From positions 186,001 to 250,000 of the forward strand of contig NZ_FOSQ01000008.1 in NCBI RefSeq assembly GCF_900114315.1: a DNA stretch of 64,000 nt, given 5' to 3'. Of the stretch, positions 1 through 64,000 are shown one piece after another. The position numbers and the translations under genes were made by a program. The notes beneath the pieces were generated by a model that was not told the origin of the DNA, did not search any database, and was given only the letters and a program-made list of their open reading frames with translations. The stretch comes from Falsiroseomonas stagni DSM 19981. Its GTDB lineage: Bacteria > Pseudomonadota > Alphaproteobacteria > Acetobacterales > Acetobacteraceae. Positions within the stretch are counted from its first letter, which is position 1. Each line of letters opens with the position of its first letter.

Positions 1-807
1 ATGGCCGTCACCTCGACCGGCCGCCTCTCCTCCACCGAGCCCAACCTGCAGAACATCCCGGTCCGGACCGAGGAAGGGCAACGCATCCGCCGCGCCTTCG
101 TGGCCGATCCCGGCCATGTGCTGATGGCCGCCGACTACAGCCAGATCGAGCTTCGCATCCTGGCCCATGTCGCCGATGTGCCGGCACTGAAGGAAGCCTT
201 CGCCACGGGGCAGGACATCCATTCGCGCACGGCCTCCGACATCTTCCGCATCCCGCCGGACAAGGTGGACAAGGAAGCCCGCCGCCGCGCCAAGACCATC
301 AATTTCGGCATCATCTACGGCATGTCCGCCTTCGGCCTGGCCGCACGCCTCGGCATCGGGCCCGGGGAGGCCCGCGGCATCATCGATGCCTATTTCGCCC
401 AATACCCCGGCATCCGGAACTGCATGGAGAAGCTGAAGGAGGATGCGCGCACCACCGGCTACGTGCTGACGCCCTTCGGCCGCAAGCTCTGGATCGCCGA
501 CATCGCCTCCAAGGATCCCGTCCGCCGCGGCGGCGCCGAGCGCGCCGCGATCAACGCCCCCTTCCAGGGCGGTGCCGCGGAGGTCATCAAGCGCGCGATG
601 GTCCGCCTGCCCCGGGCGCTGCGGGACGCAAACCTCTCCGCCCGCATGCTCCTCCAGGTGCATGACGAACTGGTGTTCGAGGTACCGGAAGCCGAGGTGG
701 AGGCCACCGCCGCCCTGGTCCGCCAGATCATGGAGAATGTCGCCGCGCTCTCCGTGCCGCTGGCCGTCGAGGTCGGGCACGGCGCCTCCTGGGCGGAAGC
801 CCATTGA
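1..807 (+). CDS. polA: DNA polymerase I, C-terminal polymerase domain (5' end outside window)
   Basis: This is the last 268 residues of a family A DNA polymerase, which fills gaps in repair and removes Okazaki primers. The three polymerase motifs are in order: motif A ([12 protein letters not shown], about residue 45), motif B ([13 protein letters not shown], about residue 98) and motif C ([10 protein letters not shown], about residue 218). The ATG at position 1 is an internal methionine just before the conserved [17 protein letters not shown] stretch, so the gene continues upstream of the window. Its stop overlaps the start of the next gene by one base (TGATG), which suggests translational coupling. 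Confidence 0.97.
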
Positions 808-2000
808 TGAGCACGACCGCCGACGCCGTTCCCGCCACCGCCTGGACCCCCACCGAACGCCGCACGCTGCTGGCCATCGGCATCGCCCATGCTGTCAGCC
901 ACCTGCACATCATGGTCTTCCCGCCCCTCTTCCCGCTGCTGCGGGAACGGCTCGACGTCACCTTCGTCGAACTCGGCCTGGCGATGACCATCTTCAGCCT
1001 GGTCTCCGCCTTCACCCAGGCGCCCGTGGGCTTCATGGTGGATCGCCTCGGCCCGCGCCGCGTGCTGACGGCCGGGCTGGTGCTGGGCGGCCTTGCCTTC
1101 AGCCTCTTCGGCCTGACCGGCAGCTACGCCTTCATGCTGGTGGCGGCCGCCATGGCGGGCCTCGCCAACGCCGTCTACCACCCCGCGGACTACGCGATCC
1201 TCAATGGCGGCATCGGCGGCGCGCGCATGGGGCGCGCCTTCTCGCTGCATACCTTCGCCGGCTACCTCGGCGGCGCCGTCGCGCCGACGCTGATGATCGG
1301 CCTGGCGGCGGCCTTCGGTGTGCAGGGCGCGGTGGCGGCCGCGGGCATCATCGCCATCGGCGTCGCGCTCTTCGTCTGGACGGCCTGCCCGGTGGACCAG
1401 CCCGCCCGCCGCGTGAAACCCGAAGCCGGGCAGCCGACGCGCGTGCTGAGCCCCGCCGTCATCGGGCTGACGGGCTTCTTCATCCTCATCGCGCTGTCCA
1501 TCGGCGGCGTGAACGGCTTCGTCGTCGCCGCGCTTGTCACGGGCAACGGCCTGTCCCTGACACTGGCCAGCACGGCGCTGACCTTCTTCCTCGTGGGCTC
1601 GGCACTCGGCGTGCTGCTGGGCGGCTGGATCGCGGACCGGTCGAAGCGCCATGGCCTGGTTGCCGCGGCGGGCTTCGGCGCCGGCGCCGTCATCACCGCG
1701 ACCCTCGGCCTTGTCTCCGTCCCGGCCCTGCTGATCCCCGTGCTGATGGGCGCGTCGGGCATCCTGACGGGCCTCTGCATGCCGTCGCGGGACATGATGG
1801 TCCGCGCCGCCGCACCGCCCGGCCAGGCCGGCGCCGTCTTCGGCGTCGTCTCCACCGGCTTCAACATCGGCGGCGTCGTCGCGCCCATCCTGTTCGCCTG
1901 GCTGATGGATAGCGGCCATCCCCAGGCCGTCTTCCTGCTGGGCGCCGCCTTCATGGCGGCAACCGCGACCGCCGCGGCGGTGCAGGGGTTGCGGCGCTGA
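807..2000 (+). CDS. MFS transporter
   Basis: This 397-residue integral membrane protein has the length and the alternating hydrophobic segments (about 12) of the major facilitator superfamily. A motif-A-like loop ([16 protein letters not shown]) follows the second helix, near residue 75. The ATG at 807 shares its A with the polA stop codon; an in-frame TTG at 804 is the alternative start. The substrate cannot be told from sequence. Placement behind polA with a one-base overlap suggests co-transcription, not a functional link. Confidence 0.88.
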
Positions 2001-2080
2001 CGTTCGCTGGGGAATGGGCTCCGCCCCTTCCCCAGACCCCTACCCCGCGAAGGGGCAGCGGCCCCTTCGATCCCCCTTCA

Positions 2081-2157
2081 ATCGATGGGTGATGGGAGGG
2101 GCACGGCGCCCGTTCCTGCCCCGCGGTCGCTCCCTGCCCCTCCCATCACCCATCGAT
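2081..2157. repeat. Perfect 23-bp inverted repeat
   Basis: The arms at 2081-2103 and 2135-2157 are perfect reverse complements over 23 bp, separated by a 31-bp loop. The structure lies between the convergent MFS and DUF2237 genes and could act as a bidirectional terminator. There is no T-tract, so an intrinsic terminator is uncertain; a small repeat element is equally possible. Confidence 0.75.
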
Positions 2158-2171
2158 GCAACGCCTGGGGT

Positions 2172-2233
2172 CCAGGGGCCCGCTGGCCCCTGGCGGGGTG
2201 AGGTCTGGAGAGGGGCCGGCGGCCCCTCTCCAG
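2172..2233 (+). repeat. Dispersed two-hairpin element, copy 1
   Basis: Two adjacent perfect hairpins: CCAGGGGCC / GGCCCCTGG (2172-2180 and 2185-2193, loop CGCT), then a 13-bp stem at 2205-2217 / 2221-2233 with loop GGC. The same layout recurs at 6021, 23096 and 24309 with compensating stem changes. It lies between convergent genes and may serve as a terminator or REP-like element. Confidence 0.75.
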
Positions 2234-2245
2234 GAACCACCCGCG

Positions 2246-2650
2246 CTACACCCCATGCTCCAGCAGGTGCTCACGGCGGATGACGCTGAGGGCGGCTTCG
2301 TGGGTGGCTTCGAGCAGGACGGGTGGCGCCTGGCCGGCCAGGCGGGCTTCTTCCCAGCGGCTGGCGCAGAGGCACCAGCAGTCGCCGGGTTGCAGGCCGG
2401 CAAAGCCGTATTCGGGGCGGGGGGTGGAGAGGTCGTTGCCGCGGGATTGGCTGAAGGCGAGGAATTCCTCGGTGACCTCCGCGCAGACCACATGCAGGCC
2501 CAGATCCTGCGGCCCGGTATTGCAGCAGCCGTCGCGGAGGAAGCCGGTCAGCGGCGCGACGGAGCAAGGCAGCAGCGTGCCGCCCAGCACGTTGCGCGCG
2601 GGTTCGGGGCGCTGGGGTTGCCGGCGGGGTGTCGTCTCGTCGAGGGGCAT
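2246..2650 (-). CDS. DUF2237 family protein
   Basis: This 134-residue protein matches the conserved DUF2237 pattern: GGTLLPCS, then LTGFLRDGCCNTGPQD, EEFLAFSQSRGNDLSTPRP, GLQPGDCWCLCASRW and a C-terminal VLLEATHEAAL. The many conserved cysteines and the invariant Asp/Arg patches are typical of this small family, whose biochemical role is unknown. I chose the ATG at 2650 because the conserved region begins about 20 residues later; an upstream methionine would run into the pckA terminator. The gene sits downstream of pckA beyond that terminator, so it may rely on read-through or its own promoter. Confidence 0.85.
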   Translation of the reverse strand: MPLDETTPRRQPQRPEPARNVLGGTLLPCSVAPLTGFLRDGCCNTGPQDLGLHVVCAEVTEEFLAFSQSRGNDLSTPRPEYGFAGLQPGDCWCLCASRWEEARLAGQAPPVLLEATHEAALSVIRREHLLEHGV

Positions 2651-2668
2651 GGTCGGGGTCCGGACATG

Positions 2669-2703
2669 AAAAAGGGCGCGCCCCGTAGGTGGGGACGCGC
2701 CCT
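2669..2703 (-). terminator. Rho-independent terminator of pckA
   Basis: Read on the minus strand, an AGGGCGCG / CGCGCCCT stem, extended by an inner CCCC/GGGG pairing, is followed directly by TTTTT. It lies 22 bp past the pckA stop. Confidence 0.85.
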
Positions 2704-2724
2704 GCATGGTCCAGGCGGTAAGGC

Positions 2725-4335
2725 TTACGCCGCGGCCTTGATCGCCGCCGCCTTCACGTCATCCCCGACCGCGCCGGCGAAGGTCTCGAAGTTCTTCTCG
2801 AACAGCCCGACCAGGTGCTTCGCCTGCTTGTCATAGGCGGCCTTGTCGGCCCAGCTGTCGCGGGGGTTCAGCACATTGTCGGGGATGCCCGGCACCGCCT
2901 TCGGGATCATCAGGCCGAAGAAGGGGTCACGCACGAACTCGACCTTGGCCAGCGACCCATCCAGCGCCGCGCGCAGCAGGGCGCGGGTGTGCTGGATGCT
3001 CATCCGCTTGCCCGTGCCATAGGCGCCGCCGGTCCAGCCGGTGTTGACCAGCCACACATCGGCGCCGTCCTTGGCGATGCGCTCGGCCAGCATGCGGCCG
3101 TACACCTCAGGGTGGCGCGGCAGGAAGGGGGCGCCGAAGCAGGTGGAGAAGGTCGCCTGCGGTTCCTTGCCCAGGCCCTTTTCCGTGCCGGCGACGCGCG
3201 CGGTGTAGCCGGACATGAAGTGGTACATCGCCTGCGCGGCGGAGAGCTTGGCGATCGGCGGCAGCACGCCGAAGGCATCCGCCGTCAGCATCACCACATT
3301 CTTCGGCTTGCCCGCCTGGCCGCCCGTCACGATGTTCGGGATGAACTCGATCGGGTAGCAGGACCGCGTGTTCTCGGTGTAGCGGTTGTCGTCCAGGTCG
3401 AGGACGCCGTGCTCATCGCCGTGGACGTTCTCCAGCACCGCGCCGAAGCGGTGGGACGCGTCCCAGATCTGCGGCTCGGCTTCCTTCGACAGCTTGATGA
3501 CCTTGGCGTAGCAGCCGCCTTCGAAGTTGAAGACGCCGGTGTCCGACCAGCCATGCTCGTCATCGCCGATCAGGCTGCGCTCGGGGTCGGAGGACAGCGT
3601 CGTCTTGCCCGTGCCGGACAGGCCGAAGAACAGCGCGGTGTCGCCGCCCTTGCCGAGGTTGGCGGAGCAGTGCATCGGCAGCACGCCACGCTCCGGCAGC
3701 AGCCAGTTCATGACGGTGAAGATCGACTTCTTGATCTCGCCGGCATAGCTCGTGCCCGCGATGCAGATGGTGCGCTTGGCGAAGGACAGCGCGATCAAGG
3801 TCGAGGTGCGGCAGCCATCCTCGGCCGGGCTCGCCTCATACTCAGGCGCGTGGAGGATGAAGAAGTCGGGCTCGAAGGTCTTCAGCTCCTCCGCCGTCGG
3901 GCGGATGAACATGTTGCGGGCGAAGAGCGCGTGCCAGGCATTGGTGGTCACCAGCCGCACCTTGATGCGGTGGCCGGTATCGGCACCGGCAAACAGGTCC
4001 TGCGTGAAGAGTTCGCCGCGGGCGCCGAGCCAGCTGCGCACCTTGGCGGAGAAGCCCTCGAACTTCGCGACGGGCAGGGGCTGGTTGATCTTGCCCCACC
4101 AGATCGCGTCATGCACCTCCGGGTCGTCGACGACGAACTTGTCCTGCACGGAACGGCCGGTGTGCTGGCCGGTGATGGCCATGAAGGCGCCATCCGCCGA
4201 AAGCCGCCCCTCGCCCCGGCGCAGCGCATGGGCGTAGAGCCCGGCCGCGGTCAGATTGGCGTGAACGGTGGCCGAGCCGGCTACGCCGGTCCCGGCCAAA
4301 GCGGAACCAGGCCGGGCGGTTGCGGTGGACGTCAT
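2725..4335 (-). CDS. pckA: Phosphoenolpyruvate carboxykinase (ATP)
   Basis: This 536-residue protein is of normal length for the ATP-dependent enzyme, which converts oxaloacetate plus ATP to PEP, CO2 and ADP as the first step of gluconeogenesis in the cytosol. The kinase-1a P-loop GLSGTGKTTLS lies near residue 238, followed by DDEHGW (metal site) and GGCYAK. ITGQHTGRS near the N-terminus binds oxaloacetate. The ATG at 4335 was chosen because GGAGG lies 7 bases upstream; open frame continues further upstream but carries no conserved sequence. In many alphaproteobacteria pckA is adjacent and divergent to the chvI-chvG genes. Here a HugZ-like gene lies between it and chvI. Confidence 0.97.
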   Translation of the reverse strand: MTSTATARPGSALAGTGVAGSATVHANLTAAGLYAHALRRGEGRLSADGAFMAITGQHTGRSVQDKFVVDDPEVHDAIWWGKINQPLPVAKFEGFSAKVRSWLGARGELFTQDLFAGADTGHRIKVRLVTTNAWHALFARNMFIRPTAEELKTFEPDFFILHAPEYEASPAEDGCRTSTLIALSFAKRTICIAGTSYAGEIKKSIFTVMNWLLPERGVLPMHCSANLGKGGDTALFFGLSGTGKTTLSSDPERSLIGDDEHGWSDTGVFNFEGGCYAKVIKLSKEAEPQIWDASHRFGAVLENVHGDEHGVLDLDDNRYTENTRSCYPIEFIPNIVTGGQAGKPKNVVMLTADAFGVLPPIAKLSAAQAMYHFMSGYTARVAGTEKGLGKEPQATFSTCFGAPFLPRHPEVYGRMLAERIAKDGADVWLVNTGWTGGAYGTGKRMSIQHTRALLRAALDGSLAKVEFVRDPFFGLMIPKAVPGIPDNVLNPRDSWADKAAYDKQAKHLVGLFEKNFETFAGAVGDDVKAAAIKAAA

Positions 4336-4412
4336 CAGGAACCTCCAGAGGGGCGGCCGCCGGAGTGGCGCGGCCATCGTCGCGGGCGCCTTTTTCGGCG
4401 CTGAGCGCGGCA

Positions 4413-4458
4413 AGATTAGGGCGGGTAAGCTGCCATAATCAAGATAACCATCCGGTTA
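4413..4458 (-). promoter_or_regulatory. Candidate pckA promoter with upstream palindrome
   Basis: On the minus strand TTGATT (4437-4442) and TAATCT (4413-4418) are separated by 18 bp, a plausible -35/-10 pair about 80 bp upstream of the pckA start. Directly upstream is a perfect palindrome TAACC-ATCC-GGTTA (4445-4458), well placed for an activator. The regulator is unknown. This is inferred from sequence only. Confidence 0.45.
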
Positions 4459-4475
4459 CTTGTTGCGCCTTCTGT

Positions 4476-5222
4476 TTACAAGTCTCGCGCAGGTTGAGAC
4501 GCCGCCGCCCGCCCCGATCGCGCAGCCTTGATCAGCCCCGCCCGGACGCCATCCGCATCCGCCACCGGCGCCGCCCAGGGGTGGCGCAGCACCGTGTCCC
4601 CGCAGGCCAGGTCGCAGCCATCCAGGTCCACCGCCACCAGGCGCCAATCCTGGCCCGGCGCCTGGCCGTGCAGCCCCTCCGCCATCGCCGCCAGGGCATC
4701 GGCGTGGTCGGCGTTCACATGGCCGATGATCTCCGATTCGGCCGCCGCAAGCGCCTCGACCGCCGCCGGGTCCGGCAACAGGTCGGCCCGCTTCAACCGC
4801 GTCGCGCGCGCGAAGCCGCCCACCAGCAGCGCCGCCTGCGGCCGCAGCCGCCACAGGGAAAAGTCCCCGAAATCCGCGTAGAGCGCGGCATAGGGGTGGC
4901 GCGCCAGCCAGCGCGCCTTCAGTGCGGGCACCTCCGCCTCCGGCACCGGCTCCGCCATCCCGGTCAGGGTGACCCGCGGCGCGGTCTGCGGGTTCACGCT
5001 TTCCGGCGCGCCCGTGTAGAGCAGCGCGCAGCGCCCTTCCTGCCGCAGATGCCGCGTATGCTCCGACAGCGACGAGAGCAGCATGAGGATGGAGAGGTCG
5101 GGCGCCGCCGCCGGCGTGGCCAGCGCCGCAAAGGGCTGGCCCTCCGTCACCGTGCTCAGGGTGGCGGACGCCGCCGCCCGCACCAGTTTCCGTGCCTCGA
5201 ATCCGAAGCTGTCCGTCCCCAT
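4476..5222 (-). CDS. HugZ-family pyridoxamine 5'-phosphate oxidase-like protein with DUF2470 domain
   Basis: The 248-residue protein has an N-terminal split-barrel flavin-reductase-like fold (ARKLVRAAASATLSTV, then LLSSLSEHTRHLRQEGRCALLY) and a C-terminal DUF2470 region (IIGHVNADHADALAAMAEGL). This arrangement is found in HugZ/HutZ-type heme-binding or heme-degrading proteins and in uncharacterised relatives. The conserved NADHADAL motif is clear. Whether it binds heme or flavin cannot be decided from sequence. The ATG at 5222 gives the usual family length. It is divergent from chvI and in line with pckA. Confidence 0.82.
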   Translation of the reverse strand: MGTDSFGFEARKLVRAAASATLSTVTEGQPFAALATPAAAPDLSILMLLSSLSEHTRHLRQEGRCALLYTGAPESVNPQTAPRVTLTGMAEPVPEAEVPALKARWLARHPYAALYADFGDFSLWRLRPQAALLVGGFARATRLKRADLLPDPAAVEALAAAESEIIGHVNADHADALAAMAEGLHGQAPGQDWRLVAVDLDGCDLACGDTVLRHPWAAPVADADGVRAGLIKAARSGRAAASQPARDL

Positions 5223-5302
5223 CGAAGCCTGACCCGCCTTTGCCACAATTGGCCGCCACAATCCCCCCATCGCGCAACTGCCGCGCCCGAGGAGCCTGAC
5301 CC

Positions 5303-6004
<702 letters not shown>

Positions 6005-6020
6005 CTGAAAACCTCGCGGT

Positions 6021-6076
6021 CCAGGGTCCCGCTGGACCCTGGCGAGGGGGTGCAGGGGGAGCGGCGCTCCCCCTGC
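6021..6076 (+). repeat. Dispersed two-hairpin element, copy 2
   Basis: CCAGGGTCC / GGACCCTGG (6021-6029 and 6034-6042, loop CGCT) is followed by an 11-bp stem at 6052-6062 / 6066-6076 with loop GGC. Compared with copy 1, the inner pairs of the first stem change together (GCC/GGC to TCC/GGA), which keeps the hairpin. It lies in the convergent gap between chvI and the ABC binding protein, a likely bidirectional terminator position. Confidence 0.75.
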
Positions 6077-6089
6077 GGCCAACCCGGCG

Positions 6090-7115
6090 CTACCGCAGCG
6101 GCAGCGCGTAAACGAGCCCGCCATTGGTCCAGAGGTTGTTCGGCCCCCTCGGCAGGTTCACCGGCGTCTGCGGGCCGAAATGGCGGTCATACAGCTCCCC
6201 GTAATTCCCGATCGCGCGCACGACGTTATAGGCCCAGGCGGGATCGATCTTCAGGGATTGGCCGAGTTCCGGCGTCACGCCCAGCAGGCGGCGCGTATTC
6301 GGGTTCACGCTGGTGCGGCGCTGCTCCTCCGCATTCGCGCGGGTGATGCCCTGCTCCTCCGCCTCGATCACGGCGTAGGTGTACCAGCGCACCAGGTCGA
6401 ACCATTCCTCGTCGCCGCGGCGCAGATAGGCGCCATAGGGTTCCTTGCTGAAACGTTCCGTCAGGATGGTCCAGTCCGCCGGCCGCGGCATGGAGGACCG
6501 CACGCCCGCGAGCTGCGAGGCATCCGTGCCGAAGGCGTCGCAACGGCCCGCCTGCAAGGCTTCCGAGGCCTGGTCGGTGCGTTCGAACACCACCGGGCGG
6601 AAGGGCACGTTGATGCTGCGGAAATAGTCCGCCGTCACCTGTTCGTTCGTCGTGCCCTGGATCAGGCAGATCGTCGCGCCGTTCAACTCCGCGACGCGCG
6701 ACACGCCGAGCGTGTTGCGCACCATGAAGCCGTGCCCGTCATAGAAATACGTCACGGCATGGCGCAGGCCGAGCGTGGTGTCCCGCAGCATGGTCTGGGT
6801 GGAGGTGCGGAACAGCACATCGATCTCGCCCGACCCCAGCGCCGTGAAGCGCGTGGAGGAGGACAGCCCGACGAAGCGCACCTTGCTGGCGTCGTTGAAG
6901 ATCGCCACCGCCAGGCCGCGGCAGAGATCCGCATCCATGCCCTGCCAGACGCCGCGGCTGTCCGGCAGCGCGAAGCCGGCAACGCCGGTATGGATGCCGC
7001 AGACCAGCGTCCCCCGCGCACGGACGGCATCAAGCGTCGGCCCCGCCACGGCGGGCGTGATGATGGCAGCGTATGCGGCAACCGCCGCGGCCGCGAGGCC
7101 CCGGAACCATGACAT
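6090..7115 (-). CDS. Amino acid ABC transporter substrate-binding protein (AapJ-like)
   Basis: A 341-residue periplasmic solute-binding protein of family 3. It has a signal peptide of about 26 residues (hydrophobic AAAAVAAYAAIITPAVAG), then the conserved start of the mature protein (TLDAVRARGTLVCGIHTGVAGFA), GLSSSTRFTALGSGEIDVLFR, and C-terminal ETSV-like repeats ending NLWTNGGLVYALPLR. It most resembles the general L-amino-acid binding protein AapJ/BztA. The ATG at 7115 has GGGAG upstream. No permease or ATPase gene is adjacent, so it is an orphan component here. Confidence 0.9.
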   Translation of the reverse strand: MSWFRGLAAAAVAAYAAIITPAVAGPTLDAVRARGTLVCGIHTGVAGFALPDSRGVWQGMDADLCRGLAVAIFNDASKVRFVGLSSSTRFTALGSGEIDVLFRTSTQTMLRDTTLGLRHAVTYFYDGHGFMVRNTLGVSRVAELNGATICLIQGTTNEQVTADYFRSINVPFRPVVFERTDQASEALQAGRCDAFGTDASQLAGVRSSMPRPADWTILTERFSKEPYGAYLRRGDEEWFDLVRWYTYAVIEAEEQGITRANAEEQRRTSVNPNTRRLLGVTPELGQSLKIDPAWAYNVVRAIGNYGELYDRHFGPQTPVNLPRGPNNLWTNGGLVYALPLR

Positions 7116-7179
7116 GATTGATTCTCCCTGTTGGACAACGGGGGGATCGTCCCGCCGCCGGATACAGGGAGTCAATGAT

Positions 7180-8235
7180 CTATCGTGAGGGCGGGCGCCC
7201 CGCGAAGGCATCGCCCAGCAGGGCGCGGATGCCCGCCTGCGTCAGCGGCCGCGGGTTCGGATAGGGGCTCGCGACCGCGATCGCCGCCGCGCGGTCCAGG
7301 TCGGACTCGTGTAACCCCAGCGCGGCCAGGCTCATGGGCGCGCCGATGCGCGATGCCAGGTCCCACAGGCCCTGCGCCGCATCCGCCGCCCCGATCGCCT
7401 GCGCCACCCGCGCCATCGCATCGGGCGCCGCCGGCGCATTGAAGCCCGTGGCATGCGGCAGCATCACCGAATGGGTCTCCGCATGGGGCAGGCCGAAGCT
7501 GCCGCCCAGCACATGGCAGATCTTGTGGTGCAGCGCGATGGACACGGCACCCAGGCACACCCCCGCCAGGAAGGCGCCCTGCAACGCATCGCTCCGCGCC
7601 GCGGCATCGCCGGCCACGCAGCGCGGCAGCGCGCGCGCCAGCAGCCGCAGCGATTCCTCCGCCATCAGCGACGTCACGGGATTGGCGTCGACGGCATAAA
7701 GCGCCTCCACCGCATGGGCCATCGCGTTCAGCCCCGATGTCGCCGTCAGCGCCGGCGGCATGGAAAGCGTGAGGTCGACGTCGTAGACGACGACCTCCGG
7801 CAGCACCTTCGCGCTGCGCACCGTGTGCTTCTCGCCCCTCTCCGTCTGGCCGAGCAGCATCGTCATCTCCGACCCCGCATAGGTCGTCGGCACGGCGATC
7901 TGCGGCAGGTCCGTGCGCAGCGCCAGCGCCTTGCCGAGGCCGATGGCGGACCCGCCGCCCATCGCCACCAGGCAATCGCCCTCCATCGCGCGCAGTTCCG
8001 CCAGCGCGGCCTCCGTCACCTCGACGGGCGTGTGCATCGCCGCCGTGGCGATGACCCCCGCGCAGCGATCGCCGAGCGAAGCCAGGATCGCCGCGCCACG
8101 CCGCGCCTGGGTCGGCGTCACCAGCACCACCGCCCGCCGCGCGCCGATCCGCGCCACCTCCTCCGCCAGGCCGCCCAGCGATCCGGCGCCGAAGACCACG
8201 CGGCCGGGCGCGGCGTTCCAGACGAATTGCTGCAT
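7180..8235 (-). CDS. Maleylacetate reductase (iron-containing alcohol dehydrogenase family)
   Basis: The 351-residue protein belongs to the group of iron-type alcohol dehydrogenases that reduce maleylacetate to 3-oxoadipate with NAD(P)H in aromatic degradation. Visible are the nucleotide-binding GGGSAIGLGKALAL (near residue 92), PTTYAGSEMT, and the metal-ligand region HHKICHVLGGSFGLPHAETHS. The ATG at 8235 starts one base after the stop of the upstream ABC ATPase gene, so it is probably the last cistron of the TetR/HlyD/DevC/DevA operon. That is an unusual partner for an exporter. No ring-cleavage dioxygenase lies nearby. Related hydroxyacid-oxoacid transhydrogenases are the main alternative. 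Confidence 0.85.
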   Translation of the reverse strand: MQQFVWNAAPGRVVFGAGSLGGLAEEVARIGARRAVVLVTPTQARRGAAILASLGDRCAGVIATAAMHTPVEVTEAALAELRAMEGDCLVAMGGGSAIGLGKALALRTDLPQIAVPTTYAGSEMTMLLGQTERGEKHTVRSAKVLPEVVVYDVDLTLSMPPALTATSGLNAMAHAVEALYAVDANPVTSLMAEESLRLLARALPRCVAGDAAARSDALQGAFLAGVCLGAVSIALHHKICHVLGGSFGLPHAETHSVMLPHATGFNAPAAPDAMARVAQAIGAADAAQGLWDLASRIGAPMSLAALGLHESDLDRAAAIAVASPYPNPRPLTQAGIRALLGDAFAGRPPSR

Positions 8236-8236
8236 C

Positions 8237-8947
8237 TCAGGCTGCCTTTTCCTTGCCGGCATCGACGATGCGGCCATCCTCCATGGACACGATCCGGTCC
8301 GCGATGTCGAGGATGCGGGGATCATGCGTCACCAGCAGGATCGGCACGCCGCGGGACTTCGCGAGGTTGCGCAGCAGCTTCACCACCTCCTGCCCGCTGG
8401 CCTTGTCGAGCGCCGCGGTGGGTTCATCCGCCAGCACCAGGCCGGGATCGGCCGCCAGCGCGCGGGCGACGGAAACGCGCTGCCGCTGCCCGCCGGAAAG
8501 CTGCGACGGCAGCTTGTCCACATGGTCCGCCAGCCCGACCGCAGCCAGCAATTCCGCCGCGCGCTTCAGCCGCGCCCCCTCCGCCAGCGCGCCATCCTGC
8601 TCCAGCGCCATCGCCACGTTCTGCCGCGCCGTCAGGAAGCCCAGCAGGTTGTGGTTCTGGAAGATGAAGCCGATGCGGCGGCGCAGCTTCACGCGCGTGC
8701 CCTCGCTCGCGCCGCGCAACTCCTCCCCCAGCACCTGCGCGCTGCCCTCCTGCATGGCGCGCAGCGCGCCGATCAGCGTCAGCAGCGTGGTCTTGCCGCT
8801 GCCCGAAGGCCCCGTCAGCAGCACGATCTCCCCGGGCTGAACCGCGAGCGTCACGTCCCGCAGCACGAGCCGCTTCAACTCGCCCTCGCCATAGGCGTAG
8901 TTCAGCCCGCGCAGATCCACGGGGATGGGCGAACGCAGCATCTCCAT
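8237..8947 (-). CDS. DevA-type ABC exporter ATP-binding protein
   Basis: A 236-residue ABC ATPase of the MacB/LolD/DevA group. It has Walker [11 protein letters not shown]-loop [14 protein letters not shown], signature LSGGQRQR, Walker [13 protein letters not shown] and switch His in LLVTHDPR. The start ATG (8947) shares a base with the stop of the DevC permease gene, indicating coupled translation. It should power a trans-envelope exporter together with the adjacent DevC and HlyD proteins. Confidence 0.93.
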
Positions 8948-10209
8948 CAGAACATGTCCGCGGGGTTGGCATCCCGCAGCTTGCGCATCGCCAGCAGCCC
9001 CGCCACCGCGCACATGGTGAAGATCATCAGGAACACCGATGTCGCGCGCGACACATCCATCGCCAGCGGCAGGAAGGTCGCGGCCCCCACCACGTCATAC
9101 AGGAAGGCGGAGAGGAGAAAGCCCGGGATGAAGCCGCCGATCGCCAGGATCAGCGACGCCCCCAGGACCACACGGCCGAGGTAGAAATTCGAATACCCCA
9201 TCGCCTTCAGCGTCGCATATTCCTTGAGGTGACCGGCGATGTCGCTGAACAGGATCTGGTAGACGATCACCATCCCGACGACCAATCCCATCAGGCTGCC
9301 GAAGGCGAAGATGAAGCCGATCGGCGTCGCCTCCTCCCAGTATTTCCGCTCATGCGCGTTCAACTCGGCCTGCGTCATCACCATCGCATCCGCCGGCAGG
9401 ATGTCCCTCAATTGCCGCTGCACGGCGAGCACATCGGAATCGGGCCGCAGCTTGATGGCGACAAGGTCGATGGCCGCGACCTGGCGTTCCTTCACGACCC
9501 GTCGAAAGTTCACGTCGGACAGCACGAGGTTGCCATCCGCGCCGAAGCTCGGCCCGATCTCGATCAGCCCCACGACATCCACCTGCCGGTTGCCGACCTC
9601 CACCGCGAAGGGCCCGCGTTCCGCCAGCAGCCGCGGCACGGCGCCGAATTCGGGGCGGGACCGGCTGTCGAAGGCCACGGTGTCGGCGCGCTTCAGCTGC
9701 TCCACCAGCGGCGCCAGGCCGGGGAAGTCCAGCACCCCCGCATCGGTATCCACGCCGATCAGCTGGATCGCGCGGCGCGTGCCGTTCTCCGGGTTCCGCC
9801 AGGTCGCCTGCGCCAGGTAGACCGGCACCGCGCGCTCCACCTCCGGCAGGGCCAGCACCTGGTAGGCCCGGCCCCGCGGCAGCGGTTCCGGCTTGAAGCT
9901 TGCCGTCGTCAGCGGGTGGATCAGGAACAGGTCGCCCCGCATGGCGCCGATCAGCGCGGTGGCGCTGTCGAACAGCGCGGCGCGGAAGCCCAGCTGCATG
10001 AAGACCAGCACGCAGGCGAACATCACGCCCGCGATGGCGGAGGCGAAGCGCGCCTTCTCGCTCCGCAACTGCCGCCAGGCGAGGCGCAGCGCCAGCAGCG
10101 TGGCGGCCGCGAAACCCGGCGCCCGGCGCGGCGCGGCAGCAGGCGGCGCGCCCGTGGGCGTCGCGAGCTCCGGCGCCCAGGGCAGCAGGGGGGGCAGCTG
10201 GTCGTTCAC
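8947..10209 (-). CDS. DevC-family ABC exporter permease
   Basis: The 420-residue permease follows the FtsX-fold plan of DevC: a first membrane helix (about residues 55-75, [21 protein letters not shown]), a large periplasmic region of about 200 residues, then three C-terminal helices (from [21 protein letters not shown]). Glu/Pro-rich residues precede the first helix. The ATG overlaps the stop of the HlyD gene by four bases (ATGA), and its own stop overlaps the DevA start. The family exports glycolipids or other hydrophobic compounds; the substrate is unknown here. Confidence 0.92.
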
Positions 10210-11246
10210 GGCCGTATCGCCACCTGCACCTGCATGTTGGACCGCCGCGCCAGCGCCGCCACGCCATCGGCGCCCAGCGCGAGGCGCACCTCCACCGTGC
10301 GCGCATCCACCGCCGCGACGGGGTCCGTGCCCGCCTGCGTCGTGCGCCGCACCTGCCAGCCGATCTCCCGCACCACCGCCGCGAAGCGCCGGCTCTCGCC
10401 CGGCACGATGATCTCGGCCGGGGCGCCGGGGCGAAGCCGCGCGAGGTCCGTCTCGAACACATCGGCGACCACGTCGATCGCGGAAAGGTCCGCCATCTCC
10501 AGCACCCCATCCGTCGGCACGCGTTCGCCGGCGCGGGCAATCACGCGCAGCACCGTGCCGCCTATGGGCGCGCGCAGCCGTGCCATGGCGGCTTCCGCCC
10601 GGGCGCGCGTCACGGCCGCCTCGGCCGCCGCGAATTCCGCCTCCGCCAGCGCCAGATCCTCGGGCCGGGGGCTCAGCAGCGTCTCCAGCGCGGCCTGCGC
10701 CTCCGCGCGCTCGGCCCGGCTGCGGTTGGCGGCGAAGCGCGCGCGTTCCGCCGTCGCTTCCGCCCCCGCGCCCGTACGCTCCAGCCGCTCCGCGCGTTCC
10801 GCATCCCGCCGGGCGGAGGCCTCGGCGCTGGTCAGCGCCTCGATCCGCGCGCGCTGCGCCGCGATCTCGGAGGGCCGGCCCGCGGCGCGGGTGCGGTCCA
10901 GCTTCGCCCGCGCCTGGGCGAGTTGCGCCTCCGCCTGCGCCAGCGCCGCATCCTTCAGCCCGGCATCATGGAATTCGGCCACGACCTGCCCGGCAACCAC
11001 CACATCACCTTCCGCGACCAGAAGGCGATCGATGCGGGCGCCTTCCTGGCTGTTCCCGGGCGCGAGCCGTCGGATGCGCGATGCGGGCTCCACCCGCCCC
11101 AGCGCGCCGACACCCGCGGGGCCGGAGGCGGCGGCCGGCGCCACCACGGGGCTTGGCGCCGCGCCGGGCTGCATCGCCTGGAACCCGGCCGCCGCCGCGG
11201 CCACCACCACCACGCCGCCCAGCAGCAGCTTCGTGCGGCGGGTCAT
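10206..11246 (-). CDS. HlyD-family periplasmic adaptor (DevB-like)
   Basis: A 346-residue membrane-fusion protein with one N-terminal transmembrane helix (LLLGGVVVVAAAAAGF), a lipoyl half (GVGALGRVEPASRIRRLAPGN), a long Ala/Glu/Arg-rich alpha-helical hairpin (about residues 95-210), the second lipoyl half (RLRAPIGGTVLRVIARAGE) and a beta-barrel domain. It would link the DevC/DevA pump to an outer-membrane channel. The start ATG overlaps the tetR stop by four bases. No TolC-like gene is in the window. Confidence 0.92.
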   Translation of the reverse strand: MTRRTKLLLGGVVVVAAAAAGFQAMQPGAAPSPVVAPAAASGPAGVGALGRVEPASRIRRLAPGNSQEGARIDRLLVAEGDVVVAGQVVAEFHDAGLKDAALAQAEAQLAQARAKLDRTRAAGRPSEIAAQRARIEALTSAEASARRDAERAERLERTGAGAEATAERARFAANRSRAERAEAQAALETLLSPRPEDLALAEAEFAAAEAAVTRARAEAAMARLRAPIGGTVLRVIARAGERVPTDGVLEMADLSAIDVVADVFETDLARLRPGAPAEIIVPGESRRFAAVVREIGWQVRRTTQAGTDPVAAVDARTVEVRLALGADGVAALARRSNMQVQVAIRP

Positions 11247-11815
11247 GGCGCGGCCTCCAGCAGCCGCTCCAGCGCCGCGCGCAGTGTCCGCAGTTCCGCG
11301 GCATCCAGCTCGTACATCCCGAAGACCCGTGACATGAACAATCCGTCGGTGGCGCACATGATGGCCTGCCCCGCCCCGGGGGCCAGGCCATCGGCGGCGA
11401 TCGCCGCGCGCATGCGTTCGAACACCGCGCGAACCGGGTCGAGCAGCGCAGGGTCGTGGTGGAAGGCCGCCAGGAAGACCGCAGCCGCGCGGTCCTGGTG
11501 CTCGCAGGCCATGTCCTCGAAGGCCCAGGCGAGCATGGTGCGCGCGACGCGGCCCGGCCCCTCGGGCTGCGCCGCCAACGTCGAATCGAAATCACGGGAG
11601 ATGGTCTCGGCCAGCCGTCCCAGCATGCCGGCCAGCAGCGCCTCCTTGGAGGCGAAGTGATACAGCAACCCGCCCTTGGAAACCCCGGCGTCCCGCGCCA
11701 CGGCTTCCAGCGTCATCGCCGGCACGCCGCGCGTCTGCACGATGGCCTCCGCGGCGTCGAGGACGCGGGTGCGCGCATCCGGCGGCGGGTTGGTCACGGG
11801 GGCTGCATCATTCAT
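11243..11815 (-). CDS. TetR-family transcriptional regulator
   Basis: The 190-residue protein has a TetR N-terminal helix-turn-helix (MTLEAVARDAGVSKGGLLYHFASKEALLAGML, shown here as the landmark core AGVSKGGLLYHFASKEAL, near residues 44-61). A poorly conserved C-terminal ligand domain follows. It is the first gene of the exporter operon and is immediately preceded by a long palindrome, so it probably represses itself and the whole HlyD/DevC/DevA/reductase operon until an unknown effector binds. Confidence 0.92.
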   Translation of the reverse strand: MNDAAPVTNPPPDARTRVLDAAEAIVQTRGVPAMTLEAVARDAGVSKGGLLYHFASKEALLAGMLGRLAETISRDFDSTLAAQPEGPGRVARTMLAWAFEDMACEHQDRAAAVFLAAFHHDPALLDPVRAVFERMRAAIAADGLAPGAGQAIMCATDGLFMSRVFGMYELDAAELRTLRAALERLLEAAP

Positions 11816-11827
11816 GCCCCCTAGCTA

Positions 11828-11870
11828 TACCGGCCGGACGGTCTGTCAAGATCCGACCGTCCAGCCGGTA
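11828..11870. promoter_or_regulatory. Candidate TetR operator: 16-bp-arm palindrome
   Basis: TACCGGCCGGACGGTC (11828-11843) and GACCGTCCAGCCGGTA (11855-11870) are reverse complements at 15 of 16 positions, with an 11-bp spacer. The palindrome starts 13 bp upstream of the tetR ATG, the normal site for autorepression. The region between the arms is the only relatively AT-rich stretch, consistent with an overlapping promoter. Confidence 0.75.
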
Positions 11871-11877
11871 CAGTCGA

Positions 11878-12900
11878 TCAGGCCACGAGGCGATCCGCCC
11901 GCGCCGGCAGGTAGGCGTCGGTGTAGAGTTCCGACCCCGCCGGCCGGCGGGGGAAGCGATAGACCTTCTCCAGGATGCCGAGCCCGGCCTCCAGCCGCGC
12001 CGGGACCACGGCCGACAGGCCGTTCGCCTTCACATGGTCGGTCATGATCATCTCATCCACCACGATCCGCGTGCGCGCGGTCTCCAGCGGCAGGTCCACC
12101 AGCGGCTCGGCGTCCTTCACCGTCGCCGCCGCGGCGGCGGGGCCGCGCACCATCAGCTGCACGCCGCGGCTGATGCCGCGCACGATGCCGCGGACGATGT
12201 CCGGGTTGGCTTCGGCGTAGCGCCGCGTGGTGATGACGCCGTTGGAATAGAGCGGCACGCCGTAGTCGCGGTAGCGCATGATGTTCTGCTGCGCCCGCGC
12301 CACGCCGAGCCCTTCCAGGCTGATGACGGCGGAGCTGACGAAGCCCGTGATCGCATCCGCCTGGCCGCGCACCAGCATCGGCTCCCGCAATTCCGGGGAG
12401 ACGCTGATCCAGTTGACCTTCGCGGCGTCGAAGCCCGCGGCCTCCGCAAAGACCGGGAAGATCTGCCGCCCCGCATCGCCCTCCGGCGCCGCCAGGCGCT
12501 TGCCCTCCAGGTCCTTCGGTTCGCGGATGGAACCGCCGGCGCGGGAGACGCAGACAAGCGGCAGCCCATCGAAGGTCATCATCACGCAGATGAGGCCGAT
12601 GGCCGGGTTCTCCGCCGCGAAGCGCGCCATGGAGGAGAAGTCGCCGAAGCCGATGTCATACGCGCCACCGGCGATATCCACCGGCACGCGGCCCGACCCG
12701 AAGCCGCGCGACACGCGGGCATCGATGCCCTCGTCACGGAAATAGCCGAGGCGGTGCGCGGCGATGGCGAAGGCGGAGGCGCCGGAGAAGGCCCAGTCCA
12801 GCGTGAAGCGCGTGCTGCGCATCTGCGCGCGCGCATGCAGCGCGGGCAGGGAAAGGCCGGCGCCGAGGGAGGCCACCAGCGTGGAACGGCGCGTGATCAT
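11878..12900 (-). CDS. NMT1/SsuA-type ABC substrate-binding protein, module 1
   Basis: A 340-residue periplasmic binding protein of the NMT1/THI5-like family (transport of pyrimidine, sulfonate or aromatic-type ligands). It starts with a Tat-like signal (MITRRSTLVASLG) and continues with FTLDWAFSGASAFAIAAHR, GFGSGRVPVDIAGGAYDIGFGD, DLEGKRLAAPEGDAG and ADAITGF. The ATG at 12900 has GGAG nine bases upstream; the ATG at 12909 directly abuts that site. It lies 14 bp after a Rieske oxygenase gene. It is a clear paralogue of the product of 21920-22954. No permease or ATPase gene is nearby. Confidence 0.88.
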   Translation of the reverse strand: MITRRSTLVASLGAGLSLPALHARAQMRSTRFTLDWAFSGASAFAIAAHRLGYFRDEGIDARVSRGFGSGRVPVDIAGGAYDIGFGDFSSMARFAAENPAIGLICVMMTFDGLPLVCVSRAGGSIREPKDLEGKRLAAPEGDAGRQIFPVFAEAAGFDAAKVNWISVSPELREPMLVRGQADAITGFVSSAVISLEGLGVARAQQNIMRYRDYGVPLYSNGVITTRRYAEANPDIVRGIVRGISRGVQLMVRGPAAAAATVKDAEPLVDLPLETARTRIVVDEMIMTDHVKANGLSAVVPARLEAGLGILEKVYRFPRRPAGSELYTDAYLPARADRLVA

Positions 12901-12914
12901 GCTGGTCATCTCCT

Positions 12915-13952
12915 TCAGGCGGCCTTGGAGGGAACGGCGGCGGCGGCGGGGTCGCTGTAGCGTTCGACGATCTCGCGCAGCTTCTTGCGCGCCATGTTGT
13001 TCGCCTTGTCCGCGGGCATGCCGGCTTCCGGCGTCTCCCACGGCATGATCGGGACATCGGCGCGCGTGGATTCCAGGATGAAACGGTCTTCCGAGGTCAC
13101 CTTGCGGTCATGCGCGATGGCGGCGGCGGCGGGCACCTGTTCCTCGGTGTCGTTCCTGATGCAGAACTGCGTGAAGATGATCTTCTTGTCGGCCAGCGGC
13201 GTGCCGGCGGTGAAGATGATGTGCTGCACCCCGTTCGGGAACCTGATGTGCAGCTTGCGCGTGCAGGGCGCCCACCAGGTCGCGGTGCGGTCGCGCACCG
13301 TCGTCGTCTCCTTGATGCCCGTGTAGTCCTGCCCGACCTGGCGGTTGGCCACCGGCACGATGGATCGGCTGATGATGCCGAACTCCGTCTCCTCCACATC
13401 CTCGGCCGGCGGGACGGGGTTCTTGATGTCGCCCTGCGTCTCCCGGTGCACGAAGGCGACATGGGCGAGGTCGAAGAAATTGTCGGCGAGGCGGAACAGC
13501 GACATGTCCCATTCCTCGTGGAAGCAGTCGATGAAGCGGAACCCCGCCGCGCCGAATTCCGGCAGATGGGGGATGTCCATCAGCGGCTCCTCCACCGCGA
13601 CCCACACATAGTCGTAGCGGACCTGCACGCGGTACTTCTTCACGAAGGCCCGCGCCGCGATCTCCGGCGTCAGGCCCGGGCGCTGCGGGATGCTGGTGCA
13701 GTGCCCGTCCGCGCCGAAGGCCCAGCCGTGATAGGGGCAGCGGATCGAATCGCCGATGATCTCGCCCAGCGAGAGCTTGGCCGCGCGGTGGCAGCATTCG
13801 TCGCGGAGCGCGGAGACGGTGCCATCCGCCGCCTGCCAGATCACCATGTCCTCGCCGAACAGGCTGAAGGGCTGCGGCCCCGCCTTCAGCTTCGCGACCG
13901 GCATCGCGACGTACCAGAATTTCCGGAATACCGGGGCGTCCCCGACTTTCAT
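12915..13952 (-). CDS. Rieske (2Fe-2S) non-heme iron oxygenase alpha subunit, module 1
   Basis: A 345-residue aromatic-ring-hydroxylating or O-demethylating type oxygenase. The Rieske ligands are C53-x-H55 and C72-x2-H75 (CPYHGWAFG). The catalytic mononuclear iron site is NFFDLAHVAFVH (D-x2-H-x4-H). The length and the C-terminal domain resemble the phenoxybenzoate/vanillate demethylase (VanA-like) group. No ferredoxin reductase is adjacent, so electrons must come from elsewhere. The ATG at 13952 has GGAGAG upstream. It forms a two-gene unit with the downstream binding protein. Confidence 0.9.
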   Translation of the reverse strand: MKVGDAPVFRKFWYVAMPVAKLKAGPQPFSLFGEDMVIWQAADGTVSALRDECCHRAAKLSLGEIIGDSIRCPYHGWAFGADGHCTSIPQRPGLTPEIAARAFVKKYRVQVRYDYVWVAVEEPLMDIPHLPEFGAAGFRFIDCFHEEWDMSLFRLADNFFDLAHVAFVHRETQGDIKNPVPPAEDVEETEFGIISRSIVPVANRQVGQDYTGIKETTTVRDRTATWWAPCTRKLHIRFPNGVQHIIFTAGTPLADKKIIFTQFCIRNDTEEQVPAAAAIAHDRKVTSEDRFILESTRADVPIMPWETPEAGMPADKANNMARKKLREIVERYSDPAAAAVPSKAA

Positions 13953-14048
13953 GCGATCTCTCCGTCCTTCAGGCGGGACGGTGGGATGCAAGCGGCGCGC
14001 CAGGGCCCGGGGCCCGAATCGAGGCCCCGTTGCCGCCGGAAGCGGCAA

Positions 14049-15035
14049 TCAGGCGGGGATCGGCACCCGCTGCGCCAGCGGGTCGAGCAGGCTCTCGATC
14101 TCCGCCGATTCCTCCCATTGCAGCGTCACCGTCACCACGGTCACGCGGCTGCGGAACTGCGCGGGGATGCGCACGAAATCCTTCTTCGTCGTCACCAGCA
14201 GGGCGCGCGCGGCGTCGGCCTGCGCCAGCAGGTCCTGGATCTCCCCGGCATCGTACTGGTAGTGGTCGCCGAAGGCCTCCCGCCCCGCGAGGACCGCGCC
14301 GGATTCCTGCAGCGTCGCGAAGAACTTGCGGGGGTTGGCGATGCCGCAGAAGGCGAAGACGGGCTGGCCGCGCAGCATCGCCGCCTCCGGCCCCGCCGCC
14401 AGCTTCGCGCGCAGGACGCGCATGCCCGGCGGCAGCTGCGCCAGCGCGCCGGTCTCATCCTCCCCGATCAGCACGGCGGCCTGGCAGCGCGCGGCGGCCG
14501 CGGCCACGGGTTCGCGCAGCGGGCCGGCCGGGATGATCTGCCCGTTGCCGAAGCCGAAGCCGCCATCGATGATCAGCAGCGAGAGGTCCTTGGCGAGGCC
14601 CGGATTCTGCAGCCCGTCATCCATCACGATGGCGCGGGCATTGCCCTCGATCGCGGCCTTCGCGCCCGCCGCCCGGTCGGCGGAAACCCAGGTCGGCCGC
14701 ACATCGGCCAGCAGCAGCGCCTCATCCCCCACCAGGGTGCTGTCATGGGTGGCGGGGTCGACGCGCAGCGGCCCCTTGGTGGTGCCGCCATAGCCCCGCA
14801 GCAGGAAATGCGCGGCCACGCCGCGATCCGCCAGCCTTCGGCCGATATCGAGCGCGACCGTCGTCTTGCCCGCGCCGCCCGCCGTGGCATTGCCGCAGCA
14901 GATCACCGGCACCGGCGCCTGCCAGCCCGGCCGCGCCATGCGCCGCGCCGTCGCCTGCGCGTACAGGGCCGAAAATGGGGCGAGCAGCAGGGGCATCACG
15001 CCACCGCCGCCCGCCCAGAAGGCGGGTGCTCGCAT
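14049..15035 (-). CDS. lpxK: Tetraacyldisaccharide 4'-kinase
   Basis: This 328-residue protein phosphorylates the 4' position of the lipid A disaccharide at the inner membrane. The P-loop GNATAGGAGKTTVAL lies near residue 52. Other family blocks are HFLLRGYGG, VGDEALLLA, VMDDGLQNP, IPAGPLREP and FCGIANPRKFF. The ATG at 15035 gives normal family length. It lies downstream of waaA on the same strand, as in many alphaproteobacteria. Confidence 0.96.
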   Translation of the reverse strand: MRAPAFWAGGGGVMPLLLAPFSALYAQATARRMARPGWQAPVPVICCGNATAGGAGKTTVALDIGRRLADRGVAAHFLLRGYGGTTKGPLRVDPATHDSTLVGDEALLLADVRPTWVSADRAAGAKAAIEGNARAIVMDDGLQNPGLAKDLSLLIIDGGFGFGNGQIIPAGPLREPVAAAAARCQAAVLIGEDETGALAQLPPGMRVLRAKLAAGPEAAMLRGQPVFAFCGIANPRKFFATLQESGAVLAGREAFGDHYQYDAGEIQDLLAQADAARALLVTTKKDFVRIPAQFRSRVTVVTVTLQWEESAEIESLLDPLAQRVPIPA

Positions 15036-15167
15036 CGTGCCTAACCGTTCCTCGACCCTTGTTGGTGCCCTTGCGGGCGATACGCGACGGGGGGCCTGGG
15101 GGGACAGAGACCCACCCGGGCCATTCAGCACTCGACCGGCCGGCCCGGCCCCGTGGCGGCCTGAAGG

Positions 15168-16463
15168 TCAGGCCGGGGGCAGCAGATCGACCAGCGCCTC
15201 CGCCACCCGGCCCGGCAGCCCGGCATGCGCATCGGCAACCCCGGAGGCGGCGGTTATCAGCGCCTGCGCCCGGGACCCATCGGATAGCACGCCGGCGACT
15301 GCCTCCGCCAGCGCCCCGCCCCCGGGCGCCGCCAGCGCCACGCGGATGGCGCCCCCGGCGGCCAGCAGACGGTCCACCGATTCCTCGAAATTCTGGGTAT
15401 GGGGCCCGAACAGGATGGGGCAGCCGAGGCGCGCGGCCTCCAGCGGGTTCTGCCCGCCATGCGGCACCAGGCTGCCGCCAATCAGCGCGACCCGCGCCAC
15501 GCGGTAGAACAGCCCGAGTTCGCCCAGCGTGTCCGCGACATAGACGGAAACCCCCGGCCCCGGCGCCCCGCCGCCGGTCCGCCGCGCCACCGCCCCCGGC
15601 AGCAGGCCCTCCGCCTGCCCGGCCACCGCTTCACCCCGCTCAGGGTGCCGCGGCACCAGCACGGTCAGCAGGTCCGGAAATCGCGGCAGCAGCGCCTGGT
15701 GCGCCGCCACCACCATCGCCTCCTCCCCCGGATGGGTAGAGGCCGCGAGGAACACGGGCCGCGCGCCCAGCAGCGCCCGCAGCCGCGCCAGCGCCGCCGC
15801 ATCCGCCGGGAGCGGCGCCGCCGCGGCCTTGAGGTCCCCCCAGCACAGCGCCCCCGACGCCCCCAGCGCCGCCAGCCGCGCCCGATCCCCCTCCGACCGC
15901 GCCAGCACCAGGCGGAAGCCGCCCAGCGCCTCCGCCGCCAGGGACGGCGCGCGCTGCCAGCGGGCGAAGGAACGTCCGCTCATCCGCCCATTCACCAGGA
16001 CCATGGGCAGGCCGCGCACCCGCGCGGCCGCCAGCAGGTTCGGCCAAAGCTCGCTTTCCACGAAGGCCGCCGCATCCGGCCGCCAGCCGTCGAGGAACCG
16101 CGCCACCCAGCCCGGCACGTCGAGCGGCATGAAGCGATGCTCCACACGCGCCGCCAGTTCCGGCGCCAGGCGCCGGCCCAGCATCTCCGCCCCGGTCACC
16201 GTGCCGGTCGTGACCAGGAAGCGCAGCCCGGCATCGCGCGCGGCCATCGCCTCCAGCACCGGCAGGGCGGAGATCGTCTCCCCCACGCTGGCGGCGTGCA
16301 GCCAGAACAGGCGGCCCTCGCGCCGCGCCGCGCCGCCGCCCCGCCTCTCGTCGAGCCGGCCGGGAATCTCCTTGCCGATGCGCAGCCGCCGGCGGAAATG
16401 CAGGGCGAGGAAGGGCGCGATCATCCGCGCCCCCACCGCCCAGGCGCGCCCAGCGAGACTCAT
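15168..16463 (-). CDS. waaA: 3-deoxy-D-manno-octulosonic-acid (Kdo) transferase
   Basis: This 431-residue GT30 glycosyltransferase attaches Kdo to lipid IVA. The N-terminal domain carries FWLHAASVGETISALPVLEAM with the catalytic Glu of GETxSA. The C-terminal domain carries VPRHPERG, YVADTLGELGLFYRVA, IGGSLVPHGGQNPLEAA and FGPHTQNFEE. An N-terminal hydrophobic stretch anchors it to the inner membrane. The ATG at 16463 has GGAGG 7 bases upstream and lies 22 bp after the DUF374 gene, so the two are probably co-transcribed. Confidence 0.96.
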   Translation of the reverse strand: MSLAGRAWAVGARMIAPFLALHFRRRLRIGKEIPGRLDERRGGGAARREGRLFWLHAASVGETISALPVLEAMAARDAGLRFLVTTGTVTGAEMLGRRLAPELAARVEHRFMPLDVPGWVARFLDGWRPDAAAFVESELWPNLLAAARVRGLPMVLVNGRMSGRSFARWQRAPSLAAEALGGFRLVLARSEGDRARLAALGASGALCWGDLKAAAAPLPADAAALARLRALLGARPVFLAASTHPGEEAMVVAAHQALLPRFPDLLTVLVPRHPERGEAVAGQAEGLLPGAVARRTGGGAPGPGVSVYVADTLGELGLFYRVARVALIGGSLVPHGGQNPLEAARLGCPILFGPHTQNFEESVDRLLAAGGAIRVALAAPGGGALAEAVAGVLSDGSRAQALITAASGVADAHAGLPGRVAEALVDLLPPA

Positions 16464-16485
16464 CGCCACGCCTCCGGCATGAGAC

Positions 16486-17184
16486 TCATCGCGCCTTCTC
16501 GGCCGGGATGCCGCAGGCCGCATCCGCCGCCGCGCAGGCCGCATCCAGCGCGGCCTCGATCATCGGCAGCGCCGCCGCCGCGCCATCCCGCGGCACCTCG
16601 ATCAACGGCCCGCAGGCCAGCACGCCGCGGCCGAAGGGCAGCGGGAACATCATCCGGTCCCAGGAGCCGAACCGCCGATGGGCGGAGGATGCCGCGCCCA
16701 CCGGCACAACCGCGGCCCCCGACAGCGCCGCCAGCTGCGCCACCCCCGGCGCCGCGCGGCGCCGCGGTCCCCGCGGCCCGTCCGGCGTGATGAGGATGGG
16801 GTCGCCCCCCTTCAGCGTCCGCAACAACCCGGCCAGCGCCATGGCCCCGCCGCGGCGGGAGGACCCGTAGACCATCTCCACCCCGAAGCGCCGCACGGCA
16901 TCCCCGATGAAGCGGCCATCGCGGTGCTGGCTGACCAGCACGCGCGGCGTGACGCGCAGCGCCGCGGGCTCCAGCTGCCCGGCCAAGACGCGAAGCGGCG
17001 GGATCATCGGCAGCCTCTCATGCCAGAAGGCGATCACCAGCGGCTCCCCGGCCGCGATCCGCGCCAGCGCCGGCCCGGCGCCGACCAGTTCCCAGCGGGA
17101 GGTCCTGACCACCAGCACCAGATACAGCCCCACCAGCCGCGCCAGCACCGCCTGGGTGGCGGGATGCCGGATCAGCCTGCGCAC
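16486..17184 (-). CDS. DUF374 lysophospholipid acyltransferase-family protein
   Basis: The 232-residue protein has the DUF374 blocks IAFWHERLPMIPPLR, VLVSQHRDGRFIG and ILITPDGPRGPRRRAAPG, related to LPLAT acyltransferases. Family members sit next to waaA in alphaproteobacteria and probably act in lipid A or phospholipid assembly; activity is not demonstrated from sequence. No ATG fits: GTG at 17184 is the most likely start, because the open frame further upstream lacks start codons close to the domain. The start is therefore uncertain. Confidence 0.85.
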   Translation of the reverse strand: MRRLIRHPATQAVLARLVGLYLVLVVRTSRWELVGAGPALARIAAGEPLVIAFWHERLPMIPPLRVLAGQLEPAALRVTPRVLVSQHRDGRFIGDAVRRFGVEMVYGSSRRGGAMALAGLLRTLKGGDPILITPDGPRGPRRRAAPGVAQLAALSGAAVVPVGAASSAHRRFGSWDRMMFPLPFGRGVLACGPLIEVPRDGAAAALPMIEAALDAACAAADAACGIPAEKAR

Positions 17185-17337
17185 AGGGATCGGGGGCGAA
17201 AGGGCGTCATCATGGCAGCGGTAGCATGAAGCGAACCGGCACGAAATCGCCCCCCCTGGCGGGCCATCATGCCGCTGGCACGCCCATTGCTCCGCCCTGG
17301 CAACGACCATCATCCGCGAAGTAACAAGGAGGTTCTG

Positions 17338-17919
17338 ATGGTGGACGCTGCCGCATCCCCGCGCCTGGCTGCCTATGCCATCGCCACGGCGCTCAACCTC
17401 GCCATCACTGTGCTGCCGATCTTCCAGCGCAGCTTCCTGCTGAGCATCAGGGCGCTCGAGGCCGACACGGAGGCATCGCGGGAAGCCTTGCTGAAGCGTC
17501 CGCGCTTCGGCCGCAGCATCGGCTTCCTGGAACGGCAGATCTACCTCTATGCCCTGTCGGCCAAGGGCCTCGACCTCATCACCGCCGTCGTCGTCTTCAA
17601 GGCCTTCGCGGAATGGATCAAGCCGGACGTGCAGCCAGGGAAGACCGCGGCAACCGATGACAGCCAGAAGATGCTGCTGGCCCGGTTCTACGCCTACACC
17701 ATCGGCAACCTGCTTTCGATCCTGTGGGCCATTGCCATCCATGAGGCCAGCGGACCCTTGGCGACGCTCCTTCCCGTGCTGTCGCTGGGCACCGCGCTGG
17801 CGCTGGCGGCCATCCTTGGCCTGGCCATGACCGTCGCGGCCACTGCGCATGGCGCGAAACCCGCGACGAAGGCCGCCCCGCCCGCATCCGCGCCGCCAGG
17901 CACCGACGGTACTGCCTGA
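17338..17919 (+). CDS. Uncharacterised four-helix membrane protein
   Basis: I do not recognise a family. The 193-residue protein has four hydrophobic segments (about residues 10-30, 83-100, 123-142 and 145-173). A charged loop (EADTEASREALLKRPRFG) follows the first, and the C-terminal tail is Ala/Pro/Lys-rich. A strong AAGGAGG site lies 5 bases before the ATG at 17338, which supports real translation. It is isolated between the divergent DUF374 gene and a convergent glycosyltransferase gene. Confidence 0.7.
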   Translation: MVDAAASPRLAAYAIATALNLAITVLPIFQRSFLLSIRALEADTEASREALLKRPRFGRSIGFLERQIYLYALSAKGLDLITAVVVFKAFAEWIKPDVQPGKTAATDDSQKMLLARFYAYTIGNLLSILWAIAIHEASGPLATLLPVLSLGTALALAAILGLAMTVAATAHGAKPATKAAPPASAPPGTDGTA

Positions 17920-17930
17920 CACCGCGGCCG

Positions 17931-19001
17931 TCAGGCGTGGTCCTGCACCTTCGGCACCAGGCTGTCGCGGAACCGCTGCGCGCAGGCATCCCAGGAAAAC
18001 CCCGCCGCATGGGCCCGGCACGCGCCGCGATCCGCCCCCAGCGCCCGCAGGCAGGCGGCGCGCAGATCCTGATCCAGCGCACCCACGGGCTCGTCCCCGA
18101 TCACATCCAGCGGCCCCGTGACCGGATAGGCCGCGACCGGCGTGCCGCTCGCCAGCGCCTCCAGCAGCACCAGGCCGAAGGTGTCGGTGCGGGAGGGGAA
18201 GACGAAGACATCCGCCGCCGCGTAGGACCGCGCCAGGCGCCCATTCTCCCGCCACCCCGCGAAATGCGCGTCGGGGAAGCGCCGCATCAGCGCCGCGCGC
18301 TGCGGCCCATCCCCCACCACCACCTTGCTGCCCGGCAGGTCGAGACCGAGGAACGCCTCCAGGTTCTTCTCCACCGCCACGCGCCCCGCGACCAGGAAGA
18401 TCGGCCGCGGCAGGCCCTCCCACGGCTCGGGCTCGCCCCGCGCATCGGGGTTGAACCTGTCGAGGTCCACGCCCCGCGACCACGGCACGACAGGGGCAAA
18501 GCCCCGGCCCCGCAACTCCGCCGCCAGCGACGGCGTGGCGCAGAGGACGCCCGATGACGGCCGATGGAAATGGCGCATCAGCGCCCAGGACCACGCCTTC
18601 GGGATCCGCGTGCGCGCATGGAGGTAGTCCGGGAACTTGGTGTGGAAGGAGGAGGTGAAGCGCCATCCCCGCTTGCGGCAGATCGCCCGCATCGCCCAGC
18701 CCAGCGGCCCCTCGGTCGCGATGTGCAGCGCGTCCGGCCGGAATTCATCGACCAGCCGCGCCAAGCGCCGCCGTGGCGCGATGGCCAGGCGGATCTCGGC
18801 ATAGCCCGGCATCGGCACGGTGACGAACCGGTCCGGCCCGATCACCGCGACCTCGTCGCCGCAGGCGCGCAGCACCGCGACCACCGCCTGCAGCGTGCGC
18901 ACCACGCCATTCACCTGCGGCAGCCAGGCGTCGGAGACGATGAGGATGCGCCGCTTCCCCACGGCGAGCCCCGGCGTGCCCGGCATCGCGAAGGCCCCCA
19001 T
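17931..19001 (-). CDS. Glycosyltransferase family 4 protein
   Basis: A 356-residue GT-B glycosyltransferase. The N-terminal part has ILIVSDAWLPQVNGVVRTL and HIATEGPLGWAMRAICRKRG. The C-terminal nucleotide-sugar part has FLVAGRVAVEKNLEAFL, VVVGDGPQRAAL and VFPSRTDTFGLVLLEALASGTPVAAYPV with the E-x7-E motif. It resembles mannosyl- or glucuronosyl-diacylglycerol-type transferases. ATG at 19001 or 18986 is possible; I took the longer. The gene lies 29 bp downstream of an LpxH-like phosphoesterase gene, a pairing common in alphaproteobacteria, so a role in envelope glycolipids is likely but not proven. Confidence 0.88.
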   Translation of the reverse strand: MGAFAMPGTPGLAVGKRRILIVSDAWLPQVNGVVRTLQAVVAVLRACGDEVAVIGPDRFVTVPMPGYAEIRLAIAPRRRLARLVDEFRPDALHIATEGPLGWAMRAICRKRGWRFTSSFHTKFPDYLHARTRIPKAWSWALMRHFHRPSSGVLCATPSLAAELRGRGFAPVVPWSRGVDLDRFNPDARGEPEPWEGLPRPIFLVAGRVAVEKNLEAFLGLDLPGSKVVVGDGPQRAALMRRFPDAHFAGWRENGRLARSYAAADVFVFPSRTDTFGLVLLEALASGTPVAAYPVTGPLDVIGDEPVGALDQDLRAACLRALGADRGACRAHAAGFSWDACAQRFRDSLVPKVQDHA

Positions 19002-19030
19002 GCCCCAGACCCGGTCCGTGTCCAATGCCG

Positions 19031-19834
19031 TCAGGCGGGCTGCGGCACGGGCGTGGCCTCGCCACGGAAGAAGCTCAGCCGGTTCTCCCGCGCCCAGTCC
19101 ACCAGTTCGAACCTGCCATCGGCGTGTTCCACCAGCGCGGTGCAGCTCTCCACCCAGTCGCCATCGTTCATGTAGAGGATGCCCTGCACCTCCCGCATCT
19201 CCGCATGGTGGATGTGGCCGCAGACCACGCCATCCAGCCCGCGCCGCCGCGCTTCCTGCGCCAGCGCCACCTCGAAGCGATCGATCGCCGCCACCGCGCC
19301 CTTCACCTGGCGCTTCAGCCATTGCGACAGCGACCAGTAGGGATAGCCGAAGCGCCGGCGCGCCGCGTTGAACCAGCGATTCGCGGCCAGCGCCGCGTCA
19401 TAGGCCCAGTCGCCGAGATGGGCGATGAACTTGGCGTAGCGCACCACGCTGTCGAATTCATCGCCATGGATCACCAGCAGGCGCCGCCCATCCGCCGTGC
19501 GGTGCACCGCTTCCTGCGCCAGGCGGATACCCGCGAATTCCAGGCCGATCCAGGCACGGAACATCTCGTCATGGTTGCCGGGGATGTAGGTCACTTCCGT
19601 CCCCGATCGCGCCATGCGCAGCACCAGGCGGATCACCTCGTCATGCTCGGCGTCCCAGTACCAGGATTTGCGCAGCCGCCAGCCATCGACGATGTCGCCG
19701 ACAAGGTAGAGCCTCTCGCACTCCACGGACCGCAGGAACTGCGCCACGAAATCCGCGCGGCAGCCGCGGGTGCCGAGATGCAGGTCCGAGAGGAACACCG
19801 TCCGGTAGCGCCGCTTCGTCTCGGTTCCATTCAT
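19031..19834 (-). CDS. LpxH-like calcineurin-type metallophosphoesterase
   Basis: This 267-residue protein carries the dinuclear-metal motifs SDLHLG (near residue 16), GDIVDGW, GNHDE, HGDEFD and GHIHH. It resembles UDP-2,3-diacylglucosamine diphosphatase (LpxH/YbbF-type) proteins. However, alphaproteobacteria usually make lipid A with the unrelated LpxI, so this enzyme may act on another lipid-linked phosphate, perhaps a substrate or product of the adjacent glycosyltransferase. ATG at 19834. Confidence 0.85.
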   Translation of the reverse strand: MNGTETKRRYRTVFLSDLHLGTRGCRADFVAQFLRSVECERLYLVGDIVDGWRLRKSWYWDAEHDEVIRLVLRMARSGTEVTYIPGNHDEMFRAWIGLEFAGIRLAQEAVHRTADGRRLLVIHGDEFDSVVRYAKFIAHLGDWAYDAALAANRWFNAARRRFGYPYWSLSQWLKRQVKGAVAAIDRFEVALAQEARRRGLDGVVCGHIHHAEMREVQGILYMNDGDWVESCTALVEHADGRFELVDWARENRLSFFRGEATPVPQPA

Positions 19835-20071
19835 GCGTCAGCGCCTCGCGATCTTGCAGTTCGTGCCGGCCCGGCAAGGCCAGCGCCACGCGCAACGCGC
19901 CGATCGGCCTGCCGTTGCGCGACCGCGCTGTATCGCGCCCGCACCGCGCGCGACGTGAATCTTGCATGAAGGCCGAGGCAGGACGCGCCATGGCACGATG
20001 CGCCGCGCGCATGTCACGCCTCCGTCAACACACCGACCGCGAATCGTCACGGCCACGCGCGACAAGACCGC

Positions 20072-20959
20072 ATGCTCGTCATCTTCAACCCGGCCGCGGG
20101 CGCCGGCCGCCGGCGGCGCCTGTCGCGCGCCATCGACTGGCTGTGCCGCGAAGGCCTGCCGCCGGACATCGCGGAAACGCGCGCCCCTGGCGATGCGCGG
20201 CGGATCGCGGCGGATGCCGCCGCGGGCGGCCGGCGCATCATCGTCGCCGCTGGCGGCGATGGCACCATCGCGGAGGTCGCGGCCGGCATCGCTGGCAGCG
20301 CGGCCACGCTGGGCATCCTGCCGCTCGGCACCGCCAATGTGCTGGCCTGGGAACTCGGCCTGCCATCGGCGCCGGAGGAAGCGGCCGCCGTACTGGCCGG
20401 CGGCCAGCGCCGCCTGGTCTGGCCCGGCATCATCACCGATGAGGCCGGTGGCCAGCGGCTTTTCGTGCAGATGGCCGGTGCCGGCTTCGATGCGGCCGTG
20501 GTGCGGGATCTCGACCTCGGCCTGAAGCGGCGGCTCGGCCGCACCGCCTATGTGATCCAGGCGATGCGGGAAGTGGCGCGCCATCCCTTCACCCCGATCG
20601 AGGCCGTGATCGACGGCGCGCCGCATCGCGCCACCAGCGTCATCGTCACGAAGGGGCGGCTCTATGCCGGGCGCCACCTGCTGGCCCCGGCCGCCCGGCC
20701 CCGGTCGCCGGGCTTCCAGGTGGCGCTCTTCGCCGGCACCGGCCCGGCCTCGATCGTGCTGGCGGGGCTGGCGCTGCCGCTCGGCCTGCTGCCGCGGCTG
20801 CCGGGGCTGTCCATCCGGCCGGCCAGCCGGATCAGCCTGGCCGGCGCCGGCGTGGCCTTGCAGGCCGATGGCGATCCCGCCGGCACCCTGCCCGTCCGGA
20901 TCGAGGACGCGCCCGTCGCGCTGCCGGTGCTGATGCCCGCCCGCAGCCCGGCCCGTTGA
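20072..20959 (+). CDS. Diacylglycerol / lipid kinase (YegS-DagK family)
   Basis: The 295-residue protein has the catalytic-domain motifs of the DAGK/sphingosine-kinase family: VIFNPAAGAGRR at the N-terminus, VAAGGDGTIAEVAAG near residue 65 and ILPLGTANVLAWELG near residue 87. The C-terminal beta-sandwich domain ends in a Gly/Asp-containing VALQADGDPAG. It should phosphorylate a membrane lipid on the cytosolic face. It is divergent from the phosphoesterase and glycosyltransferase pair, so all three may act on related lipids. Confidence 0.9.
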   Translation: MLVIFNPAAGAGRRRRLSRAIDWLCREGLPPDIAETRAPGDARRIAADAAAGGRRIIVAAGGDGTIAEVAAGIAGSAATLGILPLGTANVLAWELGLPSAPEEAAAVLAGGQRRLVWPGIITDEAGGQRLFVQMAGAGFDAAVVRDLDLGLKRRLGRTAYVIQAMREVARHPFTPIEAVIDGAPHRATSVIVTKGRLYAGRHLLAPAARPRSPGFQVALFAGTGPASIVLAGLALPLGLLPRLPGLSIRPASRISLAGAGVALQADGDPAGTLPVRIEDAPVALPVLMPARSPAR

Positions 20960-21015
20960 TCGGCGGGCCGCCGGCCGGGGGCATTCAGCCTTCCTTCAGC
21001 GGGAAGGCCCTAGGG

Positions 21016-21468
21016 ATGGCAGTCCATCGCCGCCGGGAACCGCGCCACGCCATGCCGAAGGAGGTCCGCCACATCCTCTTCACGCCGGAGGAGTTGCTCC
21101 GCGCGGTCATGGAGCAGGCGATGAAGGGCCGCCCCACCCCGGCCCAGACGACGGACAGCTTCCACCTGGAACTCGCCGCCGACCCGCGTGGCGATGTCGT
21201 GGCGCGGATCGTCCGCCGCCGCGCCGGCGGCCGGTCCACCATGTCCTGGGAGGTGTCGCGCCAGGAACTGCACCAGGTGCTGCTGACGCTGTGCCGGGGC
21301 GCGCGAATCCCGCTGCCCGTGCGCGGCGACAAGCGCCTCGGCCTGTCCGGCGCCAATCTCTGCCTGACCGTCGTGACGGGCGCCCATCCAGGCCCGCCGC
21401 TGGTGGGCGACGGCAGCATCCGCTACGCGGACCCTGAACTGGAGCCCTTCATGCCGGTGCCGGTGTAG
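21016..21468 (+). CDS. Conserved hypothetical protein
   Basis: This 150-residue soluble protein is not assigned to a family with a known function. Its core begins PKEVRHILFTPEELLRAVMEQ and continues with DSFHLELAADPRGDVVARIV and TMSWEVSRQELHQVLLTLCRGARIPLP. The ATG at 21016 has GGAAGG eight bases upstream; ATG at 21052 is the alternative. It follows the lipid kinase gene on the same strand. No membrane segment or signal peptide is visible. Confidence 0.6.
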   Translation: MAVHRRREPRHAMPKEVRHILFTPEELLRAVMEQAMKGRPTPAQTTDSFHLELAADPRGDVVARIVRRRAGGRSTMSWEVSRQELHQVLLTLCRGARIPLPVRGDKRLGLSGANLCLTVVTGAHPGPPLVGDGSIRYADPELEPFMPVPV

Positions 21469-21472
21469 CCCT

Positions 21473-21664
21473 TCAGGCCACGCCCTCGCGGGAGAGGGCG
21501 ATCATCGCGGCGCCGAGCCCCGCACCCAGCGACACCAGCCCGAACCCCGCCGCGGTGGCGATGCCCGCGACGCCAAACCCCATGGCCGGCACCAGCGCCA
21601 GCGCCACGGTGGACATGCCGGCCAGGGCGGTGAAACCGGCCAGGAGGCAGAGGGCGATCAGCAT
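21473..21664 (-). CDS. Small hydrophobic membrane protein
   Basis: A 63-residue, almost entirely hydrophobic protein with two probable transmembrane helices (LIALCLLAGFTALAGMSTVA and a Gly/Ala-rich second helix). A GGAGG site lies 7 bases before the ATG at 21664, which is the main reason to call it. It is convergent with the preceding gene. Function unknown. Confidence 0.5.
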   Translation of the reverse strand: MLIALCLLAGFTALAGMSTVALALVPAMGFGVAGIATAAGFGLVSLGAGLGAAMIALSREGVA

Positions 21665-21842
21665 GGCGGCACCTCCTCGGTGACAGGGGCTCAATGCCAG
21701 GCGGCCCGGGGTAGGGCGAAACATGGCGACAGATTGTCGTATACGCCTTTTTTCCGCCATGTTCCAACCACGAAAATGGGAGGCACCCTGGGGCACCTCC
21801 CTGTCCTGGAACCTCCGCCAGGCCGCCCCGAAGGCCGACGAC

Positions 21843-21928
21843 CGTCAGCCCGCTGCGACCCCCAGGTCGTCAGCCCGCTGCGACCCCCAGGTCGTCAGCA
21901 CGCTGCGACCCCCAGGTCGTCAGCCCGC
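21843..21928. repeat. 25-bp tandem repeat, three full copies plus a partial
   Basis: Units at 21843-21867, 21868-21892 and 21893-21917 are identical apart from one C-to-A change in the third. A fourth, partial copy (from 21918) runs into the 3' end of the binding-protein gene and supplies its stop codon. Head-to-tail units without unique spacers exclude CRISPR. The likely origin is slippage or duplication of the gene end. Confidence 0.9.
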
Positions 21929-22954
21929 CGCGGCGGGGAAGCGCAGTTGGTCGGCCGGCGGCAGGAATTGCGGCATGTAGAAATCCTCCGCCGCCAGCGT
22001 CGCGCTGATGTTGAAGGCGGTACGGATCGTCTCGATGGAGGCCTGGACGCGCGGCATCGGCAGGTTGCCGAAGCCGCCGGACAGCACTTCCGGCGTGCGC
22101 ACGAATTCGAAATTGGCCGCCAGGCGTTCCTTCTCCAGCGCCACCGGCGCCGTCGCGTCGCGCCGCACCAGGGCCGCGATGGCCGCATCCGGGTCGCGCA
22201 GCGCATCCAGGTGGCCGCGGATGATGGCGCGGATCATGCCGGTCACGATGCGCGGATTGGCGTCCGCGTAGCTCTTCCGCACCTGCAGGCCGGTGGACAG
22301 CAGCGACACGCCGAAGCTGGAATAGCGCATCACCACGATATCCGCGCGCGGCACGCCGAGTGCCAGCAGGCTGAACACGCCCGACGTCTCGAACCCCGTG
22401 ATGGCATCGGCATCGCCCCGCGCCAGCATCGGCTCCCGCAGCTGCGGCGTGACGGTGATCCAGGTGATCCGCGCGGTGTCGATGGAGGTGGCGCGCGCGA
22501 AGGCCGGGAAGAACTGGCGGCCGCCATCGGTTTCCGGCGCCGCGACGCGCTTGCCTTCGAGGTCCTTCGGATTGCGGATGCCGGTGCGCCGCAGCGTGAT
22601 GGCCGATAGCGGGCTGCCTTGTGCCAGCACGAAGGGGCAGATCACGTCGGTGCCGGGCTGGGTCAGCCGCAGGCGGATGGTGGCGGAGATGTCGCCCACG
22701 CCGAATTCATAGGCGCCGGAGGCGATCTTCACCGGCACGTCGCCCGCGCCGAAGCCGCGGTCGATGGTGACGGCGAGCCCTTCGTCCCGGTAGTAGCCCC
22801 GTTCCAGCGCCAGCAGGTAGGGCGCCTGCGGCCCCTGGAAGGCCCAGTCCAGCGAGAAGCGGATGGGGGTCAGCGCGCCCTGTGCGCCCGCGATCCGGGG
22901 GGTGGCGAGCAGGCCGCCGGCGGCGGCCAGCAGCGTGCGTCGGGTGGTGGTCAT
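21920..22954 (-). CDS. NMT1/SsuA-type ABC substrate-binding protein, module 2
   Basis: This 344-residue binding protein is a paralogue of the one at 11878-12900. Shared landmarks are RFSLDWAFQGPQAPYLLAL, DRGFGAGDVPVKIASGAYEF, NPKDLEGKRVAAPETDGG, QLREPMLARGDADAITGF and KSYADANPRIV. The start is a Tat-like MTTTRRTLLAAAGG, with AGGAGAGG upstream of the ATG at 22954. It diverges from a Rieske oxygenase gene at 23262. No cognate permease or ATPase is nearby. The substrate is presumably related to that of the oxygenase. Confidence 0.88.
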   Translation of the reverse strand: MTTTRRTLLAAAGGLLATPRIAGAQGALTPIRFSLDWAFQGPQAPYLLALERGYYRDEGLAVTIDRGFGAGDVPVKIASGAYEFGVGDISATIRLRLTQPGTDVICPFVLAQGSPLSAITLRRTGIRNPKDLEGKRVAAPETDGGRQFFPAFARATSIDTARITWITVTPQLREPMLARGDADAITGFETSGVFSLLALGVPRADIVVMRYSSFGVSLLSTGLQVRKSYADANPRIVTGMIRAIIRGHLDALRDPDAAIAALVRRDATAPVALEKERLAANFEFVRTPEVLSGGFGNLPMPRVQASIETIRTAFNISATLAAEDFYMPQFLPPADQLRFPAAAG

Positions 22955-23027
22955 GATCCGCCTCTCCTGCGCGGCCGTTTGCCGGCCGTTGGTTTCGGGG
23001 ATGGCGAAGCAATGGGCGTGCCGGTCT

Positions 23028-23151
23028 GGCAGGGGGGGCGCTGCTCCCCCTGCCAGGGTCCAGCGGGCCCCTGGACCGCGGCGTTCTTGCTGATGGTCCA
23101 GGGGGGTCTCCCCCCTGGCGGATGGGGTGTGGGGAAGGCAGCGCCTTCCCC
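23028..23151 (+). repeat. Dispersed two-hairpin element, copy 3 (plus extra hairpin)
   Basis: The core is a CCAGGGGG / CCCCCTGG hairpin (23098-23105 and 23111-23118), a CGGATGGGGTG linker and GGGGAAGGC / GCCTTCCCC (23131-23139 and 23143-23151). An additional 9-bp hairpin (23028-23036 / 23046-23054) precedes it. The core is about 50/55 identical to the reverse complement of the copy at 24309, so the Rieske gene in between is bracketed by inverted copies. Confidence 0.8.
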
Positions 23152-23261
23152 ACCAACCGCCCCATCCCGCGCCATCCGGCCCAGTCTTTATGCAGAATCT
23201 CCGCTGATATGCGCCCTCTGCCTCCATCCCAGGCTGGCACACCCATTGCCTCGCCCCCCGC

Positions 23262-24299
23262 ATGGTCCCGACCCGTCAAAAGCTGCTCCGCCGCTTCTGG
23301 TATCCCGTGATGCCGGACGCTTCCCTCCCCACCGGCAAGCCCGTGCCCTTCACCCTGCTGGGGCAGGAGATCGTGCTGTGGCGCGCCCAGGCCGGCGCCC
23401 CCGCCGCCATCGCGGATCGCTGCCCGCATCGCGGCGCGAAACTCTCGCTGGGCTTCATCGACGCGCAAGCGCCGGAGGGGCCGGCGTTGGGCTGCCCCTA
23501 TCACGGCTGGGCCTTCGGCGCGGATGGCCGCTGCGTGAAGGTGCCGCAGGCGCATGACCCGACGCGCGGCCTGAAATCCGGCGCCAAGGGCCACCACGCG
23601 GCCTCCCGCTACGGCTGGATCTGGGTGGCGCTGGAAGACCCGCTCTACCCCATCCCTGAAATCCAGGAAGCCGCCGACCCCGCCTTCCGCCAGATCGACG
23701 AGTTCCATGAGGAATGGGCCGTCTCCGGCCTGCGCCTGATGGAGAACAGCTTCGACATGGCGCATATCAGCTACGTCCATGCCGAGACCTTCGGCATCCT
23801 GGAGGACCCCCGCCCCGCCCCCGTCGCGATCGAGCATACCGACTGGGGCTTCATCATGCGCGGCGAGGCGCCGGTGGCGAACCGCGGCATCTCCAAGGAC
23901 CTCATCAAGGGCGCCGGCGACCGCACGGTCCGCATCATCGAAGGCCGCTGGTTCATGCCCTTCATGCGCGCCAGCCGCATCGACTACCCCACCGGGCTGA
24001 CCCATGTGCTGGTTACCGCCGCGACGCCCATCGACGACCGCCGCAGCCAGATCTGCCAATGGGTCTATCGCAACGACACCGAAGCCGAATCACCCGCCGC
24101 GAAGGTCATCGCCTTCGACCGCGCCGTGACGATCGAGGACAAGCACGTGCTGGAAAGTACGACCTGGGACGTGCCGCTGACCATGTCGGAGGAACTGCAC
24201 ATGCCCTCCGACAAGCCGGGCATCGAGATGCGGCGGCGGCTGCTGGCGCTGCTGGAAGAGCATGGGGAAGCCGAGGCGCGGATGCCCGTCGACGCGTGA
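23262..24299 (+). CDS. Rieske (2Fe-2S) non-heme iron oxygenase alpha subunit, module 2
   Basis: A 345-residue Rieske oxygenase related to the one at 12915-13952. Ligands are C54-x-H56 and C78-x2-H81 (CPYHGWAFG). The inter-ligand loop is five residues longer than in module 1. The catalytic iron motif is NSFDMAHISYVH. The start ATG at 23262 is followed immediately by the family-typical RRFWYPVMP. It diverges from its partner binding-protein gene, while in module 1 the two genes are co-directional. No reductase is adjacent. The substrate is unknown; the VanA-like demethylase/hydroxylase group is the nearest guess. Confidence 0.9.
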   Translation: MVPTRQKLLRRFWYPVMPDASLPTGKPVPFTLLGQEIVLWRAQAGAPAAIADRCPHRGAKLSLGFIDAQAPEGPALGCPYHGWAFGADGRCVKVPQAHDPTRGLKSGAKGHHAASRYGWIWVALEDPLYPIPEIQEAADPAFRQIDEFHEEWAVSGLRLMENSFDMAHISYVHAETFGILEDPRPAPVAIEHTDWGFIMRGEAPVANRGISKDLIKGAGDRTVRIIEGRWFMPFMRASRIDYPTGLTHVLVTAATPIDDRRSQICQWVYRNDTEAESPAAKVIAFDRAVTIEDKHVLESTTWDVPLTMSEELHMPSDKPGIEMRRRLLALLEEHGEAEARMPVDA

Positions 24300-24308
24300 C
24301 AAACACAG

Positions 24309-24360
24309 GGAAGGCGCTGCCTTCCGCCCACCCCATCCGCCAGGGGCGTGACGCCCCTGG
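24309..24360 (-). repeat. Dispersed two-hairpin element, copy 4 (inverted)
   Basis: GGAAGGC / GCCTTCC (24309-24315 and 24319-24325), a CACCCCATCCG linker, and CCAGGGGC / GCCCCTGG (24340-24347 and 24353-24360). It is the inverted counterpart of copy 3. The innermost base pair of the long stem is swapped from G-C to C-G, a compensatory change. It lies between convergent genes and could terminate both. Confidence 0.8.
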
Positions 24361-24372
24361 ACCGTCCTCAGT

Positions 24373-25305
24373 TCAATCCAGCGTGCCTGGGAAGTGGCAC
24401 GCTACGCGATGGTCCGTGCCGACCAGGGCGGGCACCTGCGCCGCGCAGTGCGCGACGGCCCGCGGGCAGCGCGTGCGGAAACGGCAGCCACTCGGCGGAT
24501 CGGCCGGGCTCGGCACCTCCCCCTTCAGCACGATCCGCGTCCGCCGCGCCTGGCCAGGCTCCGCCACCGCCGACAACAGCGCCTGGGTATAGGGATGCTG
24601 GGGCGCGCCGAAGATCGACTCCCGCGGCGCTTCCTCGACGACCTGGCCGAGATACATCACCGCCACACGCGGGGCCATGTGACGCACCGCGGCCAGATTG
24701 TGGCTGACGAACAGGCAGGCCAGGCCCAGCCTCTCCTGCAACTCCCGCAGCAGGTTCAGCACCTGCGCCTGGATCGAGACATCCAGCGCACTGGTCGGCT
24801 CGTCGCAGACCAGAAAGGCCGGCTCCGTCGCCAGGGCACGGGCAATCGCGATCCGCTGCCGCTGCCCGCCGCTGAACTCATGCGGATACCGCGCGGCGTG
24901 CTCCGGCAGCAGCCCCACCAGCTCCAGCAGGGCCGAGACGCGCGCGGCGCGCGATGCGCCATCGCCGATGCCATGCACGACCAGCGGCTCCGCCAGCAGC
25001 TGCGCGACACTCATCCGCGGATTGAGACTGCCGAAAGGATCCTGGAACACCACCCCCATGTCCCGCCGCAACGCGCGCATGGCACGCTCCGGCAGATGCG
25101 TGATGTCATCGCCCCGGAAGGCGAGCGTCCCGCCATCCGGCTCGATCAGCCGCAACACCAGCCGCGCCAGCGTCGATTTCCCGCAGCCGCTCTCCCCCAC
25201 GAGGCCCAGCGTCTCCCCGGCCCCGATCGCGAGATCGACGCCATCCACCGCCCGCACCCCACCAGCGAAGGTCTTTCTCAGGTCCCGCGCCACCAGCAGC
25301 GTCAT
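24373..25305 (-). CDS. Oligopeptide/dipeptide-type ABC transporter ATPase (DppF/OppF-like)
   Basis: The 310-residue ATPase has Walker [11 protein letters not shown]-loop [16 protein letters not shown], signature FSGGQRQR, Walker [13 protein letters not shown] and the oligopeptide-type C-terminal extension with [14 protein letters not shown], a cysteine cluster seen in Dpp/Opp ATPases. The ATG at 25305 overlaps the stop of the DppD-like gene (ATGA). It is the last cistron of the importer operon. Confidence 0.93.
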
Positions 25306-26261
25306 GCGGCGTGCTCCGCGCGGATGCAGGCGGCCTGCGTGCCACCCGCAAGCGCCCGCAAGACCGGCGCTGCCGCCTCGCAAGCCGGGATCGCATGCGG
25401 ACAGCGCGGCGCGAAGCGGCAGCCCGGCGGGAAATCCGCCGGCGAGGGCACGACGCCCGCAATCGCCGGCAGCGTGCCGATCGGACCCTCCAGCCGCGGA
25501 ATCGCCGCCAGCAGCGCCTGGGTATAGGGATGCCCGGGCTCGGCGAAGATCGCGCCTGCATCGCCGGTCTCCGCCACGCGGCCGGCATACATCACCACCA
25601 CCCGCTCACAGATATCGGCCACCACGCCGAGGTCATGGGTGATGAGCAGCACCGCCATCCCGAATTCCTGCCGCAGCCCCCGCAGCAGGTCGAGGATGCC
25701 TGCCTGCACCGTCGCATCCAGCGCCGTCGTCGGCTCATCCGCCACCAGCAGCCGGGGCCGGCAGGCCAGGGCGATCGCGATCATCGCGCGCTGACGCATG
25801 CCGCCCGAGAGCTGATGCGGATACTCATCCACCCGCCGCTCGGCCGCCGCGACCTCCACGAGCTTCAGCAGCGAAACCGCTTCGTTATGGGCGCTGCGGC
25901 GATCCATCCCGCGGTGGTGGCGCAGCACCTCCGCGATCTGCTCCCCCACCGTTAGCACGGGGTTCAGCGACGCCATCGGTTCCTGGAAGATCATCGCCAT
26001 CCGCGCGCCCCGCATCTTCGCGAGTTCGCGCTCCGGCAAGCGGCTCACCTCCACATCCTCGAAGACGATCCGGCCGGAGGCGATCCGCCCGCCCGGCGGC
26101 AGCAGCCCCATCATCGCCAGCGCGGTCATCGACTTGCCGCTGCCGCTTTCGCCGACGATGCCCAGCACCTCGCCGGGCGCGATGTCGAAGCTCACGCCAT
26201 CCAGCACCTCGGTCTTCCCGAAGGCGACGGACAGCGCCTCGACCCTCAGCAGCGCGCTCAC
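25302..26261 (-). CDS. Oligopeptide/dipeptide-type ABC transporter ATPase (DppD/OppD-like)
   Basis: A 319-residue ATPase with Walker [28 protein letters not shown], signature LSGGMRQR, Walker [13 protein letters not shown] and the C-terminal extension [14 protein letters not shown]. It pairs with the DppF-like protein to form the nucleotide-binding heterodimer. Its start overlaps the upstream permease gene by four bases. Confidence 0.93.
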
Positions 26262-27106
26262 CGGATCGCGGTCCGCAGCCGCGGGTCCAGCGCATCCCGC
26301 AACCCGTCGCCCATCAGGTTCAGCCCCAGCACCGTCATGGCGATCGCCACGCCCGGCACCAGGGAGATCCAGGGCGCTTCCTGGATGTAGTCGCGCCCAT
26401 CCGCGATGATGCCGCCGAGCGTCGGCGTCGGCGGCGGAGGCCCGACACCGAGGAAGCTCAGCACCGCCTCCGCCAGGATCGCGAGGGCGAAGACATAGGT
26501 CTGCTGCACCACCAGCGGCGCCATGGCGTTCGGCAATATGTGCCGCAGCAGCACCCGCGCCGGGGAGGCACCGATGGCGCGGGCACCCTCCACGAAGGGG
26601 AATTCCCGCACCACCATCACCCCCGCCCGCATCACCCGCGCCGTGCGCGGCGCATAGGCGATGGACAGCGCCAGGATGGCATTGACCTCCGACGGTCCCA
26701 GCGCCGCCGCCAGCGCAATGGCCAGCAGCACGGCGGGGAAGGCCATCAGCGCGTCCATGAAGCGCATCAGCGGCCCGTCCAGCCGCTTCACGAAGCCCGC
26801 CAGTGCGCCGATCGTGCCCCCCACCAGCGCGGTCAGCGCCGCGACACCCAGGCCGATGCGGAGCGAAACCTTCGCCCCGTGCAAGGTGCGCGACAGGATG
26901 TCCCGCCCGAAGCGGTCCGTGCCGAGCCAGAAGGTCTCGTCCGGTGCGCGGAAGCGCGTGCGGAAATTGTTGCGGAAGGGATCATGCGGTGCCAGCCACC
27001 AGGCGAAGACCGCGCAGAGCACGATGATCCCGAACAGCAGCGCCCCCCAGCGGAAGGAGGGATGCGCGATCAGCCGGGAAAGCGCGCCGGGTGCCTTACC
27101 GGCCAT
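26258..27106 (-). CDS. Oligopeptide/dipeptide-type ABC permease (DppC-like)
   Basis: A 282-residue inner-membrane permease with an N-terminal helix (GALLFGIIVLCAVFAWWLAP), the DppC landmark FWLGTDRFGRDILSRTLHGAK, and the EAA loop FVEGARAIGASPARVLLRHILPN that contacts the ATPases. The ATG at 27106 overlaps the end of the DppB-like gene by 11 bp, which favours coupled translation over the longer alternative start upstream. Confidence 0.92.
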   Translation of the reverse strand: MAGKAPGALSRLIAHPSFRWGALLFGIIVLCAVFAWWLAPHDPFRNNFRTRFRAPDETFWLGTDRFGRDILSRTLHGAKVSLRIGLGVAALTALVGGTIGALAGFVKRLDGPLMRFMDALMAFPAVLLAIALAAALGPSEVNAILALSIAYAPRTARVMRAGVMVVREFPFVEGARAIGASPARVLLRHILPNAMAPLVVQQTYVFALAILAEAVLSFLGVGPPPPTPTLGGIIADGRDYIQEAPWISLVPGVAIAMTVLGLNLMGDGLRDALDPRLRTAIR

Positions 27107-28043
27107 GCCTGATCCTCGGGTCCAACCACGCGTAGAGAAGATCAACGGCAAGGTTCACACAGACAAAAATCGTTGCCGTCAGCAGCAGCCCGCCCTGGAT
27201 CACGGGATAGTCCCGCCGCTGGATGGCGCCGACGATCAGCCGGCCGACGCCCGGCAGGCTGAACACGCTCTCGATCACCACCGTGCCGCCCAGCAGCACG
27301 CCGCAGGCGATACCCGCCACCGTCACCACGGGGATCAGCGCGTTGCGCAGTGCGTGCTTGCCGATCACCACCCAGCCCGGCATGCCCTTGGCCCGCGCCG
27401 TTCGCACATAATCCTGGCGCAGCACCTCCAGCATCGCCGCCCGCGTCATCCGCGCGAAGAGCCCGATCTGCGCCAGCGCCAGCGTCGCCGCCGGCAGCAC
27501 CATGCCGCGCGCCCAACCGATCGGGTCCTGCCCGAACGGCACGTAGCCCCCCGTCGGCAACCAGGCGAGTTGCACGGCAAACACATAGACGAAGACCAGC
27601 CCGAGCCAGAAATCCGGCACGGAGAAGCCGACCAGCGCCGCCCCCATCGCCGCGCGATCAGCCCCCTTGCCCGCCCGCACCGCCGCCACCACGCCGAGCG
27701 CCGTGCCCGCCACCAGCGCGATGCCGAGTGCCAGGAAGGTCAGCGACAGCGTCACCGGCAGCCTTTCCAGGATGGCCGCCCCCACGCCCTGCCGCAGCAG
27801 AATGCTCTCCCCGAGGTCGCCCTGCGCCAGCGCCCAGTACCAGCCGACAAGCTGCTCATGCCAGGGCCGGTTCAGGCCGAGCCGTTCACGCAGCCGCGCC
27901 AGTTCCTCCGCCGTCGCCGTCGGCCCCGCCATTTCCGCCGCGACATCGCCCGGCACGATCCAGACGATGGCGAAGGACATCAGCGAGACCAGCAGCAGGA
28001 CCGGCAGCGCCGCCAGGATGCGCCGCAGCGCGTAGCGCAGCAC
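27096..28043 (-). CDS. Oligopeptide/dipeptide-type ABC permease (DppB-like)
   Basis: A 315-residue permease. It starts MLRYALRRILAALPVLLLVSL, has GDLGESILLRQGV in the first periplasmic loop, the EAA loop YVRTARAKGMPGWVVIGKHALRN and a final DLLYAWLDPRIRHGR. It starts three bases after the stop of the binding-protein gene, in the usual binding protein, B, C, D, F order. Confidence 0.93.
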   Translation of the reverse strand: MLRYALRRILAALPVLLLVSLMSFAIVWIVPGDVAAEMAGPTATAEELARLRERLGLNRPWHEQLVGWYWALAQGDLGESILLRQGVGAAILERLPVTLSLTFLALGIALVAGTALGVVAAVRAGKGADRAAMGAALVGFSVPDFWLGLVFVYVFAVQLAWLPTGGYVPFGQDPIGWARGMVLPAATLALAQIGLFARMTRAAMLEVLRQDYVRTARAKGMPGWVVIGKHALRNALIPVVTVAGIACGVLLGGTVVIESVFSLPGVGRLIVGAIQRRDYPVIQGGLLLTATIFVCVNLAVDLLYAWLDPRIRHGR

Positions 28044-28046
28044 CGC

Positions 28047-29591
28047 CTAGGCCAGGGAGATCCCCCACATGCGGGGGATGCGATAGGGCTTGTAGTCCCG
28101 CACACTGGCCCGCGTGGCCTGCACGATGCCGACATCGCCGCATTTGATGGCGATGGCCTGGTCATACATCCGCGCCTGGAAGTCGCTGACCGCCTTCTTC
28201 CGCTCCTCCGCCGAAAGCGAGGTCGTCAGCCGCCGCTGGCAATCCTCGATCACCTCGTCCCGCGCATGCTGCACCGGGGCGTGGCCGCTGAAGAAGCCGA
28301 CCACGCCATAGGGTCCCTCATAGGGCTCGATCCCCAGCATCAGCGCCCAGAGGTGCCATCCCGTGCGCTGCGTGCGCTGGCTGAAGGCCGTCGGCCAATC
28401 CGTGATCACCACCTTCACATTGATGCCCACGGCCCGCAGCTGCTCCGCCGCCGTCACGATCGTCGCCTGGTGGTTGGAGAAGCTGCTGTCGCCGAGCAGG
28501 ATGATCTCCTCGTTCCGATACCCGGCCTCCCGCAGCAGCGCCCGCGCGCGGTCCTTGCTGTTGATGTTGTAGAGCGGGCGGCCGACATCGCCGGCGAAGA
28601 ACTCCGTCCCCGGATGCTGCCAGCCATGCGTCATGCGATACAGGCCATCGGTGGAGATCGCCATGATCTCCTCCAGGTCCAGGGCCGCCTGCAGCGCGCG
28701 GCGGAACACCGGATTGTCCATCGGCGGCATGACGTGGTTCAGCATGAGGGTCTGGAAGGACCAGGGCATCATCTCATGCATCGCGAGATTCCGGTCGTTC
28801 CGCAGCCGCTGCGCCGCCGGCACCGCGATGGCTTCCAGGATCTGGATCTCGCCCGCCTGCAACCCCGCCGTCCGCGCGCCCCCTTCCGGCACGAAGCGGA
28901 TCATCAGGTTCTCGACATTCGCGACCTTGCGCCCGGCAAACCCGTCCATCCCCTGGTAGACGGTGTTCTGGACATAGTCGGAAAAGCGGGTCAGCCGCAC
29001 ATGGCTGTCAGGCCGGAACTCCACGAAGCGGAAGGGCCCCGTGCCGATCACCTCGATGCGCGACGCATCCTTCCCCGCCTCCTCCTCCGGGATGATGGCG
29101 CAGGGCGCGCGGGGGGAGGATATGCCGGCGATGAAGCCCGGGCTCGGTTCCTTCAGCCTGACGACGACGGTCTTCGCATCCGGCGTGTCGATCGCCTCCA
29201 CCGGCTGCATGATGAAGGCCGACCCGCCTACGCGCCCGTAGCGCAGCAGTGATGCCTTCACATCCGCGCTCGTCAGCCGCTTGCCGTTGTGGAAGCGCGC
29301 ATCGCGCAGCGAGAAGCGATAGGTCAGCCCATCGGCGGAAATGTCGACGCCCTCCGCCAGGTCCGGCTTCGGGTTGCCCGCCTCGTCGCGGGCGAAGAGC
29401 GTCTCATAGACATGCAGGTTGATGTTGCGGCTGGCCTGCGCCGTCGTCACCTGGGCATCGAGGGAGGGCGGCTGCGCCTGCTGCGCCATCACGACGGTGC
29501 CGCGAGCGCCTTGTGCGATCGCTGGCTTCGCGAGAGGAGAACCGGCCGCCGCGGCGGTTGCGGCAAGACCCAGTTGGCGACGTGTCAGCAT
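28047..29591 (-). CDS. ABC transporter substrate-binding protein, family 5 (DppA/OppA-like)
   Basis: The 514-residue binding protein starts with a Tat-like signal (MLTRRQLGLAATAAAAG, cleavage after AIAQG) and has family 5 features: LDAQVTTAQASRNINLHVYETLFARDE, GLTYRFSLRDARFHNGKRLTSADVKASLLRYG. It is the first gene of the importer operon. The ATG at 29591 has a GAGGGGGG site upstream. Only 90 bp separate it from the divergent deacylase gene at 29682, so importer and catabolic genes probably share a regulatory region and a substrate. Confidence 0.92.
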   Translation of the reverse strand: MLTRRQLGLAATAAAAGSPLAKPAIAQGARGTVVMAQQAQPPSLDAQVTTAQASRNINLHVYETLFARDEAGNPKPDLAEGVDISADGLTYRFSLRDARFHNGKRLTSADVKASLLRYGRVGGSAFIMQPVEAIDTPDAKTVVVRLKEPSPGFIAGISSPRAPCAIIPEEEAGKDASRIEVIGTGPFRFVEFRPDSHVRLTRFSDYVQNTVYQGMDGFAGRKVANVENLMIRFVPEGGARTAGLQAGEIQILEAIAVPAAQRLRNDRNLAMHEMMPWSFQTLMLNHVMPPMDNPVFRRALQAALDLEEIMAISTDGLYRMTHGWQHPGTEFFAGDVGRPLYNINSKDRARALLREAGYRNEEIILLGDSSFSNHQATIVTAAEQLRAVGINVKVVITDWPTAFSQRTQRTGWHLWALMLGIEPYEGPYGVVGFFSGHAPVQHARDEVIEDCQRRLTTSLSAEERKKAVSDFQARMYDQAIAIKCGDVGIVQATRASVRDYKPYRIPRMWGISLA

Positions 29592-29681
29592 GGACCGACC
29601 CCCCTCTCCCACATTGTCGCGACGATGCTAGCCTTCGCTTGCGGCGGGGTTCAATCCGCCACGTCGAGGAGCGCGGAAGAA

Positions 29682-30692
29682 ATGTCGGCCCAGTCCTCCC
29701 TTGCCGGGAGCCCCGTCGTCGCCGAGGTCGATTTCGCCGCGAAGGGCCGCCAGGCCGGCCATCTGCGCGTGCCGCAATCCCGCGACGACAGCGGCTGGGG
29801 CACCATCCCGGTGCCCATCGTCGTCGTCGCGAATGGCAGCGGCCCCACCATGCTGCTGACCGCCGGCAACCATGGCGACGAATACGAGGGCCAGGTCGCG
29901 CTGCTCGACCTCGCCCGCACGCTGAAGCCCGAGCAGGTGCAGGGCCGCGTCATCATCATCCCCGCCATGCACTACCCCGCCTGCGCGGCGGGCAAGCGGC
30001 TCAGCCCGCTCGATGGCCGCGACTTCAACCGCTGCTTCCCCGGCGATCCCTTCGGCGGCTTCGCCCTCTCGCTCGCGCATTACATCGACAGCGTGCTGCT
30101 GCCGCTCTGCGACTACCAGCAGGATCTGCACTCCGGCGGCACCGGCATGGACATCGTCGCCAGCACGGCGGGCCACGTCCTCGATGATGCAGGCCTGCAA
30201 GCGAAGACCCTGGCGATGGCCGATGCCTTCAACGCCCCCGTCACCATGCTGCTGCGGGAGGTGAATGCCGGCCCCACCCTGCTCGCCCAGGCGGAAGCCC
30301 GCGGCGTCGTGGCACTCTCCTCCGAACTCGGCGGCGGCGGGCGCCTCAACCCCGCCAACCTCGCCATCACCAGGCGCGGCGTGGCGAACCTGCTGCGCCA
30401 TGCCGGCATCCTGGACGGCAAGCCGGAGATCACGACGCCATCCCGCCGCATGACGGTGCCCGACCTCGCGCACTATGTCTTCGCCCCCTGCGACGGCATC
30501 TGGGAAGCCGCGGACATCCTCGGCAGCAGCGTCGAAGCCGGTGCGCCCGCCGGATTGCTGCACCGCATCGAGGATCCCACTGGCCCCGCCATCCCCCTCT
30601 CCTACGCCGCCACCGGCCTGCTCTGGTGCGTGCGCCATGCGGGGCGGGTGAAGGTCGGGGACCCCGTGGCCGTCATCGCCCGCGACCTGTAG
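29682..30692 (+). CDS. Succinylglutamate desuccinylase / aspartoacylase-family deacylase
   Basis: A 336-residue zinc carboxypeptidase-fold hydrolase. Zinc ligands are visible as H and E in TAGNHGDEYEG (near residue 66) and H in YQQDLHSGGTG (near residue 150). DGRDFNRCFPG and a C-terminal Glu in SSELGGGG complete the family pattern. It resembles N-acetyl-diaminobutyrate deacetylase (DoeB) and would remove an acyl group from an amino-acid-like substrate. It opens a plus-strand catabolic run and is divergent from the peptide-type importer. Confidence 0.88.
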   Translation: MSAQSSLAGSPVVAEVDFAAKGRQAGHLRVPQSRDDSGWGTIPVPIVVVANGSGPTMLLTAGNHGDEYEGQVALLDLARTLKPEQVQGRVIIIPAMHYPACAAGKRLSPLDGRDFNRCFPGDPFGGFALSLAHYIDSVLLPLCDYQQDLHSGGTGMDIVASTAGHVLDDAGLQAKTLAMADAFNAPVTMLLREVNAGPTLLAQAEARGVVALSSELGGGGRLNPANLAITRRGVANLLRHAGILDGKPEITTPSRRMTVPDLAHYVFAPCDGIWEAADILGSSVEAGAPAGLLHRIEDPTGPAIPLSYAATGLLWCVRHAGRVKVGDPVAVIARDL

Positions 30693-30723
30693 GCTTCACC
30701 CGAACCCGGAGGAGGGCTCGATC

Positions 30724-31488
30724 ATGTCCGCCATCATCGAACGCCTGAGCGACAGCGCGGCCGAGGCCGCCGAATGGGAACTGCGCTGCGACATGGCCGC
30801 CGTCTTCCGCGTCGCGGCGCGGGAAGGCTGGAACGAGCAGATCGGCAACCACAACTCCCTGATGCTGCCGGGGGACGGCCCGCCGCGCTTCCTCATCAAT
30901 CCCCGCGGCTATCTCTTCCAGGAGTTGAAGGCGTCCGACCTGATCGTCTGCGACCTGGACGGCAAGGTGCTGCAAGGGACGGGCGAGCTGCGGAAGGTCG
31001 CCTTCCACATCCATGCGCGCATCCACCTGCTGAACCCGCGCGCGGCCTGCGTGGTGCATGTGCATCCCCGCTGGCTGACGGCGCTGTCCCTGCTGCGGGA
31101 CACCGAATTGCAGCTGTCCCACCACAACAACCTGCTGCTGAACGACCGCATCGTCTACGACCAGGAAGGCGACGAACCCGTCCACCACAATGAGGAAGGC
31201 GACCGCATCGCGCGCTGCCTCGGCGATAAATCCGTCATGGTCATGCGCGGCCATGGCGTGACGGTGGTCGGCCCCACGGTCCATGACGCCTTCGACGAAT
31301 GCTTCATCGCGGAACGCACCGCGATGTACCAGATGACGGCGATGTCCACCGGGCGCGCGATGCACACGCTGCCCGAGAGGCTCCGCCGCAACCACCTCGG
31401 CCCCTGGGGCGAGAAGATCGACGCGCGCCTGCACCTGAACGCCTGGCGTCGGGTGCTGGATCGCGAGGAACCCGATTATCGTCAGTGA
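30724..31488 (+). CDS. Class II aldolase / adducin-family protein
   Basis: A 254-residue protein with the class II aldolase fold. The metal-binding histidines are in ACVVHVHPRWLTALS, the third ligand is in VMVMRGHGVTVVG, and GNHNSLML near residue 41 binds the phosphate or carboxylate in relatives. Family members are aldolases, epimerases or decarboxylases, and the reaction here is unknown. It starts 31 bp after the deacylase gene with GGAGGAGGG upstream. Confidence 0.88.
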   Translation: MSAIIERLSDSAAEAAEWELRCDMAAVFRVAAREGWNEQIGNHNSLMLPGDGPPRFLINPRGYLFQELKASDLIVCDLDGKVLQGTGELRKVAFHIHARIHLLNPRAACVVHVHPRWLTALSLLRDTELQLSHHNNLLLNDRIVYDQEGDEPVHHNEEGDRIARCLGDKSVMVMRGHGVTVVGPTVHDAFDECFIAERTAMYQMTAMSTGRAMHTLPERLRRNHLGPWGEKIDARLHLNAWRRVLDREEPDYRQ

Positions 31489-31499
31489 AGGCCCCGACC

Positions 31500-32483
31500 A
31501 TGCATAACGCCACACGCCGCGCCCTGCTTCTCGGCGCGGCGCTCGCCGTGCCGTCACTCGTTCGCGCACAGTCCGCCTGGGCCCCCACGCGCCCCGTCCG
31601 CCTGGTGCTGCCTTTCGCGCCGGGCGGGCTGACGGATATCCTGGCCCGCGCGGCGGCCGACCAGCTTTCCGCCCGCTGGGGCCAGCCCGTGGTGGTGGAG
31701 AACCGCGCCGGCGCCGGTGGCAACCTGGCCGCGGAGGCCGTCGCCCGCGCCACGCCGGATGGCCACACCCTCCTGGTCGCGACGCAGGGCATCATCGCCA
31801 TCAACAAGGTGCTGTTCGAACGGCTGAGCTACGACCCCGACACGGATTTTCTCCCGATTGCCATGCTGGCGGAACAGCCGAACCTGCTCGTCGTCTCGCC
31901 CCGCGCGCTGCCGGATGTGACGGATGTGGCATCGCTGGTGGCCAGGCTGCGCGCCACGCCGGATGGCCTGCCCTATGGATCGAATGGCGTCGGCAGCTTC
32001 ACGCATCTCTCGATGGAATTGCTGCGCGCGACGCTCGGCGTGGCGATGACGCATGTGCCCTATCGCGGCAGCGCGCCGCTGCTGACGGACATGGTCGCCG
32101 GCACCATCCCCGTGGCGCTGGATGGCCTCGCCACCTCCAAGCCGCAGGTCAGCGCGGGCGGCGCGCTGCGCGCCATCGGCGTGACCAGTGCGCGCCGCTT
32201 CCGCGCCATGCCGGACGTGCCAGCCATCGCGGAGACCGTATCCGGCTTCGATGCCAGCCCCTGGTATGGCGTCTTCGCCCAGGGCACCACGCCGGAGCCG
32301 ATCCAGGCCGGGCTGGAAGCCGCCTTCCGCGCGGTTCTCGAAGGCCCCGCCTGGGCCGCGGTGCTGGCGCAGCGGGAGGCCGATGCCATGCCCCAGGGCC
32401 GCGCCACCCTCGCCACCCTGATGGATCGGGAGCGCCGCATCTGGCGCGACGCCGTCCGCCGCTCCGGCGCCCGCGCCGAGTGA
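31500..32483 (+). CDS. Bug-family (TctC-like) tripartite tricarboxylate binding protein
   Basis: A 327-residue periplasmic binding protein with signal MHNATRRALLLGAALAVPSLVRAQ and the Bug landmarks RLVLPFAPGGLTDILAR, VVVENRAGAGGNLAAEAVARATPDGHTLL, THVPYRGSAPLLTDMVAGTI and ALRAIGVTSARR. These proteins bind carboxylates. No TctA/TctB membrane subunits are adjacent. It starts 11 bp after the aldolase gene, so it is part of the same transcription unit. Confidence 0.92.
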   Translation: MHNATRRALLLGAALAVPSLVRAQSAWAPTRPVRLVLPFAPGGLTDILARAAADQLSARWGQPVVVENRAGAGGNLAAEAVARATPDGHTLLVATQGIIAINKVLFERLSYDPDTDFLPIAMLAEQPNLLVVSPRALPDVTDVASLVARLRATPDGLPYGSNGVGSFTHLSMELLRATLGVAMTHVPYRGSAPLLTDMVAGTIPVALDGLATSKPQVSAGGALRAIGVTSARRFRAMPDVPAIAETVSGFDASPWYGVFAQGTTPEPIQAGLEAAFRAVLEGPAWAAVLAQREADAMPQGRATLATLMDRERRIWRDAVRRSGARAE

Positions 32484-32510
32484 TACCGGACGCACGAGGT
32501 TCCGACCTGC

Positions 32511-32618
32511 GGCCCGAAGGGCCGAGCGGCCGAATGGCCGCCGCGGCAAGTGCCGCGAAGCCAAGGGCCGCGGATGCGGCCCGCCCGGCGTTTGAGGGGC
32601 ACGAAGGTGAAACCTTCG
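32511..32618. repeat. Five consecutive short perfect hairpins
   Basis: Within 108 bp lie five separate perfect palindromes with 2-4 base loops: GGCCC/GGGCC (32511-32523), GCGGCC/GGCCGC (32526-32541), CGCGGCA/TGCCGCG (32542-32557), GGGCCGC/GCGGCCC (32565-32582) and CGAAGGT/ACCTTCG (32602-32618). The string ends 10 bp before the MmgE/PrpD start codon. No T-tract follows. Confidence 0.8.
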
Positions 32619-32628
32619 GGCGCCTGGT

Positions 32629-33936
32629 ATGACTTTTTCGAGTGTCATCGCCTGGGCGGCGGCCGGTCCGCCGCCCGGCAGCGCGGCCGCCGCCAAGGCG
32701 CGGCTGCTGCTGCTGGACAGCCTGGGCTGCGCGCTGGCGGGGCTGCGGCATCCCCGCGTGGCCGCCTACGCGACGGCCATGCAGCACGCCTTCCCCGGCG
32801 ATGTGGCGCTGGCTGGCGCCCGCCTGGCGCCGGCTGCGGCCGCCGCCGTGCTCGCCGCCGCCACCTGCTGGGACGAGGCGAATGAAGGTCTCGCCAGCGC
32901 CCATGGCCGCCCGGCGCTGCCCGTCGCGCCGCTCGCCCTGGTCGCCCGCGCGCGCGGCGCCGATACCCCTGCGGCGCTCGCCGCCTTCGCGCTGGGGTAT
33001 GAGGTCGCGGCCCGGGCCGGGCAGGCCTGGCGCATCCGGCCCGGGATGCATGTGGACGGGTCCTGGCACAGCCTCGGCGCCGCCGCCTGCGCCGCCGCGC
33101 TGGCCGGGCTGGATCCGGGGGGCATCGGCCGCGCCGTGCGCCTCGCCGCCTGCCAGATCCCCTTCTCCCTCTACGCCCCCATCGCCGCCGGGATGGATGG
33201 CCGCAACAGCTACGCCAGCCACGCCGCCCTGCTTGGCAGCCTGGCCGCCGCCGGCGCCTGCGCGGGAATGGATGCGCCGGATTCCGGCTTCGCCGAGGGC
33301 CGCCGCATCGCGCTGGGGCACGAGGCGCCAGCGCAGGTCGCGCCGCCCGGCGAATGGCTGCTGGAAGCGGCCTATCTGAAGCCCTTCGCGGGGGTTCGGC
33401 ACGCGCATTACGGGGCGGCGGCGGCGATTGAGCTGCGCCGGACGCTGGCGCAAGGCTCCGCCCCCTCACCCAACCCTCTCCCGCCGCCGGGGGGAGAGGG
33501 CTTTTCGAGAATCACCCTCTCCACCTATGCCGAGGCGCTGCGCTACGCCGGCAACCGCGCGCCCCAAGCCGCCATCGCCGCGCAGTTCAGCCTGACCTGG
33601 GCCGTCGCCGCCGCGCTGGTCCAGGGCGATCTCGGTCCCGCCGCCTATACCGACGAAGCCCTGGCCGATCCGGCACTCCGCGCCCTCGAAGCCTCGATCG
33701 AATTGCGGGAAGACCCCGCCCTCACCGCCGCCGGGCTGCGCGGCGCCACGCTCACCATCGGCGAGCACAGCGCCACCATCACCGGCGTCACCGGCGACCC
33801 CGACCGCCCGATGTCGGAAGCCGAGGCCTTGGCAAAATTCCGCCGCTTCGCCACCCCGACCCTGGGCGAGGCCGGCGCCACCGCCGCCATCGCCGCCCTG
33901 TTGCATGACCAGCCGGCCAAGGACCTTTTCGGGTGA
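32629..33936 (+). CDS. MmgE/PrpD family protein
   Basis: A 435-residue member of the 2-methylcitrate dehydratase-like (MmgE/PrpD) family: KARLLLLDSLGCALAGLRHP at the N-terminus, ALGYEVAARAGQA, HVDGSWHSLGAAACAAALAGL, GRNSYASHAALLGSLAA and KPFAGVRHAHYGAAAAIEL. Relatives dehydrate or isomerise hydroxy-polycarboxylic acids. Around residues 278-296 it contains an extra SAPSPNPLPPPGGEGFSR segment encoded by a palindromic repeat element (33474-33500) inserted in frame. No Shine-Dalgarno site is visible before the ATG. Its stop overlaps the next gene (GTGA). Confidence 0.87.
   Translation: MTFSSVIAWAAAGPPPGSAAAAKARLLLLDSLGCALAGLRHPRVAAYATAMQHAFPGDVALAGARLAPAAAAAVLAAATCWDEANEGLASAHGRPALPVAPLALVARARGADTPAALAAFALGYEVAARAGQAWRIRPGMHVDGSWHSLGAAACAAALAGLDPGGIGRAVRLAACQIPFSLYAPIAAGMDGRNSYASHAALLGSLAAAGACAGMDAPDSGFAEGRRIALGHEAPAQVAPPGEWLLEAAYLKPFAGVRHAHYGAAAAIELRRTLAQGSAPSPNPLPPPGGEGFSRITLSTYAEALRYAGNRAPQAAIAAQFSLTWAVAAALVQGDLGPAAYTDEALADPALRALEASIELREDPALTAAGLRGATLTIGEHSATITGVTGDPDRPMSEAEALAKFRRFATPTLGEAGATAAIAALLHDQPAKDLFG
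33474..33500. repeat. Palindromic repeat element inserted in frame in a coding sequence
   Basis: CCCTCTCCC (33474-33482) and GGGAGAGGG (33492-33500) form a 9-bp stem with a 9-base loop. Translated, the surrounding bases give SPNPLPPPGGEG, a peptide known from protein-coding palindromic repeats in proteobacteria. It interrupts an otherwise normal MmgE/PrpD reading frame without breaking it. Confidence 0.8.
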
Positions 33937-35084
33937 CCACCCACGACACCGATATCCTGATCGCGGGCGCCGGCCCGGTCGGCCTGACCCTGGCGCTTGC
34001 GCTGCACCAGCGCGGCATCGCCGTGCGGGTGCTGGAGAAGCGCGACGGGCTCTCCACCGCGTCGCGCGCCTCCACCTTCCACCCACCCACCCTCGATGCG
34101 CTGGACAGCCTCGGCGTCCTGAAGCCGCTGCTGCCGGGCGGCGTGCGCATCGACCGCATCCTCTGGCGACGCGTCGATGACGGCAGCGCCGCCAGTATCG
34201 ACCTCGGCATCCTGGCGGATGACACCGGCTTCCCCCATCGCTGGCACCGGGAACAGCAGGACGTCACCCCCGCTCTGCTCGCCGCCCTGCCGCCGGACAC
34301 CGTCCGCTTCAATGCCGGCGCCCAGGCCCTGGCCCAGGACGATACCGGCGTGGAGGTCACTGCCGCCGACGGCACCACCCACCGCGCCCGCTACGCCATC
34401 GGCTGCGACGGCGCCGGCGGGGCCATCCGGGCGCTGGCGGGAATCGCGGCCGATACCAATGACTACGCCCATCGCGTGCTGCGCCTGCTGACGCCGCTGG
34501 ACCTGCGGGATCACATCCCGGGCCTCGACGGCCTCGGCTATCTCTATGACCAGGCCGGCTCCTGCTCCCTGCTCCGCATGCCGAAGGTCTGGCGCCTGAT
34601 CTTCCGCGTCGGCCCCGACATGAGCGACGAGGCCGCACTCGAGGAAGACCATGCCCGCGCCCGCATCGCCCGCTTCCTGCCGGCGCTGCGGGACCTGCCG
34701 ATCGAGGGCCGGGACGTCTATGGCGTGAAGCGCGCCATGGCGCTGTCCTACCAGGCCGGCCGCGTGCTGCTGGCCGGGGATGCCGCGCATCTGACGAACA
34801 CCCGCGGCGGCATGAACATGAATGCCGGCATCCATGATGCGATGACGCTCGCCGCCACCCTCGCCGCCGTCCTGCACGGCGCGCCCGATGCCCTGCTGCA
34901 ATCCTGGGCCGAGGCGCGGCTGCGCGTCGTCCGCGACGCGCTGCTGCCCCGCACCGATGCCCGCGTCGCCGCAACCCCCGCGGATGAGGTCGCCCGCATG
35001 GCCGCCCTGACGCCCCGGGAAACCCTGACCTGGGCGCGGGAGGCCAGCATGCTCGACATTTCCCGTGTTGGATCGCCCGCATGA
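33933..35084 (+). CDS. FAD-dependent monooxygenase (aromatic hydroxylase type)
   Basis: A 383-residue flavoprotein of the PHBH/UbiH-like class A group. It has the dinucleotide-binding motif ILIAGAGPVGLTLALAL at the N-terminus, the DG motif YAIGCDGAGGAIR near residue 160 and GDAAHLTNTRGGMNMNAGIHDA near residue 282. It lacks the C-terminal thioredoxin-like domain of phenol hydroxylases. It should hydroxylate an aromatic or cyclic substrate with O2 and NAD(P)H. The GTG start overlaps the preceding stop (GTGA), so translation is coupled. Confidence 0.9.
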   Translation: MTTHDTDILIAGAGPVGLTLALALHQRGIAVRVLEKRDGLSTASRASTFHPPTLDALDSLGVLKPLLPGGVRIDRILWRRVDDGSAASIDLGILADDTGFPHRWHREQQDVTPALLAALPPDTVRFNAGAQALAQDDTGVEVTAADGTTHRARYAIGCDGAGGAIRALAGIAADTNDYAHRVLRLLTPLDLRDHIPGLDGLGYLYDQAGSCSLLRMPKVWRLIFRVGPDMSDEAALEEDHARARIARFLPALRDLPIEGRDVYGVKRAMALSYQAGRVLLAGDAAHLTNTRGGMNMNAGIHDAMTLAATLAAVLHGAPDALLQSWAEARLRVVRDALLPRTDARVAATPADEVARMAALTPRETLTWAREASMLDISRVGSPA

Positions 35085-35827
35085 CCCACCCGCCCCGCGC
35101 CTGGCATCCGACGCACCGGATCGCGCTGGTCACCCCCTCCGCCAACCCCGCGGTGGAGCATGAGACGCGCCACCTGCTGGCCCCCCAGGCCGCGCTGCAC
35201 GTCACCCGCATGCCCGTCATGCCCGGCACCACCCTGGAACAGCGCAACGCCGCCTATCTAGAAGCGCTGGACCGGTCGCTCGATGGCTTCGGGGCGCTGG
35301 CGATGGATGCCGCCATCTACGGCATCACCGGCCCCAGCTACGCCGTGACGCCGGAGCAGGACGCCGCCACGCAGGACCGCGTCTCCGCCGCGCTGGGCCG
35401 CCCGATAGTGCTCGCCGCCCGCGGCCTGGCGGAAGCGCTGGCCGCCCTCGGCCGACCGAAGCTGTTGCTGTTCTCCCCCTATCCCGGCTGGCTGACGGAG
35501 CGTGCGGAACGCTACTGGCGCCTGGCCGGGCTGGAACTGGCGGACAGCTTCAAGGTCAGCGAGACCTTCCGCGCCTATGAGCTGACGCCGGAGGAAGTGG
35601 CCGATGGCCTGGCGAAGCTGAACCCGCCCGCCGATTGCGCCGTGCTGCTGTCCGGCACCGGGATGCCGACGCTGGATGCCATGGAATGGATGCGGGAGAG
35701 GCTGGGCGTGCCGCTGCTCTCCTCCAACCTCGCCAGTGCCTGGGCCGTCTCGAAGCGCCTCGGCCTGCCCGCCGGCCCGGCGCTGGCGGCCTGCAACCCG
35801 GAGCTGGCGGCGATGCTGGGACACTGA
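35081..35827 (+). CDS. Maleate isomerase / arylmalonate decarboxylase-like protein lacking catalytic cysteines
   Basis: A 248-residue Asp/Glu-racemase-superfamily protein: RIALVTPSANPAVEHETRHLL at the N-terminus, LLLFSPYPGWLTERAERYW in the middle and CAVLLSGTGMPTLDAMEWM near residue 190. In maleate isomerases two cysteines, in ACTSGS- and SCT-type motifs, do catalysis. Here the aligned positions read IYGITGPSY (Ile near 82) and SGTG (Gly near 192), so both are lost. It may be a non-catalytic binder or use another mechanism. It overlaps the monooxygenase gene by four bases and closes the operon. Confidence 0.82.
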   Translation: MTHPPRAWHPTHRIALVTPSANPAVEHETRHLLAPQAALHVTRMPVMPGTTLEQRNAAYLEALDRSLDGFGALAMDAAIYGITGPSYAVTPEQDAATQDRVSAALGRPIVLAARGLAEALAALGRPKLLLFSPYPGWLTERAERYWRLAGLELADSFKVSETFRAYELTPEEVADGLAKLNPPADCAVLLSGTGMPTLDAMEWMRERLGVPLLSSNLASAWAVSKRLGLPAGPALAACNPELAAMLGH

Positions 35828-35872
35828 AACCCAAGACGCCCGGTGGCCCACAAAACGGCGGGCCATAGAACA

Positions 35873-35907
35873 GAACGCCCGGCGGGCGCAGGGCCAGCCG
35901 GGCGTTC
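35873..35907. terminator. Candidate bidirectional terminator
   Basis: GAACGCCCGGC (35873-35883) and GCCGGGCGTTC (35897-35907) form an 11-bp stem with a 13-base loop between the convergent maleate-isomerase-like and charged-protein genes. On the minus strand TGTTCT follows, a weak T-tract. Confidence 0.6.
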
Positions 35908-35934
35908 CGTCGTCTTCCGCCGCAGCGGGAAGCC

Positions 35935-36372
35935 TTACTTCGTGCGCGCCTTGCGGGCGGCGTAGCGGGCGTCGCGCTTGGCCTTCTGCTCGGCCGCGAC
36001 GGCCAGGGCGCGGGCCTTCTTCTCGGCATCCAGGATGGAGGCGCGGTTCATCGCGTCGATCTCGGCGGCGCGGGCGCGCATCGCTTCCTCGGCGGCGCGG
36101 CGCTCCTCCTCCTTCCGGGCGGCGGCGGCGGCGGCTTCGGCGGCGGCCTTCTCGGCGGCGATCCGGGCGGCTTCCGCGGCCTTGGCGGCGGCGCGTTCGG
36201 CCTGGCGCTGGGCGCGCGCCTCGGCGATCGCCTTCTGCTCCGCCATCTTCTGCTGGACGGCCGGATCGTCGAGGCGGCTCTTCAGCGCCTGGAACTTCTC
36301 GGCTGCCTTCTTACGGGCCTCTTCCGCCGCGGTGCGACGGTCATTGAAATCAAACAGCTTGCGTGCCTGCAT
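35935..36372 (-). CDS. Charged Ala/Lys/Arg/Glu-rich coiled-coil protein (DUF6481-like)
   Basis: A 145-residue protein composed almost entirely of Ala, Glu, Lys and Arg after the N-terminal MQARKLFDFNDRRTAAEEAR. It is predicted to be one long helix or coiled coil (about residues 15-140). Composition and length recall the DUF6481 family; this is a guess from appearance. No function can be assigned. It reads out from a short gap downstream of the amtB terminator. Confidence 0.7.
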   Translation of the reverse strand: MQARKLFDFNDRRTAAEEARKKAAEKFQALKSRLDDPAVQQKMAEQKAIAEARAQRQAERAAAKAAEAARIAAEKAAAEAAAAAARKEEERRAAEEAMRARAAEIDAMNRASILDAEKKARALAVAAEQKAKRDARYAARKARTK

Positions 36373-36472
36373 GATGGCTATCTACTCCGGTCGCGACCCA
36401 TGGCCAAGGGGTAAGGCCGTGCGTGGGATGCAACCCTCGCCTGCTTTTGTGCGGGTCATGCCCCTGCCAACG

Positions 36473-36500
36473 AAAAACGCCGGGGGTTGCCCCCCGGCGT
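36473..36500 (-). terminator. Rho-independent terminator of glnK-amtB
   Basis: On the minus strand ACGCCGGGGG / CCCCCGGCGT forms a 10-bp stem with a four-base loop, followed directly by a T-run (TTTTTCG). It lies about 30 bp after the amtB stop. Confidence 0.88.
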
Positions 36501-36528
36501 CCCTCACTCACCCCGAAGGCGGGGGGTG

Positions 36529-37857
36529 TCAGCCGATCCGCTCGCCATGCAGCGTCACGTCCAGGCCCTCGCGCTCCTCCTCCTCGCTGACGCGGAGGCC
36601 GACGATGGCGTCCACGATCTTGAGCAGGATGTAGGTCGCGACCGCCGTGAAGACGAAGACCGCCGCCACCGCGTAGATCTGGATCAGGAACTGCGACAGC
36701 GACGCGCCGTAGCCTTCCGGCGTGGACGCCGAGGCCGAGAGCGGGCCGTAGGCGAAGAGGCCCGTCAGCAGCGCGCCGGTGATGCCGCAGATGCCGTGCA
36801 CGCCGAAGGCGTCCAGGCTGTCGTCATAGCCGCACCAGTGCTTGAGGGCGGTCGCCCCCCAGAACCCGGCCAGCCCGGCCACGATGCCGATCACCAGCGC
36901 GGAGCCCGGCAGCACGAAGCCCGCCGCCGGGGTGATGGCGACGAGGCCCGCCACCGCGCCGGAAATCGCACCCAGGACCGAAGGCTTGCCCTTGGTGGCC
37001 CATTCCGCGATCAGCCAAGCCAGCACCGCGCCAGCGGCCGCGATCTGCGTCACCAGCATCGCCATGCCCGCACGCGCGCCGGCGCCGACGGCGGAGCCCG
37101 CGTTGAAGCCGAACCAGCCCACCCACAGCAGGCTCGCGCCGATCACGGCAAAGGTCAGGTTGTAGGGGGACATGTTGTCCGTCCCGTAGCCGACCCGCTT
37201 GCCGAGCACGATCGCCGCCACCAGACCGGCTACGCCGGCATTGATGTGCACCACCGTGCCGCCGGCGAAGTCCAGCGCGCCGAGGGCGAAGATCCAGCCA
37301 TTCGGGTGCCAGACCCAGTGCGCGACGGGCGAATAGACCAGCAGCGTCCACAGCGCGACGAAGATCATCAGCGCGGAGAACTTCATCCGGTCCGCCACCG
37401 CGCCCGTGATCAGGGCGGCGGTGATGATCGCGAAGGTCATCTGGAACATCGCGAAGACGCTCTCGGGGATCGTCGTCGCCACCGCGGCGTCGCCGCTGCC
37501 CAGCGTGAAGGGCTTGTCCCAGTTCTCGGCCATGCCGCCCATCAGCAGGCGGGACACGTCGCCGATATAGGCATTGCCCTCGCCGAAGGCGAGGCTGTAG
37601 CCGGCCACCATCCACAGCACCGCGACCAGCGCGGTGATGGCGAAGGACTGCATCATCGTCGCCAGCACGTTCTTCTTGCGGACCATGCCCGCATAGAACA
37701 GCGCCAGGCCGGGCACGGTCATCATCAGCACGATCGCCGTGCTGGTCAGCATCCACGCCGTGTCGCCCGTGTCGATCTTCGCGTCCTCCGCGAAGGCCGG
37801 CGCAGCCGCGAGCATCGCCGGCAGCGCCATGGCCGCGGCGCGCGCAAGCATCCTCAT
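36529..37857 (-). CDS. amtB: Ammonium transporter
   Basis: A 442-residue Amt-family channel with an N-terminal signal segment (AAAMALPAMLAAAPAFAED) and 11 membrane helices. Landmarks are DTAWMLTSTAIVLMMTVPGLALFYAGMVRKKN, DFAGGTVVHINAGVAGLVAA (with the first pore His) and HGICGITGALLTGLFA (with the second pore region). The C-terminal cytosolic tail, EEEREGLDVTLHGERIG, is the GlnK-binding segment. ATG at 37857 or 37875 is possible. It lies 44 bp downstream of glnK, the standard co-transcribed pair for nitrogen-limited growth. Confidence 0.95.
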   Translation of the reverse strand: MRMLARAAAMALPAMLAAAPAFAEDAKIDTGDTAWMLTSTAIVLMMTVPGLALFYAGMVRKKNVLATMMQSFAITALVAVLWMVAGYSLAFGEGNAYIGDVSRLLMGGMAENWDKPFTLGSGDAAVATTIPESVFAMFQMTFAIITAALITGAVADRMKFSALMIFVALWTLLVYSPVAHWVWHPNGWIFALGALDFAGGTVVHINAGVAGLVAAIVLGKRVGYGTDNMSPYNLTFAVIGASLLWVGWFGFNAGSAVGAGARAGMAMLVTQIAAAGAVLAWLIAEWATKGKPSVLGAISGAVAGLVAITPAAGFVLPGSALVIGIVAGLAGFWGATALKHWCGYDDSLDAFGVHGICGITGALLTGLFAYGPLSASASTPEGYGASLSQFLIQIYAVAAVFVFTAVATYILLKIVDAIVGLRVSEEEEREGLDVTLHGERIG

Positions 37858-37901
37858 TCCCCCATTCCCCGTCATCGGTGTTGAATCCCGGCCCTGCATG
37901 G

Positions 37902-38327
<426 letters not shown>

Positions 38328-38448
38328 TCACTCGCCTGTTGGTTGCCATGCCGCATCGCAGCATTCGAACACAGCACAAAATTTGGGCAATTGCCTGTTT
38401 CCTGACAGACCCTTGCCGAACCGCGATTCCAGGCCGACTCTCACCCCC

Positions 38449-39750
38449 ATGAGCCCAACGACCCACCTCGACGTCTCGGTCGCCATCGTCGGCGCCGGCC
38501 CCGTCGGCGCCACCCTCGCCGCCACCCTGGGCGCCGCCGGAATCCCCACCGCCATCCTGGACCAGGCGCCCCTGCCGCCCATGGAACTCCCGGATTTCGA
38601 CGGCCGCGCCTATGCCATCGCCCTCACCAGCCAGCGCCTGCTGGCCGCCGCCGGCATCTGGGACCGCCTGCCCGGCACCCCCCAGCCCATCCGCCACATC
38701 CGCGTCGCCGATGGCCGCCCCGGCCACCGCCCCTCCTCCCTCAAGCTCGATTTCAACGCGGCGGAGGTCTCGGAACCGGGCGCCGACACCCCCTTCGGCT
38801 GGATGGTCGAGGCCCGGGCGCTGCGCGTCGCGCTGAACGCCCGCCTGCCCCATCTGCCCAACCTCCACGTCTTCACCCCCGCGGAAGCCAGCGTCACCCG
38901 CAGCGCCGAGGGCGCCACCCTCCGCCTGACGAAAGGCCCCCACGCCGGCACCACCATCCAGGCCCGCCTGGTCGTGGCGGCGGAGGGTCGGAACTCCCCG
39001 CTGCGCCAGCAGGCCGGCATCACCGTCGCGCGGCATGACTACGGCCAGACCGGCATGGTCGGCGCCTTCGCGCATGAGAAGCCGCACAACGGCACGGCGC
39101 TGGAGATGTTTCTGCCGAACGGCCCCTTCGCCCAGTTGCCCCTCGCCGGCCCCGGGAATTTCGGCACGTCGGAATTCCCCCATGCCAGCGCCTTCGTCTG
39201 GGCGGATCGCCGCGACCTCTCCACCCGCTTCCTGGCGATGGATGACGCTGCCTTCGGCCGCGAACTGGCGCGCCGCCTCGGCGACCATCTCGGCCGCATC
39301 AGGCCGATCGGCCGCCGCTGGTCCTATCCGCTAACCGCGCTCTGGGCGTCCCGCCAGGTGGATACCCGGCTCGCGCTGGTGGGGGATGCCGCCCATGGCA
39401 TCCATCCCGTCGCCGGCCAGGGCCTCAACCTCGGCTTCCGGGACGTCGCCGCCCTCGCCGAGGCGATCATCGAAGCGGTCGCCGCCAACGAGGACCCGGG
39501 CAGCGCCGCCGTCCTGGCCCGCTACGACCGCCGCGCCCGCCCCGATGCCGGGCTGATGCTCGCCGCCTGCCATGGCCTCGAAAAGCTGTTCGGCAATGAT
39601 TTCGGCCCTGTTCGCCTGGCGCGCCGCATCGGCATCGCCGCGGTGGACCGCATGCCGCGGCTGAAGCGCGCCTTCGCGGAACGGGCGATGGGCATGGGGC
39701 CGGGGGTGACAGGGCTGCTCGGCGGGCAGGGGTTGCTGACGCGGGGCTGA
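38449..39750 (+). CDS. UbiH/UbiF/COQ6-family FAD-dependent hydroxylase
   Basis: A 433-residue class A flavin monooxygenase of the ubiquinone-biosynthesis group. It has VAIVGAGPVGATLAATLG at the N-terminus, GRAYAIALTSQRLLAAAGIW, the DG-type motif LVVAAEGRNSPLRQQAGI, and RLALVGDAAHGIHPVAGQGLNLGFRDVAALAE near residue 305. It probably hydroxylates a ubiquinone ring intermediate. Which position (C5, C6 or C1) cannot be told. It diverges from glnK. Confidence 0.9.
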   Translation: MSPTTHLDVSVAIVGAGPVGATLAATLGAAGIPTAILDQAPLPPMELPDFDGRAYAIALTSQRLLAAAGIWDRLPGTPQPIRHIRVADGRPGHRPSSLKLDFNAAEVSEPGADTPFGWMVEARALRVALNARLPHLPNLHVFTPAEASVTRSAEGATLRLTKGPHAGTTIQARLVVAAEGRNSPLRQQAGITVARHDYGQTGMVGAFAHEKPHNGTALEMFLPNGPFAQLPLAGPGNFGTSEFPHASAFVWADRRDLSTRFLAMDDAAFGRELARRLGDHLGRIRPIGRRWSYPLTALWASRQVDTRLALVGDAAHGIHPVAGQGLNLGFRDVAALAEAIIEAVAANEDPGSAAVLARYDRRARPDAGLMLAACHGLEKLFGNDFGPVRLARRIGIAAVDRMPRLKRAFAERAMGMGPGVTGLLGGQGLLTRG

Positions 39751-39775
39751 CGGCCCCCAGGGCAGTTGCCCCGGA

Positions 39776-41362
39776 TCAGCCCGGGGACATGCCGGCCGGC
39801 GCCAGCGCGGGCAGCGTGACCCGAACCACCGCCCCGCCATCCTCGTTGCCCAGCGCGATGCTGCCGCCACAGGCCGTGATGGCCGTGTAGGCCAGGGCGA
39901 GGCCAAGCCCGACCCCCTTGCCCACATCCTTCGTCGTGAAGAACGGCTCCAGCCCATGCCGCAGCGCGCTGGCGGACAAGCCGCCGCCATTGTCGGCCAC
40001 GGTCAGCACGACCTGCCCTTCCATCGCCTCGACCGCCAGCCGGATCGCCCCATCGGGCCGCCTCGTTGCCACGACCGCATCACGCGCGTTCAGCAGCAGG
40101 CTCATGATCGCCTGTTCCAGCGGGTTCGGCCGGCCCATCACCCCGGGAATCGCCGGGGGAAGGGACAGGGTCAGCGCGATGCCGGACGCCCGGATGGACG
40201 CCGCCGTGAGGAGGAGCGCGCGCCGCGCGACCTCCCCGAGGTCCAGCATCTCCAACACCGCGTCCCCGTCATCCTGCCCCCCGAAGCTTCGAAGATGGTC
40301 GATGATCTCGCGGACGCGCAGCGCGGTCGTGGCGATGCTGTCGAGCCGCGCCAGGGCTTCCGGAATGGCGTCGGCGCCGGATCGCTGCAGCGTCAGCATC
40401 GCCGCATCCGCGGCCAGGACCATGATGGCCAGGGGCTGGTTCAATTCATGCGCCAGTCCCGTCGCCATCTGGCCGAGCGAGACCATCCGCGTGGACTGGA
40501 TCAGCTGCGCCTCCGTCCGCTTGCGCTCCTCGATTTCCCGGGCGAGCCGCGCCGCGAGGTCCTCCGCGCGCATGCGCGCCTCGCCGGCACTGCGCCGCAG
40601 GCGGACGAGGTCCGTCACATTGACGTGGGTGCCGATCAGGCGGCCATCATGCGTGCGATGTTCCCGCACCCGCACCCAGCGGTCGCCCGGCAGGGGCAGT
40701 TCGAAGGGTGCGCCCGGGACGAGTGAATTCTTGGACCAGCAGTGCCTGGCTGCCTCATTCTCCGCCGGCACGGTGCAGGCCACATCGAGGATGTCGGGGA
40801 AGCTACGCCCGATGGCATCGGCGGGCGATGCCAGCCCGTAGGTCTCCGCGAAGCGGCGATTGGCGCGCAGGATGCGGCCCTCTGCATCCCGCACCACCAG
40901 CCCGTCCGCGAGCCGGTCGATGATCTCGCCATCGACCTGCCCACCGGAACCCACCATGCTCGCCGCCAGCGTGTCACCATCCCGCCGTGGGGCGACGAGG
41001 TGCCAGAAGCGCAGGCTGCCGATGCCGGGCAGGCGCAGCACATTCGCGCGGATCCAGCGGCCATGATACAGGAACTCGTAAGGCGCATCCTGCCAGCGGT
41101 GGCGTTGCATCGCCTCGGCGATGTAGCGATCGATATGCGGCAGTTCTGTCGCATCGAGCTTGCCCCGGAAGAGGCGGCGAAGGCCCTCGGCATAGGGCTC
41201 GCCGACCTTGATGTGTCCGGCATGCTCCGGGAAGAGGCCCAGCAGCTCCGGGCTCCACCGCAGCATCCGGTCCTCCTCGTCGAGTGCGAGGGCCGGCACG
41301 CCGAGGCTATCGAGGGCGTCCAGCCCGCCGGAGACCGCCTGCAGGACGCGGTGGCACAGCAT
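39776..41362 (-). CDS. PAS-domain sensor histidine kinase (orphan)
   Basis: A 528-residue cytosolic kinase with two N-terminal PAS-like regions (about residues 15-120 and 145-250, the second with VRDAEGRILRANRRFAETYG), a coiled linker (ARLAREIEERKRTEAQLIQ), the H-box MATGLAHELNQPLAIM and an HATPase domain with LLLNARDAV (N), DNGGGL (G1) and GVGLGLALAY (G2). The HELNQPL form of the H-box is typical of NtrB/FixL-like kinases. No membrane segment and no adjacent response regulator are visible, so signal and partner are unknown. Confidence 0.9.
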   Translation of the reverse strand: MLCHRVLQAVSGGLDALDSLGVPALALDEEDRMLRWSPELLGLFPEHAGHIKVGEPYAEGLRRLFRGKLDATELPHIDRYIAEAMQRHRWQDAPYEFLYHGRWIRANVLRLPGIGSLRFWHLVAPRRDGDTLAASMVGSGGQVDGEIIDRLADGLVVRDAEGRILRANRRFAETYGLASPADAIGRSFPDILDVACTVPAENEAARHCWSKNSLVPGAPFELPLPGDRWVRVREHRTHDGRLIGTHVNVTDLVRLRRSAGEARMRAEDLAARLAREIEERKRTEAQLIQSTRMVSLGQMATGLAHELNQPLAIMVLAADAAMLTLQRSGADAIPEALARLDSIATTALRVREIIDHLRSFGGQDDGDAVLEMLDLGEVARRALLLTAASIRASGIALTLSLPPAIPGVMGRPNPLEQAIMSLLLNARDAVVATRRPDGAIRLAVEAMEGQVVLTVADNGGGLSASALRHGLEPFFTTKDVGKGVGLGLALAYTAITACGGSIALGNEDGGAVVRVTLPALAPAGMSPG

Positions 41363-41908
41363 CGCTCGCTACAGGCCGATCGGTTCGGGACCCGGCGTTC
41401 GGGCCTGAAGCAGTTGTGACCGTATCGGCTCCAGCATCGCGGCATCCCCGTGTAACCATGACGGTTGCATCTGGCGGGGACCCTGTCACGGGACCGGAAC
41501 CGCTCACTTGGAAAAAAGACAAATTTTATTATTAGATCGTTAATCTTCCGGCGGCGCGGTGCCCCGCGCACCCACGCCCAGCCACCTGTTAGCATCGCGC
41601 GCCAGCCCCATTCCCGGGGCGGCTGCCAAAGGCCTCACCGCAGGCCGGCATCAGCCGCCAGCACGGCATGGCCGGCGCCTGCGCGCCGGAGAGGCCGCAC
41701 CACGGCACGTCGCCGGGGACGTTCCTGCCCACTGGCCGGCCCGGGCCATCCCGGCCGCGCGCCTGTCCCGCGTGCCAGCGCCTCCGCCGGGGTGGATCGC
41801 CGCGCCGCCATCGCAGGGCTCTCCTCACATTGACGCGGATGACGCCGGCCCGGCGGAACCTTCGGCGAGCCCGCGGCATTCCGCCCCCCGCCACACCGGG
41901 GTGTCCTT
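41363..41908. other. Intergenic region without a supported gene
   Basis: A 545-bp gap between the divergent histidine kinase and PAP2 genes. It contains an AT-rich stretch around 41510-41550 that could hold promoters. Several open frames exist but lack ribosome sites and family features. No repeat or RNA gene was recognised. Confidence 0.5.
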
Positions 41909-42643
41909 GTGAACGAACCGCTGCCGACGCCGCCCCTCAACCCGATCGACGCGGCCGGCCTCTCCCTCATCCAATCCCTGTCCGGCCGGTCGGAGGTCTT
42001 CGACTGGGCGCTGCGCTTCCTCCTGACCGTGGACCTCGCCAAGCTCGGCGTCCCGGTGCTCTGCGCCGCCTATGCCTGGCTGGCCCGCGCACCGGGGGAG
42101 GCACCGGCCGCACGATCGCGTCGCGTCCTCGGCAGCCTCGCCGGCGTCATCCTCACCATCGCCTTCGGCCGCTTCATCCAGGATTCGATGCCGCCGCGGG
42201 ACCGCCCGCGCCTCACCCTGCCGCCCGATCTCTTCCCGCAATCCGCCGCCCTGCCGACGCTGGGGGAGTGGTCCTCCTTCCCCTCGGACCACGCGGTCCT
42301 GGCCGCGGCGCTGGCCACCGCCGCCTGGGCCTTCTCCCGTCGCCTCGGCCTGGTCGCCGCCCTCTGGGCCGCGCTCGTCGTCTGCTTCCCGCGCCTCTAT
42401 TTCGGCTTCCATTACCTGACGGATTTGCTGGCCGGCGCGGCGATCGGCGTGGCGCTCACGCGCCTCATCATGGCCCTGCCCTGGCCGGAGGCACCGCTGC
42501 GGGGCTTCGCCCGGCTGCAACGCCACGCCCCCGCCTGGCTGTCCCTCGCGGTCGTCCTGATCGCCTATGAGTTCATCACCCTCTTCGCCACCACCCGCCG
42601 CGTGCTGGGCGCGGTGAAGGATGTGGTGCACGCGCTCGGCTGA
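41909..42643 (+). CDS. PAP2-family membrane phosphatase
   Basis: A 244-residue membrane protein of the type 2 phosphatidic acid phosphatase superfamily. The signature appears as PPRDRPRL (degenerate motif 1), SSFPSDHAVLAAA (motif 2, PSDH in place of PSGH) and RLYFGFHYLTDLLAG (motif 3 with the catalytic His and Asp). Five to six membrane helices surround them. It probably removes phosphate from a lipid such as undecaprenyl pyrophosphate or a phosphatidate. The start is a GTG at 41909. Confidence 0.82.
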   Translation: MNEPLPTPPLNPIDAAGLSLIQSLSGRSEVFDWALRFLLTVDLAKLGVPVLCAAYAWLARAPGEAPAARSRRVLGSLAGVILTIAFGRFIQDSMPPRDRPRLTLPPDLFPQSAALPTLGEWSSFPSDHAVLAAALATAAWAFSRRLGLVAALWAALVVCFPRLYFGFHYLTDLLAGAAIGVALTRLIMALPWPEAPLRGFARLQRHAPAWLSLAVVLIAYEFITLFATTRRVLGAVKDVVHALG

Positions 42644-42821
42644 CCCACGGGCTTGAACCGCCCCACCTTGAACCGCCCCCGGGCCAAGGCCATCTCCGCG
42701 CCATCGATCCGGGCCCCTCTGGCGCGCCCTGCCCGCCGCAAGCGGGACAGGCCGCGCGATGTCGGATCACCACCTCGTGCCGCCCGGCAGACACCGGCGC
42801 CACGACATGGGGGCCTCGACC

Positions 42822-43220
42822 ATGACCAGCACCAGCCAACCCTCCGCGCCCAACCCCCGCCTGGCCGGGGTGCTGCGCGCCGCGGGCCTCGTCCTCCTCG
42901 TCATCGGCGCCGCCGGCTACCTGCTGCCCAGCGGCACGGTGCACTGGACAGCCCTGATCCCCGCCATCCTCGGCGCCATCGCGCTCGGCGCGTCCTTCCT
43001 CCGCAACCCCTGGGCCGCGGCCGGGCTCGGCGCCTTCGTCTGCGCCATCGCGCTGATGGGCGGCGGCACCGCCCTGCCCCAGCTTCCGGCCTTGCTGGCG
43101 GGGGAAGCCGGGCCCGCCACCGCATCCCGCGCCACCACCGCCATCGTGGCGATCCTGGCCCTCGCCGGCCTCGCCCACGCCCTGATCCGCGGCCGCCGCC
43201 AGGACCTGGGGAACGCCTGA
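42822..43220 (+). CDS. Uncharacterised four-helix membrane protein
   Basis: A 132-residue protein with four hydrophobic segments (about residues 17-33, 42-60, 66-85 and 108-125) and a short basic C-terminus (RGRRQDLGNA). I recognise no family with known function. Starts at 42807 and 42822 are both possible. It lies immediately upstream of a second small gene (one-base gap), so the two are probably co-expressed. Confidence 0.5.
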   Translation: MTSTSQPSAPNPRLAGVLRAAGLVLLVIGAAGYLLPSGTVHWTALIPAILGAIALGASFLRNPWAAAGLGAFVCAIALMGGGTALPQLPALLAGEAGPATASRATTAIVAILALAGLAHALIRGRRQDLGNA

Positions 43221-43221
43221 G

Positions 43222-43524
43222 ATGATCGAGGCCCTCTTCGCCTGGTTCATCGCCACCTTCCTGATGGGGCCGCTCCAATCCGGCCTGGCGACGGCCATGG
43301 AAGCCGGCCGGGCGCCGGCCGCCGTGGTCGAACAGGTGACGCGCTGCGCCACGGACGCCACGCCACGGCTGGTGGACCGCGCCATGGACGATCCCTGGTG
43401 GGCCATCTCCACCGCCATCGGAGCCACCATCGGCAGCACCACGCCCGAAGCGGTGCTGCGGGACGCGGCGCCAGGGTGCGCGGCAGCGCTGGCGGCGGCA
43501 CGGCCGTTCCTCGGCCGGGGATGA
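43222..43524 (+). CDS. Small conserved-looking hypothetical protein
   Basis: A 100-residue protein starting MIEALFAWFIATFLMGPLQSGL, which suggests a signal or membrane-entry helix followed by a soluble region with one Cys (VTRCATDATPRLVDRAM) and a second in APGCAAAL. The start follows the previous stop by one base. Function unknown. Confidence 0.5.
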   Translation: MIEALFAWFIATFLMGPLQSGLATAMEAGRAPAAVVEQVTRCATDATPRLVDRAMDDPWWAISTAIGATIGSTTPEAVLRDAAPGCAAALAAARPFLGRG

Positions 43525-43532
43525 CGGCAGCA

Positions 43533-43551
43533 GGGAGGGCGCTGCCCTCCC
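43533..43551. repeat. Short hairpin related to the dispersed element
   Basis: GGGAGGGC / GCCCTCCC (43533-43540 and 43544-43551, loop GCT) resembles the second hairpin of the two-hairpin element at 23131 and 24309. It lies between the small hypothetical gene and the MmeI-like pseudogene. Confidence 0.55.
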
Positions 43552-43559
43552 CGCGGCGC

Positions 43560-44916
43560 ATGACGCCGGACGACTTCATCGCCGAATGGCAGGCCAACAC
43601 GCGCGGCGAACGCGCGGCCTAGGTCGAATAATTCAACGACCTCTGCCGCCTGCTCGGCGAACCCACCGCCAACGAAGCCAACCCCGAAGGCGGCCACTTC
43701 GCCATGGAATACAAGGGGCACGGCGCGGACCTCCGCCCGGCCTTCAACCAGCTCCAGCGCTACACCCTCAGCCTGGACAGCCCACCCCTGATCGCCGCCT
43801 GCGACTTCGACAAGATCGCCATCCGCACCGCCTGGACCAACGCCGTCAGCCAGATCCACGAGATCCCGCTGGACGCGATGCGGGACCCGCGCGAACTCCG
43901 CAAACTCAAATGGCTCCTCTCGGACCCCGAACGCCTCCACCCCGGCCAGATGCGCGAAGCCCCCACGGCCGCAGCCGCGACCGATTTCGCGGACCTCGCC
44001 CGGCGGCTGCGCGCCCGCGGGCATGACGCCTTCGCGGTCGCCCACTTCATCAACCGCATCGTCTTCTGCCTCTTCGCCGACAAGGCCGGGCTGCTGCCTC
44101 ATCGCGAAAATGCTCGCCACCTCCCACCGCTTCCCCGACCGCTTCCCGAAACTGGCCGGCCAGCTCTTCGTCGCCATGCGCACGGGGGGCGAGGTCGGCA
44201 TGGAAGCCATCGAATGGTTCAATGGCGGCCTCTTCGACAGCAACGCCGCCCTGCAGAAGGCCGCGGAACGAGCCTGGGCGGATATCGAACCCTCGATCCT
44301 CGGCACCCTCTTCGAACGCGGCCTGGACCCGGAGAAGGAAAAGTAGATCGGCGCCCACCACACCGAGGCCACCAGGATCGCCCGCATCATCGAACCCTGC
44401 ATCCAACGCCCCCTCCGCGCGGAGTGGGACGCCGCGCCGATACCGGGAGGGTTCCGGGCGGCGCCGACCTCGTCTGCTACTGGTTCGAGAAATCGCGCGA
44501 ATCGGTCGAGGATGGCTGGGCCAGTTGCGCCGGGCTGGCCAGCACCAACAGCATCCGGGGCCGCCACCTACGCCGCCGCCGCCCCGCGCCATCGTCATCA
44601 CGGCGGCCGCGAAAGCCCTGGTCGAGGCCCGGGACGCCTGGCTCAATCCGCCGGAATGGGGGAGCGTGTGTCGGAAGTGGTCCCCGGCTACCCGGACCGC
44701 CTCATCCCCCGCCTCGGCCATGAACGGGACCTCCGCGCCCGCACCCTGACGAACCTCTACAACCCGCGCGGCACGGCGGAGGGTGCCTGGCTGGATAGCC
44801 TCCATGCCCGCCTCGATGCCGCCGTCGCCGCCGCCTATGGCTGGCCCGCTGACATCGCGGAGGAAGACGCCCTCGCCCGCCTCCTCGCCCTCCACCAGGC
44901 CCCTGCCCCCCGTTGA
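43560..44916 (+). pseudogene. Decayed MmeI-type (type IIL) restriction-methyltransferase gene
   Basis: The parts of one large MmeI-like DNA methyltransferase/endonuclease remain in order but broken. The start MTPDDFIAEWQANT is followed by in-frame TAG (43620) and TAA (43629). The N-terminal part continues through FNDLCRLLGEP, LQRYTLSLDSPPLI and FINRIVFCLFADKAGLLP to a frameshift near 44100. The helical part (WFNGGLFDSNAALQ, SILGTLFERGLDPEKEK) meets another TAG at 44344 before IGAHHTEATRIARIIEP. Only scraps of the methyltransferase (GADLVCYWFEKSRESVEDGW, ASTNSIRG) and the C-terminus (VVPGYPDRLIPR, RTLTNLYNPRG) follow. About half of the usual length of around 900 residues is deleted, including the NPPY-type catalytic core. 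Confidence 0.85.
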
Positions 44917-45161
44917 GCCCCGCCCCACGAACCCGAACACCGATTCCGCTGGCGTCCGGCCTTATGTTCACGGTATGTTCCGGGTACGCCCGGTGCCCCC
45001 GGGCGGCTCCTTGAAACCGCCCCATCCGAACCCCCACCCGCCCCGCCCGGGGCCGGGTATTTGTCCAAAGCCACCGCTGAATCGGTGCTAAACGTCCTAA
45101 AAGCCCTAAATCGGCAGTATTCTCGGGGATGCGCGCCGCGCGGGACCGGCCGACGCCGCCA

Positions 45162-45557
45162 TCACCCCGGACCGGCGCCGGAAGCCCCGGCGCCCCGCCT
45201 GGCCGGCGGATCGCGGGACAGCCCCTTGGCGGCCAGCGCCTGTTCATAGGCCGCCCAGCGCGCCTCCTGCTCCTCCACCAGTTGGCGGAGGAAGTCCCAG
45301 CTGTAGATGCCGGTGTCGTGCAGGTCGTCGAAGACCAGCCGAACGCCGTAATGGCCGACCGGCTCCACCCGCATGATGCCGACATGCCGGCGCCCGGGCA
45401 CGATCACCCGCTGCCCCGGTCCATGCCCCTGCACCTCGGCCGAGGGACTTTCGACGCGCAGATATTCCGCCGCCAGGGCCGCCCTTGTGCCGTCCTCCCA
45501 GGCCAGCTCCAGCCGCTTCTCGGCCCGGTTCAGCCGGATTTCCGTGAGCTTCGCCAT
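45162..45557 (-). CDS. DUF971 domain protein
   Basis: A 131-residue protein with the DUF971 / gamma-butyrobetaine hydroxylase N-terminal-like fold: TEIRLNRAEKRLELAWEDG, LAAEYLRVESPSAEVQGHG, VGIMRVEPVGHYGVRLVFDDLHDTGIYSWDFLRQL. Stand-alone DUF971 proteins are linked in other bacteria to Fe-S cluster handling (as in ApbC/Mrp neighbours); that link is family knowledge and not visible here. It lies upstream of nothing obvious and downstream of a Trm112-like gene on the same strand. Confidence 0.9.
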   Translation of the reverse strand: MAKLTEIRLNRAEKRLELAWEDGTRAALAAEYLRVESPSAEVQGHGPGQRVIVPGRRHVGIMRVEPVGHYGVRLVFDDLHDTGIYSWDFLRQLVEEQEARWAAYEQALAAKGLSRDPPARRGAGASGAGPG

Positions 45558-45582
45558 CAGCGCCTACTCCGGGACGGGCCTG

Positions 45583-45771
45583 TCAGCCCAGCTTGCGCGC
45601 TTCGTCCGGCAGCATGATGGGGATGCCGTCCCGCACGGGATAGGCCAGGCCCGCCTTCTCGCTCACCAATTCGCCGGCTTCGCGGTCATAGCGCAGCGGC
45701 CCCTTGGTGACCGGGCAGACCAGGATCTCCAGCAGCCGCGGGTCCACCGCGCCGGCGCTCGTCTCGCTCAT
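45583..45771 (-). CDS. Trm112 family protein
   Basis: A 62-residue protein with the UPF0434/Trm112 core [46 protein letters not shown]. Only one of the zinc cysteines of the eukaryotic form is retained (CPV), as is usual in proteobacteria. In other organisms Trm112 proteins activate methyltransferases. It lies between DUF971 and Lon-substrate-domain genes on the same strand, a common arrangement. Confidence 0.93.
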
Positions 45772-45798
45772 CGTCAGGCTCCGTCAGACAGGGCCGGT

Positions 45799-46461
45799 TT
45801 AGCTTGGCCGCCCCTCGGGCGCCATGCCATGGCCATGGGCATCCATCTGCATCAGCGCCACCAGCATGGATGCGCGCTCCTCCGGCCCGCGGGCCTCCAG
45901 CAGGGCCTGCTTCTCCCGCGCATCAAAGGGGCAGACCATGCAGAGCGTCGTCACCAGCATGGCGTCGCCGGTGTTCTCGACTGCATCCCAGTTCGCCTCG
46001 ATCCCCCGCGCCTTGAAATAGGGGCGCAGCGCGCCGACCAGTGCCTCCCGGTCGATCCGGGGCTTCTGCCCCACCATCAGGTCCGGCGCGTAGTCGCCAT
46101 ATTCGACCAGCGCGCGCCGGTAGCCGCGGCGCAGGCCCACCTCCTCCATCACCCGGAAGCGGATGACGCCGGTCAGCGTGATCAGGTAGCGCCCGTCATC
46201 CGTCTCCGCGAAGGAGGACAGCCGGCCGAGGCACCCCACCCGGTAGACCTGGCTGCCGACTTCCGTCCGCAGCAGGGCGGGGTCGGGCATCACCATGCCG
46301 AACATCCGCCCGGCGGCCAGGCTGTCCTCCACCATCGCAAGGTAGCGCGGCTCGAAGATGTTGAGCGGCAGCCGGCCTTCCGGCAGCAGCAGCGCGCCGG
46401 AGAGCGGGAAGATCGGGATCTCCGCGGGCAGCTCGTCGAAGGCGGGATGGAAGGGGGGCAT
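45799..46461 (-). CDS. Lon N-terminal (LON substrate-binding) domain protein
   Basis: A 220-residue protein made of a single Lon N-terminal domain: IPIFPLSGALLLPEGRLPLNIFEPRYLAMVEDSL, VGCLGRLSSFAETDDGRYLITLTGVIRFRV. It lacks the ATPase and protease parts of Lon, as expected for this stand-alone family. Function is not established; a role in proteostasis is assumed. ATG at 46461. It lies downstream of a thioredoxin-TPR gene, a frequent alphaproteobacterial pairing. Confidence 0.92.
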   Translation of the reverse strand: MPPFHPAFDELPAEIPIFPLSGALLLPEGRLPLNIFEPRYLAMVEDSLAAGRMFGMVMPDPALLRTEVGSQVYRVGCLGRLSSFAETDDGRYLITLTGVIRFRVMEEVGLRRGYRRALVEYGDYAPDLMVGQKPRIDREALVGALRPYFKARGIEANWDAVENTGDAMLVTTLCMVCPFDAREKQALLEARGPEERASMLVALMQMDAHGHGMAPEGRPS

Positions 46462-46549
46462 CGGTTCCGTTTCCGCCGCCGGGCCAATTCGCCCGGCGGT
46501 CACTATGGCGCCGCGTGTCACCCCGCGCCCCGGGCTGGGGCGGCGATGA

Positions 46550-47497
46550 TCAGCGGAACAGTAGGGTGGAGAGCTTCCGCCGTCCCGCAAGGGTCGCCGG
46601 GTCCGTGAAGCCCCAGGCCTCGAAGAACTTGAGCAACTGCCTGCGCGCCGCTTCCTCGTTCCACGCCTTGTCGCGCTTGATGGCCTCGATCAGCGCATCG
46701 GTCGCCTCGGCCCGCTTGTCCATGGCGTTCAGCGCGACGGCCAGGTCGATCCGCGCGGCGTGATCATCCGGGTCCGCCGCCAGGCGCCGCTCGAACTCGC
46801 CGAGCTTCTCCCGCGCCCTGCGGCCCTCGGCGGCCAGTTCAAGCGCCGATCGGATGGAGGCGATCTCGGCATGGTCGCGGATCTTGGCCGGGACCTGGTC
46901 GATCACCTCCTGCGCCTGCTCCTCCTCCCCCAGCGCCACCAGGCAGCGGGCCATGCCGGCCAGGGCCTCGGCGTTCTCGGGCTCCTGCTCCGCCAGCGCC
47001 GCGAACAGCTCCACCGCCCCGGCATGGTCACCGGCCTCGACCGCCGCCTTGGCTTCCGCCAGCAGGTCGGCCGCCGGGCTCTGGCTGCCCCCCATCTTGA
47101 GGAGGTTCTCGATGAACTTCTTCACCTCCCCTTCCGGCAGCGCGCCCTGGAACAGGTCGGCGATCTGGCCCTGCACGAAGCCGACCACCGTCGGCACCGA
47201 CTGCAGCGGCAGCCCCATCTGCGCCAGCTGCTGGACCAGCTGGCGGTTCTTGTCGATGTCGATCTTGACCAGCTTGACCCGGCCCTGCGCGGCGCGGACC
47301 ACCTTCTCCAGCGTCGGCGTCAGCGTCTTGCAGGGGCCGCACCAGGTCGCCCAGAAATCGACGAGGACCGGCGTTTCCTTGCTGGCCTCCACCACGTCGG
47401 CCATGAAGGTCCGCTGGTCACCGTCCTTGATGACGTCGCCGCCGCCCGGGGAACCGCCGGGCGCCGTCTGGCGGGTCGGGTCGAAGATCACGTCCAT
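46550..47497 (-). CDS. Thioredoxin-TPR chaperedoxin (CnoX-like)
   Basis: A 315-residue protein with an N-terminal thioredoxin domain (active site Cys53-Gly-Pro-Cys56 in WATWCGPCK) and a C-terminal TPR-like helical region (about residues 130-315: AKAAVEAGDHAGAVELFAALAEQEPENAEALAGMARCL). This is the architecture of CnoX/YbbN, which protects proteins from overoxidation and passes them to GroEL. Both active cysteines are present, unlike in E. coli CnoX. ATG at 47497 with GAGGAAA upstream. Confidence 0.92.
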   Translation of the reverse strand: MDVIFDPTRQTAPGGSPGGGDVIKDGDQRTFMADVVEASKETPVLVDFWATWCGPCKTLTPTLEKVVRAAQGRVKLVKIDIDKNRQLVQQLAQMGLPLQSVPTVVGFVQGQIADLFQGALPEGEVKKFIENLLKMGGSQSPAADLLAEAKAAVEAGDHAGAVELFAALAEQEPENAEALAGMARCLVALGEEEQAQEVIDQVPAKIRDHAEIASIRSALELAAEGRRAREKLGEFERRLAADPDDHAARIDLAVALNAMDKRAEATDALIEAIKRDKAWNEEAARRQLLKFFEAWGFTDPATLAGRRKLSTLLFR

Positions 47498-47600
47498 GGC
47501 AGCTTTTCCTCGGTCCGGCCGCGCCCGATGGGCACGGCGAGGGGGGGTTCTTGGTGCATAGATGCGCCACGCGGGCCGCGAAGCAAGCGGGGGGTGGCGT

Positions 47601-48107
47601 TCAGCCCGCCTCCGGCACCGCCAGCAGGGCGGGTTCATGGCCGAGCCCCCGCAGGAAGCGCAGCATGTCCGCGGGCCGGATCGCCGTGGTCATGGTGTTG
47701 GTCAGCGGATGGAAATTCACCCACTCGAACCCCTCCATCAACCCCTGGTCGAACACCACCCGGACCGCGCCGGGCCGGGCATTCACCATGCCGAAGGGCG
47801 TGACCGAGCCCGGTTCCACGCCGAGCTGCGCGCGCAGGTGCTCCGCCTCCGCGAAGGCGCTGCGCGGCGCGCCGGCGGCACGCACCAGCGCGTTGACGGA
47901 GGCGCGGCGTTCCTCCTCCAGCACCAGCAGCAGGAAGGGCCCTTCCCCCTTGGCAGGTCGGAGGAACAGGTTCTTGGAGTGCCCCCCTGGCAGGTCCGGC
48001 CGCAGCGCCTGGCTTTCCGCCACCGTGAAGACCGGCGGGTGGCGCACGGTCCGCGCCTCGATCCCGAGCGCATCAAGCCGGGCGAGCAGGCCTTCGGGTG
48101 TTTCCAT
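47601..48107 (-). CDS. YbaK/ProX-type aminoacyl-tRNA deacylase
   Basis: A 168-residue stand-alone editing domain related to the insertion domain of prolyl-tRNA synthetase: ARTVRHPPVFTVAESQAL, GGHSKNLFLRPAKGEG, VEPGSVTPFGMVNARPGAVRVVFDQGL and NFHPLTNTMTTAI. Family members hydrolyse mischarged Ala- or Cys-tRNA(Pro). The conserved Lys in KNLFLR and the GSVTPFG loop are present. ATG at 48107. It is divergent from the tRNA-Gly gene. Confidence 0.9.
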   Translation of the reverse strand: METPEGLLARLDALGIEARTVRHPPVFTVAESQALRPDLPGGHSKNLFLRPAKGEGPFLLLVLEEERRASVNALVRAAGAPRSAFAEAEHLRAQLGVEPGSVTPFGMVNARPGAVRVVFDQGLMEGFEWVNFHPLTNTMTTAIRPADMLRFLRGLGHEPALLAVPEAG

Positions 48108-48243
48108 GGGCGATCGGGTCCTGGGGATGGCGTTGCCATGCAGCGGACGCATCCTGCCCCTGCGCGCCGCGTTGTCCATGGTCGAGAGGGGGTGCTTGCA
48201 ATCCACCGCCGGCATGGTAGTTACCCGCCACGCCGAACGGAGC

Positions 48244-48318
48244 GCGGGCGTAGCTCAGGGGTAGAGCACAACCTTGCCAAGGTTGGGGTCGAGGGTTCGA
48301 ATCCCTTCGCCCGCTCCA
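48244..48318 (+). tRNA. tRNA-Gly (GCC)
   Basis: A 72-nt cloverleaf plus encoded CCA (48316-48318). The acceptor arms GCGGGCG / CGCCCGC pair perfectly, the D-arm contains TAGCTCAGGGGTAGAGC, the anticodon loop is CTTGCCAAG with anticodon GCC, and the T-arm is GAGGGTTCGAATCCC. The 3' end abuts a gene-poor, decayed region. Confidence 0.98.
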
Positions 48319-48759
48319 GTCGGTTTCCCAACCTCACATTTCCCCGTCCTGAGTAGCGCTGTGAACCGCAGGCTTCATGGGGTTTTTCCGCGCCGGCTTG
48401 AGGGTTGGAGAACGCCACGAACCCGGAGTTCTCTCTCCGGAGGCCCCAAAGTCTCCGAAGCTCGGGGGTGGGGTGATTTACCCTACAAGCTTCAAGCGAC
48501 TGAAATCATTCATATTTTGTGACGGCGAGGTTGGGGCGTTTCCGTATTCCGACCGCCTGCCGGCTGAGCCTGGACGCGCAACTCCCGAGCTTATCTGGCC
48601 CCTTCGCCACCTTCCTCGCCACGCCGAAGCCGTTCCTACAGTGCCCCCGGCCCCAGCAGCACAGACAACAGGCCGGCCTGAATCGCCTCCGAGTTCAGCG
48701 CCTGCCGGCTCATGCGTAAGCGCAGCGACCAGGCCCGCCTTTAGACGCGGCGGGAGGTC
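48319..48759. other. Gene-free region next to tRNA-Gly
   Basis: No supported gene. The base composition is less GC-rich than the flanks, especially near 48480-48540, where runs such as TCATTCATATTTTGTG occur. This is the typical landing zone of an integrated element. I found no intact integrase and no second copy of the tRNA 3' end in the window. Confidence 0.5.
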
Positions 48760-49059
48760 GCCGCCTTGCCGGAACTTACCGCCTCAACACGCGAGGCGGC
48801 GTAGCGCCTCGGCGTCAGTGACACCGCCTTGCGCAAGGCCGGACAGACCAACCGCCTGGCCCGTGAGCCTGACGGGAGTTGGGACATCGACAAGACCCGA
48901 CGCCATCTGGTGGAGACCTCGGACGAACCGCGCGGAACGTATCCGGGCGACGCGGAGCCTCAGCTTGCGCTTGACCGATCCGACCGACCCTGCGGCATGG
49001 CCGCCCAGATGGACGCCTTTGTGCCGTGGCCGCCATCCGCGACGACTGCCGCGCCTTGA
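48760..49059 (+). pseudogene. Remnant of a helix-turn-helix protein
   Basis: The frame reads ALPELTASTREAA, an in-frame TAG (48802), then RLGVSDTALRKAGQTNRLAR and EPDGSWDIDKTRRHLVETSD. The RLGVSDTALRKA stretch followed by a WD-type wing looks like the small HTH proteins found on phages and mobile elements (ARRLGVS...). The stop replaces a residue within the helix and no start with a ribosome site is present, so this is likely a decayed gene. The family assignment is tentative. Confidence 0.4.
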
Positions 49060-49082
49060 TCCTGCTGCCGGCGGGGCACGCC

Positions 49083-49850
49083 TCAGTGGAAGGATCGTCC
49101 CCCGTCGGCAGCCAGCGTCGCGCCGGTCACGTAGGAGGACTCCGCGCTGGTCAGGAACAGGATGGCGCGGGCGATCTCCAGCGGATCTGCCAGACGGCGC
49201 AGGGCGTAATTGCCGACATTGGCCCGGTAGCCATCTGCCATCGGGGTATCGACCATGCCCGGGCAGATGCAGTTCACGCGGATCGCAGGCGCCAACTCCG
49301 CTGCAAGCGCGCGTGAGAGGTTCACCACCCCGCCCTTGGAGGCCGCATACGCCGTGAACCCGGGCGCATTGGGCAACAACCCCTGGGCCGAGCCGATGGT
49401 CACGATGGTGCTGCCGGGGCCTTGGGTCAGCCAGGACAGGCAGGCTCGGACGACGATGTAGGTCCCGGTCAAGTTGACCTCGAGGATCTGGCGCCAGCGG
49501 GCAGCATCGACCTCCGCCACCATGCCGCGGATCATGATGCCGGCGGCGTTCACCACGCCATCGATCCCCCCGAGCGCCGCCGCGCCATCCGCGATGGCGG
49601 CGGCCACGCTCGGCTCGTCCGTGACATCGACGGCGCATGCATGTGCGCCCAGTTCGGCGGCCACCGGGGCGAGGCTGTCGCCCGCGCGGTCCAACAGGAT
49701 CAGCCGCGCCCCTTCTGAGGCGAAGAGCCGCGCCGTGCAGAGGCCGATGCCGGATGCCGCGCCCGTGACGACGATGCGGCGGCCGGCCAGCCTTCCCGCC
49801 GGCAAGGGCGCGCCAGCGCCGGTGGCAGCGGAGTCCCGATCCTCGTTCAT
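49083..49850 (-). CDS. SDR-family NAD(P)-dependent oxidoreductase
   Basis: The 255-residue Rossmann protein has the cofactor motif VVTGAASGIGLCTARLF, NAAGIMIRG, a catalytic Ser in TIGSAQG and Y-x3-K in YAASKGG. The C-terminus, YVTGATLAADGGRSFH, is typical of classical SDRs. The substrate is unknown but probably a hydroxy-acid or alcohol intermediate. ATG at 49850 with AGGAAAC upstream. It diverges from the first LysR gene, with a palindromic operator candidate between them. Confidence 0.93.
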   Translation of the reverse strand: MNEDRDSAATGAGAPLPAGRLAGRRIVVTGAASGIGLCTARLFASEGARLILLDRAGDSLAPVAAELGAHACAVDVTDEPSVAAAIADGAAALGGIDGVVNAAGIMIRGMVAEVDAARWRQILEVNLTGTYIVVRACLSWLTQGPGSTIVTIGSAQGLLPNAPGFTAYAASKGGVVNLSRALAAELAPAIRVNCICPGMVDTPMADGYRANVGNYALRRLADPLEIARAILFLTSAESSYVTGATLAADGGRSFH

Positions 49851-49968
49851 GGCCGTTTCCTGATTCCTCTTCCGGAAATGACGGCCGGGCGCCTCCCGAG
49901 GAAAACCCCGTCGCGGCGGCAGGCTAGGTGTGGGCAGGGGCGCCCGGAAGACCGCGCGCGAGGCTGCC

Positions 49969-49983
49969 ATAACATCGGGTTAT
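49969..49983. promoter_or_regulatory. Palindrome ATAAC-N5-GTTAT, site 1
   Basis: ATAACATCGGGTTAT is a perfect 5-bp-arm palindrome with a 5-bp spacer, the T-N11-A geometry of LysR boxes. It lies in the divergent gap between the SDR gene and the first LysR gene. The remainder of this 338-bp gap has no other recognised feature. Confidence 0.65.
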
Positions 49984-50188
49984 CGCTGGCGGCGGGCTCT
50001 CGGCGCACCGATACCCTAAAGCTACCCGGCATGGTTGCGGGGCGGGTGGCCATAGGTCACCAGTTATAGCGGCGCGCCACAAAGACGGCGGGCCATCGAC
50101 GCAAGGTCGCAACGAACAAGCATAGTCACGCAGGGTTGCCGGCCTTTGACCGGGCAGGCCATGCCGTGGCGCCGGGGAGGAAGTGGCG

Positions 50189-51217
50189 ATGGATCCGCGC
50201 AAGCTCATTCATCTTGTGGCCGTCATTGAGGAAGGCAGCTTCAAGAAGGCTTCGACGAAGGTCGGCGTGTCGCAGCCCGCCCTTTCCACCTCCATCGCGC
50301 GGCTTGAGCACAGCCTCGGCGCGCGGCTGCTTGAGCGCACCTCCCAGGGGGCGACGCCGACGCCACTCGGCGAACTCATCTACGCCCATGCAAGGCTGAT
50401 CCGCGACGAGGTGCAGCGCGCGAAGCACCGACTAAGCGACCAGCGCCAGCGCGATGACGGCACGATCGCGATGGGCACGCTGCCGAGCCTGACGCCGGTG
50501 ATCATGCCGAAGGCGATCTGCCAGTGGCGCCAGCGACACCCCGATCCGGTCCTGCGCATCACGGAGCGGATCCAGGTGGAGGCACTGCTGAGCCTGATCC
50601 GCGGCGAACTCGACTTCATCATCGCGCAGACGGAATGGTATGGCTACATCGAGGGGCTGAGGCAGCGCGTGCTGTTCCGCGACCGGCTGCACGTGATCGC
50701 CCGGCCGGGCCACCCCGCCTTCGCGCTGCCGCAGGTCACATGGTCGGCGCTGGCGCAGTATCCCTGGGTCATCCAGATGGTGGGCCGGCATCGCACGCTG
50801 CTGGAAAAGGCGCTGGCGTCGGATGGCGCGACCATGCCGAGGCAACTCACCGAATGCGGCTCTGTCCCTTGCCTGAAGGCGCTTGTGGCCGGCAGCGACA
50901 GCCTCGCGATGCTGCCCGCTTCCGCGATCGATGCCGAGGTGAGCGAGGGGCGCATCAGGCCGCTGCCGATCGGCGGCCCGCTGCTGAACCGCGACATCGC
51001 CGTGATCTTCCGGGAGCAGTTTCCGCTCACCCCCGCGAGCCGCGAACTGGTCGAGGCGATCGCGGCGGTGGGGTTGGCCGTGGGCGAGGGCCCCGACCCG
51101 TTGTCTGACGCCGGCAAGGCATCGCCGCCGCACCCATGCGAGCAGGTTCCGGCGAGGTTGGTGCCGCCCATGCCCCCGCGACGCGCGCGGGCAGGATCGC
51201 ATAACGCGGCGTTATAG
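50189..51217 (+). CDS. LysR-family transcriptional regulator (first of two paralogues)
   Basis: A 342-residue LTTR. Its N-terminal winged HTH is LIHLVAVIEEGSFKKASTKVGVSQPALSTSIARLEHSLGARLLERT (core KVGVSQPALSTSIARLE, about residues 26-42). The effector domain follows (LLSLIRGELDFIIAQTEWYG). The C-terminal 30 residues are an unconserved Pro/Arg-rich tail. The ATG at 50189 follows GGGGAGGAAG. It is strongly similar along its whole length to the LysR protein encoded at 62747-63658. It probably regulates the surrounding catabolic genes through the repeated ATAAC palindrome. Confidence 0.93.
   Translation: MDPRKLIHLVAVIEEGSFKKASTKVGVSQPALSTSIARLEHSLGARLLERTSQGATPTPLGELIYAHARLIRDEVQRAKHRLSDQRQRDDGTIAMGTLPSLTPVIMPKAICQWRQRHPDPVLRITERIQVEALLSLIRGELDFIIAQTEWYGYIEGLRQRVLFRDRLHVIARPGHPAFALPQVTWSALAQYPWVIQMVGRHRTLLEKALASDGATMPRQLTECGSVPCLKALVAGSDSLAMLPASAIDAEVSEGRIRPLPIGGPLLNRDIAVIFREQFPLTPASRELVEAIAAVGLAVGEGPDPLSDAGKASPPHPCEQVPARLVPPMPPRRARAGSHNAAL
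51201..51215. promoter_or_regulatory. Palindrome ATAAC-N5-GTTAT, site 2
   Basis: ATAACGCGGCGTTAT is a perfect copy of the site 1 palindrome. It lies inside the last codons of the LysR gene, about 184 bp upstream of the next SDR gene. Confidence 0.65.
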
Positions 51218-51398
51218 CGCAGCCGCCCGCCTGCGCCGCGCTGCGATGCCGCCGACGCTTTCCGTGCCAAGGTCGCGCCGTGCAAGGGGAACGCCTGATG
51301 CCGCGCCACAGAGGCCCGTGCCGCCACCGACCACCACCGCGCGCCACCATTGCCGCGCCCCGCACCACCCACAAAGCCCGAACCAACGGATCATCCGC

Positions 51399-52223
51399 AT
51401 GAACCACCTCACCTCCGTCTTCGCGCCGCAGGATTCGGGCGTGCCCCGGGATGCGCGCGACTTCAGCGTCAGCGATCGCGTGGTGATCGTCACCGGCGCC
51501 GGGCAGGGCATCGGGCGGGAATTCGCGCGGCAATACGCGGCCGCCGGCGCCATCCCGATCATCGCCGATCTCGACATCGCCAATGCCAGGCGCGTGGAGC
51601 AGGAGATTGCGCTGGCCGGGGGGCGCGGCCTCGCCCTCCAGGTCGATGTCGGCGACCGCGCCTCACTCGATGCGATGGTCGCGCAGGTGCTCGAGCGCTT
51701 CGGCAGGATCGACGTGCTGGTCAACAACGCGGCGATCTTCTCCGCGCTGAACAAGATGCCCTTCGACCAGATTCCGCTGGAGGAGTGGAACCGGGTGCTG
51801 CACGTCAACATCACCGGCACCTATCTAAGCATCTGCGCCGTGCTGCCCGCCATGCGCCAGGCGGGATGGGGCCGCATCATCACCATCTCCTCCAACGCCG
51901 TGCGCAAGGGCGTGACGAACTACCTGCACTACGTCGCCTCCAAATCGGCGATCATCGGCATGACGAATTCCATCGCGCGCGAGGTCGGCGTGCATGGCAT
52001 CACGGTGAATTGCATCCGCCCAGGGGCCGTCGCCACCGAGGTCGAGCGCGCGGTGAACACCACGCCCGAACGCCGGGCCGCGCAGATGCAGGAACAATGC
52101 CTGCCGCGCGGGATGGTGCCGCCAGATCTGGTAGGCTTGGCGCTGTTCCTCTCCGCCCCGGCATCTGGCTTCATCACCGGCCAGACCATCGCCTGCGACG
52201 GCGGGATGACGCATGGCTGGTAG
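51399..52223 (+). CDS. SDR-family NAD(P)-dependent oxidoreductase
   Basis: The 274-residue Rossmann protein has VIVTGAGQGIGREFARQY, NNAAIF, catalytic Ser in TISSNAVRKG and Y-x3-K in YVASKSAIIG, and a C-terminal FITGQTIACDGGMTHGW. An N-terminal extension of about 25 residues precedes the core. The ATG at 51399 follows a stretch without a clear ribosome site, so the start is less certain. It is followed by a Bug-protein gene. Confidence 0.92.
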   Translation: MNHLTSVFAPQDSGVPRDARDFSVSDRVVIVTGAGQGIGREFARQYAAAGAIPIIADLDIANARRVEQEIALAGGRGLALQVDVGDRASLDAMVAQVLERFGRIDVLVNNAAIFSALNKMPFDQIPLEEWNRVLHVNITGTYLSICAVLPAMRQAGWGRIITISSNAVRKGVTNYLHYVASKSAIIGMTNSIAREVGVHGITVNCIRPGAVATEVERAVNTTPERRAAQMQEQCLPRGMVPPDLVGLALFLSAPASGFITGQTIACDGGMTHGW

Positions 52224-52249
52224 CGACCGACAGCGCAACGACAGCCGGT

Positions 52250-52264
52250 ATAACGCGCTTCTAT
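52250..52264. promoter_or_regulatory. Palindrome ATAAC-N5-(G/T)(T/C)TAT, site 3
   Basis: ATAACGCGCTTCTAT, extended by GTATA / TATAC arms (52248-52266). It lies 97 bp upstream of the Bug-protein gene at 52361 and is a variant of sites 1 and 2. Confidence 0.5.
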
Positions 52265-52360
52265 ACCCGCGCGCTGCGCGCCGATGGTGGCGGCAAATCG
52301 GCACTCCTACGATGCATCGGGCGCTCCGGAAGAAAGCGTTGACCTGAGGGAGGCGAAGCA

Positions 52361-53341
52361 ATGCTCACGCGTAGACATCTGGCTTTCGGTTCGGCCGCCC
52401 TGGCTGCGGCCGGCGCCCTCGGCGCGGCGCCGGCCCGTGCCCAGCAGGCATTTCCCACAAGGCCGGTGAGGATCATCGTCGCGAACCCGCCGGGCGGCGA
52501 TGACGACACGCTCACCCGCTTCATCGCGCAGGCGATGGCGCCCGAGTTCGGGCAGCCGATCGTCGTGGACAATCGCGGCGGCGCCTCGACCACGATCGGC
52601 GGCCTCGCCGCCGCGCAGGCGGAACCCGATGGCTACACGCTGCTGTGCATGCACATGGCGAGCATCATCCAGACCGTGCTGCGTCCGCGGCTGGGCTACA
52701 CCACGGCGAGCTTCGCTCCGATCATCGGTATCGGCGGCTATCCGATGGCGCTGGTGGTGTCCGCGAAATCGGAGATCCGGAGCCTGGCTGACCTCAGGGC
52801 CGCGGCCAGCCGGGGCGATGGCGTCACCTTCGCCAGCGGCGGGCCCGGCACGCTCGGCCATCTCACCGGCGTGCGATTCCTCACCGCCATCGGCGGGCGC
52901 GGCGTGCATGTGCCGTATGGCAACAACCCGCAGGGGCTGCAGGCGCTGGCCGGCGGCTTCACCGAGATGATGTTCCCCTCGGCGCGCGAGGCGGCCGCGC
53001 TGAGCAGCCAGGGGCATATCCGGGTGCTGGCCGTGACCTCGAAGGAGCGCGCCAACAACCTGCCCGACACGCCGACGACCGCCGAGCTGGGCATTCCGCA
53101 GATCGATTCGCGGCTGTGGTACAGCTTTGTCGCGCCGGCCGGCACGCCGGCCGCCATCGTCGCCAAGCTCGGTGACGGCATGGAGAAGGTTGTCCGCTCG
53201 CCCGCCTTCGTCGAGCGCTTCACGCCGCTCGCCTTCCAGGCCGATGTGATCCGGGGTGAGCCGCTGGCGCAGTTCATCGCCGCACAGGCCGCGTTGTTCC
53301 GCACCCTGATCACCGAGAACAACATCCGCCTGACGGAGTGA
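52361..53341 (+). CDS. Bug-family (TctC-like) binding protein
   Basis: A 326-residue periplasmic protein with a Tat-like signal (MLTRRHLAFGSAALAAAG, cleavage near PARAQQ) and Bug motifs RIIVANPPGGDDDTLTRFIAQ, VVDNRGGASTTIGGLAAAQAEPDGYTLL, HVPYGNNPQGLQALAGGF and FVAPAGTPAAIV. It binds a carboxylate-type ligand. Its stop overlaps the start of an AbrB-family permease gene (GTGA), a strong hint that the two form one uptake system. Confidence 0.93.
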   Translation: MLTRRHLAFGSAALAAAGALGAAPARAQQAFPTRPVRIIVANPPGGDDDTLTRFIAQAMAPEFGQPIVVDNRGGASTTIGGLAAAQAEPDGYTLLCMHMASIIQTVLRPRLGYTTASFAPIIGIGGYPMALVVSAKSEIRSLADLRAAASRGDGVTFASGGPGTLGHLTGVRFLTAIGGRGVHVPYGNNPQGLQALAGGFTEMMFPSAREAAALSSQGHIRVLAVTSKERANNLPDTPTTAELGIPQIDSRLWYSFVAPAGTPAAIVAKLGDGMEKVVRSPAFVERFTPLAFQADVIRGEPLAQFIAAQAALFRTLITENNIRLTE

Positions 53342-54390
53342 ACCGGGCGCCCGCGCCCGTGCGGTGGGCATGGCTCATCGCATTTTCGGTCCTGCTGGGG
53401 GCCTCGCTGGCTTGGCTGCGCGTGCCCGCGGCCTTGCTGCTTGGACCGCTGGTCGTTGCTGCCGTGATGGCGATCTGCGGCGCGGCCTGCGTGGTGCCCG
53501 CGCGCCTGTTCAAGGCGACCCATGCGGTGGTCGGCCTGCTGATCGCGCGGTCGCTTTCCGCTGGTACACTGGTTGAACTGCTGAAGGACTGGCCGCTCTT
53601 CCTGGCGGGCGTGCTGTTCGTCGTGGCGGCGAGCAGCGGAATCGGCTGGCTGCTCGCGCGCTGGGCCGTGCTGCCGGGCACCACCGCCGTCTGGGGCGCG
53701 GCGCCGGGCGCGGCGACGGCGATGATCATCATGGCGGGCAGCCAGGGCGCGGATGTGCGGCTCGTCGCCTTCATGCAGTATCTGCGCCTGGTGATGGCTG
53801 TGGTGGTGGCGACCATCGTCGCGGGGTGGTGGACGGGCCTTGGCGTGCCGGCGGCGAACCCGGCCAGCTGGCTCGTCCTGCCGGATCTCACCGCCTTCGC
53901 CGCCACGCTCCTGGTCGCGGCGGTCGGCCTGTTCATCGCCGCCCGGGTCAGCCTGCCCATGGGCTCGCTGCTGATCCCGATGATGCTCGGCGCCGTGATG
54001 GGCAATAGCGGGCTGGTGACCATCGAGCTGCCGCCCTGGCTGCTGGCGCCCACCTATGCCGTGGTGGGCTGGCAGGTGGGATCGCGCTTCGACCGGCCCA
54101 TCGTGCTGCACGCAATGCGCGCGCTGCCGGGGCTGCTGGCGGGCACCGTGGCGCTGGTCGCGCTCTGCGCCGGCTTCGCGGCGCTGCTGGTGGTCTTCGC
54201 GGGGATCGATCCGCTGACGGCCTACCTCGCCACCAGCCCGGGCGGAATCGATTCCGTGGCGATCATCGGCATGGCGGGCGGGGCCGACATGGCCTTCGTC
54301 ATGGCGATGCAGACCGCGCGCTTCCTCTTCGTGATGGCGACGGGCCCCTGGATCGCCCGCGCCGTCGCCAACAGCATCGCGCGGCGATAG
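53338..54390 (+). CDS. AbrB-family membrane transporter (PF05145 type)
   Basis: A 350-residue polytopic membrane protein of the AbrB duplicated-domain family. The internal repeat is visible as two similar halves with Gly/Pro-rich loops: LRVPAALLLGPLVVAAVMAICG and VSLPMGSLLIPMMLGAVMGNSG. GTTAVWGAAPGAATAMIIMAGSQGAD and TSPGGIDSVAIIGMAGGADMAFVMAMQTARFL also correspond. About ten helices are expected. The family is annotated variously as transporter or regulator; coupling to a Bug binding protein supports transport. GTG start. Confidence 0.88.
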   Translation: MNRAPAPVRWAWLIAFSVLLGASLAWLRVPAALLLGPLVVAAVMAICGAACVVPARLFKATHAVVGLLIARSLSAGTLVELLKDWPLFLAGVLFVVAASSGIGWLLARWAVLPGTTAVWGAAPGAATAMIIMAGSQGADVRLVAFMQYLRLVMAVVVATIVAGWWTGLGVPAANPASWLVLPDLTAFAATLLVAAVGLFIAARVSLPMGSLLIPMMLGAVMGNSGLVTIELPPWLLAPTYAVVGWQVGSRFDRPIVLHAMRALPGLLAGTVALVALCAGFAALLVVFAGIDPLTAYLATSPGGIDSVAIIGMAGGADMAFVMAMQTARFLFVMATGPWIARAVANSIARR

Positions 54391-54430
54391 TCGAGGCCGC
54401 GCGCTCTTTTCCCTCGAACAGCGTGCGGCG

Positions 54431-55408
54431 TCAGTCGCTGGCGGTCAGGTTGTTCTCCCGCACCACCTTGCCCCAGGCATGGGCTTCCTCGCGCAGGAAG
54501 GCGGCAAGTTGCTCGGGGTTACGGATCTCGGTGGTGAAGCTCAGCTCCCGCAGCTTCGCCTGCACCGTCGGATCGGCCAGCGCGGCGGTGAAGCCGGCGC
54601 TCAGCCGCGACAGGACCGGCTGTGGCGTGCGGGCCGGCGCCATGAAGGCATACCAGGTGCTCGGCTCGAAATCTGCGAAGCCCAGCTCGCGCATCGTAGG
54701 CGTCTCCGGCAGCGAAGGCTCGCGCGCCGCCGCGGTGACGCCAAGGGCGCGCAGATGCCCCGCGGCGACGAGCGGCGGCACCTCCGCCACCGAGGCGAAC
54801 ATGATCTGCACATGGCCGCCCGCCATGGCCTGCAGCACCTCGGCATTGCCGCGGAAGGGCACATGGGTGCCGCGCCCGCCCAGCTCGCCCAGCAGCCGCG
54901 CGCCGGAGATGTGACCGATGGTCCCCGCGCCGCCGGAGCCGTAGGAGATCCCGTCGCCGCTGCGCGCCGCACGGCGCAGGTCGTCGAGGGTGCGGATAGT
55001 GCTGGATGCGGCGGCGACCAGCACCAGCGGGATGGAGCCGATGCCGAGCACCGGCGCGAAGTCGCGGGTCAGGTCGTAGGGCAGGCGGGCGCGCAGCACT
55101 GTCTGCACCAGGCCGGAGCTCGGCAGGCTGAGCAGCGTGTAGCCATCCGGCTCGGCGCGGGCGACCGCGGTGGTGCCGATGGTCGTTGCCGCGCCCGGCC
55201 GGTTGTCCACCACCACCTGCCCGCCGAGCTCGACGCCCAGGCGATCGCCGATGATGCGGGTGATCGTGTCGCCGCTGCCGCCGGCCGGGTTGGGCACGAT
55301 GAGGCGGATGGCCCGTGTCGGGAAGCTTGCCTGCGCGGCGGCGGGATAGGCCAGCAGGGCCATGGCGGAAGCCAGCGCGCCGCGCCGTCCGATGTTGATA
55401 ACAGTCAT
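54431..55408 (-). CDS. Bug-family (TctC-like) binding protein
   Basis: A 325-residue binding protein with signal MTVINIGRRGALASAMALLAYPAAAQ and motifs RLIVPNPAGGSGDTITRIIGD, VVVDNRPGAATTIGTTAVARAEPDGYTLL and HVPFRGNAEVLQAMAGGHVQ. It is closely similar to the products of 52361 and 57300, so all three are probably duplications specialised for related ligands. It is convergent with the AbrB-family gene and lies downstream of a hydroxyacid dehydrogenase gene on the minus strand. Confidence 0.93.
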   Translation of the reverse strand: MTVINIGRRGALASAMALLAYPAAAQASFPTRAIRLIVPNPAGGSGDTITRIIGDRLGVELGGQVVVDNRPGAATTIGTTAVARAEPDGYTLLSLPSSGLVQTVLRARLPYDLTRDFAPVLGIGSIPLVLVAAASSTIRTLDDLRRAARSGDGISYGSGGAGTIGHISGARLLGELGGRGTHVPFRGNAEVLQAMAGGHVQIMFASVAEVPPLVAAGHLRALGVTAAAREPSLPETPTMRELGFADFEPSTWYAFMAPARTPQPVLSRLSAGFTAALADPTVQAKLRELSFTTEIRNPEQLAAFLREEAHAWGKVVRENNLTASD

Positions 55409-55444
55409 TCCTGTCGTCTCCCCGTTTTGTGTCGTGGGCGCCCT

Positions 55445-56365
55445 TCAGCCGAGGCTGGCGAGCACTTCGTCTTCCGCGATGCGCGCGCCGCGGGCCCGCG
55501 CACCCCAGGTGGCCGCGCCGATATGCGGCGTGATGACAAGGTTGGGCTGTTCGGCGAGGCGCTGCGGCACGGCCGGCTCGCCCTCCAGCACGTCGAGCCC
55601 GGCGCCGAAGATCTCGCCCGCTTCCAGCGCGGCGATCAGTGCGTCCGTGTCCACCAGATCGCCGCGGCCGACATTCACCAGCCGCCCCGTCGGGCCCAGC
55701 GCGCGCAGCTCCTCCCGCCCCACGACATGGCGTAGCGCCTTCTGGCCGGGCAGGACGAGGACGAGCACGTCGCTCGCCGCCGCCAGCGCGCGCATGTCGT
55801 CGAAGAGCGGCACGCCGAGGCCCGCATTCGAGGGGCGGCGCAACCCGGCGATCTTCATGGCGGAGGCCTCCGCCCGGCGGGCGATGGCCTGGCCGATGCG
55901 GCCGCTCAGCCCCGCTATGCCCATGGTGGCGCCGACCAGGCTGTGCCCGACCTCGAAGCGCCCGCTGCGCCAGGCGCCGCCGCGCGCGAAGGCATCGGCG
56001 CGCACCAGGCGGCGCGAGCACATCTGCGCCAGCGCCATGGCGAGATCCGCCACATCCTCGGTCAGTGCCTCGCCGACGCTGCGCACCCGCACGCCGCGTG
56101 CGGCCAGCGCCGCGAGGTCGAGCCGGTCCTGCCCCGCGCCCTGGGAGATGACGAGGCGCAGCGCGGGCAGCGCCGCCGCCACGCCGGCGCTGCAACCGCG
56201 CGTGGCGCTGGTCATCAGCACGCGCACACCATCCCGCAGCGCCTGCGGCAAAGCGAGGAGCTCGGCCTCGTCCTTGATGCGCCGCACCAGGTTGTCCGCG
56301 TCCAGCCGCGGATAGGACATGCCCTCGAGCATCGGGTAGCTCAGGACGGGGGGCGTCTCGGGCAT
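55445..56365 (-). CDS. D-2-hydroxyacid dehydrogenase
   Basis: A 306-residue NAD-dependent D-isomer-specific dehydrogenase. The cofactor motif is GIAGLSGRIGQAIARR. The catalytic Arg is in VNVGRGDLVD, Glu in DVLEGEP and His in TPHIGAAT. It interconverts a 2-oxoacid and a D-2-hydroxyacid. It lies between a Bug-protein gene and a beta-hydroxyacid dehydrogenase gene on the same strand, consistent with the metabolism of hydroxy-carboxylates. Confidence 0.9.
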   Translation of the reverse strand: MPETPPVLSYPMLEGMSYPRLDADNLVRRIKDEAELLALPQALRDGVRVLMTSATRGCSAGVAAALPALRLVISQGAGQDRLDLAALAARGVRVRSVGEALTEDVADLAMALAQMCSRRLVRADAFARGGAWRSGRFEVGHSLVGATMGIAGLSGRIGQAIARRAEASAMKIAGLRRPSNAGLGVPLFDDMRALAAASDVLVLVLPGQKALRHVVGREELRALGPTGRLVNVGRGDLVDTDALIAALEAGEIFGAGLDVLEGEPAVPQRLAEQPNLVITPHIGAATWGARARGARIAEDEVLASLG

Positions 56366-56370
56366 GGGCG

Positions 56371-57303
56371 CTATTCCTGGGCCGGGCGCGGCACGATGGC
56401 GGTGCCGGCGATGCGATCAATCACGAGCGCCGCCGCATTGGCCGGCGCTTCGGCACCGACTTCCGCGATGCAGAGCTGGTAGAATTCGCGCACGAGATTG
56501 CCGAGCAGCAGCGGCACTTCGGAGGCGAGGCCGAGCTGGGTGGCCAGGCGCACATCCTTGTGCAGAAGCTTCAGGCTGAACCCGCCATCGAGCGCGCCGG
56601 TCAGGATGCGCGGCACCATCGCGTGTTCGAGGAAGAAGTTGCGCGACGACCCCTTCAGCATGATCTCGACCATCCGGCGCGGCTCCACCCCGTTCTTGGC
56701 CGCCAGCGCCACCGCCTCCAGTGTCATCAGCCGCGTCGCGGTGAAGAGCAGGTTGTTGGCGAGCTTGGCGACGTAGCCGCAGCCAAATTCGCCAGCATGC
56801 ACGACATTGGGGCTGATGCCGCGCAGCACGGCGGCGGCGCGCTCGAACTGCGCCGCGGTGCCGCCGACCAGGATGGCGATGGTGCCAGCCACCGCGCCTT
56901 CGGGCCCGCCGCTGACAGGGGCATCGACGAAGTCGATCCCGCGCGCCTGCAACGCATCGCGCAGCGCGCGGCTTGCCACCGGGTCGCCCGAGGTCTGGTC
57001 AATGACCAGCGTGCCCGGCCGCGCCGCCTCGGCGATGCCGCCCGCGCCGAGAAGGACCTCGCGGACATGATCCGTGGTGGGCAGGCAGAGCAGGATCACG
57101 TCGCAGCGCTGGGCGAGATCCGCGAGGCGCTGATGCGGCGTGGCGCCGAGCCTGCGCAGATCCTCCATCGCCGCCGCGCTGAGGTCGTGCACCGCGATCG
57201 GCCGCGCGGCTTGCAGCCGGCGCGCCAGGGGGCCGCCCATATTGCCCAGGCCAACATAGCCGATGCAGCGATCAGGCTCGCCGGCGGCCTGCACCGGCCT
57301 CAA
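56371..57303 (-). CDS. 3-hydroxyisobutyrate / beta-hydroxyacid dehydrogenase
   Basis: A 310-residue NAD(P)-dependent oxidoreductase of the 3-hydroxyisobutyrate / tartronate-semialdehyde reductase family: IGYVGLGNMGGPLARRL near the N-terminus, substrate motif DAPVSGGPEGAVAGT and catalytic Lys in GCGYVAKLANNLLF. The TTG at 57303 overlaps the stop of the preceding Bug gene (TTGA); a GTG at 57294 is an alternative start. Substrate within the hydroxyacid family is unknown. Confidence 0.9.
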   Translation of the reverse strand: MRPVQAAGEPDRCIGYVGLGNMGGPLARRLQAARPIAVHDLSAAAMEDLRRLGATPHQRLADLAQRCDVILLCLPTTDHVREVLLGAGGIAEAARPGTLVIDQTSGDPVASRALRDALQARGIDFVDAPVSGGPEGAVAGTIAILVGGTAAQFERAAAVLRGISPNVVHAGEFGCGYVAKLANNLLFTATRLMTLEAVALAAKNGVEPRRMVEIMLKGSSRNFFLEHAMVPRILTGALDGGFSLKLLHKDVRLATQLGLASEVPLLLGNLVREFYQLCIAEVGAEAPANAAALVIDRIAGTAIVPRPAQE

Positions 57304-58274
57304 TCCGTCGCGCGCAGATTATTCGCGCGCACGACTTCGCCCCAGCGTGCCGTCTCCGCGCGCATCAGCGCGGCCGTCTCCTCCGGGCCCTGGATCTCGA
57401 TCGTGAAGCCGCGGCTGGTCAGGCGGCCGCGCGTGTCGGGCTCCTGCAGCGCGCGGGCATAGGCGTCGTGCAGCCGCGCCACGATGGGCTGCGGCGTGCC
57501 GGCCGGGGCGACGAAGCCGTACCAGAGTCGCGGATTGAAATCGGTGAAGCCGAGTTCCTTCGTGGTCGGTACATCGGGCAGATCCGCGATGCGCTCCTCC
57601 GAGGTGACGGCGAGCAGCCGCGCATGGCCGGAGGCGACGACGGGCCGCACATCGGGCACGCCGGGGAACATCATCTGCACATGGCCGCCCGCCAGCGCCT
57701 GGAGGGCAGGCGCGGTGCCGCGGAAGGGCACGTGCACGCCGGTGCCGCCGATCTCGTTCAGCAGGCGCACGCAGGCGAGATGCGACATCGTGCCGGCGCC
57801 GCCCGAGGCGTAGGAGATGCCGTTGGCGGTTCGCGCGGCGGCGACAAGCTGTTCGCGCGTGCGGATGCCGGAGGCCGTGGACACGGCCAGGGCCAGCGGC
57901 ACGGAACCGACGCCGATGATCGGCGCGAAATCGCGTTCCAGGCTGTAGGGGAGCCCTTCCTGGATCACGCCCTGCACGATCCCCGCGGTGGTGATGGTGA
58001 GCAGGGTGTGGCCGTCGGGGGCGGCACGCGCGACGAAGGTGGCGCCGATGGTCGTGGCACCACCGGCGCGGTTCTCCACGATCACCTGGACGCCCAGCAG
58101 GGCCGCGACACGCTCGCCCAGGGTGCGGGAGACGAAGTCGCTGCCGCCGCCGGGCGGGTTCGGGTCGATGGACCTGATGGGGCGCGTCGGGAAGGGCGCC
58201 TGTGCTCGCGCCGCGCCAAGGGGGCCGATGGCCGCGAGACCACCGAACAGGGTTCTCCGCGAGATCCGCGTCAT
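57300..58274 (-). CDS. Bug-family (TctC-like) binding protein
   Basis: A 324-residue binding protein with a Tat-like signal (MTRISRRTLFGGLAAIG) and Bug motifs RSIDPNPPGGGSDFVSRTLGE, VIVENRAGGATTIGATFVARAAPDGHTLL and HVPFRGTAPALQALAGGHVQMMF. It has GGAAG upstream of the ATG at 58274. It heads a minus-strand run with the beta-hydroxyacid dehydrogenase, the D-2-hydroxyacid dehydrogenase and a further Bug gene. It is followed by overlap with the dehydrogenase start. Confidence 0.93.
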   Translation of the reverse strand: MTRISRRTLFGGLAAIGPLGAARAQAPFPTRPIRSIDPNPPGGGSDFVSRTLGERVAALLGVQVIVENRAGGATTIGATFVARAAPDGHTLLTITTAGIVQGVIQEGLPYSLERDFAPIIGVGSVPLALAVSTASGIRTREQLVAAARTANGISYASGGAGTMSHLACVRLLNEIGGTGVHVPFRGTAPALQALAGGHVQMMFPGVPDVRPVVASGHARLLAVTSEERIADLPDVPTTKELGFTDFNPRLWYGFVAPAGTPQPIVARLHDAYARALQEPDTRGRLTSRGFTIEIQGPEETAALMRAETARWGEVVRANNLRATD

Positions 58275-58377
58275 TGTCGCTTCCTTTTCCCGGCTTTCGT
58301 TGCGCGGCGCCGATGGGCGCCGCGATGCGCGATCCCCGCGCCTGCGGGGCAAGTGTTCCTCCCGGCCGGCAGCGGCT

Positions 58378-59217
58378 TCAGAACTTCGGCAGGACCATGC
58401 GGAGCAGCGTGGCGTCCTCGCTCGCAGTCATCGCGATCGGGCCTTCCTTGGCCTTGAACTCGAAGGCGCTGCGCGGACCATAGGTGTCGCCATTCAGCGT
58501 GACGCTGCCCTCGGCGAGGAACATCACTTCCAGCGAGTCCTCCGTGCCCGCGCCGAAGGTCGCGCCGGCATCGATCCGCACGAAGCCGATCTTCGCCAGC
58601 CGCTCACCGAAGATCCCCATCCACTTGGTCGCCACGCCCGGCGCGGCATCGGGCACCCAGGCGTAGTTTTCCGGGTGCATCAGGACGATGTCCTCGTAGC
58701 GCGGCTTCGGATACTCCAGCTTGCGGCCCATGACTTCCTCGAAGCAGGCCTCGAAGCCGTCCTGGTTGTGCTTCTGGCCCTTGTCGTCGAACCAGGTGTA
58801 GATGCCGTCCTTGAAGCTGCCGCGCTGCGAAAGCCGCGCATTCGCGGCCTCACGCTCATGGACGCTGATGTAGCCCTGGCCGCTGGCGCCGCCGAACTGG
58901 CACACCATCATCTCAAGACCTTCGGGCCGGTCCTGCGGGCCATAGGGCACGCCCTCGGGGTAGTAGCCGACGGTGCCTTCCGTCATCACCTTGCCCTTGG
59001 CGTAGGGATAGGTGCCCTTCAACACGTAGCGGACCTGATCGAAATTGTGCTTGTGGCGCGGCGTGGTCCAGCCGCCGCTGCCGGTGCGGCCGACATTGAT
59101 CGAATAGTTGTTGGGCGAGCCTTCCTCACCAAGCAGCAGGAACTTCTGCGACAGCACGCCGTCGCGCATGGAGCCGACATTGCCGGCCTGGACTTTTTCC
59201 GCTTCGGAAACACGCAT
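58378..59217 (-). CDS. Cupin-domain protein
   Basis: A 279-residue protein with two cupin-like halves. The first half has WTTPRHKHNFDQVRYVLKG (His-rich metal-binding motif 1) and GTVGYYPEGVPYGPQD. The second half begins near FVRIDAGATFGAGTEDSLEVMFLAEGSVTLNGDTY, with fewer metal ligands. Cupins of this sort are found as dioxygenases or isomerases in aromatic and keto-acid pathways, but no specific family is recognised. The ATG at 59217 follows GGAGGAAC. The divergent gap to the aldolase gene holds two operator palindromes. Confidence 0.82.
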   Translation of the reverse strand: MRVSEAEKVQAGNVGSMRDGVLSQKFLLLGEEGSPNNYSINVGRTGSGGWTTPRHKHNFDQVRYVLKGTYPYAKGKVMTEGTVGYYPEGVPYGPQDRPEGLEMMVCQFGGASGQGYISVHEREAANARLSQRGSFKDGIYTWFDDKGQKHNQDGFEACFEEVMGRKLEYPKPRYEDIVLMHPENYAWVPDAAPGVATKWMGIFGERLAKIGFVRIDAGATFGAGTEDSLEVMFLAEGSVTLNGDTYGPRSAFEFKAKEGPIAMTASEDATLLRMVLPKF

Positions 59218-59329
59218 TGGATCCGTTCCTCCCTCATGGCACCGGTCATGCCGGCTTCGCCAACCGTCACGCGTGCCTCCAGTTGGGGGCAGGCCCATGG
59301 GTGCCACAATAGGTTGGCCGAGACGGGCG

Positions 59330-59344
59330 ATAACCAGCCATTAT
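59330..59344. promoter_or_regulatory. Palindrome ATAAC-N5-ATTAT, site 4
   Basis: ATAACCAGCCATTAT, within the larger perfect inverted repeat CGATAA / TTATCG (59328-59346). It lies 113 bp upstream of the cupin gene and in the divergent gap to the HpaI-type aldolase gene. Confidence 0.6.
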
Positions 59345-59376
59345 CGCGGAACGCGACCGTGCCGCGCGGTATTCCT

Positions 59377-59391
59377 ATAACCGTCGGCTAT
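59377..59391. promoter_or_regulatory. Palindrome ATAAC-N5-GCTAT, site 5
   Basis: ATAACCGTCGGCTAT, a near-palindromic variant 47 bp from site 4 (start to start, about 4.5 helical turns), about 135 bp upstream of the aldolase start. The pair of sites fits the two-site binding mode of LysR tetramers. Confidence 0.55.
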
Positions 59392-59525
59392 CGCGCAGGG
59401 ATGGCGCGATTGCACCCTCGCCATGTGGCCATGACATCGCGTGCGGCAGGTGCGACATCTGTGGGACAAAAGCGTCGTGCTGATCGCGCTGCATCCGCCG
59501 ATGCCGAACCCGGGAAGGAACAGAC

Positions 59526-60332
59526 ATGACCTCGTCGCCCCGCGACTATGTGCGCAACACGGTGAAGGAGAAGCTGGCGCGCGACGAGGTGGTCCTGTCG
59601 ATGATTGTCCGCCTCACGCGCGGCATCGAGATCGCGAGCATCGCCCAGACCGCCGGCTTCGACTCGCTCTATGTGGACATGGAGCACAACAGCTTCTCGC
59701 TCGACGCCACGGGCCAGATCTGCATGGCGGCGCAGGCGCTCGGCGTGACGCCGATGGTGCGCGTGCAGAGCCTGTCGGCCGAGGTGATCGCGCGCACGCT
59801 CGATGCGGGCGCACTCGGCATCATCGCACCGCACGTGCCCTCGGCGCATGAGGCGGCGGCGGTGGTGCAGGCGGCCAAGTTCGCGCCGATCGGTGAGCGC
59901 TCGCTGCCCGGCCCGATGCCGCAACTGCGCTTCCGCAGCTTCCCCGCCGCCGAGACCATGGCCGCGATGAACGACGCGACGGCGGTGGTGATGATGATGG
60001 AATCGCGTGAGGCGCTGGAGGATGTGGAAGCGATCGCCGCGGTGGAGGGTGTGGACCTGCTGCTGGTCGGCACCAACGACCTGTGTCGTTCCTTGGGTAT
60101 TGCCGGGCAGTACGACCATCCGTTGGTGAAGGAGGCCTATGCCCGCACCATCGCGGCCTGCCGGCGCCACGGCAAGCATGCGGGAATCGGGGGCCTTGGC
60201 TCGCGGCCCGACCTGATGCAGGCGATCGTGGCGATGGGTGCCCGCTACGTCTCGCTCGGCAACGATCTGACCTTCCTGCTCAGCGGCGGCACCGCGGCCG
60301 TGAAGGCGCTGCGCGCCACCGCGCCGGGCTGA
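59526..60332 (+). CDS. HpcH/HpaI-type aldolase
   Basis: A 268-residue class II pyruvate-dependent aldolase with VLSMIVRLTRGIEIASIAQ, the metal/base region DSLYVDMEHNSFSL, MMMESREALEDVEAIAAVEGVDLLLVGTNDL (metal Glu and Asp) and a C-terminal LGNDLTFLLSGG. It cleaves 4-hydroxy-2-oxo acids to pyruvate and an aldehyde, often as the final step of aromatic or sugar-acid catabolism. Promoter sites 4 and 5 lie upstream. It is 55 bp upstream of the molybdenum hydroxylase gene. Confidence 0.92.
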   Translation: MTSSPRDYVRNTVKEKLARDEVVLSMIVRLTRGIEIASIAQTAGFDSLYVDMEHNSFSLDATGQICMAAQALGVTPMVRVQSLSAEVIARTLDAGALGIIAPHVPSAHEAAAVVQAAKFAPIGERSLPGPMPQLRFRSFPAAETMAAMNDATAVVMMMESREALEDVEAIAAVEGVDLLLVGTNDLCRSLGIAGQYDHPLVKEAYARTIAACRRHGKHAGIGGLGSRPDLMQAIVAMGARYVSLGNDLTFLLSGGTAAVKALRATAPG

Positions 60333-60386
60333 CCGCCGCGGCCCGCGCCGCGCCTGATCCGATACAGCCATCGCCAGAGGAAACCA

Positions 60387-62723
60387 ATGCCCGATACAGG
60401 CCTGACGCCGCCGACGCGCTTCGCTGTCGGCCAAGCCGTCCCGCGGCTCGAGGATCCGACGCTGCTGCGCGGCGAGGGGATCTACACCGATGACCTGGAA
60501 CTGCCCGGGCAGGTCTGTTGCGCCATGGTGCGCAGCCCCTATGCGCATGGCCGGATCATCGGCATCGGGACCGAGGCCGCCGCAGCCATGCCGGGGGTGC
60601 TCGGCGTGTTCACCGGCGCCGATATGGCCGGCTATGGGCGGCTCGGCTGCACGCTTGCGCTGATCAATCGCGACGGCTCACCGCTCCGCAACGTGCCGCG
60701 GCCAGTGCTGCCGACCGACAGGGTGCGCTTCGTCGGCGACCCCGTGGCCTTCGTAGTGGCCGAAACGCCGCACGCCGCGCGCGATGCGGCAGAGGCCGTG
60801 GAACTGGACATCGACTTCCTGGACGCCGTGACGGATTGCGCCTCCGCCGCCGCGCCCGCCGCACCGCAGCTCTATGACGAAGCGCCGGGCAACCTGGTGC
60901 TCGACCATCACTTCGGCGATGCCGCGGCGGTTGCGCGCGCCTTCGCCGCGGCCGCCCATGTCGTGCGCTGCCGCCTGACCAGCAACCGCATCGCGGTCTG
61001 TTCCATGGAGCCGCGCGGCGCGATCGGGACCTGGGACGCCAGCGCGGAACGCTACGTGCTGCGTCTCGGCTGCCAGGGCACCTTCGGCATGCGGGCGGGA
61101 ATAGCCGCCCTGATGCGCGTGCCGCTGGGCCAGGTGCGCGTGCTGACGGAACGCGTGGGCGGCTCCTTCGGCATGAAGTCCAGCCCCTTCCCCGAATACG
61201 CCTGCGTGCTGCACGCCGCGCGCCTGCTGGGTCGGCCGGTGAAGTGGATGAATGACCGCAGCGCCTCCTTCCTGTCGGACGCGCAGGGGCGCGACCATGA
61301 GGTTGAGGCAGAGCTCGCGCTGGACGCGCACGGGCATTTCCTGGCGGCGCGGCTTTCGGCGGAGGCGAATCTCGGCGCCTATCTCACACCTTTCGGCCCG
61401 CACATGGCGCCGAACAACTTCGTGCGCAATTTCCCCTCGAACTACCGGACGCCGCTCATCGAGGTCTCATCACGCGGCTATGTCACCAACACCGCGCCGA
61501 TCGCACCGTATCGTGGAGCAGGGCGGCCGGAGGCGAACTACTTCATGGAGCGCCTGGTCGAGGCGGCGGCGATCGAGACAGGCATCGATGCGGCGGAACT
61601 GCGCCGGCGCAACCATGTGCGCGCGGCCGAACTGCCCTTCCGCAGCGCCGCGGGGTCGCTCTACGACAGCGGCGACTTTACCGCGATCCTCGACAGCGCC
61701 ATGGCCATGGCCGATCGCGACGGCTTCCCGCAGCGCCGAGCCGAGAGCGCTGCGCGCGGCCTGCTGCGCGGCATCGGCATCGGCAACTACCTGGAATGCA
61801 CCGGCGTGCCGGCGAAGGAGATGGGCGGCATCCGCTTCGACGCTGATGGCGGGGTCACCCTCATCACCGGCACGATGGACTATGGGCAGGGGCACCGCAC
61901 GCCCTTCGCGCAGCTTCTGCAGGACCGCCTCGGCATCCCGATGGAGCGCGTGCGCCTGCTGCAGGGCGATTCGGATGCGCTCATCGCCGGCGGGGGCAGC
62001 GGCGGATCCCGCTCGCTGATGGCCTCGGGCTCGGCAATCCTGGAGGCGGCGGACCAGGTGATCGAGAAGGGGCGCGTTGCGGCGGCGCATGTGCTGGAAG
62101 CGGCGGCGATGGATATCGAGTTCGCGGCCGGCCGCTTCATCGTCGCCGGCACGGATCACGCGATCACGCTGCTGCGTCTCGCGGCGGAACTGCGCACGGC
62201 GCCGACACTGCCCGAAGGCGTCCCCGACAGCCTCGATGTCTCTCACATCTTCGCAGAGGCGCCGATGGCCTATCCCAATGGCTGCCACGTCGCGGAGGTG
62301 GAGATCGACCCCGAGACGGGAATCGTTACGCTGCTGCGCTACGTCGCGGTCAATGATTTCGGCGTGCTCGTGAACCCGCTGATGGTGGAGGGCCAGGTGC
62401 ATGGGGGCGTGGCGCAGGGCGTCGGCCAGGTCCTGATGGAACGCGTCGCCTATGCGCAGGATGGCCAGCTCCTGACGGGATCATACATGGATTATGCACT
62501 GCCGCGCGCATCGGACATGCCGCCGATCGAGTTCCACAGCCTGCCCTCGCCCGCGACGACCAACAGGCTCGGCGCGAAAGGCTGTGGGGAGGCGGGCTGC
62601 GCCGGCTCGCTGCCGGCGGTCACCAATGCGATCCTGGATGCGCTGCGCCCGCTCGGCGTGACGCATATCGACATGCCCGCGCGGCCGGAGACGGTCTGGG
62701 CGGCCATCCGGGCCGCGCGGTAG
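60387..62723 (+). CDS. Xanthine-dehydrogenase-family molybdopterin-binding subunit (CoxL-like)
   Basis: The 778-residue protein has full length for the large subunit of molybdenum hydroxylases. Domains are Ald_Xan_dh_C (residues about 20-125, RLEDPTLLRGEGIYTDDLELPG) and the molybdopterin-binding part, with ERVGGSFGMKSSPFPEYA, APYRGAGRPEANYFMERL, QGHRTPFAQLLQ and the active-site Glu in KGCGEAGC near the C-terminus. These enzymes hydroxylate N-heterocycles, aldehydes or CO. The FAD and 2Fe-2S subunits normally encoded next to it are absent here. It ends convergent with the second LysR gene, across a small CCCCC/GGGGG hairpin (62727-62739). Confidence 0.92.
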   Translation: MPDTGLTPPTRFAVGQAVPRLEDPTLLRGEGIYTDDLELPGQVCCAMVRSPYAHGRIIGIGTEAAAAMPGVLGVFTGADMAGYGRLGCTLALINRDGSPLRNVPRPVLPTDRVRFVGDPVAFVVAETPHAARDAAEAVELDIDFLDAVTDCASAAAPAAPQLYDEAPGNLVLDHHFGDAAAVARAFAAAAHVVRCRLTSNRIAVCSMEPRGAIGTWDASAERYVLRLGCQGTFGMRAGIAALMRVPLGQVRVLTERVGGSFGMKSSPFPEYACVLHAARLLGRPVKWMNDRSASFLSDAQGRDHEVEAELALDAHGHFLAARLSAEANLGAYLTPFGPHMAPNNFVRNFPSNYRTPLIEVSSRGYVTNTAPIAPYRGAGRPEANYFMERLVEAAAIETGIDAAELRRRNHVRAAELPFRSAAGSLYDSGDFTAILDSAMAMADRDGFPQRRAESAARGLLRGIGIGNYLECTGVPAKEMGGIRFDADGGVTLITGTMDYGQGHRTPFAQLLQDRLGIPMERVRLLQGDSDALIAGGGSGGSRSLMASGSAILEAADQVIEKGRVAAAHVLEAAAMDIEFAAGRFIVAGTDHAITLLRLAAELRTAPTLPEGVPDSLDVSHIFAEAPMAYPNGCHVAEVEIDPETGIVTLLRYVAVNDFGVLVNPLMVEGQVHGGVAQGVGQVLMERVAYAQDGQLLTGSYMDYALPRASDMPPIEFHSLPSPATTNRLGAKGCGEAGCAGSLPAVTNAILDALRPLGVTHIDMPARPETVWAAIRAAR

Positions 62724-62746
62724 AGGCCCCCTTTGGGGGTGGCGGG

Positions 62747-63658
62747 TCAGAGCCTTGCCATCTCCGCGCCCACGGCTTCGATATGCGCGACCAGCGCATT
62801 GCCTGCCGTCGCCATCGGGCTGGTCACGCGCGTGATCAGGGCGATATCGCGGTTCAGTTTGCCATCGAAGATCGGCAGCGCGGCCAGGGCACCGCCGGAG
62901 CGCGCGGAGGTACCGATGTAGCGGGGCAGCATGCCCAGATGATCGCTCTCCGAAACGAGGGAGATGGTGAAGTCGATGGAGGTGCATTCGGTCACCTGTT
63001 CCGGCATCGCCAGTCCCCTGGCGTTGAGGATGCCCTGCAGCAGGTTGCGCTGGTGGCCAACCATGGTGCAGACCCAGGGGAAGCGCGTCGCCTCCGGCCA
63101 GTCTGTCTCGGGCTGCGCGAAGAGCGGATGCTGCCGACGCGCGAAGACATGCAACTGGTCGCGGAACAGCACGCGCTGGCGGAAGCCGTCCACCAGGTCG
63201 TAGTACTCCGTGCGGCCGACGATGAAATCCACCTGGCCGCGCAGCAGGTCGAGCAGCAATTCGATCTGCACCTTCTCCACCACCTTCAGCGTTGTCTTCG
63301 CGTCGTCGCGTCGCCAGCGGCTGACCGCGCGCGGCACCACGGAGGCGGCGAGTGTAGGCAGGGTGCCGAGGGTGATGCTGCGCGTCTCGGCCTTGCGGCG
63401 CACGGCGTTGCTGACGGTGTAGTGGGCACGCTCGATGTCGTCGCGGATCAGCCGCGCATGGGAGTAGAGCACCTCCCCGACGCCGGTAGGGGAGATGCCG
63501 CGCGAGTTCCGGTCGAGAATGCGGACATTGAGCGCCGTCTCAAGCCGCTCGATGGATTTCGACAGGGCTGGCTGGGAGATGCCGAGGCGCTCGGCCGCCT
63601 TGCGGAAGCTGCCCTGTTCGATGATCACGGAGAGGTAGTAGAGCTTCTGGGCATCCAT
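62747..63658 (-). CDS. LysR-family transcriptional regulator (second paralogue)
   Basis: A 303-residue LTTR with HTH core RLGISQPALSKSIERLETAL near residue 24 and effector-domain landmarks LLDLLRGQVDFIVGRTEYYD, RVLFRDQLHVFARRQHPLFAQ and ECTSIDFTISLVSESDHLGMLP. The blocks match those of the LysR at 50189 in order and spacing. It lies at the far end of the catabolic island from its paralogue. No ATAAC palindrome was seen in the bases directly upstream of its start. Confidence 0.93.
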   Translation of the reverse strand: MDAQKLYYLSVIIEQGSFRKAAERLGISQPALSKSIERLETALNVRILDRNSRGISPTGVGEVLYSHARLIRDDIERAHYTVSNAVRRKAETRSITLGTLPTLAASVVPRAVSRWRRDDAKTTLKVVEKVQIELLLDLLRGQVDFIVGRTEYYDLVDGFRQRVLFRDQLHVFARRQHPLFAQPETDWPEATRFPWVCTMVGHQRNLLQGILNARGLAMPEQVTECTSIDFTISLVSESDHLGMLPRYIGTSARSGGALAALPIFDGKLNRDIALITRVTSPMATAGNALVAHIEAVGAEMARL

Positions 63659-63702
63659 GGTGCGGCCTCCGGCAACCCCTCAGCCTCGCCCGTGCCGATG
63701 CC

Positions 63703-63912
63703 GTGCTCTGCGCGTGCCGTGGCGGGCTTGCAGATGTACACCATTTGCCGCGTCCGGAGAGCACTGGCAGCGCCCATCTGCGCTCACGCGACCCGGCCGC
63801 GCCGCCGCGGATCGACCCGCGATTCCTGCAGATGCCCAATGACCCAAAGGTGGTTGATCGCCGGCGCATGTCTGGCCTCGCCGGGCTGCGGTTGGCCGCG
63901 AGGGTAGGCTGA
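63703..63912 (+). pseudogene. Fragment resembling the C-terminal domain of a GMC oxidoreductase
   Basis: The frame encodes HHLPRPESTGSAHLRSRDP, AAPPRIDPRFLQMPNDPKVV and then GLAGLRLAARVG before a stop. PESxGxxxLRSxDPxxPPxIDPxYL is the signature of the C-terminal substrate domain of choline-dehydrogenase-type GMC flavoproteins. Only about 60 residues remain, with no upstream FAD domain and no downstream HPxGT-type motif in this frame, so it is a remnant. This call is tentative. Confidence 0.45.
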
Positions 63913-64000
63913 GCAAGGACGAGACGCTGGGGCTTCCCGCGCTACGCCATCTCTTGGACGATGGTTTCCAAAAGGGGTCGCGTGACGAAAGCGGGGCGGG

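Follow-up and report, generated by a model that had tools for sequence, protein, structure and literature searches.

NMT1-type binding proteins paired with Rieske oxygenases in Falsiroseomonas stagni, and a candidate ATPase-permease encoded in trans

INTRODUCTION

One translocation module can serve several binding components, as in the LivJ/LivK and HisJ/LAO pairs. Such sharing is also proposed or known for ECF transporters in the accessible text of PMC7755397. Substrate-binding proteins (SBPs) encoded beside catabolic enzymes have been described as well. In the Variovorax iad operon, as presented in the accessible text of PMC10374108, the SBP IadK2 and the Rieske oxygenase IadDE are encoded together and bind the same compound; the alpha3beta3 dioxygenase IadDE has a dedicated reductase, IadC, and IadK2 is assigned to the B-III SBPs. 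The targets of the xanthine (NMT1-motif) riboswitch, printed together in the portion of PMC7373994 available to us, include NMT1/THI5-like and tauA genes, dioxygenases (pcbC, hcaE), deaminases and PRK12393-type amidohydrolases. In Escherichia coli ssuEADCB and in the phthalate importer PatDABC (PMC3983516, accessible text), an SBP of broadly the same fold class accompanies importer genes, with the ATPase and permease inside the operon; the ssu operon also has a monooxygenase.

Here we analyse two pairs, each consisting of an NMT1-type SBP and a Rieske oxygenase, in a window of 64,000 nucleotides (the whole stretch of DNA that was analysed) from Falsiroseomonas stagni. Unlike the iad system, these pairs have oxygenases of the single-subunit VanA/NdmA type, with no beta-subunit gene noticed alongside, and the locus is without a reductase; unlike ssu and PatDABC, their ATPase and permease would be encoded apart. 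If a translocator is shared, as we infer, the sharers would be soluble NMT1-type SBPs beside catabolic enzymes, a difference from the ECF, LivJ/LivK and HisJ/LAO cases. Our literature searches on Rieske oxygenases with NMT1, hypoxanthine or purine, and on orphan SBPs, gave nothing useful. The initial annotation had regarded the combination as not described as such; given the related co-occurrences in PMC7373994 and PMC10374108, as far as their accessible text goes, that statement is true only in part.

RESULTS

Genes of the two pairs

In the first pair, OX1 (12915..13952, minus strand), a VanA/NdmA-like Rieske oxygenase of 345 residues identified from its sequence and an AlphaFold2 model, is co-directional with SBP1 (11878..12900, minus strand), an NMT1/THI5-type SBP that starts 5-14 bp past the OX1 stop, depending on whether 12909 or 12900 is taken as its start. 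In the second, 8 kb away, SBP2 (21920..22954, minus strand) and OX2 (23262..24299, plus strand; also 345 residues) diverge from an intergenic stretch of 307 bp (22955..23261), which contains a perfect palindrome at 23132-23150 and in which a promoter scan found no promoter-like match. OX1 and OX2 are 43% identical (5e-91), and SBP1 and SBP2 are 42% identical (7e-83). Gene calls and identities bear out the view that these are paralogous pairs, one co-directional and one divergent, and the landmarks first read from the sequence (LREPML, ADAITGF, extended to DADAITGF in SBP2, CPYHGWAFG and D-x2-H-x4-H) were all found. A third pair, also divergent, lies elsewhere in the genome (C37:163160-165387).

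Both oxygenases carry the Rieske (PF00355) and VanA_C (PF19112) domains above cut-off. Eight residues (C53, H55, C72, H75, D161, H164, H169 and D289) are invariant across 31 aligned oxygenase sequences, and OX1 has the Rieske [2Fe-2S] ligands and a 2-His-1-carboxylate site on one chain; D289, judging by its invariance, would be the third iron ligand. The OX1 model has a pLDDT of 91.8. Its top matches by sequence and fold among solved structures are SxtT/GxtA and NdmA/NdmB, enzymes acting on guanidinium-rich and methylxanthine compounds, at TM ~0.8 and 24-25% identity (25% to NdmA), which is too low for substrate transfer; dicamba and guaiacol O-demethylases are also among the fold matches.

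SBP1 and SBP2 score 106.7 and 97.4 bits against NMT1 (PF09084; cut-off 20.5) and fall far under the NCBIfam cut-offs for SsuA_fam (46.0 and 40.9, cut-off 163.5) and taurine (28.0 and 26.7, cut-off 304.25), and neither passes as SsuA or TauA. The SBP1 model (pLDDT 91.8) is nearest to the thiamin/pyrimidine-precursor binders 4nmy, 3ix1 and Thi5, with TM of 0.75-0.76 (query length) to the first two.

Computation shows both genes of the pairs to be under selection: against R. ponticola, dN/dS is 0.08 for OX1, 0.08 for SBP1, 0.15 for OX2 and 0.12 for SBP2. The ratio climbs with distance, to ~0.5 for SBP1 against L027 and L028, and between more distant strains dN is 0.23 for SBP1 versus 0.09-0.11 for OX1.

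Recurrence and origin of the pairing

The pairing is not due to chance. With 33 NMT1 matches in a genome of 6.38 Mb, a simple uniform model expects 0.015 to fall 400 bp or less from a given oxygenase, and all three oxygenases of this VanA/NdmA-like sequence group in the genome have one. An NMT1 SBP lies within 2.5 kb of 31/47 oxygenases scoring at least 290 bits to OX1 or OX2 (within 400 bp in 26/47), compared with 4/55 of those scoring less (1/55 within 400 bp). At 80% non-redundancy the counts within 2.5 kb are 17/31 group members and 2/37 distant relatives (Fisher 6e-6), the 290-bit cut-off having been picked after the scores were seen and the SBP profile made from sequences of the same loci. 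The pairing recurs in other genomes, spanning Pseudomonadota, Cyanobacteriota and Bacillota, and is retained in every Roseomonas-lineage locus with enough flank; the expectation of co-location in other genomes, which could have failed here, is upheld. Of 38 group members whose flanks are complete, 11 lack an SBP within 2.5 kb; these include two Kaistia species, which lack an importer as well.

Group oxygenases of Rhizobiales, Paenibacillus and others stand beside complete NMT1 ABC importers (in L047, L048, L044, L046 and L036), and an SsuC-type permease lies within 6 kb of 14/47. Because complete importers adjoin the same oxygenases in relatives, a cluster combining uptake with an oxygenase is of an already known kind. 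L030, a 65% relative of OX1, is preceded by what looks like the genes of a LIV-type importer.

The initial annotation spoke of a duplicated module, and the trees do not support this. OX1, OX2 and OX3 each belong to a different clade, together with relatives from elsewhere, and the oxygenase and SBP trees conflict. A recent tandem duplication was rejected, since OX1 and OX2 are in separate supported clades and SBP1 and SBP2 likewise, and AU tests refuse each gene's alignment on the other gene's tree (22 matched pairs, hand-picked as non-redundant, with distant NMT1 partners included). In both 22-pair trees, however, pairs 2 and 3 are placed close together, and these two may have a common origin.

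Transporters and reductases near the pairs

The reported lack of any ABC permease or ATPase nearby does not hold literally. OX2 is followed, at no more than 80 bp, by a Dpp/Opp-type ABC operon (24376-29612; ATPase, permease and SBP were checked) that has an SBP_bac_5 protein of its own, and an exporter-type ABC operon, by reading of its genes, occupies 8240-11357. Neither is of the NMT1-cognate type: no gene in the window passed as SsuC-like (30 bits) or SsuB-like (110 bits), and no cognate ATPase or permease lies within 6 kb of any of the genome's three pairs. The absence of a nearby reductase was confirmed. The genome has five PF00175 proteins. C19 and C37 have none, and the ones from C8 and C38 lie close to other Rieske genes.

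A candidate translocator in trans

A system that works without a transporter is not supported by the search of the genome. On another contig, outside the window (G000:C26, about 140440-142100), there is an ATPase-permease pair without an SBP, and it is linked to the SBPs by trees and phyletic pattern. Such an SBP-less pair is found in 9/9 pair-carrying genomes examined, with a contig end just upstream in 2/9. The C26-type permease is 70-74% identical to the cis permeases of SBP1-type operons and forms one clade with them (96/91); the ATPase likewise groups with those of the cis operons (93/88 with 17 rows, 100/99 with 23 rows).

Across 150 family genomes, where all counts are lower bounds because no more than 14-15 candidates were scored in each genome, SBP1-like proteins (E 1e-60) occur in at least 21, and the permease (E 1e-70) occurs in all 21 of these and in at least two of the other 129. 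Of those two, G038 has a cis SBP under the cut-off and G105 stops at a contig edge. In 10 of the 21 SBP1-carrying genomes the permease has no SBP within 1.5 kb, and one of these ten trans permeases (G059) has a stop within the matched stretch. The present genome has 18 SsuC-type permeases, and of its 11 SBPs of the SBP1 clade a single one lies 5 kb or less from such a permease. On this comparative sequence evidence, the missing permease is probably that of the C26 locus, and several SBPs (7-11 in this genome) may share it.

Several SBPs of the clade are encoded next to ring-attacking enzymes: Rieske oxygenases (three), a dihydropyrimidinase (over cut-off) and other amidohydrolases, and one neighbour reads as a 2OG oxygenase. 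Within the genome, the SBP clade has just one complete importer (C22:687-691 kb), which adjoins a biuret amidohydrolase; it was considered as the shared locus and set aside in favour of C26, a 92% identical permease being present in only 2/8 other pair-carrying genomes.

Substrate class

Some relatives weakly suggest a purine-like substrate for these pairs. In L047 and L043, urate/ureide genes that exceed their NCBIfam cut-offs stand in runs. As in the xanthine riboswitch regulon, PRK12393 deaminases flank this oxygenase group, directly adjoining the oxygenase in L140 and L137, and the family also occurs beside a xanthine riboswitch. Purine/ureide markers are enriched (18/40 versus 7/49, p 0.002) when reference proteins taken from three of the scored loci are used; without those source loci the count is 15/37 (p 0.01), and without creatininase as well it is 9/37 (p 0.27), which makes the test fragile. 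None of seven purine/ureide marker families lies within 10 kb of the 12 Roseomonas-lineage OX1/OX2-type loci, several of which are short contigs.

The 23 loci scanned gave no match to the xanthine riboswitch (RF03054), and neither did this genome, in a search that matched no control genome either. With strict filters, under which no control matched, one of 385 class genomes (G188) had a match; its riboswitch-side 2OG oxygenase, the one examined, is ~30% like the 2OG oxygenase beside SBP1's nearest paralogue. Six sub-threshold matches at 11-25 kb of the window are to unrelated families, RF03054 not among them.

DISCUSSION

Each pair may be a small catabolic module. The exported SBP would pick up a small molecule, in all probability a purine- or pyrimidine-like ring rich in nitrogen, and would dock, once loaded, onto a common ATPase-permease at C26; the cytoplasmic Rieske oxygenase would then hydroxylate or N-demethylate this molecule after import, and its electrons would come from a reductase coded away from the locus. 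Relatives have the transporter in the same operon, and in the Roseomonas/Falsiroseomonas lineage the SBPs would have been dispersed to enzyme loci, with one translocator apart. We put this overall explanation at about even chances. The idea that the SBP delivers the substrate of the oxygenase fits the recurrence of the pairing, several times inside complete ABC operons; a transporter-less form of it is not supported, given the cognate-looking ATPase-permease in trans. The wider proposal of a hub-and-spoke importer, in which scattered NMT1-type SBPs of one clade (7-11 here) are served by a single ATPase-permease that has no SBP of its own, much as S-components share an ECF module, is tentative, and we place it slightly short of an even chance.

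The same module and translocator could instead handle a non-purine substrate, for example an aromatic or methoxylated one (vanillate-, dicamba- or phthalate-like). The VanA_C domain, the O-demethylases among the OX1 fold matches, the absence of purine genes near the 12 Roseomonas-lineage loci and the weakening of the marker enrichment all favour this, but the gene runs at L043 and L047, the deaminases at L137 and L140, and the nearest folds of both proteins point the other way; we consider it unlikely, though a serious contender. Alternatively, the SBPs may feed another translocator (the Dpp-type operon by OX2, another NMT1 importer or a TRAP system), leaving C26 to other SBPs. The 18 SsuC-type permeases offer alternatives and the Dpp/Opp-type operon is close to OX2. 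However, that operon has its own SBP of a different family, the C26 permease and ATPase group with cis partners of the SBP clade, and the remaining placeable permeases lie outside that group, save the two on C22, of which a near-identical copy occurs in only 2/8 other pair-carrying genomes. We regard a different translocator as rather unlikely.

SBPs acting as sensors are known from other systems (PMC11113362, accessible text), and a periplasmic receptor that reports the oxygenase substrate would account for the lack of a cis transporter and for the TetR gene by pair 1. TetR proteins are cytoplasmic, however, no sensor kinase or chemoreceptor was seen on reading the genes called beside the pairs, and relatives have complete importers, so a sensor role is improbable. 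We regard as very improbable a relic, in which the SBP decays after loss of the importer and the oxygenase next to it receives its substrate by diffusion or through a different porter: the permease is absent in cis and SBP1 outpaces OX1 in distant strains, but close strains show low dN/dS with open frames, and both the retained pairing and the phyletic link to the trans permease argue against decay.

If the shared C26 translocator is real, new food molecules would be gained through one SBP-enzyme pair, the pump being already there. Many bacterial genomes contain SBPs without transporters, labelled 'orphan' or 'NMT1/THI5-like', and a whole class of these would become testable through one permease if one conserved trans locus is their translocator. 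A ligand of the SBP, once found, would head the list of candidate substrates for the oxygenase, and this group of VanA/NdmA-like Rieske enzymes may possibly serve the breakdown of purines or related rings.

Some minor observations complete the description. A terminator scan gave 4 terminator-like sites against 3.6 expected, and a TetR gene adjoins pair 1. In L132, the importer next door, which has a TPP riboswitch, probably handles thiamin precursors.

Recurrence and origin of the pairs

In this genome (G000), a 6.38-Mb draft of 44 contigs, the window (C19:186001-250000) holds two pairs of a Rieske oxygenase (Rieske and VanA_C domains in Pfam) and a substrate-binding protein (SBP; NMT1 in Pfam). 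SBP1 (11878-12900, minus strand) lies 5-14 bp downstream of OX1 (12915-13952, minus strand), and SBP2 (21920-22954, minus strand) is divergent from OX2 (23262-24299, plus strand), with 307 bp between them. The oxygenases are 43% identical to each other and the SBPs 42%; no NCBIfam model reaches its cut-off. Contig C37 carries a third, divergent pair, OX3 and SBP3. Eight metal-site residues are invariant among 31 aligned oxygenases. Among the best 80 of 412 candidates, the closest relatives of OX1 (97-99% identity) are from an Acetobacteraceae MAG, Roseomonas ponticola and Falsiroseomonas algicola. Against R. ponticola, dN/dS is ~0.08 for OX1 and SBP1, 0.15 for OX2 (partial gene) and 0.12 for SBP2, and it climbs against more distant strains, up to ~0.5 for SBP1.

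Two repeats accompany pair 2. A 25-bp head-to-tail repeat (21843-21932; three overlapping 40-nt copies, 95-100%) reaches into the 3' end of SBP2, and the palindrome GGGAAGGC-NNN-GCCTTCCC, seen in 0 of 100 shuffles, flanks OX2 at 23132-23150 (no mismatch) and 24308-24326 (one mismatch). The palindrome may be a dispersed repeat element.

The initial annotation pointed to the pairing of the two families, and this observation stands. Relatives of the oxygenases were taken from named genomes (the best 80 of 412 candidates, at 78 loci) and from a family set (150 genomes, 12 of them with hits, at 17 places), and duplicate places were dropped; nearby NMT1 SBPs were detected with a profile built for this analysis. 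Using a cut-off of 290 bits, set post hoc in a visible score gap, an SBP lies within 2.5 kb of 31 of the 47 oxygenases scoring at least 290 bits to OX1 or OX2 (within 400 bp for 26), and of 4 of the 55 below it (within 400 bp for one). At 80% non-redundancy the pairing is borne out by 17/31 versus 2/37 (Fisher 6e-6), and it recurs in Pseudomonadota, Bacillota (Paenibacillus) and Cyanobacteriota (Phormidium). No SBP is found within 2.5 kb of 11 of the 38 high-scoring oxygenases that have at least 1.5 kb of flank on each side, including two Kaistia species, one Martelella copy, LEGE 07170 and genome G059; a permease does lie within 6 kb of five of the 11. In Falsiroseomonas oryziterrae (L052, 507-3695), an SBP2-type gene stands on either side of an OX2-type oxygenase.

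Description of the pairs as a duplicated module is unsupported. The OX1-, OX2- and OX3-type enzymes form three distinct clades, SBP1 falls in one SBP clade and SBP2 and SBP3 in a second, and AU tests with 22 matched pairs reject, for either gene's alignment, the tree of the other gene (p 7e-47 and 1e-7); thus, partners have changed. Pairs 2 and 3 may have a common origin. The chromosomal context of pair 1 differs at loci L027 and L028.

Importers in cis and a candidate in trans

The pairs had also been read as an uptake-and-attack system without a transporter. Uptake and attack is probably correct, since complete importers lie beside relatives' oxygenases: oxygenase, SBP, ATPase and permease share one locus in L047, L048, L044, L046 and L036. 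The last, from Kaistia hirudinis, has its ATPase-permease-SBP block next to the oxygenase, and the same locus in K. soli (L037) lacks it: the importer was gained or lost in nature. At L132, a TPP riboswitch (7410-7515) precedes an NMT1-type importer close to an OX3-type oxygenase; this is probably a thiamin-precursor system, so the locus is not counted as support, and a nearby NMT1 importer is not always the oxygenase's partner. No SsuC-type permease was found within 6 kb at the Roseomonas-lineage loci examined, some of them on short contigs. In a Rhodospirillales MAG (L030, 2483-8987), a 65% relative of OX1 closes a run that reads as a LIV-type ABC importer and follows a PuuE-like gene (below cut-off), an importer of another class beside this type of oxygenase.

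The transporter-less part of the reading is probably wrong, because a genome-wide search for an NMT1-cognate permease and ATPase turned up a candidate kin to the cis partners of SBP1-like proteins. The genome has 18 SsuC-type permeases and 33 NMT1 matches; 11 of its SBPs fall in one clade (support 100/99), and the only one of these with an SsuC-type permease no more than 5 kb away is on C22. The candidate permease (C26:140440-141357) adjoins an ATPase, with no SBP within ~9 kb. Such an SBP-less pair is also present in all eight other genomes examined that have oxygenase-SBP pairs, in two of which the contig stops just upstream of the ATPase. The permease tree unites the nine SBP-less-pair rows in one group (91/83) within an 18-row clade (96/91) that includes operon partners of SBP1-like proteins (other Acetobacteraceae, L047/L048). 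The ATPase tree backs the wider group (17 rows, 93/88; 23 rows, 100/99), in which SBP-less and cis rows are mixed.

Of 150 family genomes, 21 have SBP1-like proteins (E up to 1e-60; 51 places) and 23 have the C26-type permease (E up to 1e-70), among them all 21. In 11 of these 21 an SBP is present in cis, so co-occurrence there is trivial. The other ten (G000, G095, G003, G005, G011, G016, G059, G087, G107 and G141) hold 31 SBPs (E up to 1e-60) and have none within 1.5 kb of the ATPase-permease, for G087 over the stretch up to the contig end; for the permease, these ten versus 2/129 give Fisher 1e-13, uncorrected for kinship. The simplest reading of these sequences is that one translocator would serve several dispersed SBPs, which are predicted to dock to it. 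For ECF transporters, several binding components are proposed to compete for one module (PMC7755397); in the accessible text of open-licence PMC papers, no publication was found on NMT1 SBPs with a common trans translocator.

Electron supply and substrate

Five PF00175 reductases are encoded in the genome, none close to the pairs; those of C8 and C38 are close to other Rieske genes. We take the C14 enzyme to resemble benzoate-dioxygenase reductase, the C24 enzyme the PaaE type and the C22 enzyme Fpr. Electrons would be supplied by a general ferredoxin/Fpr or else by a borrowed reductase.

For pairs 1 and 2, the substrate can be guessed at the level of class. The solved structures closest to the oxygenase are those of SxtT/GxtA and NdmA; for the SBP they are thiamin or pyrimidine-precursor proteins. 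L047 encodes hydroxyisourate hydrolase, PuuE/OHCU decarboxylase and allantoate amidohydrolase, and L043 encodes 8-oxoguanine deaminase, OHCU decarboxylase, allantoinase and allantoate deiminase; every one of these matches passes its cut-off. Among the L043 genes inspected, none stood out as a uricase, which makes a Rieske step in purine oxidation a candidate. In L043 (Paenibacillus caui, 31-11071), an NMT1 SBP and two Rieske oxygenases that differ from each other accompany this purine-ureide run. A PRK12393 deaminase directly adjoins the oxygenase in L137 and L140, 54-58% identical to one next to a xanthine riboswitch in genome G188. Several results count against a purine-like substrate. The enrichment of purine/ureide markers (18/40 versus 7/49, p 0.002) falls to 15/37 (p 0.01) once the loci from which references were taken are left out, and to 9/37 (p 0.27) when creatininase is dropped too. 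The markers are absent within 10 kb at all 12 Roseomonas-lineage OX1/OX2-type loci, and searches of this genome and relatives' loci found no xanthine riboswitch. Published targets of that riboswitch include NMT1/THI5-like and tauA genes, dioxygenases and deaminases (PMC7373994). The SBP IadK2 and the Rieske enzyme IadDE have been shown to bind one compound (PMC10374108).

Neighbours within this genome bear on the substrate as well. Pair 3 is flanked by an amidohydrolase and an Amdase-type gene on one side and by creatininase (by clustering) and FAD_binding_4 genes on the other. Sister SBPs adjoin a dihydropyrimidinase over cut-off (L106) and ATZ/TRZ- and allantoinase-like amidohydrolases (L105) whose sole cut-off met is that of the broad dihydroorotase subfamily domain. 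At L107 (C22:679000-698900), another sister SBP belongs to a full NMT1-type importer with two permeases. Next to it are an NtaA/DmoA-family monooxygenase and a biuret amidohydrolase that both exceed their cut-offs, so this may be a triazine/biuret cluster. SBP1's closest paralogue in the genome (50%) adjoins a gene like 2OG/isopenicillin-N-synthase-type oxygenases (L103, C22:478000-497900, at 8230-10332), a further binding-protein/oxygenase pair with another enzyme class.
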